From assembly GCF_003336805.1 (NCBI RefSeq), contig NZ_QFWJ01000002.1, positions 456,844 through 520,843 on the forward strand: DNA of 64,000 nt, written 5' to 3'. Shown here piece after piece: positions 1 to 64,000 of the stretch. The notes under the pieces are model-generated. The model searched no databases. It was not told the origin of the DNA and was given only the letters and a program-made list of their open reading frames with translations. This DNA comes from Marinospirillum perlucidum (GTDB taxonomy: Bacteria; Pseudomonadota; Gammaproteobacteria; Pseudomonadales; Halomonadaceae). The number at the start of each line of letters is the position of its first letter. Positions within the stretch are counted from its first letter, which is position 1. Position numbers and translations under genes: made by a program.

Positions 1-478
1 GCTCAAATTCCAGATAGCCCTGCATAAAGTCATCGACGGAGAGTTGATGGCCCGATGCGATCAGGGAACCCACACTCAGCGTGGCGGTTTCGGTGAAATA
101 AAGCCCATTCGGATTGACCAGAATGACATTGCCGTTGGCCTGAATTTGACCGCGAACGACACTGGCATTGGCATCCAGTATCTGGTTGTAAACAAAAGAG
201 CTGGAAGAAGGCTGATTGAAGTGAACCCTTTCATTCTCGGCAACATTAAAACTGCCCCACTCCACAGCAAGACGCGAGGAGTTCTGATGGATTTCTGTTG
301 TCGATCCGCTTTGGTTGATACTGCCCTGGCCACCGGTGATCTTGCCCCCTGTTGGAGCAGCGTGCAGGGGTGTACCCCCCAGGGCCAGCAGAGCAGTGGC
401 CAGGGCGGTCGGAGCTAAACGGTGCAGCTCAGAAATGATAGGCGATGTCGAGCCAGACTTGGCTGCTCGCTTCTTCAT
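1..478 (-). CDS. Filamentous haemagglutinin-type TpsA exoprotein, N-terminal part (runs off the window)
   Basis: The reverse strand reads in one open frame from ATG at 478 to the window edge, about 159 residues. It starts MKKRAAKSG, has a long signal peptide ending near LGGTPLHAA, and continues with the TPS secretion domain: a GGKITGGQG start, an IHQNSSRLAVEWGSFNV stretch, and VILVNPNGLYF, which matches the NPNGI hallmark of this domain. TpsA proteins are large beta-helical adhesins or toxins exported through a dedicated TpsB pore. The gene starts 50 bp inside the end of tpsB in a different frame, so the two are probably translationally coupled. The start is my choice; the Shine-Dalgarno sequence is poor. 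The adhesin or toxin function lies outside the window and cannot be judged. Confidence 0.85.
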   Translation of the reverse strand, partial: MKKRAAKSGSTSPIISELHRLAPTALATALLALGGTPLHAAPTGGKITGGQGSINQSGSTTEIHQNSSRLAVEWGSFNVAENERVHFNQPSSSSFVYNQILDANASVVRGQIQANGNVILVNPNGLYFTETATLSVGSLIASGHQLSVDDFMQGYLEFE

Positions 479-2279
479 CGGGATCGCTCTCGTCCGTTAC
501 CGGAAAAGCCAACTGCAAGCGTGAGCTTAGCTGGTTGGGTAAATTGAATCGGGCCCCTAAACCCAGGCTGGCCAATTGGTAAGCACCTTGAATCTCGCTG
601 GGTTGGGGGTCATTTTTCTCGCCATAGGCCAGATCATAAAAAAAGGTAAACTGCAGTAAATCCCGCCAGCGCCATTCCTGGTAGGCCTGGATGTCGCCGA
701 TGAAAGGTGCCTGAAGGATATACTCTAAGGATAGCAGAGCACCGGAATCATAGAGGGTCCAGGATGATGGAAAACCGCGTAAATGATCGGCACCACCGAC
801 TGCATACTGTTCCATGGGCACCAAAAGATCCGGCGAGTATTGCAGCTCCGTGCGTACCAGCAAGGAGGAGTTGCTGGTCAGGTTCTGCAGGCGTGAATAA
901 AAACCCAGGATTTTGGTAAATTCGCCTTCGGCATAGGGTAGCTGCCCATTTTTACGTGTTCCCGCTTGGCGGCTGGGTCTTTCGCCACGATCCAGCTCGT
1001 AGGCGCTGGCAGAATCCCCCATGGCTCCCAGAAGATCATTGAACCCCTGGCTGACCTCCAGACCGGCATAATTCAACCCGCCAAAGCGGGTATCCACGGA
1101 GTCATAGCTGACGCTTAATTTAAGCAGGGTCAAGCGATCCCGATTACTGGATTCACCATTGCGCTCGGTAATGGCTTCGCGCAGGCGTAGTTCGGTGCTG
1201 GTTGATAGATTGCGCTCACGGCTGCGAATCCAGATGCGCTCGCCCGAAAGCCCCGCCTGACTGGATTCACCGGATATATTGAGATTGGCAAATTCTCCGC
1301 CAACATCAAAGGTGTTGTAGCTGATATCCGCTCTAGCCTGGTAGAGACGATTGATGATGAGCTGATAATTAAGGGCCAGGTAACGGCTGTTATCCGGCTC
1401 GAAGCTTTGCTGCAGGGTGGTCGAAAGGCGATCAGCATTCCCGGTGATATTATTCCAGTGGAAACTACCGCGGGTACGAAATTCACCCGTGGTTTCGGAA
1501 CCATGATTATCCAGACGCAGGTCAGCATTGAAGCGATCTTCATTGGGAACGCGTATCAGGAGATCGGCCTCGCCAACTTCCTTGCCGGGTTGAAACATCC
1601 CGAAGGCAGCAAGCCCCGGATAATCGGTCAGAATCAAGAGACCGGATTCGGCTTCTGCCTGGCTAACCGGCTTTCCAAGCAGATCACTGAAAGCCTTGGT
1701 TAAAGTGGAAGTGGCATAGAGTTCATTGCCTTCTCCCAAAACCTGCCCCAGTTTGCCTTCGATCACCTGGATAGTGACTAGCCCATCCTCAACCGTTTGC
1801 ACGGGGACGACGGCCTTGGCCAGAATTAGACCGCGTGCACGGTAGTAATTGGTCACTCTGGCAGCGGCAGCTTCCAACTGGCCGATGGTGAAGCCCTCGG
1901 GCCTTTCCTGACGTGCTGTCTCCAGCCGTTCTTCCATTTCGCTTACCCAGATGTCCGCTTCTGGGTGGTTGTTGGCACCGGTCAAAACAAATTTTTCGAC
2001 CTGGACCTTTCCACCTGCATCAGCGGCAAAGGGTCTCTCTACCAGCGGCGGTATTTCCAGCAGAGCACCGGGCGGCTGGGGTGGGATACGAGGGGTTGCC
2101 GCTTCGGGACGTTGGGCACCGGGACGCACTTGATCAGGTAGGGGAAGTTCTTCGGCTGGTAGCGAAGGAGCCAATAACAGTAGAAAAAAACCAGGTAGCC
2201 AGATACAGATCAGCCATTGCCTGACAGGGTAACCTTCAGCAAACATGCAATAACAGATCTGTCTGTTGATCCGACTCAT
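429..2279 (-). CDS. TpsB outer-membrane transporter (ShlB/FhaC/HecB family)
   Basis: This 616-residue protein is a two-partner secretion pore. Residues about 20-43 form a signal sequence (ICIWLPGFFLLLLAPSLPA), followed by a proline-rich linker, POTRA domains (about 90-245, with IQVIEGKLGQV typical of POTRA 2) and a C-terminal 16-strand barrel. The family motif around the conserved arginine is visible as GGADHLRGFPSS, and the protein ends in an aromatic residue (IAYHF), as outer-membrane barrels do. It would recognise the TPS domain of the downstream, overlapping TpsA gene and export it. The first ATG is used here. It has AAGGG almost touching the start codon, so the true start could be a few codons downstream. 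Length fits the family (about 550-600). Confidence 0.9.
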   Translation of the reverse strand: MSRINRQICYCMFAEGYPVRQWLICIWLPGFFLLLLAPSLPAEELPLPDQVRPGAQRPEAATPRIPPQPPGALLEIPPLVERPFAADAGGKVQVEKFVLTGANNHPEADIWVSEMEERLETARQERPEGFTIGQLEAAAARVTNYYRARGLILAKAVVPVQTVEDGLVTIQVIEGKLGQVLGEGNELYATSTLTKAFSDLLGKPVSQAEAESGLLILTDYPGLAAFGMFQPGKEVGEADLLIRVPNEDRFNADLRLDNHGSETTGEFRTRGSFHWNNITGNADRLSTTLQQSFEPDNSRYLALNYQLIINRLYQARADISYNTFDVGGEFANLNISGESSQAGLSGERIWIRSRERNLSTSTELRLREAITERNGESSNRDRLTLLKLSVSYDSVDTRFGGLNYAGLEVSQGFNDLLGAMGDSASAYELDRGERPSRQAGTRKNGQLPYAEGEFTKILGFYSRLQNLTSNSSLLVRTELQYSPDLLVPMEQYAVGGADHLRGFPSSWTLYDSGALLSLEYILQAPFIGDIQAYQEWRWRDLLQFTFFYDLAYGEKNDPQPSEIQGAYQLASLGLGARFNLPNQLSSRLQLAFPVTDESDPDEEASSQVWLDIAYHF

Positions 2280-2613
2280 CCCTTTGACTCACTCGATAAA
2301 GATCTAACTCTCTGTTTTATTTAAACTATGTTTTATTTATGTAATAGAGCGTTAAATCATTTTAATAATTGATGAATATTAGCATTGCGCTTGACTGGTG
2401 GGCAAATTGCCACTCAAGGCCCGGGGGCCGCGAATACGCCCTTCCATGGTAGGGGTATTTAGGCGTTTTGGTATCACTGATTTCAGGTAGATCAGAGGCA
2501 GGTTTTAATTAAAAATAGTAATTTAATGTTGTCAGGGGAGCTAGATGCGAAAGCTATGCAGGATTTTGTGGCATTTCTGATAGGAAGGGTCATCCCTGAC
2601 CCCTGACACTTAT
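2280..2613. other. Intergenic region upstream of tpsB and downstream of putP
   Basis: No gene is supported in these 334 bases. The half next to tpsB (about 2310-2390) is AT-rich and probably holds the tpsB promoter, but I could not pick one -35/-10 pair. Near the putP stop there is a short inverted repeat (GGGTCA/TGACCC, 2588-2603) with no T-run, too weak to call a terminator. Confidence 0.5.
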
Positions 2614-4101
2614 TTACTTACGACGTCCTTCTTCCACGACAGCATCGAATTCTTCCAGAATTTCGGCATCGGGTTCGGGACTAATATTGCTCATAACAAT
2701 CATGGCAATGGCTGCCAGAATAAAGCCGGGTACGATTTCATAAAGATCGAAGATGCCCCCGGTCATATTGGCCCAGACCACCACGGTGACCCCGCCAATG
2801 ACGATACCCGCCATGGCACCCAGTGCTGTAGCGCGCTTCCAGAAAAGAGCCAACAACAGAACCGGACCAAAGGTGGCACCAAAACCGGCCCAGGCGTAGG
2901 AGACCAGATCCAGAACCGTGCTGTCATCATTCAGAGCCAGCAGCATGGCCGCCAGGGCAATCAGAATAACGGCAATGCGACCGATTTTGACCAGTTCTTT
3001 CTGGTCGGCATCCTTGCGGAAGATCGACTTGTAGAAGTCTTCAGTCAGGGCAGAAGAGGACACCAGCAGCTGAGAATCGGCAGTGGACATGACCGCAGCC
3101 AGAATGGCTGCCAGCAGGATACCAGCAATCACTGGGTGGAAGAGGGCGTTGACCATCACCATAAAGACGGTTTCACCATCACCCAGGCCGTTACTCAGGA
3201 AAACGGTACCAATCAGACCGATCAGCATGGCACAGAAGAGTGTCAGTGCTGTCCAGGAAACGGCGATACGACGTGCAGCAGGAATACGGTCGGCAGAAGA
3301 GATGGCAGCAAAACGGGCCAGAATATGAGGCTGACCAAAGTAGCCCAGGCCCCAGGCCAGGGAACTGACGATACCGATAAAGCTAAGGGCAGTGCCTGTC
3401 TCATCACTGAACCAGGTTAAAAGGTTGGGGTTGAGGTCACGGATACTGGAGAAAGTGGCATTCATCCCGCCCAGTTCGCCCATGGCCCAAAGAGGAACGA
3501 TGGCCAGAGCTGCAGCCATCATCAAACCTTGCAACAGATCCGTCCAGGAGACCGCCAGAAAACCACCGAACATGGTGTAGGAGACTACAGCCAGGGTGCC
3601 GAGTACGACTGCCAGCTTGTAGTCGAGGTTGAAGACGGTTTCAAAGAGCTTGCCACCAGCAACCAGACCGGAAGAGGTGTAGAAAAGGAAAAACAGAAGA
3701 ATAAACAGGGCAGAGACCACGCGCAGCATATTGGTCTTGTCGCGGAAACGCTGCTCCAGAAATTCAGGCAGGGTCAGGGAGTCACTGGCTTTAAAGCTGT
3801 AAAGGCGCAGGCGCGGAGCCATAAATAACCAGTTCAACCAGGTCCCGGCCAGAAGGCCTACAGCAATCCAGCTGGCACTCAGGCCGGATGCGTAGGCAGC
3901 ACCGGGCAGACCCAGAAGCAACCAGCCGGACATGTCTGATGCACCGGCGGAAAGCGCTGAACTCCAGGGACCCAGAGCGCGGCCACCCAGAATATAGTCA
4001 GAAAGATTCTGTGTTCTTTGGTAGGCAATCCAACCGATACCCATGATCACCGCTATATAGACGATGAAGGTCCAGCCGACTGCGGAACTGCTTTCAATCA
4101 T
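2614..4101 (-). CDS. putP: Sodium/proline symporter PutP
   Basis: PutP is an inner-membrane sodium:solute symporter (SSF family) that imports proline with Na+. The protein has about 13 predicted membrane segments and the usual signatures: YILGGRALGPWSSALSAGASDMSGWLLLGLPG near the N terminus and ASSADRIPAARR in the middle. I start it at ATG 4101 (MIESSSAVGW, 495 residues) because AAGGTGAG lies 4-5 bases upstream; an upstream in-frame ATG at 4161 has no ribosome site. It lies downstream of putA on the same strand, 128 bp away, across an unusual nested inverted repeat. Uptake by PutP and oxidation by PutA form one pathway, from external proline to glutamate. Confidence 0.95.
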   Translation of the reverse strand: MIESSSAVGWTFIVYIAVIMGIGWIAYQRTQNLSDYILGGRALGPWSSALSAGASDMSGWLLLGLPGAAYASGLSASWIAVGLLAGTWLNWLFMAPRLRLYSFKASDSLTLPEFLEQRFRDKTNMLRVVSALFILLFFLFYTSSGLVAGGKLFETVFNLDYKLAVVLGTLAVVSYTMFGGFLAVSWTDLLQGLMMAAALAIVPLWAMGELGGMNATFSSIRDLNPNLLTWFSDETGTALSFIGIVSSLAWGLGYFGQPHILARFAAISSADRIPAARRIAVSWTALTLFCAMLIGLIGTVFLSNGLGDGETVFMVMVNALFHPVIAGILLAAILAAVMSTADSQLLVSSSALTEDFYKSIFRKDADQKELVKIGRIAVILIALAAMLLALNDDSTVLDLVSYAWAGFGATFGPVLLLALFWKRATALGAMAGIVIGGVTVVVWANMTGGIFDLYEIVPGFILAAIAMIVMSNISPEPDAEILEEFDAVVEEGRRK

Positions 4102-4143
4102 AGACTCACCTTTTGGCTTGTTTTTGTATAACGCGTTATGGAA

Positions 4144-4219
4144 TGAATAGCAGTAGTCCATTTAAAGAAGCGCCGATGTAATCATTACAAGGGCGCTATA
4201 AAAACACGACTGCTATTCA
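4144..4219. repeat. Three nested inverted repeats between putA and putP
   Basis: Three concentric dyads share nearly one centre. The outer arms are TGAATAGCAGT (4144-4154) and ACTGCTATTCA (4209-4219), a perfect 11 bp match. The middle arms are AGCGCC (4169-4174) and GGCGCT (4192-4197). The centre is the 13-base palindrome TGTAATCATTACA (4177-4189). The whole can fold as one long interrupted hairpin in the putA-putP transcript, or act as operators for putP. There is no T-run beside it, so it is not a simple intrinsic terminator. The dyads are seen directly; the role is unknown. Confidence 0.75.
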
Positions 4220-4229
4220 CGTAATGCCA

Positions 4230-7200
4230 TTATTCACTTGCATCCTCGTCAGATTGAGCAAGCAAACTGGCATTGCCACCTATAGCAGCGGTATTGATCG
4301 TACGTGTGCGCTCAGTAGCAAAGCGCAGAAGGTAGTGGGGCCCGCCTGCTTTGGGCCCTGTACCTGATAGCCCCATACCGCCAAAGGGCTGGACACCAAC
4401 AACCGCACCGATCATGTTGCGGTTTACATAAACATTGCCGACTCTTACCTTGCTGTCGATGTAATCGGCAAAACTTTCATTACGGCTCTGGATGCCAAAA
4501 GTCAGGCCATAGCCGCTCTGATTGATATTGTCGATAACAGCATCCAGCTCCGTGGATTTAAAGCGAATAACATGCAGGATCGGGCCAAACTGTTCTCTTT
4601 CCAGCTCATCCAGACTGTTCAACTGGATAGCCACTGGAGCAACAAATACCCCCTTGGCCTGCAGTTCTTCAGGGACCTGGGTTTCTGCCAGGATACGGCC
4701 TTCACTACGAAAGCGCTCGACATGGGCCTGAAGGTTGTTGCGGGCAGCTTCATCAATCACCGGGCCAACGTCCGTGGCGGGATCACGAGGATCGCCCAGT
4801 TTCAGCTCCTGCATGGCTCCAGAAAGGATATCCATGACTTTGTCAGCAATATCTTCCTGCAAATATAGTACACGCAGTGCAGAACACCTTTGACCAGCAC
4901 TTGTGAAAGAGGATTCCACTACATCGGCAACCACCTGCTCAGGTAAGGCCGTGGAATCAACGATCATGGCGTTTTGACCACCGGTCTCAGCGACCAGGGC
5001 AGCCAGAGGCGCTTTATCACGGGCAGCCAGGCTGCGGTTGATGATCTGTGCGGTTTCTGTGGAACCGGTAAAGGCGACCCCGGTGACGCGTGGGTCCGAG
5101 GTCAGCACTGGCCCCAGATCCTTGCCCAGACCGGGCAGGAGCTGCACGACATCACGCGGCAAACCGGCTTCATACATGAGTTCAACACAGCGGCAGGCAA
5201 CCAGGGAAGTTTGTTCAGCTGGCTTGGCGACTACACTGTTGCCGGAAACAGTGGCGGCCATGATCTGGCCGAGAAAGATGGCGACCGGGAAGTTCCAGGG
5301 GCTGATGGCAACGAAAATGCCGCGACCAGTCAGATAGAGTTCGTTGGATTCGCCGGTGGGTCCGGGTAGAACACTGGTTTCGCCAAAGAGTTTTTCTGCC
5401 TGGAGGGCGTAGTAGCGACAAAAATCCACGGCTTCACGGATTTCGGCGACCCCATCGGCCAGTTGCTTACCGGCTTCCCGGGCACACAGAGCCATCAGTT
5501 CGGGCAGGTTGTCTTCCAGGGTGTCGCCGATCTTGCGCAGCAGGGCCGCTCTTTCTTCGACAGCCACCTGATTCCAGTCATGGAAAGCCTTCTCTGCCAC
5601 ATCCAGTGCTGCCTTGGCTTGTTCAGGTGTGGCCCATTGAATTTCACCCACCTGCTGGTTGCGATCAAAAGGACTGGTAATGGTCTGGGTCAGTTGGGTG
5701 TCACCTTCCAGCTGGGAACCCAGCAGAGGTGCTCCCTTCCACTGATGTTGATCCCAGGCGTGAATGGAGTCCAGAAGCGGTTCTAGTTGGCTGTTGATCA
5801 TTAAGCTTACACCTTTGGAGTTTTTACGGTTGGCACCATAGATATCCAGTGGCAGGGGTATCTGTGGGTTGCGATAGGTTTTCTTGTTGGCCAGTTGCTC
5901 GAGCGGGTGGCGGCAGAGGCCTTCCACGGGTACGCGCTCATCCACGAGTTGGTGAACAAAGGAAGAGTTGGCACCATTTTCCAGCAGGCGTCTGACCAGA
6001 TAAGGCAGTAGATCCTTGTGAGCACCCACAGGGGCATAGATACGGCAGTAGGTGCCTTGAGGTGCACGTTTGAGCGCCTGGTTGTAAAGAGCTTCACCCA
6101 TGCCGTACAGGCGTTGGAATTCAATGGGGCGGTCACCGGCCATATCCAAGAGGCAAGTCAGGGTATGGGCATTGTGGGTGGCAAACTGGGGGAAGATCCG
6201 GCCACGAGTCGCTTCAGAGAGGAGGAAGCGAGCACAGGCCAGATAGGCCACATCGGTGTTGGCCTTGCGGGTGAAAACGGGATACCCGCCCAGTCCCAGC
6301 ACCTGGGCATGTTTGATTTCAGTGTCCCAGTAGGCCCCTTTAACCAGGCGTACCGGGATCTCGTCGCCCTGCTCCTGGGAAAGGCGGGTCAGCCAATGCA
6401 AGGTGGGCAGTGCACGTTTGGCATAGGCTTGAACAACCAGACCCAGCTTGCCCCAACCCTTGTTCTGATCGCGGTAAACCCGCTCGAAAACTTCCAGGGA
6501 GAGCTCCAGGCGATCCGCTTCTTCGGCATCCAGTGTCAGAGCAACATCCAGCTCCCGGGCACGCTGAACCAGTTTGCTCAGGCTGGCTGTCAATTCCTGC
6601 AGAATTCTTTCTCTTTTGCCGCGCTCGTAACGCGGATGCAGGGCGGACAGCTTGATGGAGACTGAGGGGGCGGGTGCTTCACCGGTAATGCCCGTATCCG
6701 CTTCACCGACCAGTTCGATGGCATTCAGGTAGGCATCAAAGTAGCGCTGGGCATCAGCTGCGGTACGTGCCGCTTCGCCTAGCATATCAAAGGAGTAGGT
6801 GTAGCCTTTTTTGAACAGGGGCTTGCCGTTTTTCAGGGCTTCGGGAAGGGTACGCCCCAGAACAAACTGGTGGCCCATGAGTTTCATGGACTGGGACATT
6901 ACCTGACGAACCACGGGTTCACCCAGACGGCTGACCAGGCGATTAAGCACAGGAACCGGTTTGTTGTCACGCTTGTCCACGCCTACTACACGGCCGGTCA
7001 GCATCAATCCCCAGGTGGAAGCATTGACCAGCAGGGAATCGCTTTGCCCCAGGTGACGTTTCCAGTCAGCAATCGATAGCTTGTCACGAATCAGGTCCTC
7101 GGCAGTGCGCGAATCGGGAATGCGCAACAGGGCTTCGGCCAGGCACATCAGCAACACGCCCTCCTGGGTGTCCAGGCTGTATTGCTGCAGCAGGCGATCA

Positions 7201-7463
7201 ATGCTATCGATGGCATCGCCCTGGCTGCGAACTTCACGAACCAATTCTGCTGTTTGCGTGGCCAGACGCTGGAAATCTTCGGGATGATGGTCGAGAACCT
7301 TGACCAGTTCTTCCATGAAGCTGTCTTCATCAACCATGTAATGCTGGCTGAGATCGGCGAAAATGTCGGCCAGCTGCTGGTTTTGCAGATCGGGATTCAA
7401 CAGCTGGGCAGCACTCATATGCTCGCTGGTATTCTGTTGATGGAGAGGATGGCTATAGGACAT
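4230..7463 (-). CDS. putA: Bifunctional proline dehydrogenase / L-glutamate-gamma-semialdehyde dehydrogenase PutA
   Basis: PutA oxidises proline to P5C with FAD in its first domain, and P5C to glutamate with NAD+ in its second. The proline dehydrogenase barrel covers about residues 70-500, with the substrate-site stretch LPYLVRRLLENGANSSFV. The aldehyde dehydrogenase domain follows (about 560-1060), with the NAD-site ISPWNFPVAIFLGQ, the glutamate region LVAETGGQNAM and the catalytic cysteine in SAGQRCSALR. I start it at 7463 (MSYSHPLH, about 1077 residues), with GGAG 7 bases upstream. Unlike the E. coli protein (about 1320 residues) it has no N-terminal ribbon-helix-helix domain and no long C-terminal extension, so it should not repress its own operon. 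The divergent AraC-type gene is the likely regulator. Confidence 0.95.
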   Translation of the reverse strand: MSYSHPLHQQNTSEHMSAAQLLNPDLQNQQLADIFADLSQHYMVDEDSFMEELVKVLDHHPEDFQRLATQTAELVREVRSQGDAIDSIDRLLQQYSLDTQEGVLLMCLAEALLRIPDSRTAEDLIRDKLSIADWKRHLGQSDSLLVNASTWGLMLTGRVVGVDKRDNKPVPVLNRLVSRLGEPVVRQVMSQSMKLMGHQFVLGRTLPEALKNGKPLFKKGYTYSFDMLGEAARTAADAQRYFDAYLNAIELVGEADTGITGEAPAPSVSIKLSALHPRYERGKRERILQELTASLSKLVQRARELDVALTLDAEEADRLELSLEVFERVYRDQNKGWGKLGLVVQAYAKRALPTLHWLTRLSQEQGDEIPVRLVKGAYWDTEIKHAQVLGLGGYPVFTRKANTDVAYLACARFLLSEATRGRIFPQFATHNAHTLTCLLDMAGDRPIEFQRLYGMGEALYNQALKRAPQGTYCRIYAPVGAHKDLLPYLVRRLLENGANSSFVHQLVDERVPVEGLCRHPLEQLANKKTYRNPQIPLPLDIYGANRKNSKGVSLMINSQLEPLLDSIHAWDQHQWKGAPLLGSQLEGDTQLTQTITSPFDRNQQVGEIQWATPEQAKAALDVAEKAFHDWNQVAVEERAALLRKIGDTLEDNLPELMALCAREAGKQLADGVAEIREAVDFCRYYALQAEKLFGETSVLPGPTGESNELYLTGRGIFVAISPWNFPVAIFLGQIMAATVSGNSVVAKPAEQTSLVACRCVELMYEAGLPRDVVQLLPGLGKDLGPVLTSDPRVTGVAFTGSTETAQIINRSLAARDKAPLAALVAETGGQNAMIVDSTALPEQVVADVVESSFTSAGQRCSALRVLYLQEDIADKVMDILSGAMQELKLGDPRDPATDVGPVIDEAARNNLQAHVERFRSEGRILAETQVPEELQAKGVFVAPVAIQLNSLDELEREQFGPILHVIRFKSTELDAVIDNINQSGYGLTFGIQSRNESFADYIDSKVRVGNVYVNRNMIGAVVGVQPFGGMGLSGTGPKAGGPHYLLRFATERTRTINTAAIGGNASLLAQSDEDASE

Positions 7464-7590
7464 AAAGTCGCTCCGGTGTTTTATTTTTAACCTTGTGGAC
7501 AAGTTTGGTTGGCGCAGCCCTGTTTGTCTTGATTGAAACTCAGAAGCTTTTGTTCCAGACTCTGATAACAGCCTCGATCAGGTAAAAAAC

Positions 7591-8340
7591 ATGCAAGCCC
7601 GAATACGCAGTTTTCCCTTGCCGACCCGTTGTCTGCATCATGACCATGATTACCATCAGCTGGTCATTGCGCTTTCCGGAAGTGCCGAATTTGAGATTGC
7701 CGGCTACGGTGGACGGGTGGATGCCATGCACGGCTGCCTGGTTCCCGCCGGAGAGATTCATTTCTATGAAGGCTTGGGCAAAAATCACCATGTCGTCATG
7801 GATTTCCCCCTGCATACCGCCCAGCAGGAATTGGAAAGACTGTTTGACCGCCCCCGCTATTTCACGGCGGATGCCAGCTTGCGCCTCTTGTTGGGTTTTC
7901 TGGAAAAGGAGCAGCGTCTTTGGGAGGAATCCCGGGATGCCGTGGAAGGCATGTCCAAGGTGTTTTTGGGCAGCTTGTATCAGCGTCTTTTCGAACAACC
8001 CAAGGCCTTGCCGGCTCCTAAGGGACGCCTGGATCTAGTCAGTCTGGAAGTCTATATCCAGCAGCATCTGGCTGAACCCCTGCCGGTTGCCCGTCTGGCC
8101 GAGGTGGCCTGCGTCAGTCCGGGACATTTTCATGCCCTTTTTCGCGAGGCAACAGGCACCACGCCTGCCCAGTATTTGACTCAGGCTCGTCTGGAAAGAG
8201 CCCAGGATCTGCTCAGGGAAACCCGCTTGTCCATGTCGGTGATTGCCGAGGAAGTCGGGTTTGCCAGCCAAAGCTCCCTGGCTCATGCCTTTCAACGTTA
8301 TTACGGCAAAACCCCGGGTGAAATACGCAATTTGCACTGA
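7591..8340 (+). CDS. AraC-family regulator, probable activator of putA/putP
   Basis: The 249-residue protein has an N-terminal cupin-like sensor domain (DHDYHQLVIALSGSAEFEI, then GCLVPAGEIHFYEG) and a C-terminal AraC/XylS DNA-binding domain (about 150-249). The second has two helix-turn-helix units: LARLAEVACVSPGHFHALFREATGTTPAQYL and SMSVIAEEVGFASQSSLAHAFQRYYGKTPGE. It is divergent from putA with 127 bp between the starts. In Pseudomonas aeruginosa an AraC-type protein, PruR, activates proline catabolism, and PutA here lacks its own repressor domain. I therefore infer proline-responsive control, but orthology with PruR was not tested. Confidence 0.85.
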   Translation: MQARIRSFPLPTRCLHHDHDYHQLVIALSGSAEFEIAGYGGRVDAMHGCLVPAGEIHFYEGLGKNHHVVMDFPLHTAQQELERLFDRPRYFTADASLRLLLGFLEKEQRLWEESRDAVEGMSKVFLGSLYQRLFEQPKALPAPKGRLDLVSLEVYIQQHLAEPLPVARLAEVACVSPGHFHALFREATGTTPAQYLTQARLERAQDLLRETRLSMSVIAEEVGFASQSSLAHAFQRYYGKTPGEIRNLH

Positions 8341-8401
8341 TTTTTCCGGCCCGGCTTTGCGGTAAATAGTCACAGCCTGCCTAAGGTATTAGTACAAATG
8401 G

Positions 8402-8430
8402 TTACGCAGCCTGGCTTTCTTGGGTATAAT
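8402..8430 (+). promoter_or_regulatory. Candidate sigma70 promoter for cytochrome c5
   Basis: A perfect TATAAT (8425-8430) follows a weak -35 (TTACGC, 8402-8407) at 17 bp. The cytochrome gene starts at 8540, giving a leader of about 105 bases. The -10 is convincing, the -35 is not. Confidence 0.45.
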
Positions 8431-8539
8431 TCCACTACCAATTTTCAGTTATGAAGTAAAAACAAACAGGCTGTGCTCGGCAAAGGCTTGCGAGCCGTAT
8501 CCGGTTGGCCTGAAATCCAGACTACTAGAGGTGGTGAGA

Positions 8540-8971
8540 GTGAAACAAAGAATTCAGGTTACCCGCATTCTGGCGGCGGCAGTTTTTGGTTTGGGTGCTT
8601 TGCTGGCCCTGCAGGCTCAGGCAACCACAGGCTCTGCTGAAGAAATTGCTGAGCGTCTGAAGCCAGCCGGTGAACTCTGCCTGGAAGGCATGGATTGTGG
8701 CGGTGCCGCTGTTGCTGAGGCTTCCGGTCCTGCTCGCTCCGGTGATGAAGTCTATTCCGCTGTTTGTGCTGCCTGTCATGACACTGGCGCTGCAGGTGCT
8801 CCCAAGAAGGGTGATGCTGCGGCCTGGTCTGATCGCCTGAACAAGTCCATGGATGAGCTGGCTTCCAGTGTTATCAATGGCCTGGGTGCCATGCCTCCCC
8901 GCGGTGGCAGCAACGCTTCCGATGAAGAAATCATGAATGCGGTTGAATTCCTGGTTGAAGCCAGCCAGTAA
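8540..8971 (+). CDS. Periplasmic cytochrome c5-family protein
   Basis: This small class I cytochrome c carries one haem: CAACH binds it covalently, and the methionine in GAMPPRGG is the expected axial ligand. The start is GTG at 8540 (VKQRIQVTRI, 143 residues), chosen because AGAGG lies 8 bases upstream and because it gives a clean signal peptide (RILAAAVFGLGALLALQAQA). A longer reading from 8420 would add 40 residues that look untranslated. Members of the family are periplasmic electron carriers between membrane complexes and terminal oxidases or reductases; the partner is not visible here. A strong terminator follows. The gene converges on rep. Confidence 0.9.
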   Translation: MKQRIQVTRILAAAVFGLGALLALQAQATTGSAEEIAERLKPAGELCLEGMDCGGAAVAEASGPARSGDEVYSAVCAACHDTGAAGAPKKGDAAAWSDRLNKSMDELASSVINGLGAMPPRGGSNASDEEIMNAVEFLVEASQ

Positions 8972-8984
8972 GTTGATCGCCCCT

Positions 8985-9019
8985 AAAAAAACCCTGGTGC
9001 TTTGGCCCAGGGTTTTTTT
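8985..9019. terminator. Bidirectional intrinsic terminator
   Basis: A hairpin with stem ACCCTGG/CCAGGGT is flanked by an A-run on the left and seven Ts on the right. It lies between the convergent cytochrome c5 and rep genes and can end transcription from both sides. Confidence 0.92.
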
Positions 9020-9030
9020 GTGCCTGCTCG

Positions 9031-11067
9031 TCAGTTTTTCAGCAGTTCACGCAGGGCACTGGCGCGGCTTTGGTTTCTCTGCCGCTTGTCTTCTGCCGAT
9101 TCCTTGGGGCTGCCTTTCTTTCCGTGCCAGTCCAGGTCATCTTCGGGCAGTTCATCGAGAAAACGGCTGGGCGTGGAATTGAGCAATTCGCCGTAGGTTT
9201 TACGCTGGCGAGCCAGGGTGAGGGTCAGTTTTTCCTGGGCCCGGGTAATGCCGACATAAGCCAGGCGTCTTTCTTCTTCGATGGTGTCTGCTTCGATGGA
9301 ATTACGATGCGGCAGCAGTTCTTCTTCCATGCCCATCAAAAAGACCTGGGGAAACTCCAGACCCTTGGAAGCATGCAGGGTTAAAAGCTGAACCTTGTCC
9401 GAATCGTCTTCCTCTTCCTGTTGCTCCAGCAAATCCCTTAACACCAGACGTGCGATGGCCTCCTTGATGGTGGCATCCGGGTTGTCTTCCTGCATCCGCT
9501 TGAGGGTTTCGGCCAGGGACTCCAGCAACGTCCAGATATTGGCATAGCGGCGTTCGGCGACAGTGGGTGAGCTGGCATTCTGGTAGAGCCAGGCTTCGTA
9601 ATCCATGTCACGGATCATTTCGCTGATGGCTGCGATGGGGTCATCGGTTTCACAGCGGCGGATAATGCCGTCCAGCCAGTGAGTAAAACGACGCAGGCGC
9701 TCGACCTGGCGTTCGTTGAGGTATTGTTCCAGCCCCATTTCATGGCAGGCAGCAAAGAGGCTGGTTTCACGATCCTTGGCATAAAGAGCGAGTTTTTCCA
9801 GGATGGCTGGCCCGATTTCCCGGCGGGGGATGTTGATGATGCGCAAGAAGGCATTGTCATCGGCCGGATTAATCAGCAGGCGCAGATAGGCCATGATGTC
9901 CTTGATTTCATTGCGCGCAAAAAAGCTGGTGCCACCGCTGATTTTGTAGGGGATCTGCAGGGCCTGGAGCTTGATTTCAACAATGCGTGCCTGGAAATTG
10001 CCGCGATAGAGGATGGCAAAATCCTTCCAGTGGCGGTTTTCCTTGAGCTTGCGAGTCATGATTTCACCGGCAATACGCTCGGCTTCGGCATCTTCGCTGG
10101 CACATTCGATAATTTGAATGGGGTCGCCAAAACCCAGCTGACTCCAAAGGCTTTTTTCGTGCAGATGGGGATTATTGGCGATCAGCTGGTTGGCGACCTT
10201 GAGAATACGACCGGTGGAACGGTAATTTTGTTCCAGTTTGATGATCTTCAGGTTGGCAAAATCCTGACTCAGCTGATTGAGGTTTTCCGGGCGGGCACCT
10301 CGCCAAGCATAGATGGACTGGTCGTCATCGCCCACCACGGTAAAGGTTTTGCGCAGGTCCGTCAGGTATTTAACCAGCCGGTACTGGCTGATATTGGTGT
10401 CCTGGTATTCATCCACCAGCAGGTAGTGCAGACGCTGTTGCCATTTTTCCAGCACCTCGGGATGTTGCTGGAAAAGAAGTACAGGCAGGCGGATCAGGTC
10501 ATCAAAATCAACAGCGTTGTAGGCCCGCAGGTGGCGGTTATAGCTTTCATACACCTGGGCAGCCAGCTGTTCGGATTCATCTTCGGCATGCGAGAGGGCA
10601 ACACCGGGTTCCAGCAGGTCGTTTTTCCAGTTGGAAATCAAATGCTGGACCTGGTTGATCACCTCCGCATCAACCTGGGCATCCTTGTGCATCAGGTCAC
10701 GCAGCAAGGCCTTGGTATCTTCACTGTCAAACAGGGAAAAACCGCTTTTATAACCCAGGTGTTTGACCTCTTTGCGAATAATATCCAGACCCAGGGAATG
10801 GAAGGTCGAGACGGTTAGCCCCTTGGCTTCTTCACGACTGAGCATGCGCCCGACCCTTTCACGCATTTCCCGGGCGGCCTTATTGGTGAAGGTGACTGCA
10901 CAGATATTGCGCGCGGCCATGCCCTGATTGCGAATCAGATAGGCAATCTTGGTGGTAATGACGCTGGTTTTACCGGAACCGGCACCGGCAAGCACCAGTA
11001 AGGGGCTGGTGACCTGCTGGACAGCTTCTAGCTGGCGCTCGTTAAGTCGGGAAAGAAGGGATTTCAT
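9031..11067 (-). CDS. rep: ATP-dependent DNA helicase Rep
   Basis: Rep is a UvrD-family superfamily 1 helicase that moves 3' to 5' on single-stranded DNA and helps replication forks pass bound proteins. The order of motifs is complete: Walker A AGAGSGKT, motif Ia TFTNKAAREM, DEXX motif LLVDEYQDTN, QSIYAWRGA, LEQNYRST, and the C-terminal HASKGLEFPQVFL and VGITRAQEKL. Resemblance to E. coli Rep is close in the first 150 residues (STFHSLGLDIIRKE, SNWKNDLLEPG), so I prefer Rep to UvrD. The start is ATG 11067 (MKSLLSRLNERQ, 678 residues), close to the usual 670-674. It lies 60 bp downstream of trmL on the same strand and ends at a shared terminator. Confidence 0.92.
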   Translation of the reverse strand: MKSLLSRLNERQLEAVQQVTSPLLVLAGAGSGKTSVITTKIAYLIRNQGMAARNICAVTFTNKAAREMRERVGRMLSREEAKGLTVSTFHSLGLDIIRKEVKHLGYKSGFSLFDSEDTKALLRDLMHKDAQVDAEVINQVQHLISNWKNDLLEPGVALSHAEDESEQLAAQVYESYNRHLRAYNAVDFDDLIRLPVLLFQQHPEVLEKWQQRLHYLLVDEYQDTNISQYRLVKYLTDLRKTFTVVGDDDQSIYAWRGARPENLNQLSQDFANLKIIKLEQNYRSTGRILKVANQLIANNPHLHEKSLWSQLGFGDPIQIIECASEDAEAERIAGEIMTRKLKENRHWKDFAILYRGNFQARIVEIKLQALQIPYKISGGTSFFARNEIKDIMAYLRLLINPADDNAFLRIINIPRREIGPAILEKLALYAKDRETSLFAACHEMGLEQYLNERQVERLRRFTHWLDGIIRRCETDDPIAAISEMIRDMDYEAWLYQNASSPTVAERRYANIWTLLESLAETLKRMQEDNPDATIKEAIARLVLRDLLEQQEEEDDSDKVQLLTLHASKGLEFPQVFLMGMEEELLPHRNSIEADTIEEERRLAYVGITRAQEKLTLTLARQRKTYGELLNSTPSRFLDELPEDDLDWHGKKGSPKESAEDKRQRNQSRASALRELLKN

Positions 11068-11127
11068 CAGAATCGCTACTGGCTGCAAAAAAACAATTCT
11101 AGCAGGCTGATCGGTCGGGTGTCCTGT

Positions 11128-11613
11128 TTACTGGTTGGGGCTGGCCGTCAGCTGGGCACCCTTGAAGTCGAGTTGCCGCCAGGCTTCATAGACGATCAGG
11201 GCTGCTGCATTGGATAGATTGAGGCTGCGACTCCCGGGCAGCATGGGGATACGGATTTTTTGTTCACCTGGCAGGGTGTCGAGAAGACTGGCAGGGAGTC
11301 CGCGAGTTTCCGGGCCAAACAGGAGGAGGTCATCGTCACGGTATTCAATCTGGTGGTAAGGCTGACTGCCCTTGGTGGTCAGGGCCAGAAGGCGTCCGGG
11401 CTGCACACTGTCGAGCAGATCCTCCATGCTGGTGTGCAGGGTGATGCTGGCCCATTCGTGGTAATCCAATCCGGCGCGGCGTAAACGCTTGTCATCCAGA
11501 ACAAAACCCAGGGGTTCGATCAGATGCAGGCGAAAGCCGGTATTGGCGGCCAGACGGATGATGTTACCCGTGTTGGGCGGAATTTCGGGTTGGTAAAGTG
11601 CTATATCCGGCAT
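11128..11613 (-). CDS. trmL: tRNA (cytidine(34)/uridine(34)-2'-O)-methyltransferase TrmL
   Basis: TrmL is a SPOUT-class methyltransferase that 2'-O-methylates the wobble base of two tRNA-Leu species using S-adenosylmethionine. The 161-residue protein shows the family blocks: an N-terminal [23 protein letters not shown], the middle [12 protein letters not shown], and the C-terminal knot [21 protein letters not shown] that binds the methyl donor. Length fits TrmL (157 in E. coli). AGGAG lies 6 bases before the ATG. It is followed by rep on the same strand, with no functional link that I can see. Confidence 0.93.
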
Positions 11614-11686
11614 GGAGAACTCCTCTGTGCCAGCCGATTATAGCACCTTCCCGTGATCGAGCCCTGCTTGCAAGTAGAAGCCCCGC

Positions 11687-13126
11687 CTAGTGTTCCTCAT
11701 CATCCTGGGCGCTCTTGATACCCAGTTCCTTCAGCTTGCGGGTCAGGGTGTTACGGCCCCAGCCCAGCAGCTCGGCCGCATCCCGCTTACGCCCGCCGGT
11801 GTGCTTGAGGGCAGCATGAATCATGATGCTTTCAAAGGCCGGAATGGCTTTTTCCAGTAGATTGCTTTCCCCGCGCATCAGTGCCTGTTCGGCCCAGTAT
11901 TTGAGCGAGGCTTCCCAGTCACTGGCAATGCGGTTGGGTGTTTTTGCCAGCAGTTCCGGTGGCAGGTCTTCCACCAGGACTTCACGCCCGGAGGCCATGA
12001 CGGTCAGCCAGCGACAGGTGTTTTGTAGCTGGCGCACGTTACCGGGCCAATCCAGCCGACACATGTAGTCGATGGTTTCCTGCTTGAGAAGCTTGGTTTC
12101 GGTATTGAGTTCACTGGCTGCTGCGGCCAGGAAATGCTTGGCCAGACGGGGTATGTCTTCGCGCCTGTCTTTCAGTGAAGGCAGGTGAACGCGGATGACA
12201 TTCAGACGGTGGAAAAGGTCTTCACGAAAACCACCGGCCTCCACCAGACGTTCCAGATCCTGGTGGGTAGCGGCGATGATGCGCACATCCACCTTGACTG
12301 CGGTGTGACCGCCCACCCGGTAGAACTCGCCATCGGCCAGCACACGCAGAAGGCGCGTCTGGGTTTCAGCAGGCATATCCCCGATTTCATCCAGAAAGAG
12401 GGTGCCACCATTGGCCTGTTCAAAGCGCCCCTGGCGTTGAGCCGTGGCCCCGGTGAAGGCACCTTTTTCGTGGCCGAAAAGTTCCGACTCAATCAGATCC
12501 TTGGGAATGGCCGCCATATTTAGGGCGATAAAAGGATGGCGTGAGCGCGGGCTGTGTTGATGCAGGGCCTGGGCCACTAGCTCTTTACCGGTACCGGATT
12601 CACCGTTGATCAGAACGGTAATCGTGGAATGAGAAAGACGCCCGATTGCCCGGAATACCTCCTGCATGGCGGGAGCTTCACCAATGATCTCGGTGTTTTC
12701 CTGGGTTTGCGGGCTGGTATTGCTGTTCTGCTCCGATTTGGCTTTTTGCTCCTCGGCATGAGTCAGGGCTCTTTGCACCAGAGAAACGGCTTCATCGACA
12801 TCAAAAGGCTTGGGCAGATACTCGAAAGCACCCCCCTGGTAGGAAGCCACGGCACTTTCCAGGTCGGAATGGGCGGTCATGATGATCACCGGCAGAGCGG
12901 GATAGAGTTCGCCGACTTGTTTGAGCAGGTCGAGGCCATCGGTTCCCGGCATACGGATGTCGGTAATCAGTACATCCGGAGCCTGGCGGACCAGTTGCCT
13001 TAAAGCCGTATCCGCACGATCAAAGGTAGTGACCTGGATGCTGGCCTGCTCCAGTGCTTTTTCCAGTACCCAGCGAATGGAGCGGTCGTCGTCGATGACC
13101 CAAACATGACCCTTGGTGATACTCAT
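11687..13126 (-). CDS. ntrC: Nitrogen regulation response regulator NtrC
   Basis: NtrC activates sigma54 promoters of nitrogen-scavenging genes after phosphorylation by NtrB. Receiver domain residues 1-120 have the phospho-acceptor D56 (LITDIRMPG), T84 and K106. The AAA+ domain has Walker A GESGTGKE (175-182), the sigma54-contact loop GAFTGA (222-227) and Walker B GTLFLDEIGD. The C-terminal Fis-type helix-turn-helix reads DAAELLGWGRNTLTRKL. Length 479 is normal. Its start overlaps the ntrB stop by 4 bases (ATGA), so translation is coupled. Sites resembling its consensus lie upstream of ntrB (14385-14401) and of the guanidine operon (33574-33590), which suggests two targets in this window. Confidence 0.96.
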   Translation of the reverse strand: MSITKGHVWVIDDDRSIRWVLEKALEQASIQVTTFDRADTALRQLVRQAPDVLITDIRMPGTDGLDLLKQVGELYPALPVIIMTAHSDLESAVASYQGGAFEYLPKPFDVDEAVSLVQRALTHAEEQKAKSEQNSNTSPQTQENTEIIGEAPAMQEVFRAIGRLSHSTITVLINGESGTGKELVAQALHQHSPRSRHPFIALNMAAIPKDLIESELFGHEKGAFTGATAQRQGRFEQANGGTLFLDEIGDMPAETQTRLLRVLADGEFYRVGGHTAVKVDVRIIAATHQDLERLVEAGGFREDLFHRLNVIRVHLPSLKDRREDIPRLAKHFLAAAASELNTETKLLKQETIDYMCRLDWPGNVRQLQNTCRWLTVMASGREVLVEDLPPELLAKTPNRIASDWEASLKYWAEQALMRGESNLLEKAIPAFESIMIHAALKHTGGRKRDAAELLGWGRNTLTRKLKELGIKSAQDDEEH

Positions 13127-14232
13127 GAGCTAGCTCCTGTTTCAGGTGTCGCTTCTGGCGGAGGCCCGGCATCCAGGGGCAGCAGAAGAACAAATTCAGT
13201 GTGTCCCGGGCGGCTGGTGCATTCGATCAATCCCTGGTGTTTTTGCAGGGCCGCCTGGGCGATGGTCAGCCCCAGGCCGGTGCCTTCGGCACGACCACTG
13301 ACCATGGGATAAAAGATATTTTCCAGCATGCCTTCGGGTATGCCCGGGCCGTTGTCGATAATCTTGACCTGGCAAACCAGGCGATGGCGCTCGGCACCCA
13401 GAGTGAACTGGCGCTTGGCCCGGCTTTGTAGTTGGATGCGGCCGTTGGACTGGCCGGATTCAATCAGGGCTTGCATGGAATTGCGTACCACATTAAGTAC
13501 CGCCTGGATCAGTTGCTCCTTGTCACCCAGAAATTCCGGCAGACTGGGATCATAGTCGCGAACCAGCTTGATCTGCTCGCCAAACTCGGCCTGGGCCAGA
13601 GTGTAGACCCTTTCCAGCACTTCATGGATATTGAGCATTTCCAGGCTCGGCAGGTGTCTGGGGCCGAGCATGCGATCCACCAGATTTCTCAGGCGGTCGG
13701 CTTCATTGATAATGACCTGGGTGTAATCCTTCAGGTCCTGGTTGGGCAGAGTGCGTTCCAGTAATTGCGCTGCACCACGAATACCGCCCAGTGGATTCTT
13801 GATTTCATGGGCCATGCCGCGCACCAGCGCACGGACGGTTTCCTGCTTGTTAACCAACTCTTCTTCACGGGAAATACGCAGCTGACGATCACGGGGAAAA
13901 ACTTCCAGGATGACCTGGGTATTGATCAGTTCAGCGATGGGGGATGCCGTGTAATCCACGGTGATGGTTTCGCCGTTATGAAGCTGAAAGAGGGCTTCAC
14001 GCTTGGTGTAAGGATGGCCGGTGTCGGCGGCGTGAACCAGGGTATCCAGACCGGAATCAGGTTCCTGGAAAAGCTGGGTGATGGGTTGATTGCGAAATCG
14101 AGTCAAACTGGCTGCCAGGAGCATCTCCGCTGCAGGATTCATGTAGATTAGCTGCAAATCCTGCTCCAGTAGCAGGACTGCAGTGGTCAGATTCTCGAGC
14201 AGATGGCGTGGCAATTCCGGAGCCGAATTCAT
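13123..14232 (-). CDS. ntrB: Nitrogen regulation sensor kinase NtrB
   Basis: NtrB is a cytosolic histidine kinase/phosphatase that sets NtrC phosphorylation according to PII signals. The 369-residue protein has an N-terminal PAS domain (about 10-120), a HisKA helix with the phosphorylated histidine in GMAHEIKNPLGGIRGAAQLL, and a HATPase domain with N, G1 and G2 boxes (VLNVVRNSMQAL, IIDNGPGIP, GTGLGLTIAQ). There is no membrane segment, as expected. It is the first gene of an ntrBC operon; glnA, often its upstream neighbour, is not present, and the operon has its own candidate sigma54 promoter at 14293-14309. Confidence 0.95.
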   Translation of the reverse strand: MNSAPELPRHLLENLTTAVLLLEQDLQLIYMNPAAEMLLAASLTRFRNQPITQLFQEPDSGLDTLVHAADTGHPYTKREALFQLHNGETITVDYTASPIAELINTQVILEVFPRDRQLRISREEELVNKQETVRALVRGMAHEIKNPLGGIRGAAQLLERTLPNQDLKDYTQVIINEADRLRNLVDRMLGPRHLPSLEMLNIHEVLERVYTLAQAEFGEQIKLVRDYDPSLPEFLGDKEQLIQAVLNVVRNSMQALIESGQSNGRIQLQSRAKRQFTLGAERHRLVCQVKIIDNGPGIPEGMLENIFYPMVSGRAEGTGLGLTIAQAALQKHQGLIECTSRPGHTEFVLLLPLDAGPPPEATPETGASS

Positions 14233-14292
14233 GCTGGTCTCAAATGGCTAGTCTCTGAAAAAGGGCGTCTTGGCAGTTTTGGGCAAACTTAA

Positions 14293-14309
14293 TGCAAAAG
14301 TCGCACCAA
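14293..14309 (-). promoter_or_regulatory. Sigma54 (-24/-12) promoter of ntrBC
   Basis: The reverse strand reads TTGGTGCGACTTTTGCA. It keeps the essential GG and GC with exactly 10 bases between them and resembles the consensus TTGGCACG-N4-TTGCA. The predicted start of transcription is near 14282, about 50 bases before the ntrB start codon. Sigma54 control of ntrBC implies that NtrC raises its own level under nitrogen limitation. Confidence 0.7.
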
Positions 14310-14384
14310 CATGGTTAATTCCTGTTGGTCCAGCAGGCTTGGGGAAATTCACCCTCTTCTAACCGTCAGCTTTAGAGAAAGTAT

Positions 14385-14401
14385 TGCACTATAAGTGTGC
14401 T
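14385..14401. promoter_or_regulatory. Candidate NtrC enhancer site upstream of ntrBC
   Basis: TGCACTATAAGTGTGCT is a near-dyad close to the NtrC consensus (TGCACC, five bases, GGTGCA). Its centre is about 110 bp upstream of the predicted sigma54 start, the usual enhancer distance. A weaker half-matching dyad (CGCACCAACATGGTTAA, 14302-14318) overlaps the promoter itself. Confidence 0.5.
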
Positions 14402-14436
14402 TTTTTCCAGTCGAGGCTCTTTTGTGGTGCGTCTGT

Positions 14437-16077
14437 CTATTGGGGAGGGATATCCAGAGGTGGCAGGTTTTCAGCCTGGGATTTGGGGAAGATTAGACTG
14501 AAGCGTGCCCCGCCAAGGTGAGGGCTGCGATCGACCAGTGCACTGCCGCGGTGCCAATAGATGATCCGCTGCACAATCGAAAGCCCCAAACCATAGCCGC
14601 CCGAGCTACGGGTACGACTGTCGTCCAGGCGAGAAAAGGGCATGAAGACACGTTGCCAGTCTTCTTCAGGGATGCCGGCGCCGTCATCTTCGACATCCAC
14701 GCGCAGATTGTCAGCCTCCAGATGGCAGGTGATATGGATGCGTGCCTGGGCATAGCGAACGGCATTACCCACCAGGTTCTGAATAGCGCGTTGAAAATAG
14801 CGGCCTTCCAGATCTGCTTCAGTGGTGAAGTGGCCGGGGTTTTCGATCAAAAGCTGCAGTTCCATATCGGGATTAACCCGCTGAAAACCGGAGATGACAT
14901 CTTCCAGCAAGCCTTCCACGTCCTGATTGACAAACTGCAGTTGAAGCTTTTCCTGGCCGAGGCGGGCATAGGTCAGAATTTCATCAATCAGGGTGTCCAG
15001 CTCATCAATATCCTTGTCGATCCCCTGAACCTGACGAACCAGTTCCTGATGCGGGCGCTCCTCTTCGCTCAGGTCTTCAATCATCTGCAGGCCGAAACGA
15101 ATTCGGGCGACCGGTGTTCTCAGTTCATGGGAAACCGCATGAATCATTTCCTGCTGGGTTCTCAGCAGGCGCTGGATCTGCTCGGCCATGTGGTTGAAGG
15201 CGGCAGCGAGCTTGCCAATAAAATCCTTTTCCTGCTCGGCAACCCGGGCCTTGAGATTGCCTGCGGCGAGTTGACTGGAGGCTCTTTCCAAAGATCTCAG
15301 GCGTTCGCCCAAGCCATGCAGGAACCACCAGATACTCATGGCCAGAATAGCAAAGGAAGCCAGGAAAATACCGCCGAGTAGCGGGAAGGGGTAGGGATTG
15401 AAAAATTCTACAGGTCCTAGTTTCAACCAGTGGTTTTCATTCAATTGGATGTAGCCGACCAGGCTGGCAGGATTTTCCTGGTACCAGGTCACCAGCTGTC
15501 CAGGCGCAGAAGTTTGTTGCTGCAGGTCGGGGGCTTCAATAAAAGGGGTGTCGATAGGCTGCAAAGGATAGGCGTAGAGGGATTGGTAATCCTGCAGTAG
15601 TTGGAAGTCACTGTCTTCCTTCAGGCGGTGATACCAGAGGCGTGCAGTGGCTCTCAGTTGCTGTTCAGTCAGCTGCTGGAAATCAGTGGTGAGTAGCCAG
15701 CCTTGGTTGCGGGTAGGGTAGTAAACCCTGAGATCGCCATTTTGCTGTTCTTGCAGTAGAAGGCGCCTTTCATTCAGGCGTTTTTTTTGCAGTCCACTCA
15801 GTTCCAGTGTGTTTTCACGAACGAGCTGAAGGTCCAGCCCTGTTTCCTGGCGTAATTGTTGAAGCCAGTGATCACGTGACTGGGGGGTGTTGAATTGCTC
15901 TTGAGTCAGACTGGCAAAAAGGCCGCTTAAGAGGTTTTCCTGATGAGCTTCCAGGCGCACCTGATTGGCCAGGGTGACCAGCAGCGTACCCAGAAGCAGG
16001 ATGCTGATCAGGGCAGCAAATACACCCAGATAAACCCTGAGAAAGATATTATCCAGGCGTCGGCGAAACAGGCGCAA
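14437..16077 (-). CDS. RstB-like membrane sensor histidine kinase
   Basis: A 546-residue two-component kinase. A first membrane segment (about 14-37) and a second (about 230-250) enclose a periplasmic sensor domain of some 190 residues. A HAMP linker follows, then HisKA with the phosphorylated histidine in MIHAVSHELRTPVARIRFGLQM and a HATPase domain (QNLVGNAVRYA, DDGAGIP, GYGLGLSIVQRI). The VSHELRTPVARIRFG stretch resembles RstB. It lies 3 bp after the cognate regulator gene on the same strand. The signal is unknown; in enteric bacteria RstAB is tied to Mg2+/acid circuits, but nothing here supports transferring that role. Confidence 0.88.
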   Translation of the reverse strand: MRLFRRRLDNIFLRVYLGVFAALISILLLGTLLVTLANQVRLEAHQENLLSGLFASLTQEQFNTPQSRDHWLQQLRQETGLDLQLVRENTLELSGLQKKRLNERRLLLQEQQNGDLRVYYPTRNQGWLLTTDFQQLTEQQLRATARLWYHRLKEDSDFQLLQDYQSLYAYPLQPIDTPFIEAPDLQQQTSAPGQLVTWYQENPASLVGYIQLNENHWLKLGPVEFFNPYPFPLLGGIFLASFAILAMSIWWFLHGLGERLRSLERASSQLAAGNLKARVAEQEKDFIGKLAAAFNHMAEQIQRLLRTQQEMIHAVSHELRTPVARIRFGLQMIEDLSEEERPHQELVRQVQGIDKDIDELDTLIDEILTYARLGQEKLQLQFVNQDVEGLLEDVISGFQRVNPDMELQLLIENPGHFTTEADLEGRYFQRAIQNLVGNAVRYAQARIHITCHLEADNLRVDVEDDGAGIPEEDWQRVFMPFSRLDDSRTRSSGGYGLGLSIVQRIIYWHRGSALVDRSPHLGGARFSLIFPKSQAENLPPLDIPPQ

Positions 16078-16080
16078 GGT

Positions 16081-16818
16081 TTAGACTTCCTTGACGAAAA
16101 GATAGCCTTTACTACGAACCGTCTTGATGCGGCGAGGGTGCATGGGGTCATCCCCGACCTTGGGACGGATACGGGAAACCCGCACATCAATCGAGCGGTC
16201 CTGGCCGTCGTATTCGATGCCGCGCAGCGCAGTGAAGATTTCTTCACGGGTCAGTACGCGACCGGCATTGGATGCCAGCAGCCAGAGAAGATCAAACTCG
16301 GCACTGGTCAGATCAATGCTCTCGTCTTTCAACCAGGCTTCGCGCATGGCGCTATCAATGACCAGATCACCAAATTCCAGGCGTGAAGCTTCTGGTTCCT
16401 GGGTTTCCAGTTGGGCTGTCGGCTGGGTTTCGGTGCGTCTCAGCAAGGCACGGATACGGGCAAGAAGAACCCGGGGGCGGACGGGTTTGGCGACATAGTC
16501 ATCCGCTCCCATTTCCAGACCCAGTACCTGATCCATGTCATCAGTACGGGCGGTCAGCATCAGGATGGGGACTTCGTTGTTCATCTTGACCTTGCGGCAG
16601 ATGCTTAAGCCGTCTTCGCCGGGAAGCATGACATCGAGAATAACCAGGTCGGGATTCTCGTTGGCAATTCGTTCGGCAGCATTGGAACCATCGCTTTCAA
16701 CACTGATCTGAAAGCCGTTGCCTTCAAGATATTCTTTCGTCAGCGATGCCAGGCGGGCATCATCTTCAACAATTAGAATGCGGGGCGATAGGTTTGCGTC
16801 CACTGTTTGCTCTCTCAC
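16081..16818 (-). CDS. RstA-like OmpR/PhoB-family response regulator
   Basis: The 245-residue protein has a receiver domain (acidic pair VEDD, phospho-acceptor in LVILDVMLPGEDGL, T in MLTARTDD, K in YVAKPVRP) and a winged-helix DNA-binding domain ending in RRIKTVRSKGYLFVKEV. The stretch RGIEYDGQDRSIDVRVSRIRPKVGDD is characteristic of RstA. It is the first gene of the pair with the RstB-like kinase and is divergent from nrdA. The 335 bp between the two starts must carry promoters for both, but I could not place the rstA one. Confidence 0.9.
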   Translation of the reverse strand: MREQTVDANLSPRILIVEDDARLASLTKEYLEGNGFQISVESDGSNAAERIANENPDLVILDVMLPGEDGLSICRKVKMNNEVPILMLTARTDDMDQVLGLEMGADDYVAKPVRPRVLLARIRALLRRTETQPTAQLETQEPEASRLEFGDLVIDSAMREAWLKDESIDLTSAEFDLLWLLASNAGRVLTREEIFTALRGIEYDGQDRSIDVRVSRIRPKVGDDPMHPRRIKTVRSKGYLFVKEV

Positions 16819-17033
16819 TTATAGTTCCCAGTTGGCGTTCTGATTAGCATCATACCTTAATCGACGCCGGTTGAAAGACCTGGATCATAATTGCTGCCAG
16901 GTGAAAGGCCATAGGCGATGATTTTGCTCAATGATCTACCTAAAACTTAATACAAAAATTTCATTAAGACAAAAAAGCTAAACTTCTTCGGGCCTTGAAG
17001 CCAAAAAATCGGCTGCAGGATTTGTTGCACATT

Positions 17034-17042
17034 TTGTCCACA
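17034..17042 (+). promoter_or_regulatory. DnaA-box-like site upstream of nrdA
   Basis: TTGTCCACA differs from the strong DnaA box TTATCCACA at one base and lies 112 bp before the nrdA start. In E. coli the nrdAB promoter is bound by DnaA, so the position makes sense. One nine-base match alone is weak evidence. Confidence 0.4.
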
Positions 17043-17071
17043 GGATACCCACTTGCAGAAGCGGCAAAACA

Positions 17072-17115
17072 ACACTATCTTGTGCTTCGTTTTCAAAGAG
17101 GCCCTATATATAGGG
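17072..17115 (+). promoter_or_regulatory. Candidate NrdR boxes in the nrdAB promoter
   Basis: Two dyads lie about three helical turns apart. The first is ACACTATCTTGTGC (17072-17085), the second the perfect palindrome CCCTATATATAGGG (17102-17115). NrdR, the ATP/dATP-sensing repressor of ribonucleotide reductase genes, binds paired 16 bp boxes of the type ACACWATATATWGWGT at about this spacing. The second box fits well, the first only in its left half. The remaining 16819-17071 region has no gene. Confidence 0.5.
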
Positions 17116-17153
17116 TTTTTATAGGGTTATTCATCGACAGAGACCAAGGCAGA

Positions 17154-20063
17154 ATGAGCACTGAAACGAGCGATTATCAAGCGGCAACAGCCGAGGATGC
17201 GACCGCGAGCGATCTACAAAAAACCGCGCCCGGTAAGCTGAGGGTTATCAAACGCAATGGCGAACTGGCCGGTTTCGATGCCAGCAAAATATCGGTTGCC
17301 ATGCGCAAGGCCTATATTGCAGTGGAAGGTGAAAGTGCCGATGCATCCAGCCGTATGCGGGATCTGGTGGACAAGCTGACCCAGCAGATCATGGAAACCT
17401 TCATGCGCCGCATGCCAGAAGGCGGCACCCTGCATATTGAAGATATTCAGGATCAGGTCGAGCTGGCCCTGATGCGCTCCGGTGAACAAAAAGTGGCTCG
17501 TGCCTATGTGCTCTACCGGGAAGAACATGCCCGCCTGAGAGCGGCGCAGCAAGAAGGTATTGTAAAGCCTCACCCCACGATCAGTGTTGAACACCCTGAT
17601 GGCCAGCGTCGCCCCCTGGATCTGGGTCGCATTGAAATGCTGGTTCAGGAAGCCTGCACCGGTCTGCAGCAGGTCGATGCCAAGAAGATTGTCGAAGACT
17701 CGGTCAAAAACCTTTATGACGGGGTGCCCGTGGATGGTGTTTCCACTGCCCTGATGATGACCGCCCGTACCCTGGTGGAAAAAGAACCTGACTACACCTA
17801 CGTCACCGCGCGTCTGTTGCTGGACAACCTGCGCCGGGAAGCTCTGTCCTTTTTGGGCGTGGCTGAAGAAGCTTCTCAGGAAGACATGAAGCGTTTCTAT
17901 CCGGAAGCCTTCAAGGTTTACATTGAAAAAGGCATTGAGTTCGAACAGCTGGACCCGCGTCTGGCGGAATTTGACCTGGACCGTCTGGGGCAGGCACTGA
18001 ACCCTCAGGCCGACAACCAGTTTACCTATCTGGGCCTGCAAACCCTCTATGACCGCTACTTTATTCACCATGAAGAAGTTCGCTATGAATTGCCTCAGGT
18101 GATGTTCATGCGGGTGGCCATGGGTCTGGCTTTGAATGAAGACGACCGCGAAGGTGCAGCCATTGATTTCTACCAGCTGCTGTCCTCGTTTGACTATATG
18201 GCCTCCACACCGACCCTGTTTAATTCGGGTACGGTACGCAGCCAGCTTTCCAGCTGTTATCTGACCACGGTGCCGGATGATCTGGATGCTATCTATAACG
18301 CCATTCACGACAATGCCATGCTGTCCAAGTGGGCTGGCGGTCTGGGTAACGACTGGACGCCGATCCGCGCCATGGGTTCACGCATCAAGGGCACCAACGG
18401 CAAAAGCCAGGGTGTAGTTCCCTTCCTGAAGGTGGTCAATGATACGGCGGTTGCCGTTAACCAGGGCGGCAAGCGTAAGGGCGCTGTTTGTGCTTACCTG
18501 GAAACCTGGCACCTGGATATTGAAGAGTTTCTGGAGCTGCGCAAAAACACCGGTGATGACCGTCGCCGTACGCACGATATGAACTCGGCCAACTGGGTAC
18601 CCGACCTGTTTATGCAGCGGGTATTTGAAGACCAGGAATGGACACTCTTCTCGCCCAACGATGTGCCCGAGCTGCACGATCTGTTTGGCGCTGCCTTCAA
18701 AGAAGCTTATGAAGCCTATGAAGACAAGACCCGTACTGGTGAAATCAAGCTGTTCAAACGCGTCAAGGCGGCCGATCTCTGGCGCAAGATGCTATCCATG
18801 CTGTTTGAAACAGGTCATCCCTGGATCACCTTCAAGGACCCTTGTAACCTGCGTTCACCCCAGCAGCATGCGGGTGTGGTTCACTCTTCCAACCTGTGCA
18901 CGGAAATCACGCTGAACACCAGTGAAGATGAAATTGCCGTGTGCAACCTGGGTTCCATCAACCTGGTGCAGCATATTACCGATCAGGGCGAGCTGGATGT
19001 CGACAAGCTCAAGAAGAGTGTCCGGGTAGCGGTACGCATGCTGGATAACGTCGTAGATATCAATTACTACGCGGTTCCCCAGGCGCGTCGCTCCAACCTG
19101 CGTCACCGTCCTGTAGGACTGGGCATCATGGGCTTCCAGGATGCTCTCTATAAACAGGGGATTGCTTACTCCTCGGATGCCGGTGTGAACTTCGCTGACC
19201 GTTCCATGGAGCTGGTGAGCTACTTTGCTATCGAAGCCTCTTCAGATCTGGCGACGGAAAGAGGCAGCTACGAAACCTATCAAGGCTCCTTGTGGAGCCA
19301 GGGCATCCTGCCTTTGGATTCCATCGACAAGCTGCGTCAGGAGCGCGGTGATAAGTATCTGGAAATGGATACTTCCAGCACCCAAGACTGGGACGCCCTG
19401 CGTCAGAAGGTGATCAAGCAGGGAATGCGCAATTCCAATGTCATGGCCATTGCACCTACCGCGACAATTTCCAATATCTGCGGTGTTTCCCAGTCGATTG
19501 AGCCGACTTACCAGAACCTCTACGTTAAATCCAACCTCTCGGGCGAGTTCACGGTAGTGAACCCTTATATGGTGAAGGATCTAAAAGAAAGAGGGCTTTG
19601 GGATGAAGTGATGGTCAATGACCTGAAGTACTACGATGGTTCCCTGCAGCCCATCGAACGGGTGCCCGAAGATATCCGTCAGCGCTATGCCACGGCTTTT
19701 GAAGTGGAGCCAAAATGGCTGGTGGATGCTGCAGCCCGTCGACAAAAATGGATCGATCAGGCTCAGTCACTGAACCTCTATATCAAGGGGGTTTCCGGCA
19801 AGAAACTGGATATCACCTATCGCATGGCCTGGTTCCGGGGTCTTAAGACCACCTATTACCTGCGAGCGCTGGGTGCGACTTCGGTGGAAAAATCCACCGT
19901 GGATCGCGGCAACCTGAATGCCGTTTCTAGCGCAGCACCGACACCGGCCCCGGCGCCCCAGCCGGAACCACGTGGCCTGGATGACTTCCTGGAAGGGCGC
20001 AACGGCCAGTCGGTTCCACGGGGCGGCGATATTGATGATCTGGGCTGTGAAGCCTGCCAGTAA
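17154..20063 (+). CDS. nrdA: Ribonucleoside-diphosphate reductase, alpha subunit (class Ia)
   Basis: NrdA reduces ribonucleoside diphosphates to deoxy forms. I start it at ATG 17154 (MSTETSDYQ, 969 residues), 5 bases after AAGG; the frame stays open upstream to 16995, but that part overlaps the regulatory sites. Two N-terminal ATP-cone units are visible (about 30-130 and 135-235), as in Pseudomonas NrdA, so allosteric control by dATP is likely. The catalytic domain carries the redox and radical cysteines in QLSSCYLTT, SSNLCTEITLN and AVCNLGSINL, and the C-terminal relay pair is CEACQ. nrdB follows 28 bp downstream. Confidence 0.96.
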   Translation: MSTETSDYQAATAEDATASDLQKTAPGKLRVIKRNGELAGFDASKISVAMRKAYIAVEGESADASSRMRDLVDKLTQQIMETFMRRMPEGGTLHIEDIQDQVELALMRSGEQKVARAYVLYREEHARLRAAQQEGIVKPHPTISVEHPDGQRRPLDLGRIEMLVQEACTGLQQVDAKKIVEDSVKNLYDGVPVDGVSTALMMTARTLVEKEPDYTYVTARLLLDNLRREALSFLGVAEEASQEDMKRFYPEAFKVYIEKGIEFEQLDPRLAEFDLDRLGQALNPQADNQFTYLGLQTLYDRYFIHHEEVRYELPQVMFMRVAMGLALNEDDREGAAIDFYQLLSSFDYMASTPTLFNSGTVRSQLSSCYLTTVPDDLDAIYNAIHDNAMLSKWAGGLGNDWTPIRAMGSRIKGTNGKSQGVVPFLKVVNDTAVAVNQGGKRKGAVCAYLETWHLDIEEFLELRKNTGDDRRRTHDMNSANWVPDLFMQRVFEDQEWTLFSPNDVPELHDLFGAAFKEAYEAYEDKTRTGEIKLFKRVKAADLWRKMLSMLFETGHPWITFKDPCNLRSPQQHAGVVHSSNLCTEITLNTSEDEIAVCNLGSINLVQHITDQGELDVDKLKKSVRVAVRMLDNVVDINYYAVPQARRSNLRHRPVGLGIMGFQDALYKQGIAYSSDAGVNFADRSMELVSYFAIEASSDLATERGSYETYQGSLWSQGILPLDSIDKLRQERGDKYLEMDTSSTQDWDALRQKVIKQGMRNSNVMAIAPTATISNICGVSQSIEPTYQNLYVKSNLSGEFTVVNPYMVKDLKERGLWDEVMVNDLKYYDGSLQPIERVPEDIRQRYATAFEVEPKWLVDAAARRQKWIDQAQSLNLYIKGVSGKKLDITYRMAWFRGLKTTYYLRALGATSVEKSTVDRGNLNAVSSAAPTPAPAPQPEPRGLDDFLEGRNGQSVPRGGDIDDLGCEACQ

Positions 20064-20091
20064 GAATTCGGATTAAGACGAGGTGGATGTC

Positions 20092-21345
20092 ATGTTAAGT
20101 TGGGACGATTACGAAGAAGATACCGCAGTAGCAACAGAAAAGACTGCTGCACAACCTCAGCCAGCGGTGCAGCCTCAGGCTGAGGCTCCTGCTCCTGCCG
20201 TGGAAGAAGCGCCTGCTGAATCCCGGCAGTACCAGCCTCGTCCTCAGGGGGATCTGCACGCCCGCGCTGCCCAAGCAGTCAAGGATCTGGATGTTGCTGC
20301 CGGTCTGGAAGAGCTGGAAATGGGCGCCGCGCGGATTGAAGTTGATGACAAACAGATGATCAACGCCCGGGCTGACCTCAACCAGCTGGTGCCCTTCAAG
20401 TATGACTGGGCCTGGCAGAAGTACCTGGATGGCACGGCCAACCACTGGATGCCTCAGGAAGTTAACATGACGGCGGACATCGCCCTGTGGAAAAGTCAGG
20501 ATGGCCTGACCGAAGACGAACGTCTGATCGTGATGCGTTCTCTGGGCTATTTCTCTACGGCTGATTCCCTGGTGGCCAATAATCTGGTGCTGGCGATCTA
20601 TCGTCTGATCACCAACCCCGAGTGCCGTCAGTATCTGCTGCGCCAAGCCTTTGAAGAAGCCATCCACACCCATGCCTACCAGTATTGCGTGGAATCCCTG
20701 GGTATGGATGAAGGTGAAGTCTTCAACATGTACCGCGAAGTGCCTTCGGTGGCGGCCAAATCTGCTTGGAGTCTCAAGCACACCCAGGCCATTGCCCAGC
20801 CCACTTTCCAGACGGGCACACCGGAAACCGATCAGGAACTGCTGCGTAACATGATTGCCTTCTATGTGGTGACCGAAGGCGTTTTCTTCTATTGTGGCTT
20901 CTCCCAGATCCTGTCCATGGGCCGCCGCAACAAGATGACCGGCGTGGCTGAACAGTTCCAGTACATTCTGCGTGATGAATCCATGCACCTGAATTTCGGC
21001 ATCGACATGATCAACCAGATCAAGATCGAGAACCCTCATCTGTGGACACCGGAATTTCAGGAAGAAGTCACCCAGATGATTCTGGAAGGGACCGAACTGG
21101 AAATCGCCTATGCACGTGACACCATGCCTCGTGGTGTTCTGGGCATGAATGCGGCGATCATGGAAGAGTATCTGCACTTTATCTGTAACCGTCGTCTGGC
21201 TCAGATCGGTCTGAAAGAACAATTCCCCGGCGCGACCAATCCTTTCCCCTGGATGTCGGAAATTATCGATCTGCGCAAAGAAAAGAACTTTTTTGAGACA
21301 CGCGTCACCGAATATCAGGTGGGTGGTGCGTTAAGCTGGGACTAG
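20092..21345 (+). CDS. nrdB: Ribonucleoside-diphosphate reductase, beta subunit (class Ia)
   Basis: NrdB holds the diiron-tyrosyl radical that starts NrdA catalysis. The metal ligands and radical tyrosine fall in one helix, [13 protein letters not shown] (E-x-x-H-x-x-x-Y, as E115/H118/Y122 in E. coli). The remaining ligands are in VVTEGVFF and [10 protein letters not shown]. Having the tyrosine makes it class Ia rather than Ic. I start it at ATG 20092 ([10 protein letters not shown], 417 residues) after GAGGTGG; a GTG three codons earlier is possible. A proline/alanine/glutamine-rich linker of about 40 residues precedes the fold. The gene ends at a strong terminator. Confidence 0.95.
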
Positions 21346-21368
21346 CGTCCAGCAGGTTCTTGATTTGG

Positions 21369-21397
21369 AAAAGCCTGGCGTTTGCCAGGCTTTTTTT
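21369..21397 (+). terminator. Intrinsic terminator of nrdAB
   Basis: Stem AAGCCTGGC/GCCAGGCTT with a four-base loop and seven Ts, 23 bases after the nrdB stop. It marks the operon end. The following 242 bases before the next gene are AT-rich and hold no gene I can support. Confidence 0.93.
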
Positions 21398-21639
21398 ATG
21401 TCAGGCTGACGGGATTGCTGACTGGATGCCTGGGATAAAAAGTGGCTATTACAATACTTGTATAATAAATTGACCTAAGTATTTGCGGATTACTGGCTGC
21501 TATGGTTATCCTAGCAGTCTCTCTTCAGGGACAGACCAGAGGGTTAGACTTTCTAATAACCGATTCAATGGGGCAGAAACAGCCGGAAAAATAAGTAACT
21601 GGCACTTCTGCACAAGAATTAAGTGGGTGGACAGGATCA

Positions 21640-22401
21640 ATGAATGGGAATCCAAGGCAGGCCGGTTTTTCTTTAGCTGGCCAAATTTTGTATAAGTGCA
21701 GTCGCCAGCTGGCGCTGGTACATCTACTGCTGGCTATGGCTTTGTTTTCCCTGTCTTCCCCGGTTTTTGCTTCCAATGTCTGGATGGTGGCCGTCCCTGT
21801 CGCTAATGTCCGTGCCGCTCCCCAGGGTGATGCGGCTCTGGTGACCCAACTGCCCCGCGGCGAAAAGGTAACCCTGGTCGGTCGTCAAGGTGTCTGGTTG
21901 CAGGTTGAGTTGCCGGATAATCAGCTAGCCTGGATGCACCAGGTTACTGTCACCCAGGCTGTGGATTTCTTTGGCCTTTCCCTGCAAAACGCGGAAAGAA
22001 GCGAACTGCGCGAAGCCATCAAGGCTGCCGGTGTCGAAGTGGTTAGAGAAGTCAGCGCCTACCCCTATGATCTTTACAACCCTGCACCCTGGTGGACCGG
22101 AGCAACAGAAATGGCTGTAGGCTATACGCCCGAAGACCAGATGTTTGCCATTGCCGAGATTACTTTCCGCTCCCAGGATGACACTGAGCAGGTTCGGGAA
22201 ATCGCCGAACAGGTGCAGGACGACCTGGGCGACTGGGATAGTGTGAGCGGTCGTCGCGCAGAAGGGCCGGTGGAATTTGAATGGCAACAGGGCGGGGTTC
22301 GCGTCCTGGTTCATCGCGGCTGGCCGGATACCACCACCTACCTGACCTACGAAATCCCCGAGCGCTTTGCTCGCTTGCAGGCTGCCTTGCAATCCCGCTG
22401 A
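21640..22401 (+). CDS. Exported protein with bacterial SH3 domain
   Basis: A 253-residue protein with a hydrophobic export signal ending near SSPVFASN (about residue 45). A bacterial SH3 (SH3b) domain follows: VPVANVRAAPQGDAALVTQLPRGEKVTLVGRQGVWLQVELPDNQLAWMHQ. SH3b domains bind peptidoglycan or wall peptides. The remaining 140 residues (EMAVGYTPEDQMFAIAEITFRSQDDTEQVREIAEQVQ) match no family I recognise. The first ATG has AGGA upstream. It stands alone between the nrdB terminator and a flavin reductase gene; the function is unknown. Confidence 0.75.
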   Translation: MNGNPRQAGFSLAGQILYKCSRQLALVHLLLAMALFSLSSPVFASNVWMVAVPVANVRAAPQGDAALVTQLPRGEKVTLVGRQGVWLQVELPDNQLAWMHQVTVTQAVDFFGLSLQNAERSELREAIKAAGVEVVREVSAYPYDLYNPAPWWTGATEMAVGYTPEDQMFAIAEITFRSQDDTEQVREIAEQVQDDLGDWDSVSGRRAEGPVEFEWQQGGVRVLVHRGWPDTTTYLTYEIPERFARLQAALQSR

Positions 22402-22476
22402 GCTGCTGTGTCGCCAGCTTGGGGGGAAAGTTTGCAAGGCCGAAACCTGCCTTTTTGATGCCGACGAGGAGCTATT

Positions 22477-23112
22477 GTGGAAATTGAACTCTCACCTCTG
22501 AAGCCCAATACCCGCTATCATCTGATGACCCAGACCATCATCCCCCGCCCGATTGCTTGGGTATTGACGGCCAACGCCGGGTCCACCAGTGAAGAGCCTT
22601 CCTACAACCTGGCTCCTTTTTCCTTTTTTAATGCCCTCTGTTCCGATCCCCCTCTGGTAATGCTCTCGATCGGTAAAAAGGCAGCGGAAGAACCCAAGGA
22701 TACCCGTCACAATATTCTTGAAGGTCAGGAGTTTGTCATACACCTGCCCAGTGTTTCTCAAGCCGAAGCGGTGACAGCCAGCGCCGCTACGCTGGATTAT
22801 GGGGAGAGTGAACTGAATCTTTTAGAAGGCCAAAAGCTGGTGGATTTTCCCGGTTGCCCTCTGCCACGTCTGGCCGATGTTCCTGTTGCATTTCATGCCC
22901 GTTTTTACGAAGTCCACTACCTGGGACCAGCCAAACAGGCGATTATCTATGCTGAGCTGCTGCGAATGCATGTGGAAGATGATGCCATTCAAGAAGATCA
23001 GGACAAGGGGCGCTACCTGATCGACCCCGAGAAAATCAATCCCCTGGCGCGCCTGGGCGGTGCCAGCTATGCCGGTCTGACTACCAGCTTTAGCGTCAAA
23101 AGGCCCTCTTGA
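22477..23112 (+). CDS. Flavin reductase-like (FMN-binding split barrel) protein
   Basis: A 211-residue protein of the flavin reductase-like domain family, which binds FMN and often passes electrons to partner oxygenases. Typical are IIPRPIAWVLTANAGSTSEEPSYNLAPFSFFNALCSDPPLVMLSIG at the N terminus and the C-terminal LGGASYAGLTTSFSVKRP. The start is GTG at 22477, with GAGGAG about 6 bases upstream. No oxygenase or obvious partner is nearby, so the substrate cannot be named. Confidence 0.85.
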   Translation: MEIELSPLKPNTRYHLMTQTIIPRPIAWVLTANAGSTSEEPSYNLAPFSFFNALCSDPPLVMLSIGKKAAEEPKDTRHNILEGQEFVIHLPSVSQAEAVTASAATLDYGESELNLLEGQKLVDFPGCPLPRLADVPVAFHARFYEVHYLGPAKQAIIYAELLRMHVEDDAIQEDQDKGRYLIDPEKINPLARLGGASYAGLTTSFSVKRPS

Positions 23113-23118
23113 TCTGAC

Positions 23119-23630
23119 TCAGTTCAACGGCCGGGCCAGTTTGAGCGTCCAGTAGCCACTGCCATCCTCCTTGCGGCTGGCAGCAATCCCCATCTCAGTG
23201 ACATCTCCAGCCAAGAGGTTGGCGCAGTGGCCATCGCTATCCATCCAGGCCTGAACCAGGGCTTCTTCACTGGCAAAATAGCCGCCACCCAGATTCTCCC
23301 TGGCGGCTTGCCATTGATAGCCTTCGCGGCTGATGCGCTGATCAAAACTGGAGCCATCCGACCCCTGGTGACTCAGGGTTGCATGAGCCCTTTGGTCATT
23401 GGAATGCTTTTGAGCTGCTGCAGTCAGCAAGGGGTCAAGGCTGAGGCGGGTTGCGGTTCAAAAGCTCCCCGGCTTCCACAATGACCGCCCTCCTGGCGCT
23501 TTTGATTGATACTGGCAACCAGGGTCGCTACTTCGTCAGGGCTTAGCGGGTTGGTTGAAGTCCCTGATGAAGCCGGACTGGCAGGAGTGAACAGGGATAA
23601 AATCACGAGAGCAAAAATTAATCTGAACAT
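23119..23630 (-). pseudogene. CAP/SCP-domain exported protein, frameshifted
   Basis: Two reading frames together make one CAP-superfamily (cysteine-rich secretory/PR-1 like) protein. The first (23630 down to 23424) has a signal peptide (LIFALVILSLFTPASPASS) and the domain start VASINQKRQEGGHCGSRGAFEPQPAS, then hits a stop. The second (to 23119) carries the rest: LTAAAQKHSNDQ, LSHQGSDGSSFDQRI, ARENLGGG and WMDSDGHCANLL, the usual CAP blocks. Reading through the shift near 23438-23448 would give the family sequence SLDPLLTAAAQKHS, so one base appears missing. Either the gene is broken or there is a sequencing error. Nothing else in it is damaged. Confidence 0.75.
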
Positions 23631-23741
23631 GTTTTTTCCTCGGGTCGTCAGCTCAGTTCATCCTTTTGTGGTCACCAAGTCAAGCAGCAAAGCCTGAAGC
23701 CTTGCTGCTGGTTGCCTCCTCGATTCGCAGGGTTTTGCTGG

Positions 23742-25556
23742 CTAGGTCTGACTCTGCATATAGGCTCGCCAGCCGCCGTATTCGGTAATGTCCGTAGCCT
23801 CTTCCAAGGCCTGGGGCTCGCAAATAAAGCCCTTCACCTGACGACCATCTTTCAGTGTCAGATTGCCGATGCCCAGGGGCGCAGGCACTTCCTCCACAAA
23901 AGCACCGAACAGAGCTTTGGGCAGATCCCAGACTTCTACCTGAATTGCGGCTCCCCCTTCATCAACCTTGACCAGACCGGGCTTGGGTGGTTGGGTGCCG
24001 GCCAGGGCATAAAGGCGGTATTCGGCGGATGTTTCCGTGGTTTCCACCAGACGGGCTGCCCGACTGCTTAACTGGAAGTTCAAAGGCATACCGGTCAGGT
24101 GAGCACCTACTACGGCCAGACGTACAGCCTCGGGGGCAACAGGTTTCAGCGCCTGAGGCTGAGCAGGGAAAGGCTGGCCGGTAGCCCCCAGGGGCAGGGC
24201 CAAATGGCTCTGCCAACGCTGACCAAATTCAGCCAGGGCAGTGTCCTGCCAGGCCGTGGATATCAGCGTGATCCCCAGCGGCAAACCATCTTCACGAAAG
24301 CCAGCGGGTAGCGCCAGAGCGCTGAGATCAGCCAGATTGGTGAAATTGGTGTAGGTGCCAAACTGACTGTTATACACCAGCGGTTCCTGCTGCATTTCTT
24401 CCAGGGTTCTTAGGGTGGGCGAGGTGGGCACGACCAGAGCATCCACCTGCTGCAGCTGCTGCTGAATTTGACGGCTTAACTGCTGGCGCCGGTACTCACC
24501 ATCAAAGCACTCAACCGCGGAGATATTACGGCCCTGGGCGATGATGGTGTAAATGCTGGGGTCCAGCTTTTCCGGCTGATCCAGGAGTTCACCCAGGGCA
24601 TGGGTTCTTTCTGCAACCCAGGGGCCCTGATAAAGAAGTGCTGCCAATTCACTGAAAGCAGAGAAATCAATTTCCACCAGATCGGCCAGTTTCTCCAACT
24701 CCTGACGAGCTTGGGCGAAGGCAGCCTGCATCTGTTGATCGCCAAAAAACTCCAGCTGGTCGGGGATGGCCAGGCGAGGGCGCGCAGGCAAGGCGACCGG
24801 GGTGGTTTGCGGATGGGCTCTGGACCAGGGATCCTGGGGGTCGGGTTGTTTGCCACCCGCCAGACGTGTGATCACCAGGGCATCCTCAACGGTGAGGGCA
24901 AAAACCGAGACACAATCCAGACTTCTGCAGGCGGGCACCACCCCGCGGGTTGAGAGCCAGCCACGGGTGGGTTTGAGTCCGACCAGGTTATTGAAGGCTG
25001 CTGGCACCCGGCCGGAACCGGCGGTATCCGTTCCCAGGGCAAAGGGAACCAGTCCACGGGCAACCACAGAAGCTGAACCGGAGCTGGAACCCCCGGAGAC
25101 ATAATCCGGATTAAAGCTATTGGGAACCGCACCATAGGGAGAACGGGTGCCCACCAGGCCGGTCGCGAACTGATCCAGATTGGTCTTGCCGATGACCAGG
25201 GCACCGGCCTGTTTCAGTTCAGCCACGACGGCGGCATCCTCTTCTGCTTCATAGGCAAACGCCGGACAGGCAGCGGTCGTGGGCCAGCCAGCCGCATCAA
25301 TATTATCCTTGATGGCAAAGGGAACACCGAATAACGGCAGGGTCTCACCGGCAGCTTTTCTTTGTTCGATCGCTTGCCATTGCTGCTCCACAGCTTCTTC
25401 CGGCGCCAGATACAGCCAAGCCGGGTCGCTTGATTGCTGTTGTTCTTCGCGTAGGTAGCTCAACAGGTTTTGCACCCGCTCCAGCCCCTGGCCTTGCTGC
25501 TGGGCATTTTGCCAGTCCTGCAGGGTCCAGCCTCGGGTTGTCAGACTTTTAGTCAT
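23742..25556 (-). CDS. atzF: Allophanate hydrolase, last step of guanidine breakdown
   Basis: Allophanate hydrolase splits allophanate into ammonium and CO2. The N-terminal amidase domain (about 1-440) has the Ser-cisSer-Lys triad: the lysine in FAIKDNID and the serines in GGSSSGSASVVARGLVPFALGTD(TAGS). The C-terminal domain (about 475-604) is the one special to allophanate hydrolases and helps make the final product. The protein has 604 residues, normal for AtzF. Its start overlaps the carboxylase stop by 4 bases. In the guanidine pathway allophanate comes from carboxyguanidine through the two DUF1989 proteins encoded upstream, not from urea. Confidence 0.93.
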   Translation of the reverse strand: MTKSLTTRGWTLQDWQNAQQQGQGLERVQNLLSYLREEQQQSSDPAWLYLAPEEAVEQQWQAIEQRKAAGETLPLFGVPFAIKDNIDAAGWPTTAACPAFAYEAEEDAAVVAELKQAGALVIGKTNLDQFATGLVGTRSPYGAVPNSFNPDYVSGGSSSGSASVVARGLVPFALGTDTAGSGRVPAAFNNLVGLKPTRGWLSTRGVVPACRSLDCVSVFALTVEDALVITRLAGGKQPDPQDPWSRAHPQTTPVALPARPRLAIPDQLEFFGDQQMQAAFAQARQELEKLADLVEIDFSAFSELAALLYQGPWVAERTHALGELLDQPEKLDPSIYTIIAQGRNISAVECFDGEYRRQQLSRQIQQQLQQVDALVVPTSPTLRTLEEMQQEPLVYNSQFGTYTNFTNLADLSALALPAGFREDGLPLGITLISTAWQDTALAEFGQRWQSHLALPLGATGQPFPAQPQALKPVAPEAVRLAVVGAHLTGMPLNFQLSSRAARLVETTETSAEYRLYALAGTQPPKPGLVKVDEGGAAIQVEVWDLPKALFGAFVEEVPAPLGIGNLTLKDGRQVKGFICEPQALEEATDITEYGGWRAYMQSQT

Positions 25557-28500
25557 CTTGGCTCTCCTTGGTTTTCCAGGGGTTGCAGAATACTGGTGAT
25601 CTGACCGGGGGAAACCCGGCTACCGGGCTGAACCCGGTGTTCCAGTAGAATTCCGGCTTCAGCAGCTATCACGGGAATCTCCATTTTCATGGATTCCAGA
25701 AGCATCAGGGTTTCCCCGGCCCGAACCTCGTCACCGGGTTGCTTCAAGAGTTCCCAGACACTGCCAGCAACAGGACTATCGGCCAGCAGGCTGCCTTCCG
25801 GCCAGTCTTCCTCCTGCGTGGGTGGTTCGGCTTCTTCTTCGGCAAAGTTGAACTGGCCATCGGCATGCCAGCGGGCCAGTTCTTCATCAAAGGCCTGCTG
25901 CCTTTTTTGGGTAAAGGCCTGGATGCCCGTTGCTTCTTGTTCCAGGAAGGCCTGGTAATCTGCCAGGCTGAAAGAACCCTCTTCGATCTTCAGTGGGTAG
26001 CGCCCCTGGGGAAAATCCTTGCGGATCTGTTGCAGTTCATCATGGCTGACTTCATAAAAGCGCAGCTGGTCGAAAAAGCGCAGCAGCCAGGGCTGGCTGA
26101 ATTCGCGTGTCTGGCGATAGCGGTTCCACATCTGCAGGGTACGACCAACAAATTGATAGCCGCCGGGTCCTTCCATGCCGTAGACACAGAGGTAGGAACC
26201 ACCGATGCCTACGGAGTTTTCCGCCGTCCAGGTGCGTGCCGGGTTGTATTTGGTAGTGACCAGACGATGTCTGGGGTCCAGCGGTGTGGAAAGCGGCGCG
26301 CCCAGGTAAACATCGCCCAGGCCCATGACCAGGTAGGAGGCCTCGAAAAGGATGCGTTTGACCTCGTCCAGGCTTTCCAGGCCGTTAATGCGGCGAATGA
26401 ACTCCAGATTGCTCGGGCACCAGGGCGCATTCTTGCGCACCAGTTGACTGTATTTTTCGATGGCCAGCCGACAGGCTTCATCATCCCAGGAAAGAGGCAG
26501 CCAGACAGTGCGTGAAGGCACGGCCAGATGTTCCAGTTCGCTGGCCAGGCGTTTTTCCGTTAGACGCAGTTGTTCAAGCAGTTGCTCACGTGGCAGCACC
26601 AGAGGATCAAAATGGATCTGCAGGGAGCGCACGCCGGGGGTCAGCTCGCGAATACCCGGCAAGGCCGCTTGCTGCAGTGCTTGCATCAGTGCATGGGCAC
26701 GAAAGCGCAGCCGCAAATCCAGCTCCTGCTCACCATATTCCACCAGCAGGAAGTGATCACCCGCTGCGCGCACCAGGATGCGATCACGGAATTCCTCGGC
26801 CGGGAATTCGGCCAGCAGGGGCGAAAGATCCTGGGTCTCTGACCAGTTGACTTCTTGAGGTTGCAACTGGGTGATGGCTGTCTTTTGCGCTTTTTCCAGT
26901 TGTTCAGCGGTTTCTAGGCTCACCGGTTGGAAACGCAGACGATCTCCGGCCCGCAACTGACCCAGCTTCCACAGATCCGCCGTGATCACCGTGGCGGGGC
27001 AGACAAAACCGCCCAGCGAGGGGCCATCCGGTCCCAGAATGACCGGCATATCGCCGGTAAAATCGATACTGCCATAGGCATAGGCATTATCGTGGATGTT
27101 GGAAGGATGCATGCCTGCCTCACCGCCATCGGGGCGGGCCCATTGGGGTTTGGGGCCGAGCAGACGAATGCCGGTGCGGCTGGAGTTGTAGTGAACCTCC
27201 CAGTCGCTGGCAAAAAAGGTCTGGATGTCCTCGTCGGTGAAATAATCCGGGGCACCATGAGGGCCGGAAATTACCCGGATGCGCCATTCGTGACCCACCT
27301 GGGGTCGCAGTGCTTCGGGCACCTTTTTTTCCGGTGGTTCTGCGCCTGGGTTTTTCAACCGCAAGACATCGCCGGTACGCAGGGCGCGGCCATTGTGGCC
27401 ACCAAATTGGCCCAGCGTAAAGGTGCTGCTGGAGCCCAGGTACTCGGGGCAATCCAGGCCGCCAGCGACACACAGGTAGCTGCGACTGCCGGTTTCGATG
27501 CGGCCAATGCTGAGTCGATCCCCGGCCTGCAATTGGATGATTTCCCAGCAGGAGCGAGGCTGATCATTCACCAGAACCTCGACCTGGGCCCCGGTCACCG
27601 CGACGGCTAAGGCGGTGGAAACAGCCAGGGTTGGGCCCTGGAGGGTGATTTCCAGCCCGGTGGCTGTTTCCGGGTTGCCCAGAAGCCGGTTGCCCAGGCG
27701 GAAAGAGTAGTGGTCAAAAGGCCCGGAAGGGGGAACACCCACATCCCAATAACCCTGGCGGCCGGGATAATCCTGCAGAGTGGTCAGGGTTCCGGCCTGA
27801 AGCACATCCAGACGTTGGGGCTGGTAAGTAAACTCGTTCAGATAAGCGGTGGTGACCTGACCGGCTTGCAGGCAGGGGTCTTGCAGCAGGGCCTGCAGGT
27901 AGTCCAGATTGGTTTCCGTGCCGTAAAGACGTGTGGCTTGCAAGGCCTGAAGTAGCAAGGCCAGAGCCTGGTCACGATTCTCTCCCTTCTGGATCACCTT
28001 GGCCAACATGGGATCAAAAAGTGAGGGGATTTCCAGACCAGCTTCGATCCAGGTGTCGACCCTTAAACCTGGCTGGTGTGGAAAATGAACGTCACTCAAA
28101 AAACCGGGGCAGGGCTGAAAGTTACGCCAGGGATCTTCGGCATAAAGGCGAACCTGAAGGGCATGGCCCTGGGGGTTCAAGGCCTGACGACGTTGATCCA
28201 GTTGCAGATCTTCACCGGCAGCCAGGCGCAGCATCCATTCCACCAGATCTACGCCATAGACTTCTTCGGTGACGCCATGCTCCACCTGCAGGCGAGTGTT
28301 TACTTCCAGAAAATAAAAATCACCGCTCTGGGCATCGTAGATAAATTCCACGGTCCCGGCGTTGCGGTAGTTTACGGCCGCCAACAGTCGCTCTGCGGTT
28401 TCATGTAGCTGCTGGCGCTCAGCAGTTGTGAGGCCGGGTGCAGGACATTCCTCGACGACCTTCTGGTTGCGCCGCTGGCTGGAACAGTCTCTTTCACCCA

Positions 28501-29167
28501 GCGCCAGGGCCTGGCCCTGACCATCGCCAAATACCTGAACCTCAATATGGCGGGCAGCCTCTACAAATTTTTCCAGAAAAAGGCTGCCATCAGAGAAGTT
28601 ATTGCTGCTCAGACGACGAACCCGGTCAAATGCCTTTTCCAGCTCCCCGGCGCTGCGGCAGACTTCCATCCCGATACCGCCGCCACCGGCTGTGGATTTC
28701 AGCATTACCGGGTAGCCAATCCGTTCGGCTTCCTGCAGGGCTGCAGCCGGGTCAGCTAAAAGTCCCGAACCGGGCAGGAGGGGGACCTGGGCCTTTTCGG
28801 CCAGGGCCCGAGCTTGGTGCTTGAGACCAAAATCAAGAATCTGCTGGGGCGTGGGCCCGATAAAGACGATACCGGCTGCTTCACAGGCCGCTACAAAATC
28901 AGCGTTTTCACTTAGAAAACCATAGCCCGGGTGGATGGCTTCTGCGCCTGCTTGCTGGGCGATTTGCAGCAGCTTGTCAGCATTAAGATAGGTGTCTGCA
29001 GCACTGGCGTCACCCAGTGACCAGGCTTCATCCGCCAGTTGTACATGCAGGCTGTCCCTGTCCTGCTCGTGATAGACAGCAACTGCCTGGATACCCAGTT
29101 TTTTAAAACTACGCAGTAGCCTGACCGCAATAGCGCCGCGGTTGGCAATCAAGACTTTGGAGAACAT
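25553..29167 (-). CDS. Biotin-dependent guanidine (urea-type) carboxylase
   Basis: A 1204-residue single-chain carboxylase annotated in most genomes as urea carboxylase. The domains run: biotin carboxylase with ATP-grasp (1-450; MLKSTAGGGGIGMEV, YRNAGTVEFIYD, EVNTRLQVEHGVTE), a KipA-like and a KipI-like half of the carboxyltransferase (about 460-1060), and a C-terminal biotin-carrier domain with the biotinylated lysine in LLESMKMEIP. It uses ATP and bicarbonate to carboxylate its substrate. Because the operon is behind a guanidine-I riboswitch and contains the DUF1989 pair, I infer that guanidine is the physiological substrate. The residues that separate urea from guanidine enzymes were not checked. 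Confidence 0.9.
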   Translation of the reverse strand: MFSKVLIANRGAIAVRLLRSFKKLGIQAVAVYHEQDRDSLHVQLADEAWSLGDASAADTYLNADKLLQIAQQAGAEAIHPGYGFLSENADFVAACEAAGIVFIGPTPQQILDFGLKHQARALAEKAQVPLLPGSGLLADPAAALQEAERIGYPVMLKSTAGGGGIGMEVCRSAGELEKAFDRVRRLSSNNFSDGSLFLEKFVEAARHIEVQVFGDGQGQALALGERDCSSQRRNQKVVEECPAPGLTTAERQQLHETAERLLAAVNYRNAGTVEFIYDAQSGDFYFLEVNTRLQVEHGVTEEVYGVDLVEWMLRLAAGEDLQLDQRRQALNPQGHALQVRLYAEDPWRNFQPCPGFLSDVHFPHQPGLRVDTWIEAGLEIPSLFDPMLAKVIQKGENRDQALALLLQALQATRLYGTETNLDYLQALLQDPCLQAGQVTTAYLNEFTYQPQRLDVLQAGTLTTLQDYPGRQGYWDVGVPPSGPFDHYSFRLGNRLLGNPETATGLEITLQGPTLAVSTALAVAVTGAQVEVLVNDQPRSCWEIIQLQAGDRLSIGRIETGSRSYLCVAGGLDCPEYLGSSSTFTLGQFGGHNGRALRTGDVLRLKNPGAEPPEKKVPEALRPQVGHEWRIRVISGPHGAPDYFTDEDIQTFFASDWEVHYNSSRTGIRLLGPKPQWARPDGGEAGMHPSNIHDNAYAYGSIDFTGDMPVILGPDGPSLGGFVCPATVITADLWKLGQLRAGDRLRFQPVSLETAEQLEKAQKTAITQLQPQEVNWSETQDLSPLLAEFPAEEFRDRILVRAAGDHFLLVEYGEQELDLRLRFRAHALMQALQQAALPGIRELTPGVRSLQIHFDPLVLPREQLLEQLRLTEKRLASELEHLAVPSRTVWLPLSWDDEACRLAIEKYSQLVRKNAPWCPSNLEFIRRINGLESLDEVKRILFEASYLVMGLGDVYLGAPLSTPLDPRHRLVTTKYNPARTWTAENSVGIGGSYLCVYGMEGPGGYQFVGRTLQMWNRYRQTREFSQPWLLRFFDQLRFYEVSHDELQQIRKDFPQGRYPLKIEEGSFSLADYQAFLEQEATGIQAFTQKRQQAFDEELARWHADGQFNFAEEEAEPPTQEEDWPEGSLLADSPVAGSVWELLKQPGDEVRAGETLMLLESMKMEIPVIAAEAGILLEHRVQPGSRVSPGQITSILQPLENQGEPR

Positions 29168-29235
29168 AAGAAAATCCTCTGCGCGGGTCGTCCCGGCCAG
29201 AAGTTACGACAGTGGTCGTCCACTGAAGTCGTGAA

Positions 29236-29877
29236 TCAATGATCCCAGACCAGGAGTTCAACCGGTGTGGGGTTATAGCCATTGCAGGGGTTGTTCAACT
29301 GGGGGCAGTTGGACAGCAGCACCAGGACATCCATGCAGGCGGTCATTTCCACGTATTTACCGGCTCCGGAAATGCCATCCTCGAAAGTCAGTCCTCCTTC
29401 CGGGGTGACGGGCACATTCATGAAAAAATTGATGTTATGGCCGATGTCCGCCTTGGTCAGTCCCAGTTCCGGCTGCTCGGCAATGGCCAGCATCCAGCTG
29501 TCTCGACAGGCGTGCATGCAGCGTTTTTCCAGGTCGTAGCGTACGGTGTTGCTTTCCGTGGCGCAGGCTCCGCCCAGGGTGTCATGGCGGCCACAGGTGT
29601 CGGCAACGATTTCCAGCAGGGGTCTTTGTCGGTTGGAAAGCAGGCGGCTGCCGGTCGTCAAGTAGACGGCCTGCTGGGCCTGAACTGTATCCTGGGCACT
29701 GTAGCGTTCCTGGGGATCTTCGGCATTGTAGAAGAGGGTATCTGCAGCCTGGTTGCCTTCCAGATCCAGAATCCTCAGGGTTTGTCCCTGCTTGATACGA
29801 CCCAGGTAGTAATCGCCGGAATCGATGGTTTTTCTGAAGACAGCCGTTTCCGGGGTGCGCTCACTCGTGGTTAGCAT
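29236..29877 (-). CDS. DUF1989 protein, candidate carboxyguanidine deiminase subunit
   Basis: A 213-residue DUF1989 (urea carboxylase-associated) protein. With its neighbour it resembles the CgdA/CgdB pair shown in other bacteria to deiminate carboxyguanidine to allophanate; I have not assigned which is which. It starts at ATG 29877, 6 bases after AGGAG. Features are [43 protein letters not shown] and a cysteine-rich RCMHACRDS, then [10 protein letters not shown] and [18 protein letters not shown]. The cysteine pattern is absent from its partner, hinting that the two subunits do different jobs. It is 68 bp upstream of the carboxylase gene. Confidence 0.88.
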
Positions 29878-29887
29878 GGTGATCTCC

Positions 29888-30607
29888 TCAGCGTCCGAGA
29901 TAATAAAGGGCGTTGTTCTGGAAACCGCGCTGATTTTCAGGGCGGAAGTTGCGGTTGTAGTCGTCTTTCTGGACCGGCTCGGCCAATCCCAGTTCCAGTT
30001 TGACCGGGCTGGCCGGGTAGCTGTCACTGGTGTCCAGCGGGTGGGGGCAGGTATGCAGCAGCACCAGGGTATCCATCTCGAAACGTAGAGTGACCTGGTC
30101 TCCGGCCTGGCTGGCGCTGGTGTCCAGCTGCATTTTGCCGGCTTCATCGGTGCGCACCAGGCTGAAGAAATTGAGGTTGGAGGCCAGATCCTTCAGGCCC
30201 AGGCCGTATTTTTCCAGCTCCACCAAAAAGGCATCCTGACCATTCTGCAGCCAGGCATTGCGATCCTTCTGGTAATCCCGCTGGCCCCAGCGTTCTTCGG
30301 TCAGGGCCGCAGAGGTATTGCCGCAAACACTGTCGTGGCCGGGAGTGGAGTCTTCCGTGATGGAGGCAAAAATGCGCCCCATATCGGAATAGAGGCAATG
30401 CCCGCGAGTGAGTCGAAAGGTATGCTGGCATTTCAGAGTGTCCGGGGCGTTGTATCTTTCCAACAGATTCTCGGGGTTGTAAAAGAGCATGCCCAGGTTG
30501 GCACTGCCGTGAAGATCGGTCAGGCGCAAACAGGTGCCTCTGGCCATACGCAGGGACCAGTGGCCACCCGGGCTGATTTCCGTGGTGTATTCGATCGATT
30601 TAATCAT
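29888..30607 (-). CDS. DUF1989 protein, second candidate carboxyguanidine deiminase subunit
   Basis: A 239-residue DUF1989 protein, homologous to the next gene ([74 protein letters not shown]). I start it at ATG 30607 ([10 protein letters not shown]), inside the last codons of the ATPase gene (8 bp overlap); the frame stays open upstream, but that part is shadow of the ATPase. Ten bases separate it from the following DUF1989 gene, so the two are made together, as expected for a heteromeric enzyme. The role is inferred from the published CgdAB work and from the riboswitch. Confidence 0.88.
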
Positions 30608-31370
30608 GGGTAGACCCCTTGAGATTTTCTTCAATGGTTTCCAGTTCTTTGGGATCCGGCTGACCCACCGGCAGATCGTAGGTAATGCCCGCACCATAGG
30701 CATCGGGTGCCTGGGGGTCCTGACGCAGCTTGTCAAAAACCCAGAGGCGGGTGCCCAGATAAAAGCCTTCTTCCAGATCATGGGTGACCATGAAAACGGT
30801 CAGCTTTTCGGTACGCCAGAGATCCAGAACCAGCTCGTGCATATCCTTGCGAATGCCCGGGTCCAGGGCACCGAAGGGTTCATCGAGCAGAAGGATGCGT
30901 GGCTTGCCCAACAAGGCCTGGGCGATGGCCAGACGCTGGCGCATGCCCCCGGATAGCTGGTGGGGGTAGAGTTGCGCCGAAGCACTCAGACCGACCTTTT
31001 CCAGAAGAACCTGGGCTTTTTTCCTTGCCTCTCGGCGTTTTTTGCCCCAGAGCAGGCCGGTAAAGCCGGGTTGCTTGAAGCCTTCAGCGGCAATGACATT
31101 GTCCAGCACCGTCATGTGGGGAAAGACGGAATACTGCTGAAAAACGATGCCCCGGTCACGATCCGGCTCGGCCTTGATGGCCTGGCCATCCATTAGCAGT
31201 TGCCCGCGACTGGGTGTTTCCGTACCCAGCAGCATTTTGAGAAAGGTGCTCTTGCCACACCCGGAAGCACCCACCAGGGTAATGAATTCACCCTCCTCAA
31301 CCCGGGCGTTAATGCCTTCCAGAACCACCTTGTCTCCATAGTTTTTCCAGAGGTTGCGTACTTCAATCAT
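30600..31370 (-). CDS. ABC transporter ATPase, probable guanidine importer
   Basis: A 256-residue nitrate/taurine-type ABC ATPase. All the motifs are intact: Walker A GASGCGKST, Q-loop VFQQYSVFP, signature LSGGMRQR, Walker B ILLLDEPFGALD and the switch histidine in VMVTHDLEEG. The C-terminal 40 residues extend past the usual domain (DAYGAGITYDLPVGQPDPKELETIEENL). It overlaps the permease gene by 4 bases and the DUF1989 gene by 8. The transporter is the type always found with 'urea carboxylase' operons; behind a guanidine riboswitch the likely cargo is guanidinium. Confidence 0.92.
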   Translation of the reverse strand: MIEVRNLWKNYGDKVVLEGINARVEEGEFITLVGASGCGKSTFLKMLLGTETPSRGQLLMDGQAIKAEPDRDRGIVFQQYSVFPHMTVLDNVIAAEGFKQPGFTGLLWGKKRREARKKAQVLLEKVGLSASAQLYPHQLSGGMRQRLAIAQALLGKPRILLLDEPFGALDPGIRKDMHELVLDLWRTEKLTVFMVTHDLEEGFYLGTRLWVFDKLRQDPQAPDAYGAGITYDLPVGQPDPKELETIEENLKGSTHD

Positions 31371-32188
31371 GCGCCACCTCCGTGACCATGCCAGGGGAAG
31401 AGTTTGCGATTGACGCTGACCAGCAGCCAGTCGAGCAGGAATGCCAGAAAGGTAATCCAGGCCACATAGGGCAGGATGACATCCATGGACATATAGCGAC
31501 GGACCAGAAAGATGCGATAGCCCAGGCCTTCAGTGGAGGCGATGGCTTCGGCAGCAATCAGGAAAAGCCAACCGGTACCCAGCGACAGGCGCACCGCATC
31601 CAGCAGGCGAGGGGTTAGCTGCGGCAGCAGTACCCGAATCAGAACCTGGCTGGTATTGCCACCCAGGGTCTGGGCCTTGATCAGCTGTTCCCGGGGGATT
31701 TCCAGGGTTCGCTTTTGCATATCCCGGGCGATAAAGGGCGTGATGCCGATGGCAATCAGCGCGACCTTGGCCACCTCACCCAGCCCGAAGACAATAAAGA
31801 GCACCGGCAGTAAAGCCAGGGGCGGAATCAGGGAAATCACCGTCAGGACCGGAGAAAAACTGGCGCCCACCAGAGGCAGGGCGCCGGTCAAAAGCCCAAT
31901 CAACAAGCCGAAGGAAGCAGCAATCAGCACACCCAGCAGCAGACGTTGCAGGCTGCTGAAGGTGTCGACCCAAAAGAGATATTCTCCGGTTCGGCGATTG
32001 GGCTCGAAAGCCATGCGCTGGATGGCTTCCCCCATCTGAGTGAAAGACGGCAAGAGCTTATCACTGGGATTGGCTTCCAGGCGCAGGTCGGATGCCACCA
32101 GATAGATCAGCAGCAGGACCAAAAAGGGCAAACTGCTCAGGAGCATACGACCGGCCGTGGAAGGCTGTTGATTGAGCAGGCGTTTCAT
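31367..32188 (-). CDS. ABC transporter permease, probable guanidine importer
   Basis: A 273-residue inner-membrane permease of the nitrate/sulfonate/taurine type with six or so membrane segments. The EAA loop that contacts the ATPase is visible as QLIKAQTLGGNTSQVLIRVLLPQLTPRLLDAVR. It starts in the last base of the binding-protein stop and ends inside the ATPase gene, so translation of all three is coupled. Residues 30-60 form a long periplasmic part before the first conserved helix pair. Confidence 0.9.
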   Translation of the reverse strand: MKRLLNQQPSTAGRMLLSSLPFLVLLLIYLVASDLRLEANPSDKLLPSFTQMGEAIQRMAFEPNRRTGEYLFWVDTFSSLQRLLLGVLIAASFGLLIGLLTGALPLVGASFSPVLTVISLIPPLALLPVLFIVFGLGEVAKVALIAIGITPFIARDMQKRTLEIPREQLIKAQTLGGNTSQVLIRVLLPQLTPRLLDAVRLSLGTGWLFLIAAEAIASTEGLGYRIFLVRRYMSMDVILPYVAWITFLAFLLDWLLVSVNRKLFPWHGHGGGA

Positions 32189-33243
32189 TAGAGTTCGCCG
32201 TCAGCAGCCAGTTGCATGAACTCGGGGTTGAAGCGCAGTTGAACATTGTTGCTGCTACCCACGAGACCGGCGGGAGTTTCGATACCGATAAAACCGGCAT
32301 CGGGTGCACCTTCGCCGAGAAGACCATGCTGGAAGGAGAAACCGGCGACCTTACGCATGGTTTCGGGCAGTTGTTCACTCAGGGTGAAATCGACCGCTTC
32401 ACCGGCCTGATAGAACATCTCGGTGCTACCCAGTTGCAGTTCATAGCCTTCCAGGTCGGTGCCCGAGGCTTCAGCCATCCAGGTACGTGCTGCGGCTTCG
32501 GCTTCGCCACCGGAACTCATCAGGCTCATGGTTTCATACCAGGCACCGGCCAGGGCTTTCCCCAGTTCGGGGTAGGCTTCCAGGGTTTCGGTATTCACCA
32601 CCAGCAGGTCGATAATCTCACCAGGGATCTGCGAGGAATCAAATACCAGGTTGGTCTCCGGCATGGACAGGATCTCGTTCAGCAGCGGATTCCAGGTGGT
32701 GACTGCGGTCACGGAAGGTGTGGAGGCTGCGGCGACCAGATCGGCATCCGAGGTGTTCACCACGGTGATATCCCTTTCGCTCATGCCTACGCTTTCCAGG
32801 CCACGAGCCAGCAGGTAGTGGGAAACACTCAGTTCGACCAGATTGACCTCCTGGCCGCGAATGGCTTCCAGTTCGTCTTCACCCTTCAGCAGGACGCCAT
32901 CATTACCGTTGGAGAAATCCCCGACGATCATGGCGGTGGAATCCACACCACCGGCAGCAGGAATGGTCAGGGCATCCATGTTGGTCATGGTGCAGCCGTC
33001 AAACTGGCCCAGGGAATACTGGTTGATGGATTCGATGTAATCGTTGATCTGGACAACATCGATATTGATGTCGTATTTGTCGGCCCACTTTTGCACGATG
33101 CCTTGTTCCTGGGCATAACCCCAGGGCATCCAACCGGCATAAATGGACCAGCAGATGCTGAAATCGGTTCGTGCATGAACAGGAGAGGAAAGGACAGAGG
33201 CACTGAGTGCCAGGACGGATAGAGAAGATAAGAGCTTTTTCAT
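32188..33243 (-). CDS. Periplasmic binding protein, probable guanidine importer
   Basis: A 351-residue exported protein of the NMT1/TauA-like fold found with urea carboxylase-type operons. The signal peptide is LLSSLSVLALSASVLSSPVHA. The ligand domain begins ICWSIYAGWMPWGYAQEQGIVQKWADKYDINIDVVQINDYIESINQYSLGQ, and TMTNMDALTIPAAGGVDSTA lines the expected site. The operon's substrate points to guanidinium rather than urea as ligand. It is the first gene of the operon. Its ribosome site (AAGGGGG) is buried in a small hairpin at 33249-33263, below the riboswitch, so translation is probably gated. Confidence 0.9.
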   Translation of the reverse strand: MKKLLSSLSVLALSASVLSSPVHARTDFSICWSIYAGWMPWGYAQEQGIVQKWADKYDINIDVVQINDYIESINQYSLGQFDGCTMTNMDALTIPAAGGVDSTAMIVGDFSNGNDGVLLKGEDELEAIRGQEVNLVELSVSHYLLARGLESVGMSERDITVVNTSDADLVAAASTPSVTAVTTWNPLLNEILSMPETNLVFDSSQIPGEIIDLLVVNTETLEAYPELGKALAGAWYETMSLMSSGGEAEAAARTWMAEASGTDLEGYELQLGSTEMFYQAGEAVDFTLSEQLPETMRKVAGFSFQHGLLGEGAPDAGFIGIETPAGLVGSSNNVQLRFNPEFMQLAADGEL

Positions 33244-33248
33244 GCTTT

Positions 33249-33263
33249 AACCCCCTTCGGGTT
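33249..33263 (-). promoter_or_regulatory. Hairpin that hides the ribosome site of the operon's first gene
   Basis: The transcript reads AACCC, GAAGG, GGGTT: a five-pair stem whose 3' arm and loop contain the Shine-Dalgarno AAGGGGG, 7 bases before the ATG at 33243. It lies directly after the riboswitch and looks like its expression platform, acting on translation. The alternative pairing that opens it was not worked out; GGTT in the riboswitch's 3' end could compete for AACC. Confidence 0.55.
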
Positions 33264-33299
33264 GGTCACAGTTAGAGGAGTATTCCTGGCCAGTGCCAG

Positions 33300-33400
33300 T
33301 AACCTCCCGGGCTTTTGTCCCGCCGTGTGACCTTCCGCAAGAAGGTTGAGTGCTCTCGGACCAGCCAGCCTGATCACAGACCCGGAACCCTAGCGCTCTA
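33300..33400 (-). ncRNA. Guanidine-I (ykkC) riboswitch
   Basis: On the reverse strand the conserved ykkC blocks occur in order: CTAGGGTTCCG (33393-33383), GGTCCGAGAG, ACACGGCGGGA and AAAAGCCCGGGAGG. A variable stem, ACCTTC...GAAGGT, separates the second and third. These are the invariant parts of the class I guanidine aptamer. Outer limits are approximate. The riboswitch precedes the importer-DUF1989-carboxylase-allophanate hydrolase operon and should turn it on when guanidine is bound. Confidence 0.93.
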
Positions 33401-33456
33401 TTGCATTAAATTGTTCAGCATCCTAACCAGAAATACTCGTGATGCCCTGTGAATAT

Positions 33457-33473
33457 TGCAAGCCCCGTACCAG
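33457..33473 (-). promoter_or_regulatory. Sigma54 promoter of the guanidine operon
   Basis: The reverse strand reads CTGGTACGGGGCTTGCA against the consensus YTGGCACG-N4-TTGCW: only one informative base differs, and GG and GC are exactly 10 bases apart. Transcription should begin near 33446, about 45 bases before the riboswitch, giving a leader of about 200 bases. No competing sigma70 promoter was obvious. Confidence 0.8.
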
Positions 33474-33573
33474 AAAGAGCAAAAACCTCCTGGAGAAACG
33501 ATGCCTGCAGGCCTGAAGAAGTTCATGGCAGGCTCGGGATAGGCTGAAGAGGGTCAGGTCCGGTGAAGCAAAA

Positions 33574-33590
33574 TGCATCATAAAGGTGCA
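33574..33590. promoter_or_regulatory. NtrC enhancer site of the guanidine operon
   Basis: TGCATCATAAAGGTGCA matches the NtrC dyad (TGCACC, five bases, GGTGCA) at 11 of 12 informative positions. Its centre lies about 136 bp upstream of the predicted sigma54 start, a normal enhancer distance. It is 197 bp upstream of the divergent TPR-barrel gene, which has no sigma54 promoter that I can see. The short frame at 33423-33638 on the reverse strand overlaps these sites and is not a gene. Confidence 0.7.
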
Positions 33591-33786
33591 TTTATGAAGC
33601 GAAGGCTTGCAAATGGCGCAATAAAAATGGCTCTTCAACCGGGATAAAAAAGAGCTCCCTGGTCGCTGGACCGAGTTGCTAAATGTTAATGGCTATAAAA
33701 TTTGTAACTTTATTGCTAATAAATTGCTTTGCATCATGCTGCTGCCTAGCCTTTAAATGGATGAAAGCCAAACCAACAAGGAGCCT

Positions 33787-35121
33787 ATGCATTCTTTATT
33801 CGTGAAAGGGTTGGTCATTTTGGTCTTCTTACTGGGTATTGCTCCCCTGAGCTTGCAGGCTGCTGGGGTGGTGAGTGAAATGCAACGCTTGAATGCTGAA
33901 CAAGAGTATCAGGAAGCCTTTTTGCTGGGCAGCCGGTATCTGGATTCGAAAGCAGGCGATCCCGAATTTGATCAGGCATTCGGCCGGGCCGCCCTGAAAT
34001 CCGGTCAACTCTATCAGGCTCTTTTTGCCTTTGAGCGGATTCTAATCGTCAATCCCCAGGCTAGCGCACCGAGAATGGAATTGGCCCAGACACACCTGGA
34101 ATTGCAAAACTGGTCTTTGGCCCGTGAGCACTTCCGGCAGCTTCTTGAGGCGGACCCGCCCCCGTCACCCCGAATGCTCGAGAGTATTCGTCGCTACCTG
34201 GTCGAGCTCGACCTGCGTGAACAGGAAGAGGCAACGCTGGTCAGAAGCAGCACAACAAATCGTTATCTGGGCTGGAACCTGGGTTATGACTCCAATGTCG
34301 GTGCCTTGACCAGTGATAATGAAGCCTTGCAACAAAGCCCGCAAGCAAGCAATGAAGTCTTGCCGGACCCGGAAAGTGATTATTTCTCCAACCTTTATGC
34401 AGGGGTTAAGCATTATCAGGTAACAACCGGGGAGCGTGGCTTTTTTTTAGCCGCCGAAGTGAACCGCAAACTTCACCGGCAAAAAAGCAGCTTCAACGAA
34501 ACCGGCCTGGAATTAACCCTGGCCCCCGTTTTTTTTACCGGTGGAGGCCGTCTGGTTTTTCCCGCCAGTTTTCAAAGAAGCAGTCGGAATGATGGCAACG
34601 ACCTGACCCGTCTTGCCTTGGGCGTTAATTACCGCAAACCGGTAGAAGAGACGACCAGCTTGCTGGTCATGGGACGAATGAATCGGGTGGATTACGGTGG
34701 CACGGGTGAACGCGATCTTCGCGGTCGCCTGGTGGGGATGAAGATGGAGTTTCAATTGGCTACCCGCTGGCAGTTGCGCCTGGGTCCCCTGTGGGGTCGT
34801 ACTCAAGCAGAAACCGGCGGTTACGAGTATCTGGGGCGTGACTATCTGGAATTCAGCAGCCGGATCAGCTACCGGGTAGCGGAAGACTTGGGAGGAAGCC
34901 TGGCCTTGGCCACGACCCGCTCGAATTACCAGGAAGAGCATTGGGCATTTGCACGCACCCGCCAGGATGAACTGCAACGTCTGAGTCTGGCCGGCCACTA
35001 CAAGCCCTGGAATGCCTGGGAGTTGGAAGTAAAACTTGAGCAGCTCAACAATGCTTCCAATATCGATTTTTACGCTTACCGGCGAACACAGCTATGGGTA
35101 GGCATTCAGAGAGGATTTTAA
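33787..35121 (+). CDS. TPR-containing outer-membrane beta-barrel protein (Slam-like)
   Basis: I start this at ATG 33787, 4 bases after AAGGAG (444 residues); an ATG at 33757 has no ribosome site. A signal peptide (LVILVFLLGIAPLSLQAAG) is followed by about three TPR-like helical repeats (residues 30-140). The rest looks like a porin-sized barrel: YLGWNLGYDSNVGALTSD, alternating hydrophobic strands, and a C-terminal aromatic (GIQRGF). TPR plus barrel is the plan of DUF560/Slam proteins, which move lipoproteins to the surface, but no cargo lipoprotein is next to it and I would not transfer that role. It opens an operon with a FecR-domain protein (3 bp gap) and an adenylate cyclase. Confidence 0.75.
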   Translation: MHSLFVKGLVILVFLLGIAPLSLQAAGVVSEMQRLNAEQEYQEAFLLGSRYLDSKAGDPEFDQAFGRAALKSGQLYQALFAFERILIVNPQASAPRMELAQTHLELQNWSLAREHFRQLLEADPPPSPRMLESIRRYLVELDLREQEEATLVRSSTTNRYLGWNLGYDSNVGALTSDNEALQQSPQASNEVLPDPESDYFSNLYAGVKHYQVTTGERGFFLAAEVNRKLHRQKSSFNETGLELTLAPVFFTGGGRLVFPASFQRSSRNDGNDLTRLALGVNYRKPVEETTSLLVMGRMNRVDYGGTGERDLRGRLVGMKMEFQLATRWQLRLGPLWGRTQAETGGYEYLGRDYLEFSSRISYRVAEDLGGSLALATTRSNYQEEHWAFARTRQDELQRLSLAGHYKPWNAWELEVKLEQLNNASNIDFYAYRRTQLWVGIQRGF

Positions 35122-35124
35122 GTC

Positions 35125-35970
35125 ATGTCTAACCGATTATTACAAAGCATCAAGCGAACCGGCCTGTGGTTGCTAGTGGTCAGCCTTTTGGCAGGTGCCC
35201 AACTGGCTGTGGCTGAACCCACACAGGTTGGCCGGGTTCTGGCAGCCAGCGCCGGGGCAACTGCTCAACAACCGGATCAAACACCCAGAGATCTGCAGCG
35301 GCGTTCTCCTGTTTACCTCGGAGACACCCTGAGAACGACAGAAGAAGCCCGCATGCAGCTACGCATGAACGATGGCGAGATTTTCTCCTTATCCGCAGGT
35401 AGTGAACTAGTGATCGAAGCTTTTCACTACGCCGGTGAAGATGAGGAGACAGCGGCCGAGGAAAGTAATATCAAGCGTTTGGTCGAAGGAGGACTGAGAA
35501 CCATCACCGGTGCAGTCGGTGGTGAGCGTTATCGTATTGAAAGCCGTGCCGGAACCATCGGAGTGAGGGGGACTTCGTTTTACGCCTTCACCCAAGCGGG
35601 GCAAAACCTGTATGTACGCGGGTTGACCGGCCAGCTGTATCTGGAAAATGAATACGGGGTAGCCGAGTTCGGTGTTGGAGAAACCCATAATTCAGCCCGG
35701 ATTGCAGCCCTGGGGCAAGCTCCCCAGAGCATTGATGCGCGAGATTTACCCGCCAGCTTTAACCGAGCCTTCCAGGAAAGCGGCCGTCCACCCGGATTGG
35801 AGAAGCAGTCGTCTCCGGGACGCAGCCATCGGCCTGCTGCGGGAGTCAATCCGGATGTTGCGCCTGACTTGGGTAACCCTGCACCCGGACGCGCTATGGA
35901 CCCACCTGGCCGTGAAAACGACACCCCGCCAGGACTGGAAGGCCGGGAACCACCCGGACGCAATAAATAA
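35125..35970 (+). CDS. Exported FecR-domain protein with proline/glycine-rich tail
   Basis: A 281-residue protein with signal peptide (LWLLVVSLLAGAQLAVAEP) and a FecR domain (about 55-190): YLGDTLRTTEEARMQLRMNDGEIFSLSAGSELVIEAF, then GERYRIESRAGTIGVRGTSFYAF. FecR domains are periplasmic sensors or anchors. The last 60 residues are low-complexity with repeated PPGLE/PPGRE units and look disordered. GAGG lies upstream of the ATG. It sits between an outer-membrane barrel and a membrane cyclase and could carry the signal between them. There is no sigma factor of the FecI type nearby, so this is not an iron-citrate system. Confidence 0.85.
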   Translation: MSNRLLQSIKRTGLWLLVVSLLAGAQLAVAEPTQVGRVLAASAGATAQQPDQTPRDLQRRSPVYLGDTLRTTEEARMQLRMNDGEIFSLSAGSELVIEAFHYAGEDEETAAEESNIKRLVEGGLRTITGAVGGERYRIESRAGTIGVRGTSFYAFTQAGQNLYVRGLTGQLYLENEYGVAEFGVGETHNSARIAALGQAPQSIDARDLPASFNRAFQESGRPPGLEKQSSPGRSHRPAAGVNPDVAPDLGNPAPGRAMDPPGRENDTPPGLEGREPPGRNK

Positions 35971-35984
35971 CACCCAGCTTGCCG

Positions 35985-38216
35985 ATGCTGAACCCGGTTA
36001 CTTCCCGTCGCCTGGCCAGTCTGCTGGGGCTCCTGCTGGGTGCATTTTTAATGCTGGCACAATCCGGTTGGCTGCCACTGCTGGATCGTCTCTATGAACG
36101 CCTGGAACTTCTGACTTATGACTTTCGCATGCAGCTGCATCTGCCAGCTTCTCCGGGAACAGCCACAACGCCGATCGTTATTGTTGATATTGATGAAGAA
36201 TCGCTGAAGCGAGAGGGTCACTGGCCCTGGTCGCGAAGCAAGATCGCAGAACTGATCAAGGCCATGGATGCAGCAGGCGCAGTCATCATCGGGTTTGATG
36301 TGCTCTTTGCCGAAGCTGAACGCAACCCGGTTGAAGCCATTCAGCAGCAGCTGGATTCAACAGCACCTGCGTTAAGCCAGGATTTCAGATCACAATTGCA
36401 GGCTCTGGCTCCCCGTTATGACGGTGATCGGCTGCTGGCGCAAACCCTGGCGGATCATGAGGTGGTTCTCGGCTATATCTTCAGTCACCAGAACCCCAGT
36501 CACAGCGGTACCCTACCCTCTGCCCTGAATTTACAAAATCCTGGCCGGATAGAAAATTTGGCTTTGCCTTCCATGGCCGGATATACCGCACCTTTACCCC
36601 AATTGGCCGAGGCAGCCATCGGCAGCGGTTTTTTTAGTCTGGCGACCGATAGTGATGGGGTCGTGCGTCGAGCCCCGCTGGTAACCCGTTATGAGGACCA
36701 GCTCTATCCCTCTTTGTCGTTGGAAATGGTGCGCCAATACCTGTTGATTGAGCGACTACAACTGCACACCGAGCGCGTGGGTGGTGAAGAGCAGTTGGAT
36801 TCGCTGGAACTGGGCGGCAGTCTGCGTTTGCCCACAGATGGCTCGGGTCAGTTGCTTATCCCTTTTCGTGGTGGGGCGGGTAGTTTTCCCTATGTCCCGG
36901 CCTGGAAGCTGCTAGCCGGTAAAGTTGAAGATTCACCGCTCTCCGGTGCGCTGGTCCTGGTGGGAACAACCGCCCCCGGTCTGTTTGATTTACGGGCAAC
37001 GCCCGTGGATTCGGTATATCCCGGTGTGGAGGTGCACGCCAATCTGATTGCAGCCATGCTGGATGAACAGTTTCTGACCGAGCCTTCCTGGGCTGTCGGC
37101 GCTAACTGGTTGCTAGCCGGTTCAACCGGGTTGCTGCTGGCATTACTGCTACCCTGGTTATCCCCCTGGGGGCAGGTGGTGTCGGCCTTGTTGAGTGCGC
37201 TAGCCGTGACACTTCTAGTTAGCTGGCTCTGGGCCGTTGAAGGAATCGTCCTGGCACTGGCAATCCCCCTGTTGATGATTTTGCTGCTGGCCGTTTTCAA
37301 TTTTACCTGGGGCTTTTTCGTGGAAACAGTGAACCGGCGGCGTTTGGTCAATATGTTTGGCCAATATGTTCCGCCTTCGCTGGTCGAGGAAATGAGCCAG
37401 CACCCGGATGCTTTCAGCTTTGAAGGGCGATCACGCGAGCTAACCGTACTTTTTTCGGATATCCGTGGGTTTACGGCGCTTTCTGAAAACCTGGAAGCCA
37501 ACCAGCTAAAACACCTGCTCAATCGCTATTTTACCCCTATTACGCGGGATATTTTTCAGCACCGGGGCACCATTGATAAGTACATCGGTGATCTGGTCAT
37601 GGCCTTCTGGGGCGCTCCGCTTAAAGACGCTGAGCATGCTGTCAACGCCATTAAAGCAGGTTTGCAGATTCTGGATACCACCCGTGAACTCAATCAGACT
37701 TTTATCGCGGAAGGCTGGCCGCAGATTGAAGTCGGTATCGGCATCAACAGCGGCTTGATGAATGTTGGTGATATGGGATCGGAATACCGCCGTTCCTATA
37801 CCGTGCTGGGGGATGCCGTTAATCTAGGCTCACGGCTGGAAGGGGCCACCAAATACTATCAAGTGCCCCTGGTGGTGGGCCAACGAACACAGGAATTGGC
37901 TGCAGAACACTTTTTATGGCGTGAATTGGATTTGGTCAGGGTCAAGGGCAAGAGAGATCTGGTTCGGGTTTATCAGCCGCTCTGCCTGAGATCGGAAGCG
38001 ACCTCCCAACAGGAGGCCGAAATAGAAGCGCTGGATCAGGCCCTGATTTATTTCCGCAGTGCTCGTTTGCAAGAAGCACGCAAGGCCTTTGCGCGGCTTG
38101 CTAAGGAGCAGCCCCAGATACGCCTCTATGCGCTTTACCTGGAAAGGCTGGACCTTTTGGAAGACCAGCCCCCGGCCCCTGACTGGGATGGAGGCTGGAG
38201 TTTGCAGGAAAAATAA
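35985..38216 (+). CDS. CHASE2-domain class III adenylate cyclase
   Basis: A 743-residue membrane protein. One N-terminal helix (about 10-30) leads to a large periplasmic CHASE2 domain (50-370: IVDIDEESLKREGHWPWSR, GFDVLFAE). Three membrane segments (about 372-445) and a class III cyclase domain follow. Metal-binding aspartates are in LFSDIRGFTALSE and IGDLVMAFW, the adenine-selecting lysine is in GTIDKYIGD with the aspartate in VLGDAVNLGSRLEGATK, and the transition-state N and R lie in the same stretch. It should make cAMP, not cGMP. About 70 residues after the domain form a helical tail. It ends an operon with FecR and TPR-barrel genes. The start (35985 vs 35979) is not certain. Confidence 0.9.
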   Translation: MLNPVTSRRLASLLGLLLGAFLMLAQSGWLPLLDRLYERLELLTYDFRMQLHLPASPGTATTPIVIVDIDEESLKREGHWPWSRSKIAELIKAMDAAGAVIIGFDVLFAEAERNPVEAIQQQLDSTAPALSQDFRSQLQALAPRYDGDRLLAQTLADHEVVLGYIFSHQNPSHSGTLPSALNLQNPGRIENLALPSMAGYTAPLPQLAEAAIGSGFFSLATDSDGVVRRAPLVTRYEDQLYPSLSLEMVRQYLLIERLQLHTERVGGEEQLDSLELGGSLRLPTDGSGQLLIPFRGGAGSFPYVPAWKLLAGKVEDSPLSGALVLVGTTAPGLFDLRATPVDSVYPGVEVHANLIAAMLDEQFLTEPSWAVGANWLLAGSTGLLLALLLPWLSPWGQVVSALLSALAVTLLVSWLWAVEGIVLALAIPLLMILLLAVFNFTWGFFVETVNRRRLVNMFGQYVPPSLVEEMSQHPDAFSFEGRSRELTVLFSDIRGFTALSENLEANQLKHLLNRYFTPITRDIFQHRGTIDKYIGDLVMAFWGAPLKDAEHAVNAIKAGLQILDTTRELNQTFIAEGWPQIEVGIGINSGLMNVGDMGSEYRRSYTVLGDAVNLGSRLEGATKYYQVPLVVGQRTQELAAEHFLWRELDLVRVKGKRDLVRVYQPLCLRSEATSQQEAEIEALDQALIYFRSARLQEARKAFARLAKEQPQIRLYALYLERLDLLEDQPPAPDWDGGWSLQEK

Positions 38217-38304
38217 AGCCACTCTTTGAAGGGGGCAGTGATCCTCGGTAATCGCAGTATTTTTCAACCTGAACAGCTTCTTTTGCTGCGAAACTGCGGG
38301 TTCA

Positions 38305-39759
38305 TCAAACCCACTGCAGGGCCCCAACCAGCAGTAATGCCAAGGGCAGGCATCTTGAAAGCCATACGATCAAATCGGCGAGCCAAGGGGTTCTCAGACC
38401 CAGCTGGCGTTGCCAGAGTTCCACGGGCAAGGACCAGGCTAGAGCCGAGATCGACAGCAAAGCCAAACCCAGCACAGCATTGGTGCCCAGGGTACGGTCA
38501 ACAAAATCAAGCACCGGCAGGCCGTTGATTTGCCAGTTCAAAGCACTGTAAGAGAAGGCGGAAGGCAGGCCCAGAAGAGCAATGGCTCCCAGTCCCAGGA
38601 GTACAGCCAGTCTGGAACCTGAACGCGAGATCTGTTCGCGAATAGCGGCAGTAACGACCTTGGCGCCGCCGATACAGGAAGAAAAAGCAGCCAGGAAAAA
38701 TAACCAGAAAAAGATGGGTGCTAAAACCCGGCCCCAACCCTGGTTGGCAAAGGCTTCCGGAAGCGCGGTGAAGGCCAGGTCACTACCGCCGGTGGGGTCC
38801 AGATTTGCAGCAAAAAGCAGAGGGAAAATGGCCAGGCCAGCCAGTATAGCTACCATCGAATTAATCGTGGCAATGGATAATACCGAGCGGGCCACGTTAA
38901 CCCGGCGAGGAAGATAGCTGCCGTAGGTGATGAGATAACCCTGGCCGATGGTCAAGGAATAGAAGGCCTGCCCAAAGGCTGCTCGCCAGACCGTATCATC
39001 GTTAAGTTGGGATAAATCGGGGTTGAACAGAAATTCTGCTGCTTGAAGGGCATCCCCCGTGTTGAGCGCAAAAATAGCAAGCCCCAACAGGACTAGAACC
39101 AAAGCAGGCATCATGACGCGTGCAAACTGCTCTATCCCGCTGATCCCGAAAAAAAGCACCAGAGTGACCAGGGCGCAGGTAATTAGAAAGTAGATAATGG
39201 AAGCGTAACCACTGGTGAAGGTTTCAAAAGCAGGCACAGCACCCAGAGTCGCTTCCACGGCATAGCCCAGTGTCCAGCCGCTGACCACAAAATAATAGCT
39301 ATCAATCATCAGCGTCAGCAGCACGATGGCCAGCCCGATCAGTGCCATTCCCCGACCCAGGCCACCAAAACTGGCCAGGGTGGAACCATGTGCCCGGCGT
39401 CCTGCCGCTATCTCTATGGCTGCAAAGGGGACGGAGACAAAAACAACGGCAATCACATAACAGAGTAAAAAGCTGCCCCCGCCATTTTCTCCAACCAGGG
39501 TGGGGAAACGCCAAAGATTACCCAGGCCGACCCCGGCTGCAGCAGTCGAAAGAATAAAAGCACGTTCTGAAGACCAGACCGTATAGGGCTGCTCGCCTTT
39601 TTCCGCAGCGTTGCGGGAGACATCGGTAACGCAGGTTTCAGCCTGGCTGCGGCGATAGCGCGGCTGGGATATCGCCTCATGATCAAAAGAAGGCGGCTGT
39701 TCGGTGTCTGGGCCCTGCTGCCTGGGGCGTGTTTCTTTTTTGGCTGAGGAATCGGACAT
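38305..39759 (-). CDS. Sodium-dependent transporter, NSS/SNF family
   Basis: A neurotransmitter:sodium symporter-type protein of 484 residues with about 11-12 membrane segments. The family signature is strong: AFILSTAAAGVGLGNLWRFPTLVGENGGGSFLLCYVIAV, and the sodium-site region AFYSLTIGQGYLITYGSYL. Bacterial members carry amino acids or similar solutes; the substrate is not predictable. ATG 39759 follows GGTGAG and gives an unusually long hydrophilic N-terminal extension (about 60 residues, KKETRPRQQGPDTEQPPSF). It starts 4 bp after the HdeD-like gene on the same strand, so the two form an operon. Confidence 0.9.
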   Translation of the reverse strand: MSDSSAKKETRPRQQGPDTEQPPSFDHEAISQPRYRRSQAETCVTDVSRNAAEKGEQPYTVWSSERAFILSTAAAGVGLGNLWRFPTLVGENGGGSFLLCYVIAVVFVSVPFAAIEIAAGRRAHGSTLASFGGLGRGMALIGLAIVLLTLMIDSYYFVVSGWTLGYAVEATLGAVPAFETFTSGYASIIYFLITCALVTLVLFFGISGIEQFARVMMPALVLVLLGLAIFALNTGDALQAAEFLFNPDLSQLNDDTVWRAAFGQAFYSLTIGQGYLITYGSYLPRRVNVARSVLSIATINSMVAILAGLAIFPLLFAANLDPTGGSDLAFTALPEAFANQGWGRVLAPIFFWLFFLAAFSSCIGGAKVVTAAIREQISRSGSRLAVLLGLGAIALLGLPSAFSYSALNWQINGLPVLDFVDRTLGTNAVLGLALLSISALAWSLPVELWQRQLGLRTPWLADLIVWLSRCLPLALLLVGALQWV

Positions 39760-39763
39760 AGGC

Positions 39764-40336
39764 TCACCCCTTCTTGGCACTGCTGGCCAGAGCCAGCATC
39801 CACACGGAGCTAATAATAAGATCAATCCCCAGGAGTAAGCCGAGCACCCAGGGAAGCACCTCATTAAATTGAAACAGGATGAGTAGTGCCAGGCCCAGTG
39901 AACTCAAGCCGCTCACCAGAGTCCAGCCCCAACCAACGGCGGGCCTGATCCGAAATGCAAAAAAGGTTTTTGCCGTTCCCGATAGAAGGAAAAAAACCGT
40001 GACCAGCAGGGTCAGGGTGACAACCCCTGCCAGAGGAAACAGCAGCATCAGGATACCCGTGAGTAGGCCTAAACCCGACAAGCCCAGGCTGAGCAGGGTG
40101 CCTCGCCAGCGGGGTATGGAAAAAGAATGGAAGATTTGAGCCAAGCCAGCGATCATTAACAGGGTGCCGAGGATTATATCCACAGAGAGGGTGGCCACCC
40201 AGGGAAAGGTCACTGCCGCCACACCCAGTAGTAAGAAGACAATGCCCAAGCCTGTAAACCAGGAGCGATGGTTCTTGATCTCGCTAGTCAGCAGGTCGCG
40301 CGTCTGAACTTCCAGTTCGTTGATCGGTTCGCTCAT
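39764..40336 (-). CDS. HdeD-like (DUF308) inner-membrane protein
   Basis: A 190-residue protein with six predicted membrane helices in two repeats of three, as in HdeD/DUF308. Repeated pieces are GLGIVFLLLGVAAVTFPWVATLSVDIILGTLLMIAGLAQIFHSF and SLGLSGLGLLTGILMLLFPLAGVVTLTLLVTVFFLLSGTAKTFFAF. HdeD is linked with acid resistance at high cell density in E. coli; the molecular role is unknown. It starts at ATG 40336 (MSEPINELE) after GGAG, with a MITE-like repeat just upstream at 40365-40468 that may carry or disturb its promoter. Confidence 0.85.
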   Translation of the reverse strand: MSEPINELEVQTRDLLTSEIKNHRSWFTGLGIVFLLLGVAAVTFPWVATLSVDIILGTLLMIAGLAQIFHSFSIPRWRGTLLSLGLSGLGLLTGILMLLFPLAGVVTLTLLVTVFFLLSGTAKTFFAFRIRPAVGWGWTLVSGLSSLGLALLILFQFNEVLPWVLGLLLGIDLIISSVWMLALASSAKKG

Positions 40337-40364
40337 GAAACACTCCATATATTTTGGCTTCCAA

Positions 40365-40468
40365 GGAGCCTCTGATCAACACAGCATAAGGCAGGATTCA
40401 CTCCTGATGAATCGCTGCACTTCCCACATCCATGTGGGTCGCAGCGCAATAGTTAATCAGAGGTTTCC
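40365..40468. mobile_element. MITE-like non-autonomous element
   Basis: About 104 bp bounded by imperfect terminal inverted repeats: left GGAGCCTCTGATCAAC (40365-40380), right end reading GGAAACCTCTGATTAAC on the reverse strand (40468-40452). Inside are two more dyads: ATTCA/TGAAT, and a longer CGCTGC...CCCACAT/ATGTGGG...GCAGCG hairpin. The termini resemble those of IS5-type elements, but no transposase is present and target-site duplications are unclear. The rest of 40349-40670 has no gene. Confidence 0.55.
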
Positions 40469-40670
40469 TAAGCAGATTTTTGGTTTGCTAATGACTAGGT
40501 GGACTCGTCATTTGATATTTCAACGGGTCAACAGGACTTCCCATCTTGATGAATAAAAGAGCGAGGAGTAGCAAGCCGGTTGGGATTTGAGTTGGAGCAA
40601 GGGGTTCGGCGGCACTGGGCGCGTTTGACGCTTGATCAATCGTGTTGCCCAGTTGCCACCCGATCAGGTT

Positions 40671-41327
40671 TTAATCAAAGGAAATAATGGCTTCAGCGGA
40701 AATTTCGTTCTCATCGAACACGTTCAGGTCAAGGTCCCCTGAAACGCTGACAAAATCACCTTCTTCAACTCTGACGACCCCCTTGTCATCCAGTGGGTTG
40801 TAGCCCATCTGCAGGGTGTCGACCGAGATCATCCTTGCGCCGGTATCGATCGTGAATTCGCGTCCCGTTACCGAGGTAACAGTGCCAGCAACCTGAACAT
40901 CATAATCCGCAGGCACGGCTAGATAGCTGTGAACAGGGGGCAAGGCATCTTCTTCATCCGCTGCAGAAGGTGCCGTGACCAGCGTATCCCGATCTTCGAT
41001 GTAGACGCCGCCCGCTTCTATCTTCTTGTTTTGGTAAAGGCCGTCATCAACACGACCGTAAACCGTGACCTGATCACCCTCGCTAAGAGACCAGACATCG
41101 CCGATCGAGTCCCAGTCGTCAGTTTCGACTTGGACGACGCCCTCTCCAAAATCCAGGGTGAAGGCGCTGGGCGTGTGGGAAGCGACCTGGCCGCTTAGCG
41201 ATACCCAACTGCCATCCGGCTTGTCTTTAATCTGTGCACTGGCGGGCAGTGATAGCGTCAATGCTGAGGTTACACCGGCCAGCGTCATGGCTCTTAGAAG
41301 ATTTTTGTTTGCTGTCATGGAGTTCAT
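40671..41327 (-). CDS. Exported OB-fold-like protein
   Basis: A 218-residue protein with signal peptide (MTLAGVTSALTLSLPASAQ). Two related segments follow: WVSLSGQVASHTPSAFTLDFGEGVVQVETDDW...LSEGDQVTVYGRVD, and VQVAGTVTSVTGREFTIDTGARMISVDTLQM...EEGDFVSVSGDLD. Each looks like a small OB-fold barrel of the bacterial periplasmic YgiW/YdeI or DUF5666 type, so the protein is a tandem duplicate. AAGGAG lies 6 bases before the ATG. Such proteins have been linked to stress and metal tolerance; the function here is unknown. It lies 87 bp downstream of ectD on the same strand. Confidence 0.75.
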   Translation of the reverse strand: MNSMTANKNLLRAMTLAGVTSALTLSLPASAQIKDKPDGSWVSLSGQVASHTPSAFTLDFGEGVVQVETDDWDSIGDVWSLSEGDQVTVYGRVDDGLYQNKKIEAGGVYIEDRDTLVTAPSAADEEDALPPVHSYLAVPADYDVQVAGTVTSVTGREFTIDTGARMISVDTLQMGYNPLDDKGVVRVEEGDFVSVSGDLDLNVFDENEISAEAIISFD

Positions 41328-41414
41328 ACTGATCTCCTTACAAAAACATAGTGAAATGAATCGTGATTACTGAATTCGCAAAACGATGGGTTTGCGTGAA
41401 ACCTGACCTCCTTT

Positions 41415-42356
41415 TTAAGAAATCAACAAAGTTTCCCCTTGTTCTTCGCCGCAGTGGGCCTTCAGAGGGGGCGGATTATCCCGGGTTGCCAGAAAGCTTG
41501 GCCGGGGTGCCTTTCCGGAAAAAGGCTTATTCATGCGGTTCTCGACACTGTTGTAGACAAAGAAAAGATTGGATCTGGGCCAAGGCGACATATTGGCATT
41601 GGATGCGTGCAGGGTGTTGCACTCAAACAAGAGGAGCGATCCTGCAGGCCCCGTTGGCTGCTTAATACCGCCGCTATTGGCCAGATCAGCAATGTCCTCA
41701 CGGGAGGGGACACCCACCATCTGCTTGCGCAGGGATTGAGTCCAGTTATTGTCAGGTGTCTCGCCCGGACAGGGAATAAAGGCCTGATGTGATCCGGGAA
41801 TCAACATCAAGGGGCCGTTAAAGGCATTGTTGTCGGTGAGCATAATAGAGGCACTCACCGCTCTCATGGCAGGCATGCCATCCTCGCTGTGCCAGGTCTC
41901 GAAATCCGAGTGCCATTCGAAACCCTTGCCACAGAAACCCGACTTATCATTGATACGAGACTGGTGGATATAGACATCACTACCCAGGAGTTGCTGAACC
42001 ATGGCCAGCAGGTGGGGGTGGCGAGTCATGCGATCAAAGGCGCTGGATAGCTTATGCATATCGAAAACAGAGCGAACCTTTTTCTGGTTCGGGTCCATGA
42101 TCACCTGGTCTCGGGCACACATGGCCGAGTCCCTTTCGATGTCATCCAGCTCATCAAAGAAAGGCGCGACTGCCTCGGAAGAAAAGTAGCCCTCAAAAGA
42201 GAGAAATCCGTTGCGTTCGTAATCCTGTAATTCCTCTTCACTGAGAGGGCCATTGGCACGCTCTTGTGAATCCAAATGAATGACCGGCTCTTTCCTGGGG
42301 AAGCGCTCTTCAATGAAGTGCTCCCGGGTTGGATAGTAATCCGTCATCGGTTGCAT
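41415..42356 (-). CDS. ectD: Ectoine hydroxylase EctD
   Basis: EctD is a non-haem iron, 2-oxoglutarate-dependent dioxygenase that makes 5-hydroxyectoine from the compatible solute ectoine, so the host should be halophilic or osmotolerant. The 313-residue protein has the facial triad H149-x-D151...H250 (FEWHSDFETWHSEDGMP and CNTLHAS), the EctD signature DQVIMDPNQKKVRSVFDMH and the GPLMLIPGSH stretch. ectABC are not adjacent, so this is an orphan ectD that depends on ectoine made elsewhere or taken up. The first ATG follows GAGGA. A Crp/Fnr-type regulator is divergent, 152 bp away. Confidence 0.95.
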   Translation of the reverse strand: MQPMTDYYPTREHFIEERFPRKEPVIHLDSQERANGPLSEEELQDYERNGFLSFEGYFSSEAVAPFFDELDDIERDSAMCARDQVIMDPNQKKVRSVFDMHKLSSAFDRMTRHPHLLAMVQQLLGSDVYIHQSRINDKSGFCGKGFEWHSDFETWHSEDGMPAMRAVSASIMLTDNNAFNGPLMLIPGSHQAFIPCPGETPDNNWTQSLRKQMVGVPSREDIADLANSGGIKQPTGPAGSLLLFECNTLHASNANMSPWPRSNLFFVYNSVENRMNKPFSGKAPRPSFLATRDNPPPLKAHCGEEQGETLLIS

Positions 42357-42370
42357 TATTCTAAGTCCTC

Positions 42371-42431
42371 GTGTTGGGTGTTTTTAAAGCACCCTAACAC
42401 GCAGTTTTTCAAGGACAGATAACCTAGGTTA
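42371..42431. promoter_or_regulatory. Two dyads in the ectD/Crp-like divergent promoter region
   Basis: GTGTTGGGTG (42371-42380) and CACCCTAACAC (42390-42400) pair with one bulged base and would form a hairpin 15 bases before the ectD start. A perfect 12 bp palindrome TAACCTAGGTTA lies at 42420-42431, between the two genes. It is a candidate operator for the divergent regulator, though it does not match Crp or Fnr consensus sites. Confidence 0.5.
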
Positions 42432-42508
42432 AGTGATGGCAAACGTAAGGACCTTGCCCCCCCCGCCAACAAGAAAAAAATCAGGGCGCAATCTTATGAG
42501 GACCAGTA

Positions 42509-43282
42509 ATGAGTGAGCAGCCAGCCGATAGTTGCATCATCAAACACTTCCAGTCTTACACAAACATTGATGACAAAGACCAGCAACTCTTACTTTCATT
42601 GGAGAAAGGTCCCCAAGAGTGGAGCAAGAACGCCATCCTGTGGCAGCAGGGTGATAAGTCCGATAGTTTTTTTACTTTAAATAAAGGCTGGGCCTGCTCC
42701 TTTCGCGATATGGAGGACGGCAGCCGCCAGGTGCTGGATGTGTTTGTACCGGGGGATATTATTGGCCTCAGGGAATTTGCCTTTCAGACGCGCATCACCA
42801 GCGTCGTCTTGCTCACGGATGCTGTTCTTTGTTCCTTTCCCAGGCAGCATCTGGATTCTATCTTTGCCAGCTCACTGACACTCTGCAATCTCATGTTCAT
42901 GATTATTGCCCGGGATCAGGCGATTCTTCTGGAAAGGTTGGTGAATCTCGGTCGTCGTACGGCTCGGGAGAAATTGGCCCACTTTCTGGTAGAGCTTGCC
43001 CATCGCCTAGGGCGTACCAATGCGCTTGTTGAAAAGCATCTGTCTTTACCTCTGACCCAGAATATTCTGGCAGACGCTCTTGGGCTGACCAGCGTGCATA
43101 TCAATCGCACCTTGCAAGACTTCCGGCAAGAGGGTTTGTTAAACACTGGAAATTGTCATTTGGAATTGCTGAATATAAAGGGCCTTGCAGAGGTCGCAGG
43201 CTTTGATGCCTTTTACCTGGAAACCTCCGTCTTCAGCCAGCCTGCAAAGTCCGGGTGCTCAATGCAAGAAGAGTTGTCTTGA
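42509..43282 (+). CDS. Crp/Fnr-family transcription regulator
   Basis: A 257-residue protein with an N-terminal cyclic-nucleotide-binding-type barrel (about 20-140, GWACSFRDMEDGSRQVLDVFVPGDIIGLREFAF) and a C-terminal winged helix (TQNILADALGLTSVHINRTLQDFRQEGLL). It lacks the four-cysteine pattern of Fnr, so it should not carry an oxygen-sensing iron-sulfur cluster. The phosphate-binding arginine of cAMP-bound Crp is not obvious either, so the ligand is unknown. It is divergent from ectD and could regulate it. A start at 42509 has GAGGACC upstream. Confidence 0.85.
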   Translation: MSEQPADSCIIKHFQSYTNIDDKDQQLLLSLEKGPQEWSKNAILWQQGDKSDSFFTLNKGWACSFRDMEDGSRQVLDVFVPGDIIGLREFAFQTRITSVVLLTDAVLCSFPRQHLDSIFASSLTLCNLMFMIIARDQAILLERLVNLGRRTAREKLAHFLVELAHRLGRTNALVEKHLSLPLTQNILADALGLTSVHINRTLQDFRQEGLLNTGNCHLELLNIKGLAEVAGFDAFYLETSVFSQPAKSGCSMQEELS

Positions 43283-43344
43283 ACAGGATTCTTGCAATCT
43301 TCGCTCCCTAGGCTGCTACAGGGAGTAACCAGTTAGCCGGTTTC

Positions 43345-43830
43345 CTAAACAGAAGTAATCAGCATATAGACGGTGTTTTTTCCGGTAGGGCAGTAAGCCA
43401 TGCTGTGTTGAATACTATCTTCTTGAAAAAGCTCACAAACTATTTTGAAGCTGTCGTCACAATCCTCTATCTCAGGAAGGTCATCTTTATGATGTAATAT
43501 ATGAACGCACTGGTAATCCTCGTCTTCTGGATGAACATCAGCCTTTACTTGTTCCAACGCCTCTCTGGTTAATTCAGGAAAGCTCTTGTCGGGGTCGGAT
43601 GCTACGGTCACATACAAGCTTTTGGCAGTATCCAGCCAGTATTTGAAATCATCTTCATTAAACGAGGCTTCATAAGTCATTTCAGCGAGTTGCAGAAAGG
43701 TAGTGAGCAGCCACCTGGGGGTGGAGGGAACGGCGTAAAAATGGATTGAACCCTTCTTGTAGAGCCTGTGAATCCGCTTATTAAAATAGGCACGATCAAG
43801 GGATTGTTGATCTCTGGATTTGATATACAT
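43345..43830 (-). CDS. Hypothetical protein
   Basis: A 161-residue acidic soluble protein with no signal peptide, membrane segment or family that I recognise. It begins MYIKSRDQQSLDRAYFNKRIHRLY and has an acidic C-terminal half (EDEDYQCVHILHHKDDLPEIEDCDDS). AGGAGG lies just before the ATG, so it is a real gene. It is 38 bases downstream of umuC on the same strand and might be cotranscribed with umuDC, but no functional link is evident. Confidence 0.6.
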   Translation of the reverse strand: MYIKSRDQQSLDRAYFNKRIHRLYKKGSIHFYAVPSTPRWLLTTFLQLAEMTYEASFNEDDFKYWLDTAKSLYVTVASDPDKSFPELTREALEQVKADVHPEDEDYQCVHILHHKDDLPEIEDCDDSFKIVCELFQEDSIQHSMAYCPTGKNTVYMLITSV

Positions 43831-43868
43831 AAAACCTCCTTGTGTAGAAGCGGTTGGAAAGCAGACAA

Positions 43869-45137
43869 CTACTTTACTCTGGGTAGATCACTCCAGCGAG
43901 TAGTATAGGCGGGTGACAGATAATCGCGCTTCATGCTCCAGCCTTTTTGGATGCCCTGGGCGGCAAAGAAAACCCGCCCCAGGCCCTTCTGGTTGATTTG
44001 ATCCAGGGTTTGCATCAGTTGCCGGGTTTTGGGGTTATCCCTGGCTTCATCAAACAACTCCGGCTGAAAAGTGTAGGGATCATAAAAATCGGTCAGCAGA
44101 ATACCGCCCTTGGCATAGCAATAGCCGTCCTTCCAGATGCTTTTCAGGCCCCGATGAGCCGCTTCGATCAGGCTGCGGGTATCATCCGTGGGAATCACCA
44201 GCTCCAGCGTGGCGGCATTGCTGTATTGGGCTTCACGGCTATTAAACTGGCTGGTGCGGATAAATACCGTTAGCTGCTTGGCGGTTCGCTGCTCACCGCG
44301 CAGCTTTTCCGCTCCACGGGTGGCATATTCACTAATCGCTTCGCGCATGGCCTGAAAATCCGTGATTCTTTCACCAAAGGAGCGCGAGCAGACAATCTCT
44401 TTTTTAGTCGCCGGGGTTTCTTCCAGACCCAGACAGGCGGTGCCATTCAATTCCCTGACGGTTTTCTCCACCACCACGGAAAACTGCCGACGTATTTGAT
44501 GAGGATCAGCATCGGCCAGATCCAGGGCCGTGTGTATGCCCTGCTTTTGCAGGCGTGCCTTTAAACGCCGCCCGATTCCCCAGACTTCATCCACCGGCAG
44601 AAGGGCCAGCAGCTTGCGCTGTCTTTCCTTGCGGGTCAAATCCACCACCCCGCCTGTTGCAGGCCAGGCCTTGGCGGCGTGATTGGCCAGTTTGGCCAGG
44701 GTCTTGGTCGGGGCAATTCCCACACAGACGGAAATCCCGGTCCACTGGCCGACGGTGGCCCTCAACAACTGACCGAAGCCTTCCAAAGACGGGTTGGCAG
44801 GCATACCGGTTAAATCCAGAAAGGCCTCATCAATGGAATAGACCTCCACCCTGGGGGCCAGGTCTTCCAGAATCGACATCACCCGCTGGGAGATATCCGC
44901 ATACAAAGCATAATTGGATGAAAAGGTCACCACGCCATGACGGTCCAGTTCCTCCCGAATCTGAAACACCGGCACCGCCATCTTGATACCCAGAGCCTTG
45001 GCTTCCGGCGAGCGCGCCACCACACAGCCATCGTTATTGGAAAGCACCACCACCGGCTTGTTTTTCAAATCAGGGCGAAAGAGCTTTTCACAGGAAGCAT
45101 AGAAATTATTGCAATCCACCAGGGCAAACACCGGCAT
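43869..45137 (-). CDS. umuC: DNA polymerase V catalytic subunit UmuC
   Basis: UmuC is the Y-family translesion polymerase of the SOS response. The 422-residue protein has the catalytic acidic residues in FALVDCNNFYASCEKLF and EVYSIDEAFLDLTG, helix-hairpin-helix DNA contacts, a little-finger domain (about 245-350) and the C-terminal DUF4113 region (NPKTRQLMQTLDQINQKGLGRVFFAAQG...WSMKRDYLSPAYTTRWSDLP). It lies 3 bp downstream of umuD and is under the same LexA box. With UmuD' it forms pol V, which bypasses lesions at the cost of mutations. Confidence 0.96.
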   Translation of the reverse strand: MPVFALVDCNNFYASCEKLFRPDLKNKPVVVLSNNDGCVVARSPEAKALGIKMAVPVFQIREELDRHGVVTFSSNYALYADISQRVMSILEDLAPRVEVYSIDEAFLDLTGMPANPSLEGFGQLLRATVGQWTGISVCVGIAPTKTLAKLANHAAKAWPATGGVVDLTRKERQRKLLALLPVDEVWGIGRRLKARLQKQGIHTALDLADADPHQIRRQFSVVVEKTVRELNGTACLGLEETPATKKEIVCSRSFGERITDFQAMREAISEYATRGAEKLRGEQRTAKQLTVFIRTSQFNSREAQYSNAATLELVIPTDDTRSLIEAAHRGLKSIWKDGYCYAKGGILLTDFYDPYTFQPELFDEARDNPKTRQLMQTLDQINQKGLGRVFFAAQGIQKGWSMKRDYLSPAYTTRWSDLPRVK

Positions 45138-45140
45138 GGG

Positions 45141-45569
45141 CTACTTCCTCATGTGGTGGATAACATTGGTCACCACCCCGAGAATCTCCAAGTCACTGCC
45201 TTCGGGAATATCAATGGGCGAATAACGATGGTTGCAAGGCAAAAGGCGCGGCACAGGGCGCAACTGCAACTGCTTGACCGTCAGCTCACCGTTAAAACCG
45301 GCAATCACCGTATCGCCATCAGCAGGATTCAGGGAACGATCCACCACCAGCAGATCATCAGGGAAGATTCCCGCCTCAACCATGGAATCCCCTTCGGCAC
45401 GGACAAAAAAAGTAGATGCTGGATGTTTAACCAGTAGCTGATTCAAATCCAAAGCCCGCTCGACATAATCCTGGGCAGGCGAGGGAAAGCCCGCCGCCAC
45501 CCGCTCCAGGTAAAGCGGCAAGGGCATTTCCGGGAAGTCACCCGACTCACTCACATAACTGACATGCAT
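45141..45569 (-). CDS. umuD: UmuD, pol V accessory subunit / LexA-like autopeptidase
   Basis: UmuD is cut by itself on RecA filaments into UmuD', which activates UmuC. I start it at ATG 45569 (MHVSYVSESG, 142 residues), after GGAG; a GTG further up lies next to the LexA box. The cleavage site is A26-G27 (RVAAGFPSP), the catalytic pair Ser62 (EGDSMVEAGI) and Lys99 (GELTVKQL). The site is Ala-Gly as in LexA, not Cys-Gly as in E. coli UmuD. It leads the umuDC operon. Confidence 0.94.
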   Translation of the reverse strand: MHVSYVSESGDFPEMPLPLYLERVAAGFPSPAQDYVERALDLNQLLVKHPASTFFVRAEGDSMVEAGIFPDDLLVVDRSLNPADGDTVIAGFNGELTVKQLQLRPVPRLLPCNHRYSPIDIPEGSDLEILGVVTNVIHHMRK

Positions 45570-45595
45570 GCTGCTGATCTCCAAAAACATAGACA

Positions 45596-45611
45596 CTGTT
45601 CAAATATACAG
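45596..45611. promoter_or_regulatory. LexA (SOS) box of umuDC
   Basis: CTGTTCAAATATACAG keeps both CTGT and ACAG with eight AT-rich bases between, the full gammaproteobacterial LexA consensus. It lies 27 bases before the umuD start. SOS induction of umuDC is therefore expected. Confidence 0.9.
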
Positions 45612-46038
45612 TATCTCGAAACCTTGCGGGAAATCAAGCAAAAGCCACCATGCCCGGGATTTACTTGCTGGCCTTAGAGGGGTTTGATAGAAAGGAATAA
45701 TAAACATCAAAAACCAGCCACCACCGCAGGATGCGAGGCCCTCCCTGACCCCTTCCCTCGGGCGGTAGCGTAAAAGCAGAAACCTAAGCCAGCACACCTT
45801 GTCTGCCAGAAATGCGCAAAAGATCGGAGAGAAATCCAAAAAGACCAAGGTACTCAATGGGTTGAAAAAGCAGCTACGGAGATAGTGAGCAAAGCAAACA
45901 AGGAGGGGGTGCATGCACAGTTTTACAGGCAAATAGTCAGCAGGTTTGTGCTAAATTAATAGCAAAAAATCAATGCATTAAGAACAGATGCCACCTTCGA
46001 TAGGTTAAAAATAACGAGGGGTGCTTATGAATAAAAAT
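45612..46038. other. Region between umuDC and the cassette array
   Basis: No supported gene in 427 bases. This is where an integron's attI site and integrase gene (usually divergent, on the left) would be expected, and neither can be seen. A short reverse frame at 45600-45932 has no ribosome site and no recognisable fold. The last 130 bases are AT-rich (ATTAATAGC near 45955) and may hold the promoter for the first cassette. Confidence 0.5.
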
Positions 46039-46045
46039 GTTATGC
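46039..46045 (+). repeat. First cassette junction (core site GTTATGC)
   Basis: GTTATGC is the reverse complement of GCATAAC, the outer core site of the first attC (47108-47114). In integron cassettes these two are complementary because both lie in the attC of the circular cassette. This match defines the left edge of cassette 1 (from base 46040) independently of any gene. Confidence 0.75.
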
Positions 46046-46077
46046 GTGAACGGTAACGTAATTCAAATCTAATAGAT

Positions 46078-47103
46078 ATGAGTATTAATCCATACAAAAA
46101 AGCCCTGAAAGTATTTAGGGACAGACAACAAGGCTTGCCATTTTATATGGCAATGGAAAACTCATTTAATGCAGCCAGAAGAAATCATCAAAGTCTACAG
46201 CCAGATAGATTGTCACACTATTGCTCTAGTGAAGTGGCAATAAAAATCTTTGAAAATTGTATTATGTGGCTCACAGATATTAGAAAAATGAATGATAAAA
46301 GTGAGCTATTGTATGCCATTAATGCACTGAACGATGGCGCTGATAATTTGGAAATAGAGCATCCTTTGTACAAAGAATTCCCCAGCATAATACGCCAAGA
46401 CATCAATAACTTGCTGGGTAATTCTGTAAACAATGATAAAGCACAAGATTGCGTATCATCCGTTAGAAATAAAATAGTTATGGCTACCTGCTTCTCGATC
46501 TATCACGATGATGCGAATATGTGGAGATTATACGGTGATAATGCAGCGGGGGTAGAAATAAGATTCAATAGTAAACTATTGGCTGTGGCTTCGGATTGTT
46601 TTGGGCACTTTATACCCAATGCGGGAGCCTATGAAACAGGATTTGTGAAAGTCTGTTATCAAGGTGATCGCTGTGATTGCTTGCAGATACTTGGCAATCA
46701 AGTTATTGATGCATATTTGGAAGCAGTGGATGACTTAGAACGCTCCATGCTGCGGTCGCTTATATATTATTCCGTTAGTGATTTCTTGATGTCGCATAAG
46801 CATCCATCATTTCATGGTGAGGGCGAGTACAGACTGTTTACACATATACCAATTAACAAAACATGGTCTGGATCTGATTATTTGTATGATCATCCAAATG
46901 GCATAACCCAGTACACTCCTTTCGCTTTTGGTGCAAATGCAATTGGTTACAGAGGTCTATCAGATTTTCTTCCTAAATTGATTCATTCGGTTAACTTAGG
47001 CCCTCATATTGAAGAGCAACATAAGGAATCATTGGTGGCTAGGCTTGCAGAGCTGGGTATAAGTGATAAGTTGCAGATGTCATCAATACCAATCAGAAAA
47101 TAA
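46078..47103 (+). CDS. DUF2971-domain protein (cassette 1)
   Basis: A 341-residue protein with the DUF2971 layout: an N-terminal RLSHYCSSEVAIKIFENCIMWLTDIRKMNDKSELLYA, then IVMATCFSIYHDDANMWRLYGDNAAGVEIRF, and a C-terminal ending rich in SDKLQMSSIPIRK. DUF2971 proteins are common in mobile regions and cassettes; no activity is established that I can cite. There is no clear ribosome site upstream of the ATG, which is frequent in cassettes. The base composition is clearly lower in GC than the neighbours, a sign of transfer. Confidence 0.8.
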   Translation: MSINPYKKALKVFRDRQQGLPFYMAMENSFNAARRNHQSLQPDRLSHYCSSEVAIKIFENCIMWLTDIRKMNDKSELLYAINALNDGADNLEIEHPLYKEFPSIIRQDINNLLGNSVNNDKAQDCVSSVRNKIVMATCFSIYHDDANMWRLYGDNAAGVEIRFNSKLLAVASDCFGHFIPNAGAYETGFVKVCYQGDRCDCLQILGNQVIDAYLEAVDDLERSMLRSLIYYSVSDFLMSHKHPSFHGEGEYRLFTHIPINKTWSGSDYLYDHPNGITQYTPFAFGANAIGYRGLSDFLPKLIHSVNLGPHIEEQHKESLVARLAELGISDKLQMSSIPIRK

Positions 47104-47107
47104 TCAT

Positions 47108-47224
47108 GCATAACAATCACATCCAGTCCTACCCAAAATGCGCTGCTTGTTTGTGGCTGCTTTCAGCTTGCCACAATCGCTCATCACATTTCACATTTTG
47201 GTCGGCTGATGTGAGGCGTTACAC
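47108..47224 (+). repeat. attC recombination site 1 (117 bp)
   Basis: The site begins GCATAAC and ends GTTACAC. Between them are the imperfect palindrome arms expected of attC: TAAC/GTTA, CACATC/GATGTG with an unpaired base beside it, CCAAAATG/CATTTTGG and TTGTGGC/GCCACAA. The arms differ by single extra bases on one side, as in functional sites where those bases orient the integrase. Its length is like the long VCR-type sites of chromosomal integrons. Confidence 0.85.
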
Positions 47225-47256
47225 GGCGGGGCGCCTGAAAATTTGGAGTTTCTGAC

Positions 47257-47976
47257 TTGAGATTACCTTTTACTTGCATGAAGTGCACCTTTGGTGAGGG
47301 TGCCAACAGTCATCCGCCTTATCCTAAGTACGTAGAGCTTAGAGACGACGGGCGTTATGAGTTCACCTGTGAAAAAGGCCATACCACAGTAACGGTATTG
47401 CAAGAGCAGAAGTTCGAGGTGCTTTTTGATTTAGGAGCTTACGCAATTCTTGACGGTTACTACCGAGAGGCTGTTGCCTCATTTACCTCAAGCCTCGAAC
47501 GGTTCTACGAATTCTTTATTAAGGCCGCCCTTTTTCAAGATGGATTAGAAGAAAGCGCAATCACTGAATCTTGGAAAATGGTTTCGTCTCAGTCAGAGCG
47601 TCAACTTGGAGCCTTTGTTTTTCTTTATCTGAAATATTTTTCCGAGAGCCCGCCGCTACTCCGGCAAAAACAGATAAAGTTTCGAAACGAGGTGGTTCAT
47701 AAAGGTAAAATTCCGTCCCGCGAAGAAGCCATTGGGTATGGTCAGGAAGTACTAGATACCATTAGACCAATATTGCGGCGTGTAAAAGCTGACCTTCCCA
47801 CAGGAATTGAGAGAACAGTCCTTCACCATCTCATGAGTAGCCGTAAAGCGGACGAGTCGCAACCGGTGGGTACGATGAGCATTGCCACTATAGTGAGCCT
47901 AAATGATGGTACGGGGAAAGAGCCCAATCTAGAAGAGGCTTTGTCCGAAAAACAATGGCGGCGGGACCAGTGGTGA
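47257..47976 (+). CDS. HEPN-like protein with N-terminal zinc-ribbon motif (cassette 2)
   Basis: A 239-residue protein. It starts at TTG 47257, with GGAG 10 bases upstream; this start keeps the first cysteine of the pair C7-x-x-C10, which with C38 and H42 (TCEKGH) looks like a small zinc ribbon. A helical domain follows (YYREAVASFTSSLERFYEFFIKAAL...) with the RX4H motif R143-NEVV-H148 and a following GKIPSREEAIGYGQEVLDTI. RX4-6H is the RNase signature of HEPN domains, many of them toxins or antiviral effectors. No MNT antitoxin gene is next to it. The assignment rests on motif and helix pattern only. Confidence 0.65.
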   Translation: MRLPFTCMKCTFGEGANSHPPYPKYVELRDDGRYEFTCEKGHTTVTVLQEQKFEVLFDLGAYAILDGYYREAVASFTSSLERFYEFFIKAALFQDGLEESAITESWKMVSSQSERQLGAFVFLYLKYFSESPPLLRQKQIKFRNEVVHKGKIPSREEAIGYGQEVLDTIRPILRRVKADLPTGIERTVLHHLMSSRKADESQPVGTMSIATIVSLNDGTGKEPNLEEALSEKQWRRDQW

Positions 47977-47981
47977 TTTTC

Positions 47982-48065
47982 GTGTAACCAGTGCATGCCC
48001 GGCAACGTCTACTACATTGTGCCTTAGGCTCCATTCCGTAGGCGGGCATGCTGCAAGCGTTAGAA
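47982..48065 (+). repeat. attC recombination site 2 (84 bp)
   Basis: The site begins GTGTAAC, exactly the reverse complement of GTTACAC that opens its own cassette, and ends GTTAGAA. Its arms pair as TGCATGCCCG/CGGGCATGC, with an asymmetric internal loop (TAACCAG vs CTGCAAGCGTTA). It separates the HEPN-like gene from the HNH gene. Confidence 0.85.
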
Positions 48066-48147
48066 GGAGAAGCATCTCGTACGGTTAACTGAATTTGAAA
48101 CCTTGCCTGAGGTAGCTACTTGATGGTTTGTTTTCGAGAGGATGCGC

Positions 48148-48906
48148 ATGAAACAGATCGAACAAAATGTCATTGCTGGTGTGCTGCCAGACCTTGATGG
48201 ATATCGTTTTACTACAAAGCACTTCGTGAACCTTTTTGCTCGCCGTTATCCAGATGTTTACCAGGAGGTGGTGGACGAATACGGTGAAGGGGGGCGAGGA
48301 TCAGGTCGCCACTATTCCGCTAACGTACACTTGGCTAAATCGCTTTCAAAATGTTCTAGCGAGCTTGGTGTCCGAATTATCGATGAGGTAAAGGCACCCC
48401 CCGACTGGGGTAATGCTGTTATTACGCTGTGGGATTATGATACAGAGGGGACAGGAACTGTACCGATAGAAAGGTCAGTTGAGAGAGATCTCGCCGATAT
48501 TATTGAGAATCCAAATATTGAGGTCACTGAAAAAGAGCAATTAACTTTCGCTCGGATTGGCCAGGGCGCGTTTAGAAAGCGCCTGATCAAGTACTGGGGA
48601 GGTTGTGCTGTGACTGGTTGTAATGTTCTAAGTATGCTGGTCGCATCCCATATCAAACCATGGTCAGGCTCAGATCCTCGTGAGCGCCTTGATATCTATA
48701 ACGGGCTCTTGCTCGTTCCAAACCTAGATCGGCTATTTGATCAAGGTTGGATTTCGTTTGATGGCAAGGGAAAAATTTTGATCTCTAACGCTATTGAGCG
48801 TCAGGTTCTTGATCTTCTTGGGGTTAAGAAAAACTCTAGGTTAAAGATAACGAGCGATCATGAGCACTATCTTGCGTATCATCGAGACCATATCTTTAAG
48901 GGATAG
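48148..48906 (+). CDS. HNH endonuclease-domain protein (cassette 3)
   Basis: A 252-residue protein whose C-terminal half is an HNH_2-type nuclease domain: AFRKRLIKYWGGCAVTGCNVLSMLVASHIKPWSGSDPRERLDIYNGLLLVPNLDRLFDQGWISF. Key residues are H168, N185 and D194, and the pair C153/C158 could bind zinc. The N-terminal 120 residues, with GGRGSGRHYSANVHLAKSLSKCS, are unassigned and may bind DNA or a modified base. ATG 48148 is preferred over 48142 because GAGAGG then has normal spacing. A restriction or defence role is possible, as in many cassette-borne HNH genes, but not shown. Confidence 0.82.
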   Translation: MKQIEQNVIAGVLPDLDGYRFTTKHFVNLFARRYPDVYQEVVDEYGEGGRGSGRHYSANVHLAKSLSKCSSELGVRIIDEVKAPPDWGNAVITLWDYDTEGTGTVPIERSVERDLADIIENPNIEVTEKEQLTFARIGQGAFRKRLIKYWGGCAVTGCNVLSMLVASHIKPWSGSDPRERLDIYNGLLLVPNLDRLFDQGWISFDGKGKILISNAIERQVLDLLGVKKNSRLKITSDHEHYLAYHRDHIFKG

Positions 48907-48911
48907 TATCT

Positions 48912-48945
48912 GCACTGTCTACTCTCATGGCAGAGTAGACAGTGC
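48912..48945 (+). terminator. Perfect 14 bp hairpin after the HNH gene
   Basis: GCACTGTCTACTCT and AGAGTAGACAGTGC pair perfectly over a six-base loop, 6 bases after the HNH stop. A run of five Ts comes 7 bases later, so it may act as a terminator for the array even though the T-run is not immediate. No attC was recognised around it. Confidence 0.6.
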
Positions 48946-49094
48946 TAAGTAATTTTTAACGAGGAAATGAACCTGACAACCCTTCCGGGTCTTTGCGGGT
49001 TATTTCAGCATCATAATTTTTCTGCCAAATGCTGAGACTTTCAGAATCTTGGCTCTGGGTTGCAATAAAGCTTCTGTCTATAGACACTAAAACG

Positions 49095-49130
49095 AAAAAA
49101 GGCGAATCAACTTGGTTGTTGATTCGCCTT
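49095..49130 (-). terminator. Intrinsic terminator of the initiator tRNA gene
   Basis: On the reverse strand GGCGAATCAAC pairs with GTTGATTCGCC over a six-base loop and is followed by six Ts. It begins about 10 bases after the CCA end of the tRNA gene. Confidence 0.9.
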
Positions 49131-49139
49131 CTAGAATCT

Positions 49140-49216
<77 letters not shown>

Positions 49217-49229
49217 TCAGATGGCGCGT

Positions 49230-49257
49230 ATTATATCGATTCCTGAGAGCCTGTCAA
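49230..49257 (-). promoter_or_regulatory. Consensus sigma70 promoter of the initiator tRNA gene
   Basis: On the reverse strand TTGACA and TATAAT, both perfect, are 16 bp apart and followed by a GC-rich discriminator (ACGCGCC). That discriminator is typical of stringently controlled stable-RNA promoters. The tRNA begins about 14 bases after the -10 box. Confidence 0.9.
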
Positions 49258-49437
49258 GACACTACTAAAGATTGTTTTAAATCAGTGGCCTAATCTGTAG
49301 CCTGTGGCTTAAAGTTAATGTCATTAAGGCACAGGATAATAACGATAAGCCCTAGACCAAAAAGAAAAGAAAGGGCGTCTGTGTAACGGCCTAAGTGCCG
49401 AATTTTGAGTAGTACAACACACTAGAGGGAGAAAATT

Positions 49438-50175
49438 ATGGATAAGCAAGTAGCTTGGGTTACTGGTGGTACCGGCGGTATAGGTACGGGCATTTGTCGT
49501 GCGCTGGCCGATGCTGGCTATCAGGTGGTCGCCGGTTATTCCAATGAAGAAAAAGCCAAGGCCTGGCAGGAAGAGCAGAAGAAAGCCGGTTATGACCTGG
49601 GCATCAGCTATGCCGATGTGGCGGATTTTGATTCAGTGGGTCGCAGCCTGGCTGAAATCCGTGAAAATTTTGGCAAGGTTTCTGTTCTGGTCAATAATGC
49701 CGGTGTCACTGCGGATGGTATGCTGAAGAAACTGGATGTGGATAAGTGGCATGCCGTTTTGAGAACCAATCTGGACAGTGTTTATAACACCTCTAAAAAC
49801 TGCCTGGACGACATGCTGGCCGAAGGTTATGGCCGTATTATCAATATCTCTTCAATCAATGCTGAAAAAGGCCAGATGGGGCAGACCAACTACTCGGCAG
49901 CCAAGGCCGGGATGCATGGCTTTACCAAGGCGCTGGCTCAGGAAACCGCCAAGAAGGGCATTACCGTTAATACTATTTCTCCTGGCTATATCGCCACGGA
50001 CATGATCATGAAGATCAAGGAAGAAATTCGTGAGGGCATCAAGGCCCAGATTCCGGTGGGTCGCTTTGGTGAGCCAGAAGATATTGCGCGTATCGTGGTC
50101 TTTTTGGCCGACGAGAAGGCGAGCTTTATCACCGGCTCCAATATTTCCGCGAACGGTGGTCAGTTCATGCACTGA
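49438..50175 (+). CDS. phaB: Acetoacetyl-CoA reductase (PhaB-type SDR)
   Basis: A 245-residue short-chain dehydrogenase. The cofactor motif is TGGTGGIGTGICRALADAG, the NNAG block is VLVNNAGVTADGMLKKL, and the catalytic residues are the serine in INISSINAEKGQMGQTN(YSAAK), its tyrosine and lysine. The INAEKGQMGQTNYSAAKAGMHGF stretch is typical of PhaB, which makes (R)-3-hydroxybutyryl-CoA for polyhydroxybutyrate with NADPH; FabG is a close relative. GAGGGAG lies upstream of the ATG. Neither phaA nor phaC is next to it. A terminator follows at 50204. Confidence 0.85.
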   Translation: MDKQVAWVTGGTGGIGTGICRALADAGYQVVAGYSNEEKAKAWQEEQKKAGYDLGISYADVADFDSVGRSLAEIRENFGKVSVLVNNAGVTADGMLKKLDVDKWHAVLRTNLDSVYNTSKNCLDDMLAEGYGRIINISSINAEKGQMGQTNYSAAKAGMHGFTKALAQETAKKGITVNTISPGYIATDMIMKIKEEIREGIKAQIPVGRFGEPEDIARIVVFLADEKASFITGSNISANGGQFMH

Positions 50176-50203
50176 TCACCCGGTGATCATTCGTTGTTTT
50201 TTT

Positions 50204-50230
50204 AAGCAGGCCATCCGGCCTGCTTTTTTT
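50204..50230 (+). terminator. Intrinsic terminator after phaB
   Basis: Stem AGCAGGCC/GGCCTGCT with loop ATCC, followed by seven Ts. It overlaps the stop of the convergent DUF349 gene by two bases and works on the plus strand only. Confidence 0.92.
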
Positions 50231-52907
50231 ATTGCAAAAGGCTTTGCAGCGCAGTAATAAAGCGCTCGGCTTCCTGACCCTGACGGCTTTGGATTTTCTC
50301 TTCCCAATCCTTGAGTAGTTCCTGCGCTTCTTCCTGGCGATCACTGGCCGTGGCTTCACCTTTGATACCGGCATTGAGCCTTTCCACCTGTAGCTGCATC
50401 TTCAGGGCCTGATCGACTTCAGGCACCGGGATACCTGCCAGGGTCTCCATATTAATAGCCAGCTTGCGGGCTAATTCTGGGTCAGTGATTGCCTGATCCT
50501 GGGGCAGGGCTTCCCAGCGGGAGGCGAGTTGTTCCTGCAGGGCCTGATTTTTCTGCTGTTGCTTGCGCTCTTGCAGTTGCCCGGCGAACTGGGCGAGGTT
50601 TTCTTCCCAGGTGGCTTTTTCCTCACGAGGTACGGAAGTGATGCGTTTCAGTTCCTGATAAAGCCGGTTGGCTGCTTCCAGTTCGCCAGCTTGCAGGTGG
50701 TTCTGTGCGCTCTCCAGTTGCTGCTGGGCCGCTTGGAACTGCTCCTGACGCGCCTGCTGCTGGTGAGTTCGCTCTTGATCACGCTTGTTGAAGAGCTGAT
50801 CGCAGGCGGCGCGGAATTCTTTCCAGAGTTGGTGTTCCAGGCTGCCGGGGGCGCGGCCTTGCTGACGCCAGTCCTGCTGCAGTTGTTTGCTTTTTTGGGT
50901 GGCGGCCTGGAGGTTGTCTTCTTCCAGCAGCTGTCGGGCTTCTTCAATCAGTTGACGCTTGGCATCGGCATTTTTCTGGCGTAGCTGATGCAGTTGATCC
51001 TTGATGGGTTGCAGTGCCTGCTGGAAGCGTTCTGCCAGGCGCTTGCCATCCGCCCGATTGACGGGGGTGAAGCGGTGCCATTCATCGTGAATTTTGGTCA
51101 GTAGCTGATCGAGTGCCTTTTCATCCAGCTGGAGTAGCTGCTCTCCCCGGCTGAGTTCTTCCAGTTCTTCACAGATGATGCGGCGTTGCTGCTGGTTGTA
51201 CTGGCGTTGTTGCGCCTGTTCGGCAAACCAGGCTTTGCAGGGTTCATAAGCTTGATCGGCAGCCTGCTTGAAGCGTTGCCAGAGTTCTTTGCTGGCTGCA
51301 GCCGAGCCAAGTTCACGCCACTCCTGTTGCAGGGCCTGGATACGGTCGGCCTTGGCCTGGGGTTCCATGCTCTGGTCTTCAGCCAGTTGTTCCATCTGCT
51401 CGCACAGGCTTTCGCGTTTGGGCGCGGCCACAAAGCCTTGCCAATCTTTAAGTTCTGCCGTTAAAGCGGCCAGTTTTTTCAGCCGGGGGGCAAAGGGTTG
51501 GCGCTGTTTTTCGGAAACCGCATCCAGCTGCCCTTGCAGTTTTTGCAGGAGTTTCTGGGCCGGGCGGGTTTTTCCGGCATCCAGCAGCGACTGGAGTTCA
51601 TTCAATTCGGCTTCAATTGCCTGGCTATCCAGTTGCTGGGTGGCTTCACGCGGTTTGACTGCCTGAGGGCGGGCCTGACGCAGGCGTTCCTCAAGCTGTT
51701 GCAGTTCCGTGCTGACCGCTAGCGATGCAGGCCAGGCAATTTTCTGCTGAAGTTTCTGGGCTGCAGCCAACTGTTGAGAGGACCAGTCAGGCTCGATCAA
51801 AAGAAGCTGTAGGTCTGGCCGGTGTTCGCTCAGACGCTCACAAGCCGCTTCGACCTCCTGCAGGAACTGCAGGGCGGTCTGCCAGTTCTTTTTCTGTGCC
51901 TTGGATGCTGGGTGGGCCTGCAGGCTGGTTTCCCAGCGCTCCTGGAGTGCTTCCCGATTGCTTCGAGTATCCATGGCGTCGGGTGCCGCGTTGCGGGCTT
52001 CTTCTGCCAGTTGTTGCAGATCTTCCAGCAGTTTTTCCTGGAGTTCGGCGGCCTGCTGGCGGGCGTGTTCCTGGCGCTGGCGCTCTGCTTCTTCTGCAGC
52101 CAGACGTTGGGCCTCTTCCTGGGCCAGTTTCAGTAGGCGATTGAATTCTGCTTCCAGGCTGTCGGCGGCAGTAAAGTCGGCCAAATCTTGCCACTGGCGT
52201 TGCAGGTGTTCCAGGCGGGCGGCAAAGAGCTGTTGTTCCTGGCTTTTCAGTAGTTGGGCCAGTTGTTCGCTAAGGCGCTGTTTTTGTTCCAAGGCATCCT
52301 GGAGTTCTTGCTCCTTGGCCTTGAGGGCATTGAGTTTGTCGCGGGCCAGACGTTGTACCCGCTTGTCACCGGTGGCTTCCTTGACCAGGGTTTCCAGGGC
52401 CGCTTCGGAAACGATGGCTTGGGCAGCTTCCTGACGAATCTTGGCCAGGCTGTTGCTCAGGGCGATTTCCAGCCATAGCTCTTCTTCGGTATCCAATTGC
52501 TGGAGGGCAGCCTGGCGTACTTCCAGCGCTTTTGCTTCCTGAATCAATTGGCGCAGCAGTTGCGGATGACGAAGGCTGTTGAGAAGCTGCTGTTGCTCTT
52601 CTTGTAGCTGGGTCCAACGGCTCAGTTGCTGGCCAAGAAAAGCAACCAGTGTTTTTTCCAGTTCTGCGCTCAGTCGTTGCTGGTCATGCAAAAGCTCGAT
52701 CAGTGGTTGCAGATCGGGAAATTGGGGCAGGGCTTTTTCCAACAGTGAGGCGTCGGTTTCTTTTTGCAACCAGGCCAGGGCTTCCTGTTGTTGGGCAGGG
52801 TCATTCAAATCCAGCCTTTCCAGGGCCATCAAGCGGATACTACGCTTGTGATGAGCCAGCGTGGGTTTGAAAAAGCGCGGTGCTATACGGACTAACAGCG
52901 AATTCAT
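50229..52907 (-). CDS. DUF349-repeat coiled-coil protein
   Basis: A very glutamine- and leucine-rich protein of 892 residues. It has long coiled-coil segments (about 190-330 and 660-830) and several DUF349 units, seen by the repeating pattern of a tryptophan followed by a helix: LQQEWRELGSAAASKELWQRFKQAADQAYEPCKAWF, LTKIHDEWHRFTPVNRADGKRLAERFQQALQPIK, SKQLQQDWRQQGRAPGSLEHQLWKEFRAACDQLF. The first 30 residues (MNSLLVRIAPRFFKPTLAHHKRSIRLMALERLDL) match the usual N-terminal start of this family in Pseudomonas and relatives. No function is known to me. It has no signal peptide and is divergent from the phosphoketolase-like gene, with 204 bp between them. Confidence 0.85.
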   Translation of the reverse strand: MNSLLVRIAPRFFKPTLAHHKRSIRLMALERLDLNDPAQQQEALAWLQKETDASLLEKALPQFPDLQPLIELLHDQQRLSAELEKTLVAFLGQQLSRWTQLQEEQQQLLNSLRHPQLLRQLIQEAKALEVRQAALQQLDTEEELWLEIALSNSLAKIRQEAAQAIVSEAALETLVKEATGDKRVQRLARDKLNALKAKEQELQDALEQKQRLSEQLAQLLKSQEQQLFAARLEHLQRQWQDLADFTAADSLEAEFNRLLKLAQEEAQRLAAEEAERQRQEHARQQAAELQEKLLEDLQQLAEEARNAAPDAMDTRSNREALQERWETSLQAHPASKAQKKNWQTALQFLQEVEAACERLSEHRPDLQLLLIEPDWSSQQLAAAQKLQQKIAWPASLAVSTELQQLEERLRQARPQAVKPREATQQLDSQAIEAELNELQSLLDAGKTRPAQKLLQKLQGQLDAVSEKQRQPFAPRLKKLAALTAELKDWQGFVAAPKRESLCEQMEQLAEDQSMEPQAKADRIQALQQEWRELGSAAASKELWQRFKQAADQAYEPCKAWFAEQAQQRQYNQQQRRIICEELEELSRGEQLLQLDEKALDQLLTKIHDEWHRFTPVNRADGKRLAERFQQALQPIKDQLHQLRQKNADAKRQLIEEARQLLEEDNLQAATQKSKQLQQDWRQQGRAPGSLEHQLWKEFRAACDQLFNKRDQERTHQQQARQEQFQAAQQQLESAQNHLQAGELEAANRLYQELKRITSVPREEKATWEENLAQFAGQLQERKQQQKNQALQEQLASRWEALPQDQAITDPELARKLAINMETLAGIPVPEVDQALKMQLQVERLNAGIKGEATASDRQEEAQELLKDWEEKIQSRQGQEAERFITALQSLLQ

Positions 52908-53111
52908 GACTTGAGATTGCCCTTGCTACCAAGAAGTATAAAAAATAAAAATCGGTTTTTCAGTCAGTTGTCTTTCCGCCAGCAGGTGCAAAGCTGAATC
53001 AGGACGAATAGACTAGAAGAAAAATCAACTGCCCCGACGGGAAAACTCCTCATTCTAACAGATGAGACCGCCGGTCGCGCAGTATAAGTTGTCGCCTTTC
53101 AAGGAGTTTTT

Positions 53112-55547
53112 ATGACCAAGGGTTTCCAGAACCACCCCGAAGACCTGTCTCATATCGAGCAGGAAGCCGCAAGATTAAGAGCTGCTAATCCTGATTTTGC
53201 TGCCTGGGCCGAGGGGCAGGGTGTGGTGGTTCATCAGCCGCAAACCCAGGTGCGGATTGCCGAATTGCTGGATTTGCTGGAACAGCGGGGAGGCTCCTCC
53301 AAGGAACTGCTGGAAGCACTCAAGGCCGCTGACCAGTTGGTTAACGCGGGTCTCTGGCTGGTGGTGCATGCGACCTATGCGCGCAGGGTCGACATTGACG
53401 GTCAGCCGCTGGCTGCTGAAGATTTCAAGAAGGACCCCCAGGGGCACACAGGTGGCTCCCTGAATATGGTGCCAGCCTATGTGGGCTATATGCTGGCTAA
53501 TCAGTTGACCGGTTTTACCCGTAGTTGGCTGATGGAGCAGGGCCATTGTGTCGCTGCAATCGACAGCATCAATCTCTTGCTGGGCAACCAGAAAAAACGC
53601 CATGCCGAAGCCTATCCCGAATGGAATTCAGAAGTGCTCAGCCGTTTTGTTCAGGATTTTTATTCCTATGCTCTGACGGATGACGGGCGTCCGGCTTCGC
53701 CGCTGGGTAGCCACATGAACGTCAATACGGCCGGGGCTGTCAGTGAAGGCGGTTATCTGGGCTTTACTGCGCTGCAATATGTGCATGCCAGTGAAAAAAA
53801 TGAGCGTCTGGTGACTTTCTTGTCCGATGGAGCTTTTGAAGAGCAGAGAGGCAGTGACTGGGCTCCCCTTTGGTGGCGTGCCGAGGATTCCGGCAGTGTG
53901 GTGCCGATCATGATTGCCAATGGGCGGCGCATCGATCAGCGTTCTACCCTGGTGATGGAAGGTGGAGCCGACTGGTTTGCCACTCATTTGAGTCATCATG
54001 GTTTTCAGCCCAGTATCATTGATGGGCGCGATCCGGCCGCTTTTGCCTGGGGCATCATTATGGGTGAGCTGTGGCTGGATGATGAAGCGGCAGCGATTGC
54101 CCAGGGTGAGGCCCAGTATCCGGCGCGCCTGCCTTATATTATTGCCGAAGCGCCCAAGGGTTATGGTTTTCCCGGTGCAGGCACCAATCGGGCGCATGGT
54201 ACTCCGTTGCCAGGCAATCCTTCTAAGGATGCCGATTCCCTACGCCTCTTTAATGAAGGGGCTGCGCGCCTTTGGGTGAAGCCTGAAGTCCTTCACAAAG
54301 CCGCACAGGTTTTCAAGCAGCATGAAAAACAGCAGCGGCCACTGGAAAGGGATCACCCCCTGGCTGCCCGTCAGGTAGAAAGGCCTGTGATACCGGCCAC
54401 GCCGCAGTTGGATTCGCAAACGAAGGCTTCTCCCATGGAAGCCGTGGACGTGGCCTTCTGTGCGCTGGTCAAGGCCAACCCACATCTGCGGGTCCGGGTG
54501 GGTAATCCGGATGAAATCTCCAGCAATAATATGAAACTGACCCTGGCCAAGCTCAAGCATCGGGTGGCTTCACCGGAAATATCCCAGGATGAAGCCCTGG
54601 ATGGTGCGGTGATCACCGCCTTGAACGAAGAGGCCGTTGTCAGCGCGGCATTGGCCAATAAGGGCGGCCTGAATCTGGTGGTCTCTTATGAAGCCTTTGC
54701 CGTCAAAATGCTGGGTGCCCTGCGTCAGGAAATCATCTTTTCGCGTCATCAGCTGGAGCAGGGTGAGCAGCCGGGTTGGCGTTCCTTGCCGGTGATTTCC
54801 AGCTCCCACCTGTGGGAAAACGGTAAAAATGAACAGTCACACCAGGACCCTACTTTGGCCGAGGCCCTGCTGGGTGAAATGGCCGATGTTGCCCGTGTGA
54901 TCTTTCCGGCGGATGCTGCTTCTGCGGCTGAAGCCCTCTTGGAGGTTTACCAACACCAGGGCCAGATTGCTAATCTGGTGATTCCCAAGCGCGCCCTGCC
55001 CCAACTGCTGACTCCCGAACAGGCCGGGCAGCTGGCTCGTGACGGTGGACTGCTGGTGGCCGGGGAAGCCACGGCACCCCTGCAACTGGTGGCGATCGGT
55101 GCTTATCAGTTGCAGCAGGCTTGGCAAGCCTGGGAGCGGTTGCAAGCCAAGGGGCAGGATGCCTCTCTGGTGTATTTGCAGGAACCGGCTCGCTTCCGTC
55201 AGCCGCGTGATCAGCGTGAAGCCGATTACCTGGCTCCTGCTGCCGTGGTCGAGTCCCTCTTTCCTGCTGCGGTGGAAAAACGACTTTTCCTCTGCCATAC
55301 CCGCCCGGAAGCAATTCTGGGTCAACTGCGCCCTCTGGATCTGGGGCCTCAAGCCACACGGGCGCTGGGCTATATCAACCGGGGCGGTACTCTGGATGTC
55401 AGTGGTTTACTACTGGCTAACCGCTGCAGTTGGGCTCACGCCCTTCAGGCATTGGCCGAAATGCAGGGCATCGACAGTCAACAGTGGCTGGAGACGGAAG
55501 AAATTGCTGCCCTGGAAGGTCAGGGTGGCCTACAAAAAATCCTGTAA
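53112..55547 (+). CDS. Phosphoketolase/transketolase-like thiamine diphosphate enzyme
   Basis: An 811-residue protein of the XFP (phosphoketolase)-like group. It has QGHTGGSLNMVPAYVGYMLANQLTGFTRSWLMEQGHCVAAIDSINLLLGN, GSHMNVNTAGAVSEGGYLGF, and the ThDP pyrophosphate site FLSDGAFEEQRGSDWAPLWW...PIMIANGRRIDQ. A pyrimidine-binding half and a C-terminal domain follow. Genomes often label such proteins 'xylulose 5-phosphate 3-epimerase' or phosphoketolase; I cannot decide which from the sequence. AAGGAG lies 6 bases before the ATG. It is followed at 80 bp by minC, with no obvious functional link. Confidence 0.75.
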   Translation: MTKGFQNHPEDLSHIEQEAARLRAANPDFAAWAEGQGVVVHQPQTQVRIAELLDLLEQRGGSSKELLEALKAADQLVNAGLWLVVHATYARRVDIDGQPLAAEDFKKDPQGHTGGSLNMVPAYVGYMLANQLTGFTRSWLMEQGHCVAAIDSINLLLGNQKKRHAEAYPEWNSEVLSRFVQDFYSYALTDDGRPASPLGSHMNVNTAGAVSEGGYLGFTALQYVHASEKNERLVTFLSDGAFEEQRGSDWAPLWWRAEDSGSVVPIMIANGRRIDQRSTLVMEGGADWFATHLSHHGFQPSIIDGRDPAAFAWGIIMGELWLDDEAAAIAQGEAQYPARLPYIIAEAPKGYGFPGAGTNRAHGTPLPGNPSKDADSLRLFNEGAARLWVKPEVLHKAAQVFKQHEKQQRPLERDHPLAARQVERPVIPATPQLDSQTKASPMEAVDVAFCALVKANPHLRVRVGNPDEISSNNMKLTLAKLKHRVASPEISQDEALDGAVITALNEEAVVSAALANKGGLNLVVSYEAFAVKMLGALRQEIIFSRHQLEQGEQPGWRSLPVISSSHLWENGKNEQSHQDPTLAEALLGEMADVARVIFPADAASAAEALLEVYQHQGQIANLVIPKRALPQLLTPEQAGQLARDGGLLVAGEATAPLQLVAIGAYQLQQAWQAWERLQAKGQDASLVYLQEPARFRQPRDQREADYLAPAAVVESLFPAAVEKRLFLCHTRPEAILGQLRPLDLGPQATRALGYINRGGTLDVSGLLLANRCSWAHALQALAEMQGIDSQQWLETEEIAALEGQGGLQKIL

Positions 55548-55593
55548 ATATTGGCCTCTCGCCAGAGGGTGAAGTATTTTATAGAGGAGTCTT

Positions 55594-55635
55594 ATGCAAA
55601 TCAGAGTCGCACGTCAGGAGAGGTTTTATGGCTGA
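55594..55635 (+). CDS. Candidate 13-codon leader peptide upstream of minC
   Basis: ATG 55594 has a strong ribosome site (GAGGAG, 4 bases upstream) and reads MQIRVARQERFYG before a TGA that falls inside the first codons of minC in another frame. The overlap suggests ribosomes ending here could restart at minC (ATG 55628). The ribosome site for minC (AGGAGAGG) lies within the leader's codons. It may also be chance; there is no homology evidence. Confidence 0.4.
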   Translation: MQIRVARQERFYG

Positions 55636-56332
55636 TGCAGCACAACCCAGATTGAATCTGGTAACCCTGCCTCTGAAATTGAGAGGCACCTCCCTGCCTG
55701 CGACTCTGCTGCAGCCCATGACTGCTCAGGTGCCTGTGCTGATCAAGGCACTGGAAAAACGCTTGCAGGAAGGCTCGGCCCTGTTGGGTAAGGCTCCTCT
55801 GGTGATTGAGCTGGGGCATTTGCAGGAGGCCTTTGATCTGGCCGGATTCCAGAGTGAATGTGAACGCCTGAATATCCGCCTGCTGGCCGTGCGTTCTTCT
55901 GACCCCCAGCAGCAGACCCTCGCCAAACAGTTGGGGCTGATGGCCTTGAATACCCAGGAACGGCCTGCCAATGCAGCCAACCAGGAAGAACTGGCGCGTA
56001 CTCAGGTGCACGAAGGAACCGTGCGCAGCGGTCAGCAAATCATCCAGGATAAGGGCGATCTGGTGATTCTGGGCGGTGTTAATCCGGGCGCGGAAGTCCT
56101 GGCCAGCGGCCAGATTCATATTTATGGTCCCTTACGTGGGCGGGCTCTGGCCGGTATCCACGGAGATCGTCAAGCGCGGATTTTTACCCTGCAGCTGGCT
56201 GCTGAGCTGGTCGCCATTGCTGGCAGTTATCAAACCAATTTCAATGGAGATTCTCAAGCCGGAGAGGGTGCCGTAACCATCTGGCTGGAGAAGGAAAGAC
56301 TCCTGTATCGTCAATTGACTCCAGCAGGCTGA
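55628..56332 (+). CDS. minC: Septum-site determining protein MinC
   Basis: MinC blocks FtsZ ring assembly at the cell poles when bound to MinD at the membrane. The 234-residue protein has an N-terminal FtsZ-inhibiting domain (NLVTLPLKLRGTSLPATLL, about 1-110) and a C-terminal beta-helix domain with the glycine-rich DLVILGGVNPGAEVLASGQIHIYGPLRGRALAGIHGD, which binds MinD. ATG 55628 follows AGGAGAGG; an upstream open frame to 55430 is inside the preceding gene. It opens the minCDE operon. Confidence 0.95.
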   Translation: MADAAQPRLNLVTLPLKLRGTSLPATLLQPMTAQVPVLIKALEKRLQEGSALLGKAPLVIELGHLQEAFDLAGFQSECERLNIRLLAVRSSDPQQQTLAKQLGLMALNTQERPANAANQEELARTQVHEGTVRSGQQIIQDKGDLVILGGVNPGAEVLASGQIHIYGPLRGRALAGIHGDRQARIFTLQLAAELVAIAGSYQTNFNGDSQAGEGAVTIWLEKERLLYRQLTPAG

Positions 56333-56375
56333 TATCTGCTTTGAGGGTCCCGGCAATAAAAAGAAGGACAGTAAC

Positions 56376-57188
56376 TTGGCCAAGATTATTGTAATTACCT
56401 CCGGCAAGGGCGGCGTGGGGAAAACCACCACCTGCGCTTCCCTGGGCACGGGTTTGGCATTGCGTGGCTACAAAACCGTCATGATTGATTTTGATGTGGG
56501 ACTGCGCAATCTGGATTTGATGCTGGGCTGTGAAAGACGCGTGGTTTATGACCTGATCAATGTGATTCAGGGAGAAGCCAGTCTGCATCAGGCCTTGATC
56601 CGTGATAAGCGCGCCGATGATCTCTTCCTCCTGCCTGCCTCGCAAACCCGCGACAAGGATGCCCTGACCCTGGAAGGAGTCGAGCAGGTGCTGCAGGCCC
56701 TGACCCTGGATTTTGATTATATTCTCTGTGATTCGCCTGCGGGGATTGAGCGCGGCGCTCAGTTGGCCATGTATTTTGCCGATGAGGCTATCCTGGTCAC
56801 CAACCCGGAAATCTCATCGGTCAGAGATACGGATAGGGTCATCGGCCTGCTGCAGGCCAAAACCCAGGCAGCCAAGAATGGTGGCAAAGTGGCTGAACAT
56901 CTCTTGCTGACACGTTATAACACCCAGCGAGTGGTGGAAGGCGAGATGCTGTCGCTGGAGGATGTGCAGGATATCCTGGCGGTTCCCCTGGTGGGCGTGA
57001 TTCCTGAATCCGAATCGATTCTCAAAGCATCCAATCAAGGGGTTCCGGTGATTCACGAAACCACCGCAGCGGCGAGTATTGCCTATCAGGATGCAGTCTC
57101 CCGATTGCTGGGTGAAGAGTGCCCGCTTAAATTCGTAGAACCTGAAAAGCAGGGCTTTTTTAGCCGCATGTTTGGAGGACGGAAATGA
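56376..57188 (+). CDS. minD: Septum-site determining ATPase MinD
   Basis: MinD is a ParA/MRP-type ATPase that oscillates on the membrane and positions MinC. It has 270 residues: deviant Walker A KGGVGKTTTCASLG (residues 10-), switch I IDFDVGLRNLDLMLGC, switch II FDYILCDSPAGIERGAQLAM, and the C-terminal amphipathic membrane helix GFFSRMFGGRK. The start codon is TTG at 56376 (MAKIIVITSGKGG) with AAGGA about 7 bases upstream. It overlaps minE by 4 bases (ATGA). Confidence 0.96.
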   Translation: MAKIIVITSGKGGVGKTTTCASLGTGLALRGYKTVMIDFDVGLRNLDLMLGCERRVVYDLINVIQGEASLHQALIRDKRADDLFLLPASQTRDKDALTLEGVEQVLQALTLDFDYILCDSPAGIERGAQLAMYFADEAILVTNPEISSVRDTDRVIGLLQAKTQAAKNGGKVAEHLLLTRYNTQRVVEGEMLSLEDVQDILAVPLVGVIPESESILKASNQGVPVIHETTAAASIAYQDAVSRLLGEECPLKFVEPEKQGFFSRMFGGRK

Positions 57189-57457
57189 AACTGACCGGTT
57201 TTTTCCAGCGGGGCGCACCTGCATCCGCCAGTGCGGCCAAGGAAAGGCTGAAAATCCTGTTGGCCCATGAACGCAGTTTCAGGAGTCAGCCGGAATTCCT
57301 GCCCCGGATGCAGCAGGATCTTGTCGATGTGGTTAGACGCTATATCAGTGTCAGCAGCGACCAGGTGCAGGTGGATTTTAATCAGCATGATATGATCTCG
57401 GTACTGGAAATCAACGTGACCTTTCCAGAAGAGGAGTTCTCCAAAGTATCCAATTAA
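57185..57457 (+). CDS. minE: Cell division topological specificity factor MinE
   Basis: MinE stimulates the MinD ATPase and keeps the Min inhibitor away from mid-cell. The 90-residue protein has the N-terminal anti-MinCD helix (FFQRGAPASASAAKERLKILLAHERSF) and the C-terminal dimer domain (MQQDLVDVVRRYISVSSDQVQVDFNQHDMISVLEINVTFPE). Length and sequence fit the family. It is the third gene of the operon, and sbcB follows after 12 bases. Confidence 0.96.
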   Translation: MKLTGFFQRGAPASASAAKERLKILLAHERSFRSQPEFLPRMQQDLVDVVRRYISVSSDQVQVDFNQHDMISVLEINVTFPEEEFSKVSN

Positions 57458-57469
57458 CCAGGGTAGAAA

Positions 57470-58939
57470 ATGACTTCCAAGGCTCAAGACACGACCTTCC
57501 TATGGCACGATTATGAAACCTTTGGTGCCGATCCGCGTCGTGATCGCCCCTGCCAGTTTGCCGCCATACGCACTGATCAGGATTTCAATGAAATCGGCGA
57601 ACCGCAAATGTTTTACTGCCAGCCGGCCGATGACTACCTGCCTCACCCCCAGGCTTTGCTGGTAACCGGTATTACCCCGCAGGAAGCCAGCCGTCACGGG
57701 CTGCCGGAAGCGGAATTTGCCCAGCGTATTCAGGAGCTGATGAGCCAGCCGGGTACCTGCTCCTTGGGCTACAACTCCCTGCGCTTTGATGATGAAGTCA
57801 GTCGCCATCTCTTTTATCGTAATTTTTTTGATCCCTATGCGCGGGAGTGGCAAAACGGCAATTCACGCTGGGATTTGATAGATCTGGTTCGGGCAACCTA
57901 TGCCCTGCGCCCTGAAGGCATTAACTGGCCGATGAAAGAAGAGGGGGTGCCCAGTTTTCGCCTGGAGGATTTGACTGCCGCCAATGGTATCCAACATGGC
58001 GATGCTGCCCATGATGCCCTGGCTGATGTTCGAGCAACCATTGCTCTGGCACGCCTGCTGAAAGACAAGCAGCCGCGTTTGTTTGACCACCTGTTGCAGC
58101 TGCGTAGCAAGCATCAGGTCAGCCCTCTGTTGCAGTTGGAAAACCCCAAGCCGCTGTTGCATATTTCCAGCCGCTATCCAGCCAGCCGGGGCTGTGCTGC
58201 CTTGGTATTGCCCTTGGCCAAGCATCCCACCAATCCCAATGGCGTCATTGTTTTTGATCTCTCGGCTGATCCGGCTCCCCTGGCAGACCTGACCAGTGAG
58301 CAGCTGCAGGAAAGAATTTTTACCCCCGCTGCCGAATTGGAAGCACAGGGCTTGGCTCGTGTTCCCCTGAAGGTGGTACACATCAATCGCTGCCCGGTTC
58401 TTCTGCCCGCCAAGGCGATGGAGCCTCATCTGGCCAACCGTGTGGGCATGGACCTGGCAGTGAATGAAGCCCACTGGCAGGCGCTGGTTGCCCTGGGTGA
58501 CCTGACAGAAAAGGTTCAGGCCGTTTTTCAGCCGCGTACCGAGGGGCAGAGTCAGGACCCTGACCTGCAGCTTTATTCCGGCCCCTTCTTTTCCAATCAC
58601 GACAAGCAGCTGCTGGCCCAGATTCGAGCCAGCCATCCCGAGGAAATGGGTGAGCTACAGCCGGGGTTTGAAGACCCGCGGTTGGATGAGATGCTGTTTC
58701 GCTATCGGGCCAGAAACTGGCCGGAGACCCTGACTTCGTCGGAAAGGGAACGCTGGGATGAATTTCGCTGGCAGAAGATGAATTCACCCCAACTCTCCAG
58801 CCTGACACTGGAGGGCTTGCAGCAGGAATTGATTCAGATGAGCCAGCAGCCCCTGGATGAGCAACAGATGTTTCTTCTCCAGGAGCTGCAGCTTTATGTG
58901 GAATCCATTCTGCCGCTGCAGTTTATGGAAGCCTACTGA
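57470..58939 (+). CDS. sbcB: Exodeoxyribonuclease I (ExoI)
   Basis: ExoI degrades single-stranded DNA 3' to 5' in repair and recombination. The 489-residue protein has the DEDDh exonuclease core: D14 and E16 (FLWHDYETFGA), YNSLRFDDE, and AAHDALADVRATIALARLL with the catalytic H and D. An SH3-like domain and C-terminal helices follow, as in E. coli ExoI (475 residues). AGGG lies before the ATG. It converges on, and overlaps by 7 bases, the M16 protease gene. Confidence 0.95.
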   Translation: MTSKAQDTTFLWHDYETFGADPRRDRPCQFAAIRTDQDFNEIGEPQMFYCQPADDYLPHPQALLVTGITPQEASRHGLPEAEFAQRIQELMSQPGTCSLGYNSLRFDDEVSRHLFYRNFFDPYAREWQNGNSRWDLIDLVRATYALRPEGINWPMKEEGVPSFRLEDLTAANGIQHGDAAHDALADVRATIALARLLKDKQPRLFDHLLQLRSKHQVSPLLQLENPKPLLHISSRYPASRGCAALVLPLAKHPTNPNGVIVFDLSADPAPLADLTSEQLQERIFTPAAELEAQGLARVPLKVVHINRCPVLLPAKAMEPHLANRVGMDLAVNEAHWQALVALGDLTEKVQAVFQPRTEGQSQDPDLQLYSGPFFSNHDKQLLAQIRASHPEEMGELQPGFEDPRLDEMLFRYRARNWPETLTSSERERWDEFRWQKMNSPQLSSLTLEGLQQELIQMSQQPLDEQQMFLLQELQLYVESILPLQFMEAY

Positions 58940-61779
58940 AGGGGCCAGCTATCCGGTTTGGCATCACGGCCGGGTAGGAGGCCTTCATGGCGATCCGGCG
59001 AGCTGCCCAGGAGGTAGAAGCCCATCTCCACATTCATCATCTGGATGTAGTAGTCGATGATCTCTTCCTGGGATAGTTGCTGAACCACTTCGGCCAGAGC
59101 CTGCTGGCGATCGAATTCCAGTCGCTTCAGGCCGATTTCCCTCCAGAAACCCTCGACTCGCTGAGCCAGTCGCTTGTCTTTTTCGGTCAGGCGACTGACC
59201 AGGCTTTGTTGATGCTGGCTAAAGTCCTGCTCGGAAAGATCTTCCAGCCGCCTCAGATCACTGCGCAGAAAGGCTTCAATGGCTGAGGCTAGGTCGCTGG
59301 CAGCTGTTGCAGGCGACTGGATATAGTAGAAGAGTCCAGGCAGAGTCTGTAGCGGCAAGAAGTGACTGTAAACCGCATAGCCCAGTTGTTGCTGGGTACG
59401 TAGCTCATGGAAAAAAGCGGCGGCTTGCAGTTGGTTAATCAGACGCAGGCGGGCTTCCTCTTCCAGGCTGGCATTCCTGCCTTGAATATAGAAAAGCAGG
59501 CCCCGGTCGTTATGCACCAGGTGTAGCTCCTGACTCCAGTAGCCGGCCGGCACCTGACGAACCTGACGATCTTCCAGTTGTTCCTCGGCGATACGGGGTT
59601 CTAGTTGCTGATCCAGCATTTGCATCAGGGTGCCGGTTTGTTCGCGGGAGATATTACCCCAGGCCAGAACCTGCAAATGCAGTTGCTGGGTAAAATCCTC
59701 CAGAAAATGCTTGAGATCCTGGCTGTTGAGTTGCTGCAGGTTGTTTAGCTGCTCTTCGGGTGTCCAACTGGGGCTGGTGGTGTTGCGGAAAAGCTGGCGA
59801 ACCAGTTGCTGGGACAAGCGCTGGCGGCTCAGATTATGCAGTTGCTGTTCCAGGCTTTGGCTGAGGCGTTGGTATTGGTCGTCTGTCACCTGACCTGTGA
59901 GTAGTGAGGTAACCAGTTCTTGGGCCAGTCGCTGTTGTTCTGAGGAATAGCCGCCCAGTACCAGAGTAATGCCCTTGCTGTGGCCATACACCTGGTAATT
60001 GAGACCGGCCAGGCGTGCCGGATAGCCTTTGGTATTCAGTTCGTCCTCCAGCCAGCGAGCAGCCAGCTGGCTGAGCAGCTGTTGATTGAGATCTCCGGGC
60101 ACCTGGGGGTTCTGCAGGCTGATATGAATACGGGCCTTGGGTAATCCGAAACTGGTATCCAGACCGTGCCAGACCTGTATGCCTGCAGAGGTATCCAGGC
60201 GTTGGGGCCGGGTTTGATTCTCTCCCTCTAAAAGCTCCAGATTGCGGGGCAAATAGGGGTTGGGTTCGGGCAGCTGCAGTTGCAGGTCAGCCGGAGCTTC
60301 TGGCAGGCTGGCCTCCTCCTGGCTCAGGGGTTGCTGCAGCCGGTATTCAGTGGGCACCCAGGTGGTGGTTTGATCCGTTTCGACCTCGGGGCTGGTGTGG
60401 ACGATCAGCCGGTTTTGCGGTGTTAGTTGATTCAGGTATTGCCGGATCAATTCAGGATTGAAGTGGTCCCAGGCATAGGGTGCTCTCAGCAGATCCTCCA
60501 GCGGGTAATCCTTCATCTGAACGGCCAGATGGGTGACCAGTTGTGAAGGTTCGGGTCTTTCCGAATAACGGAAATTAAGCCGGGCCATCAGGGCATTTTC
60601 TTCAAAGCGCCAGGCCTCTATACCCTGCTGGCGCACCAGGTCGATCCAGGCAAATACGGCTGCTTGTATCTCCTCCAGGTGGCGATCGCCTTCCTCGGTT
60701 AACTGCAGGGTGATGCTGAAAAGGGCTTCCTGGCCGAGGTGGTTTTGGGAGCCAGCGGACAAGGCAGTTACCCAGCCCCGTTGTTTCAGTTGTTCGAGAA
60801 GGCTGCCCTCACCTTCATGGCCAATCAGGTGGCCCAGGTAGCTGGCAGGCTTGCTGGCATACTGCTCAGTCGGGTCGGGGATGGGGAAGAGAAGTTGTAG
60901 TTCCCGATGCTGGCGTAGGGGTTTGATATCCAGGCGTGCTGGCAGGCTTTCTATGGGGAGCAGGCTAGGCCAGTCTGCACTGCTGGTCTGGGTATTTCCG
61001 TCCAGGTCGCTGAAATATTCTCTGGCCAGTTTTTCCAGTTGATCCAGATTTTGGGGGCCCAGAATCACCAGTGACATCTTTTGGGGTTGATAGTGACGCT
61101 CGTAAAAACGGACCAAGGCCGGACGCAGTTGCGGGTCCGTGACATCCAGGCTTTGCCGGTTGCCGGCAGTAAAGCGTGAAGCGGGATGTTCAGGATTGAG
61201 GGCTTGGCGCAGTGCATCAAGACGGCGGCGGCCATCATCCTGCAGGGTGCCGCTCCATTCGGAATCCACGGCCTGTACTTCGCGCTCCAGGTATTCGGGG
61301 GTCAGCAGAGGGTCGACAAAAAAGCGGGAAAAGCGATGCAGAGCCCTATCCAGGTGCTGGGGGCGGATATCAAAGAAGTAGTTGGTGGCGCGGGGAGCGG
61401 TAAAGGCGTTATAGCTGCCTCCCTGCTGGCGGATAAATTTTTGGTAGCCATCCGCTTCGGGAAACTCTTCGGTACCTAAAAAGAGCATGTGCTCCAGATA
61501 ATGGGCGAGTCCGGGCCAGGCCTCGGGTTCATGGTAGCTGCCTGCAGCGATATTCATCGAAGCGGCTGCTTTTTCAGCCTGGGGGTCACTGATCAATAAA
61601 AGTGTCAGGCCGTTGTCCAGGCCGAGGCTGCGATAACTGCGCTGATCTTCAGGGCTGTTATGGGGTGTGGGGAGTCGATCCATAAATGACTGAATACCGA
61701 ATTGGGAGCAGGCAGTCAGACTGGCCGTGACGAGGGCCAGAAGGAGTACCTTGGGAAAAAGATGTCTGATGCGGGTCAT
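58933..61779 (-). CDS. M16 (pitrilysin/insulysin-type) zinc protease, predicted lipoprotein
   Basis: A 948-residue metallopeptidase. The first domain has the inverted zinc motif H93-YL-E96-H97 (GLAHYLEHMLFLGTEEF) and the distal ligand E174 (EVQAVDSEWSGTLQ). Three further M16 domains make up the clam-shell, as in protease III (ptrA) and insulysin. LVTASLTAC(24) is a lipobox, so it is probably anchored in the membrane facing the periplasm. R/Y-containing C-terminal substrate-binding sequences are present (LRTQQQLGYAVYSHF). Members degrade small peptides. Close relatives include PqqF, but no pqq genes are nearby. Confidence 0.9.
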   Translation of the reverse strand: MTRIRHLFPKVLLLALVTASLTACSQFGIQSFMDRLPTPHNSPEDQRSYRSLGLDNGLTLLLISDPQAEKAAASMNIAAGSYHEPEAWPGLAHYLEHMLFLGTEEFPEADGYQKFIRQQGGSYNAFTAPRATNYFFDIRPQHLDRALHRFSRFFVDPLLTPEYLEREVQAVDSEWSGTLQDDGRRRLDALRQALNPEHPASRFTAGNRQSLDVTDPQLRPALVRFYERHYQPQKMSLVILGPQNLDQLEKLAREYFSDLDGNTQTSSADWPSLLPIESLPARLDIKPLRQHRELQLLFPIPDPTEQYASKPASYLGHLIGHEGEGSLLEQLKQRGWVTALSAGSQNHLGQEALFSITLQLTEEGDRHLEEIQAAVFAWIDLVRQQGIEAWRFEENALMARLNFRYSERPEPSQLVTHLAVQMKDYPLEDLLRAPYAWDHFNPELIRQYLNQLTPQNRLIVHTSPEVETDQTTTWVPTEYRLQQPLSQEEASLPEAPADLQLQLPEPNPYLPRNLELLEGENQTRPQRLDTSAGIQVWHGLDTSFGLPKARIHISLQNPQVPGDLNQQLLSQLAARWLEDELNTKGYPARLAGLNYQVYGHSKGITLVLGGYSSEQQRLAQELVTSLLTGQVTDDQYQRLSQSLEQQLHNLSRQRLSQQLVRQLFRNTTSPSWTPEEQLNNLQQLNSQDLKHFLEDFTQQLHLQVLAWGNISREQTGTLMQMLDQQLEPRIAEEQLEDRQVRQVPAGYWSQELHLVHNDRGLLFYIQGRNASLEEEARLRLINQLQAAAFFHELRTQQQLGYAVYSHFLPLQTLPGLFYYIQSPATAASDLASAIEAFLRSDLRRLEDLSEQDFSQHQQSLVSRLTEKDKRLAQRVEGFWREIGLKRLEFDRQQALAEVVQQLSQEEIIDYYIQMMNVEMGFYLLGSSPDRHEGLLPGRDAKPDSWPLQ

Positions 61780-61843
61780 AGGGGTTCCTGAAACCTTGGG
61801 CGATAACTAGCTTTACGGGCATTAAAAATGGGTAAAAGTTCCC

Positions 61844-62512
61844 TTACGAAGGTCGACGCCTTTCGGCAATTGGCGAGGCAACCTGGGAGCTTTGATTGGC
61901 CGGGTCCTTGACCAGATCACTGACTGGGTAGCATTCCAGCGGGTAGTCGCTGGTTAATAAGGGTCGAAGCTGTGCCAGGGGTGTTTGCGGATCAAGCCAG
62001 GCGGCTAATTGCTGAGAGTCCAGGGCCAGGGGCAGGCGTTCTGTGAGTTTGCCCAGCCAGGGATCAGCGGCAACACTAATCAGTCCAAAGGAGTCATAGT
62101 GTCTGCCCGGTGCCACCGGGTAACGGGTCCAGAGGCCTGCCAGGAAAAACGGCCGGTTATGAGGGCGACGAACCGCAAAAGGCTGTTTTTGGCGTTTTAG
62201 CTGGGCCCAGATGTAGTAGCCCGTCACTGGTAGAAGACAGCGGCGTTGTTGCCAGCTCTCCTTGAACATAGGGCTGGATTCCAGTCTTTCGCTGCGAATG
62301 ATGTAGGGGGCCTGATGTAACTGTTTCATCCAGGCGGGCGTGAAGCTCCAGAAGGCCTGATCCAGTGTCCAGCTTTCTCCGAACTGACGCAGTATCGACA
62401 GGGGCTGGCTGGGTGCCAGATTGAACCCGGTTATCAGGTCTGCCATCTGGGTGACCGGACGCCCCGCTTCCAGCTCGATGTTGAAAGGGGTGATGATCAG
62501 ACGACCACTCAT
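61844..62512 (-). CDS. SRAP (YedK/HMCES)-family protein lacking all catalytic residues
   Basis: SRAP proteins crosslink to abasic sites in single-stranded DNA through Cys2, helped by Asn75, Glu105 and His160 (YedK numbering). This 222-residue protein keeps the fold and landmarks (FWSFTPAWMKQ, RSERLESSPMFKESWQQRRCLLPVTGYYIW, FFLAGLW, FGLISVAAD, LPLALDSQQLAAWL). By eye alignment, though, Cys2 is Ser (MSGRLII), Asn75 is Ile, Glu105 is Ile and His160 is Thr. It starts at ATG 62512, one base after the GGDEF gene's stop, so the two are coupled. It must have another role, perhaps DNA binding only. Confidence 0.85.
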   Translation of the reverse strand: MSGRLIITPFNIELEAGRPVTQMADLITGFNLAPSQPLSILRQFGESWTLDQAFWSFTPAWMKQLHQAPYIIRSERLESSPMFKESWQQRRCLLPVTGYYIWAQLKRQKQPFAVRRPHNRPFFLAGLWTRYPVAPGRHYDSFGLISVAADPWLGKLTERLPLALDSQQLAAWLDPQTPLAQLRPLLTSDYPLECYPVSDLVKDPANQSSQVASPIAERRRPS

Positions 62513-62513
62513 T

Positions 62514-63764
62514 TTACTTAGCCAAAGCGATCTGGTTGCGCCCGCCTTTTTTGGCCTTGTAGAGTGCCTGGTCGGCGGCTTTGATGACCTCTTCGGGATT
62601 ACCCAGTTCCGGCCCTCGCTCAGCAATACCCATGCTGATGGTGACACTGACCCAGTCGCGATCGGTTTTCGATCTTTTCTTCTTACCTTCTTTATCTTTA
62701 TCAGGGCGACTCTTCTCGTCCCTGATCTTGACCTGATAGTTTTCTATGGCGACACGCAGTTTTTCCAGGTAGGGCTTGGCCTGCTCCGCCGTCTTGCCGG
62801 GGAACACCAGAGTAAATTCTTCCCCGCCATAACGATAGGCCTTGCCACCGCCACTGACACGTTTGAGCTGGGCAGCAACCATCTTGAGGACCTGATCCCC
62901 GAGGTCGTGACCATAGGTGTCGTTAAAGTTCTTGAATTTGTCGACATCCGACATGGCGATGGCGTAGTTTCGACCCAGTCGCTGAAGGCGTTCATTCAGG
63001 GCCCGACGACCGGGAAGACCGGTGAGATCATCACGAAAAGCCATTTGAAAGGCCTCATGCAAAACGGCCAAACTAAGCATAACCAGGGCCATAGCGGTGG
63101 CCAGCTGTGGAATCAGTTCTTCGGCAAAATGCGGCAGCATGAGAACGCTAGCCGTTAAAGCGACCCACTGGGCAGCAAAATACGGCTGGGGATTGAGTAG
63201 CAGTTGTATAAAGAGGACAACAAGAGAGATCAGAAAGACAAAAAAGGAGATTTGTGGCAGTCCCAGACTTTCCAGGTAAAAAGAAGGGTAGTGAACCGGC
63301 GTGAACAGTTGATCCAGCTGCAAAGGGAAACGCAGAGCTACAGCCACTGTAATGGTAAGGATTAGACCGAAAACCAGACTGCGAAGCAAAAGGTCTTGGA
63401 GAAGATGAAAGCGCTCCGTCCACAGGGAGTTAACCAGTATAAATAGCGGTAGAAAAAAACTGAGCAGGTTGTAAGCCATTTCAGGTTGCAGGATGGCTGC
63501 TGCGCCCTGAGTGGCGGGCTGGTTAATCGTCAGCATTAACGCCTGGTAGCCACCAAATACAAAGAGGATGGCAAAAAAGTTACGCGTGCGGGCATAACTC
63601 AGGGTAAGCAGGGCACCAATTAAAGCAAAGAGCCAGATACTCAGATCTACAAGATGAGTAAGCTCACCAGGCAGGAGCTCAAACACAAGAATAAAGAGAA
63701 CAGCAGCTGCCAGAAGAAGAGGGGCAATGAATAAAGAAAACAAATGGGTCAGACGGTGACGCAC
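62514..63764 (-). CDS. Membrane GGDEF diguanylate cyclase
   Basis: A 416-residue protein. Seven or so membrane helices (1-235) of the MHYT/7TM-like type precede a GGDEF domain with the active-site GGEEF at 313-317 (YRYGGEEFTLVF). It should make cyclic di-GMP. No RxxD inhibitory site lies before the motif. A highly charged insertion of about 25 residues (RDEKSRPDKDKEGKKKRSKTDRDW, 348-371) interrupts the domain between its last conserved strands. It precedes, and is coupled to, the SRAP-like gene. Confidence 0.88.
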   Translation of the reverse strand: MRHRLTHLFSLFIAPLLLAAAVLFILVFELLPGELTHLVDLSIWLFALIGALLTLSYARTRNFFAILFVFGGYQALMLTINQPATQGAAAILQPEMAYNLLSFFLPLFILVNSLWTERFHLLQDLLLRSLVFGLILTITVAVALRFPLQLDQLFTPVHYPSFYLESLGLPQISFFVFLISLVVLFIQLLLNPQPYFAAQWVALTASVLMLPHFAEELIPQLATAMALVMLSLAVLHEAFQMAFRDDLTGLPGRRALNERLQRLGRNYAIAMSDVDKFKNFNDTYGHDLGDQVLKMVAAQLKRVSGGGKAYRYGGEEFTLVFPGKTAEQAKPYLEKLRVAIENYQVKIRDEKSRPDKDKEGKKKRSKTDRDWVSVTISMGIAERGPELGNPEEVIKAADQALYKAKKGGRNQIALAK

Positions 63765-63883
63765 GGATAATTCCTTCTATATATAAGGGCTGTAGGTAGA
63801 CCCCTGAACCACATTAGGATGCTCATCGAGTATAAAGCTTCAACACCTCTTTGCGTAGTCTGTAATTTTTTTTCACCAACCCC

Positions 63884-63911
63884 TTGCATCTGAAAAATTA
63901 GTGCCTATAAT
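63884..63911 (+). promoter_or_regulatory. Sigma70 promoter of the tmRNA gene
   Basis: TTGCAT (63884-63889) and a perfect TATAAT (63906-63911) are 16 bp apart. The predicted RNA 5' end is about 13 bases downstream. Confidence 0.65.
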
Positions 63912-63924
63912 ACGCCTCTCTTGT

Positions 63925-64000
63925 CGGGGAGGCAGCGGTTTCGACCGGTGTTGAGGAGCTGGCAAGAGGTCTGCAAGAAGTTGTTTTTTGGAAGTTTTTT
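63925..64000 (+). ncRNA. ssrA: tmRNA (ssrA), 5' part only
   Basis: The RNA begins GGGGAGGCAGCGGTTTCGACCGG. GG(T)TTCGAC near base 13 is the T-arm-like start of tmRNA, and a strong promoter lies just upstream. The window ends after about 76 bases, so the tag peptide and 3' tRNA half cannot be checked. Confidence 0.55.

Follow-up and report, generated by a model that had tools for sequence, protein, structure and literature searches.

Does the predicted operon for guanidine assimilation in Marinospirillum perlucidum answer to guanidine alone, or is it also placed under nitrogen control? The question is raised by a stretch of 64,000 nucleotides (hereafter the window), in which a preliminary description had pointed out an NtrC dyad, a sigma54 promoter and a guanidine-I riboswitch aptamer upstream of the operon at 33243-23742. 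This observation is confirmed, the aptamer, the sigma54 element and the dyad being present in the order described. We consider it probable (about 0.78), from the sequence, that they form an AND gate for this operon, in which nitrogen status would be read at initiation through NtrC and sigma54, and guanidine in the leader by the riboswitch.

The operon and its control region

The operon (33243-23742, minus strand) encodes an importer binding protein, permease and ATPase, UAAP1, UAAP2, a carboxylase and an allophanate hydrolase:

32188-33243, minus strand: ABC importer substrate-binding protein (TIGR03427, 538.7 bits; "putative urea" in NCBIfam, guanidine being the likely substrate)
31367-32188, minus strand: ABC importer permease (PF00528)
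30600-31370, minus strand: ABC importer ATPase (PF00005)
29888-30781, minus strand: UAAP1 (TIGR03425, 315.9 bits; match from residue 65 of the listed ORF, a later true start being probable)
29236-30147, minus strand: UAAP2 (TIGR03424, 326.8 bits; match from residue 102 of the listed ORF, a later true start being probable)
25553-29167, minus strand: carboxylase (TIGR02712, 1817.8 bits; urea carboxylase in NCBIfam, guanidine carboxylase by context)
23742-25556, minus strand: allophanate hydrolase (TIGR02713, 836 bits)

Importer, UAAP1/2, carboxylase and allophanate hydrolase are found together, which is the gene content of a guanidine carboxylase operon. The literature on such operons (available text of PMC12508155 and PMC12186494) indicates that this gene set acts on guanidine, despite the urea names of NCBIfam. 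Within the window's genus (g1), the aptamer is present in only 2 of the 8 genomes listed, which makes the distribution of the operon patchy there. Its divergent neighbours (33757-38216, plus strand) are, in a row, a TPR protein, a FecR-domain protein and a CHASE2 adenylate/guanylate cyclase.

The control elements, and the nitrogen regulators encoded in the same window, are the following:

33574-33590, minus strand: NtrC-type dyad TGCACC-TTTAT-GATGCA, matching at 11/12 positions, with its centre at about -136 from the predicted start
33457-33473, minus strand: candidate sigma54 -24/-12 promoter element CTGGTACGGGGCTTGCA, with one mismatch, its position relative to the aptamer being shared by relatives
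33446, minus strand: predicted transcription start, placed from the -12 GC at 33458-33459, 42 nt before the aptamer
33302-33404, minus strand: guanidine-I riboswitch aptamer RF00442, covariance-model match of 91.1 bits over the full length (1-107)
33244-33301, minus strand: leader from aptamer to start codon, containing TGTGACC and the ribosome-binding stretch GAAGGGGG
13123-14232, minus strand: ntrB, nitrogen sensor kinase (NF008293, 373.9 bits)
11687-13126, minus strand: ntrC, sigma54-dependent activator (TIGR01818, 768 bits)

The aptamer, for which the ends first proposed (33300-33400) were correct to within 4 nt, is the sole RF00442 match in the 3.07-Mb genome (whole genome searched; gathering score of 63 bits). 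It is located 58 nt 5' of the importer gene, with importer, UAAP1/2 and carboxylase downstream, i.e. in the leader of guanidine-related genes.

The sigma54 promoter with one mismatch that had been placed at 33457-33473 was recovered as a GG-N10-GC element (TGGTACGGGGCTTGCA, 33457-33472, minus strand) differing from TGGCACG-N4-TTGCW by one substitution (C to T), and no other site of the window matches with at most one mismatch. In the 3.07-Mb genome, TGGYACGN4TTGCW occurs once and 41 sites lie within one mismatch of the consensus; when two mismatches are tolerated, the window holds 17 sites vs 14.3 in shuffles, which is chance level. Sigma54 is encoded elsewhere in the genome (rpoN match of 503.7 bits, G000 C2:72559-74016, minus strand). 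Counting the usual 12 nt from the -12 GC places the predicted start at 33446. The rpoN match is itself preceded, at a distance of 88 nt, by a one-mismatch sigma54-like site (TGGCACAGTATTTGCT, G000:C2:74104-74119, minus strand), which may reflect self-control of sigma54.

A competing explanation is that these motifs are inherited or fortuitous and that a sigma70 promoter drives the operon, guanidine being the sole signal. This is highly improbable: a simple consensus scan detected no sigma70-type promoter in 33150-33760, although such a scan can miss non-consensus sigma70 promoters. Further evidence on both sides comes from the relatives described below.

The dyad claimed at 33574-33590 (TGCACCTTTATGATGCA) is a near-consensus site: it has a single mismatch and is the only match in the window with at most one. 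Six such sites exist in the genome, among which only this one fits TGCACCN5GRTGCA. Dyad-like sites with up to three mismatches are at chance level in the window (42 vs 41.0 in shuffles). With an upstream dyad close to TGCACCN5GGTGCA and ntrBC encoded, the operon is a candidate member of the NtrC regulon. The joint chance of both strong sites at fitting places is below 1e-6 (genome rates, by hand) for patterns chosen post hoc. The claim that ntrBC lies in the window with a similar promoter stood in its first part; the promoter is similar yet weaker, since upstream of ntrB the sigma54-like TGGTGCGACTTTTGCA (14293-14308) has two mismatches and the dyad (14385-14401) has three.

Recurrence and helical phasing in related genomes

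Loci were scored for the best sigma54 element up to 140 nt upstream of the aptamer (maximum score 17.2) and for the best dyad 50-135 bp above the sigma54 element (out of 12). The sigma54 consensus and weights were those of general background, and were left unfitted. A core GGcacg-N4-ttGC is given for this element in PMC5491218. Three overlapping sets were used, M. alkaliphilum being in at least two of them: a family set of 30 aptamer loci from 30 of the 151 genomes of the family, window included; a phylum set of 56 of the 58 aptamer matches in 398 phylum genomes, the other two (G000, G010) sitting in the family set; and a named set, made of the 80 loci, out of 521, nearest to the importer protein, 73 of which have a recognisable aptamer (the remaining 7 gave no Rfam match and were dropped). 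EamA-led (efflux-type) matches (L167-L169) were tried as a contrast; they carry no sigma54 element of at least 14, and are weak controls given aptamers below the Rfam cut-off (58.4, 47.2 and 42.6 bits). For this reason TPP riboswitches were taken as control, and 30 of 48 TPP riboswitch matches in 60 genomes were scored identically.

A sigma54 score of at least 15 was obtained at 62 of the 73 named loci (among the best 80 of 521; shuffles expect 0.2, reversed motif 0), at 32 of the 38 phylum loci led by a binding protein (shuffles 0.1, reversed motif 0) and at 9 of the 18 other phylum loci (shuffles 0.1, reversed motif 0), these nine heading a permease, an NMT1-type binding protein or UAAP1. 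In the family set, 5 of 30 loci reach 15 (shuffles 0.1, reversed motif 1) and 24 of 30 reach 13 (shuffles 2.2, reversed motif 3), which indicates that the element is often there but weak in the family. TPP riboswitches gave 0/30 at 15, 2/30 at 13 and 0/30 for dyads of at least 10. Such dyads were found at 35 of the 73 named loci (among the best 80 of 521; 0.5 expected from shuffles), 7 of the 38 binding-protein-led phylum loci (0.2), 3 of the 18 other phylum loci (0.1) and 11 of the 30 family loci (0.1); roughly half of the named loci, and the majority of the phylum loci, have no dyad of at least 10. The order dyad, sigma54 element, aptamer and importer gene recurs in relatives, and sigma54 element and aptamer are also found together in Caballeronia, Pantoea and Rhizobium plasmid loci. 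So strong a recurrence of the sigma54 element, with a TPP control of 0/30, argues further against a sigma70 promoter with fortuitous motifs.

Two neighbourhoods contain paired aptamers (L117 and L143 on G500:C13, 4.2 kb apart; L116 and L142 on G337:C1, 4.5 kb apart), and each of these aptamers has its own sigma54 element (15.8) and a dyad of 9 or 10, which suggests that the promoter accompanies each riboswitch copy. At nine loci (L131, L135, L138, L141, L155, L156, L159, L163 and L171), eight of them outside the window's class and the other from Rhizobium binae, 26-29 nt separate the beginning of the sigma54 element from the aptamer; at this distance the predicted start falls on the aptamer's first base, or within 2 nt of it.

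The distances between dyad and promoter fall into clusters at about 58, 68, 80, 91, 100, 112 and 122 bp. Their best period is 10.7 bp (R 0.66, 48 distinct dyads of at least 10), a value reached by 0/5000 uniform draws, and the 43 distinct dyads of exactly 9 have nearly the same phase (R 0.54). With one value per genus label (n=31, a genus possibly appearing under two labels in some cases), the median R is 0.66, vs a 99.9% null of 0.47. Such phasing is the trace that an enhancer having to face the polymerase would leave. The window dyad is the clearest misfit: at 117 bp from the promoter, it deviates by 5.2 bp from the relatives' mean phase, i.e. by half a turn, and it does not lie on the same helix face as their enhancers. 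Enhancer phase is not strictly required where DNA is bent or looped.

This misfit bears on a second rival explanation, namely that the sigma54 promoter is real and answers to an activator other than NtrC (e.g. NtrX), in which case the first signal would not be nitrogen status. The dyad of the congener M. alkaliphilum is also weak (8/12, with the sigma54 element kept at 15.0), and NtrC-like activators are many in genomes of this type (at least 22-32 ntrC-model matches per genome). We nevertheless regard another activator as improbable, given that the window dyad matches at 11/12 positions, that strong dyads in relatives are far above shuffle expectation and phased, and that like-annotated genes of Burkholderia cenocepacia are NtrC-dependent (available text of PMC5491218).

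Loci without the sigma54 element

The rpoN and ntrC genes were sought in 42 aptamer-bearing genomes. Four of these, all from family f55 (G385, G355, G484 and G529), have no rpoN match over the cut-off: nothing was matched in G385 and G355, a 39-bit fragment in G484, and two copies of 275 and 226 bits in G529, vs a cut-off of 277. A sigma54 element of at least 14 was found in 0/4 of them; only three of these genomes count, because G355's own aptamer match is sub-threshold. An ntrC match over the cut-off is lacking in the same four genomes, and in G249, so that rpoN loss and ntrC loss are inseparable within the four. As a guess, f55 corresponds to Rhodobacteraceae, and the clade may represent one event. 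The aptamer word is present, without a sigma54 element, at SC52, a plasmid locus from a named member of the Rhodobacteraceae. In Rhodobacter capsulatus, NtrC is described as independent of sigma54 (available text of PMC5424462).

Among the 38 genomes with rpoN, 33 have a sigma54 element at one aptamer at least, and 5 have none at the aptamers scored (G238, G182, G249 and G512, plus G434, whose aptamer match is sub-threshold). The four with over-threshold aptamers imply that other promoters serve somewhere, which is a point in favour of the sigma70 explanation. At one locus without the element (L139, in G238), the aptamer heads an arginase-family gene, possibly a guanidinase.

By these sequence comparisons, the NtrC/sigma54 and riboswitch arrangement predicted for the window is no peculiarity of this locus but occurs widely. 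We hold it reasonably likely that, across Pseudomonadota, most guanidine-I riboswitches heading guanidine-assimilation operons lie behind a dedicated NtrC/sigma54 promoter, their RNA being absent in nitrogen-replete cells. An old AND gate would then have the riboswitch as its second half; its first half, set at helical-turn spacing, would come with each riboswitch copy and be missing in the family without standard rpoN; the alphaproteobacterial start would fall on the aptamer's first nucleotides, and induction by guanidine vs ammonium would mix two switches.

Leader mechanism and comparison with known systems

In the window's leader, control is probably exerted at translation. The predicted free fold joins AACCTTC of P2 to GAAGGGGGTT and GGTCACA to TGTGACC, and in it the unpaired fraction of the ribosome-binding stretch is 0.11, against 0.35 when the aptamer is held; the stretch is predicted to be masked without guanidine. 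TGTGAC and AACCCGATGGGGGTT are kept in the M. alkaliphilum leader. The pairing of P2 strands with the downstream leader is strong in the window (p 0.07), and also in L037, L039, L041 and L043. As a general mechanism it was rejected, with p at or below 0.05 in only 11 of 103 leaders (about 5 expected).

Alternatively, the riboswitch could act by premature transcription termination, intrinsic or Rho-dependent, which would leave the logic of the gate unchanged. This is a tentative alternative, on the unlikely side. For the V. boliviensis guanidine-I switch, an intrinsic terminator has been presumed, and translation and mRNA level can be linked (available text of PMC12508155). In our simple hairpin-plus-T-run scan, which may miss unusual terminators and is blind to Rho sites, no terminator was found in the window leader (only a weak one, inside the gene), and one was found in 1/74 named leaders, against 0/74 shuffled. 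A terminator is thus disfavoured as the window's expression platform, and these counts, with the fold of the ribosome-binding stretch, favour translational control.

The two-layer reading would then operate as follows. In a nitrogen-starved cell, phosphorylated NtrC, presumably bound at 33574-33590, would activate the predicted sigma54 promoter, and the mRNA would start at 33446. The predicted guanidine-I riboswitch would permit expression only with guanidine, its putative ligand: without it, the P2 strands of the aptamer would base-pair with TGTGACC, further downstream, and with the ribosome-binding stretch GAAGGGGGTT, whereas guanidine would keep P2 closed and free this stretch. Such a gate would spare the cell a costly pathway when ammonium is abundant, and also under starvation if guanidine is absent. 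The earlier proposal of two layers is supported by the recurring motif order, by the TPP control (0/30) and by the B. cenocepacia ntrC data; the AND logic itself is a prediction.

Each layer has published counterparts, given here as far as the available text of the sources goes. In an ntrC mutant of B. cenocepacia H111, the urea carboxylase gene I35_7286 is down by log2 6.0 (RNA-seq). The table that gives this value also lists its importer gene I35_7283 and an associated gene, I35_7285, and sigma54 regulation is stated for 95% of the genes listed there as well (PMC5491218). Sigma54 promoters have been predicted for 102 COG3665 genes, 59% of them named urea carboxylase (PMC12316311). Like-annotated genes are therefore NtrC-dependent or predicted to be sigma54-driven, as proposed here; unlike here, the main texts of both papers do not mention guanidine, and their available text ties no riboswitch to these genes. 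Conversely, the guanidine carboxylase operons under riboswitch control (PMC12508155; review PMC12186494) have the same aptamer class and gene set as the window, and the available text names no NtrC, whereas an NtrC layer is predicted here. The V. boliviensis riboswitch binds guanidine with a KD of 44 uM, and this organism makes the corresponding proteins on guanidine and hardly on ammonium (PMC12508155/PMC12186494); this comparison shifts nitrogen status and guanidine together. The riboswitch also appears upstream of "urtA" in dRNA-seq data of Alcanivorax (PMC9788540). In the open-licence PMC literature, and within the text available, no paper joining the sigma54/NtrC and guanidine-riboswitch layers was found. 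The initial statement that no published example has both layers thus holds, within this literature, for the combination, and needs amending in that sigma54 promoters for "urea carboxylase" had already been predicted (PMC12316311).

These comparisons touch the question of guanidine as food or poison for bacteria: a starvation promoter ahead of the switch would mean that the operon serves nitrogen scavenging in these bacteria. Published induction data would have to be reread, growth on guanidine vs ammonium changing both signals at once. The loci would also provide a two-input gate that is natural and widespread, and whose two inputs can be read from the sequence, as well as comparative material for the study of enhancer phasing at sigma54 promoters.

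The closest known systems, again from the available text, are nasF of Klebsiella (PMC5424462) and gifB of cyanobacteria (PMC6316151). In nasF, general Ntr control is followed by a substrate-specific step in the RNA leader, as proposed here; however, its sensor is a protein, NasR, acting by antitermination at a terminator, whereas here it would be an RNA aptamer with probably translational control. In gifB, a global nitrogen regulator (NtcA) and a glutamine riboswitch act on one gene, again as here, but NtcA represses and both layers signal nitrogen excess, while in the proposed gate the activator would signal starvation and the RNA a specific substrate. What would be new here is the RNA as substrate sensor in the known two-layer logic of nasF/NasR.
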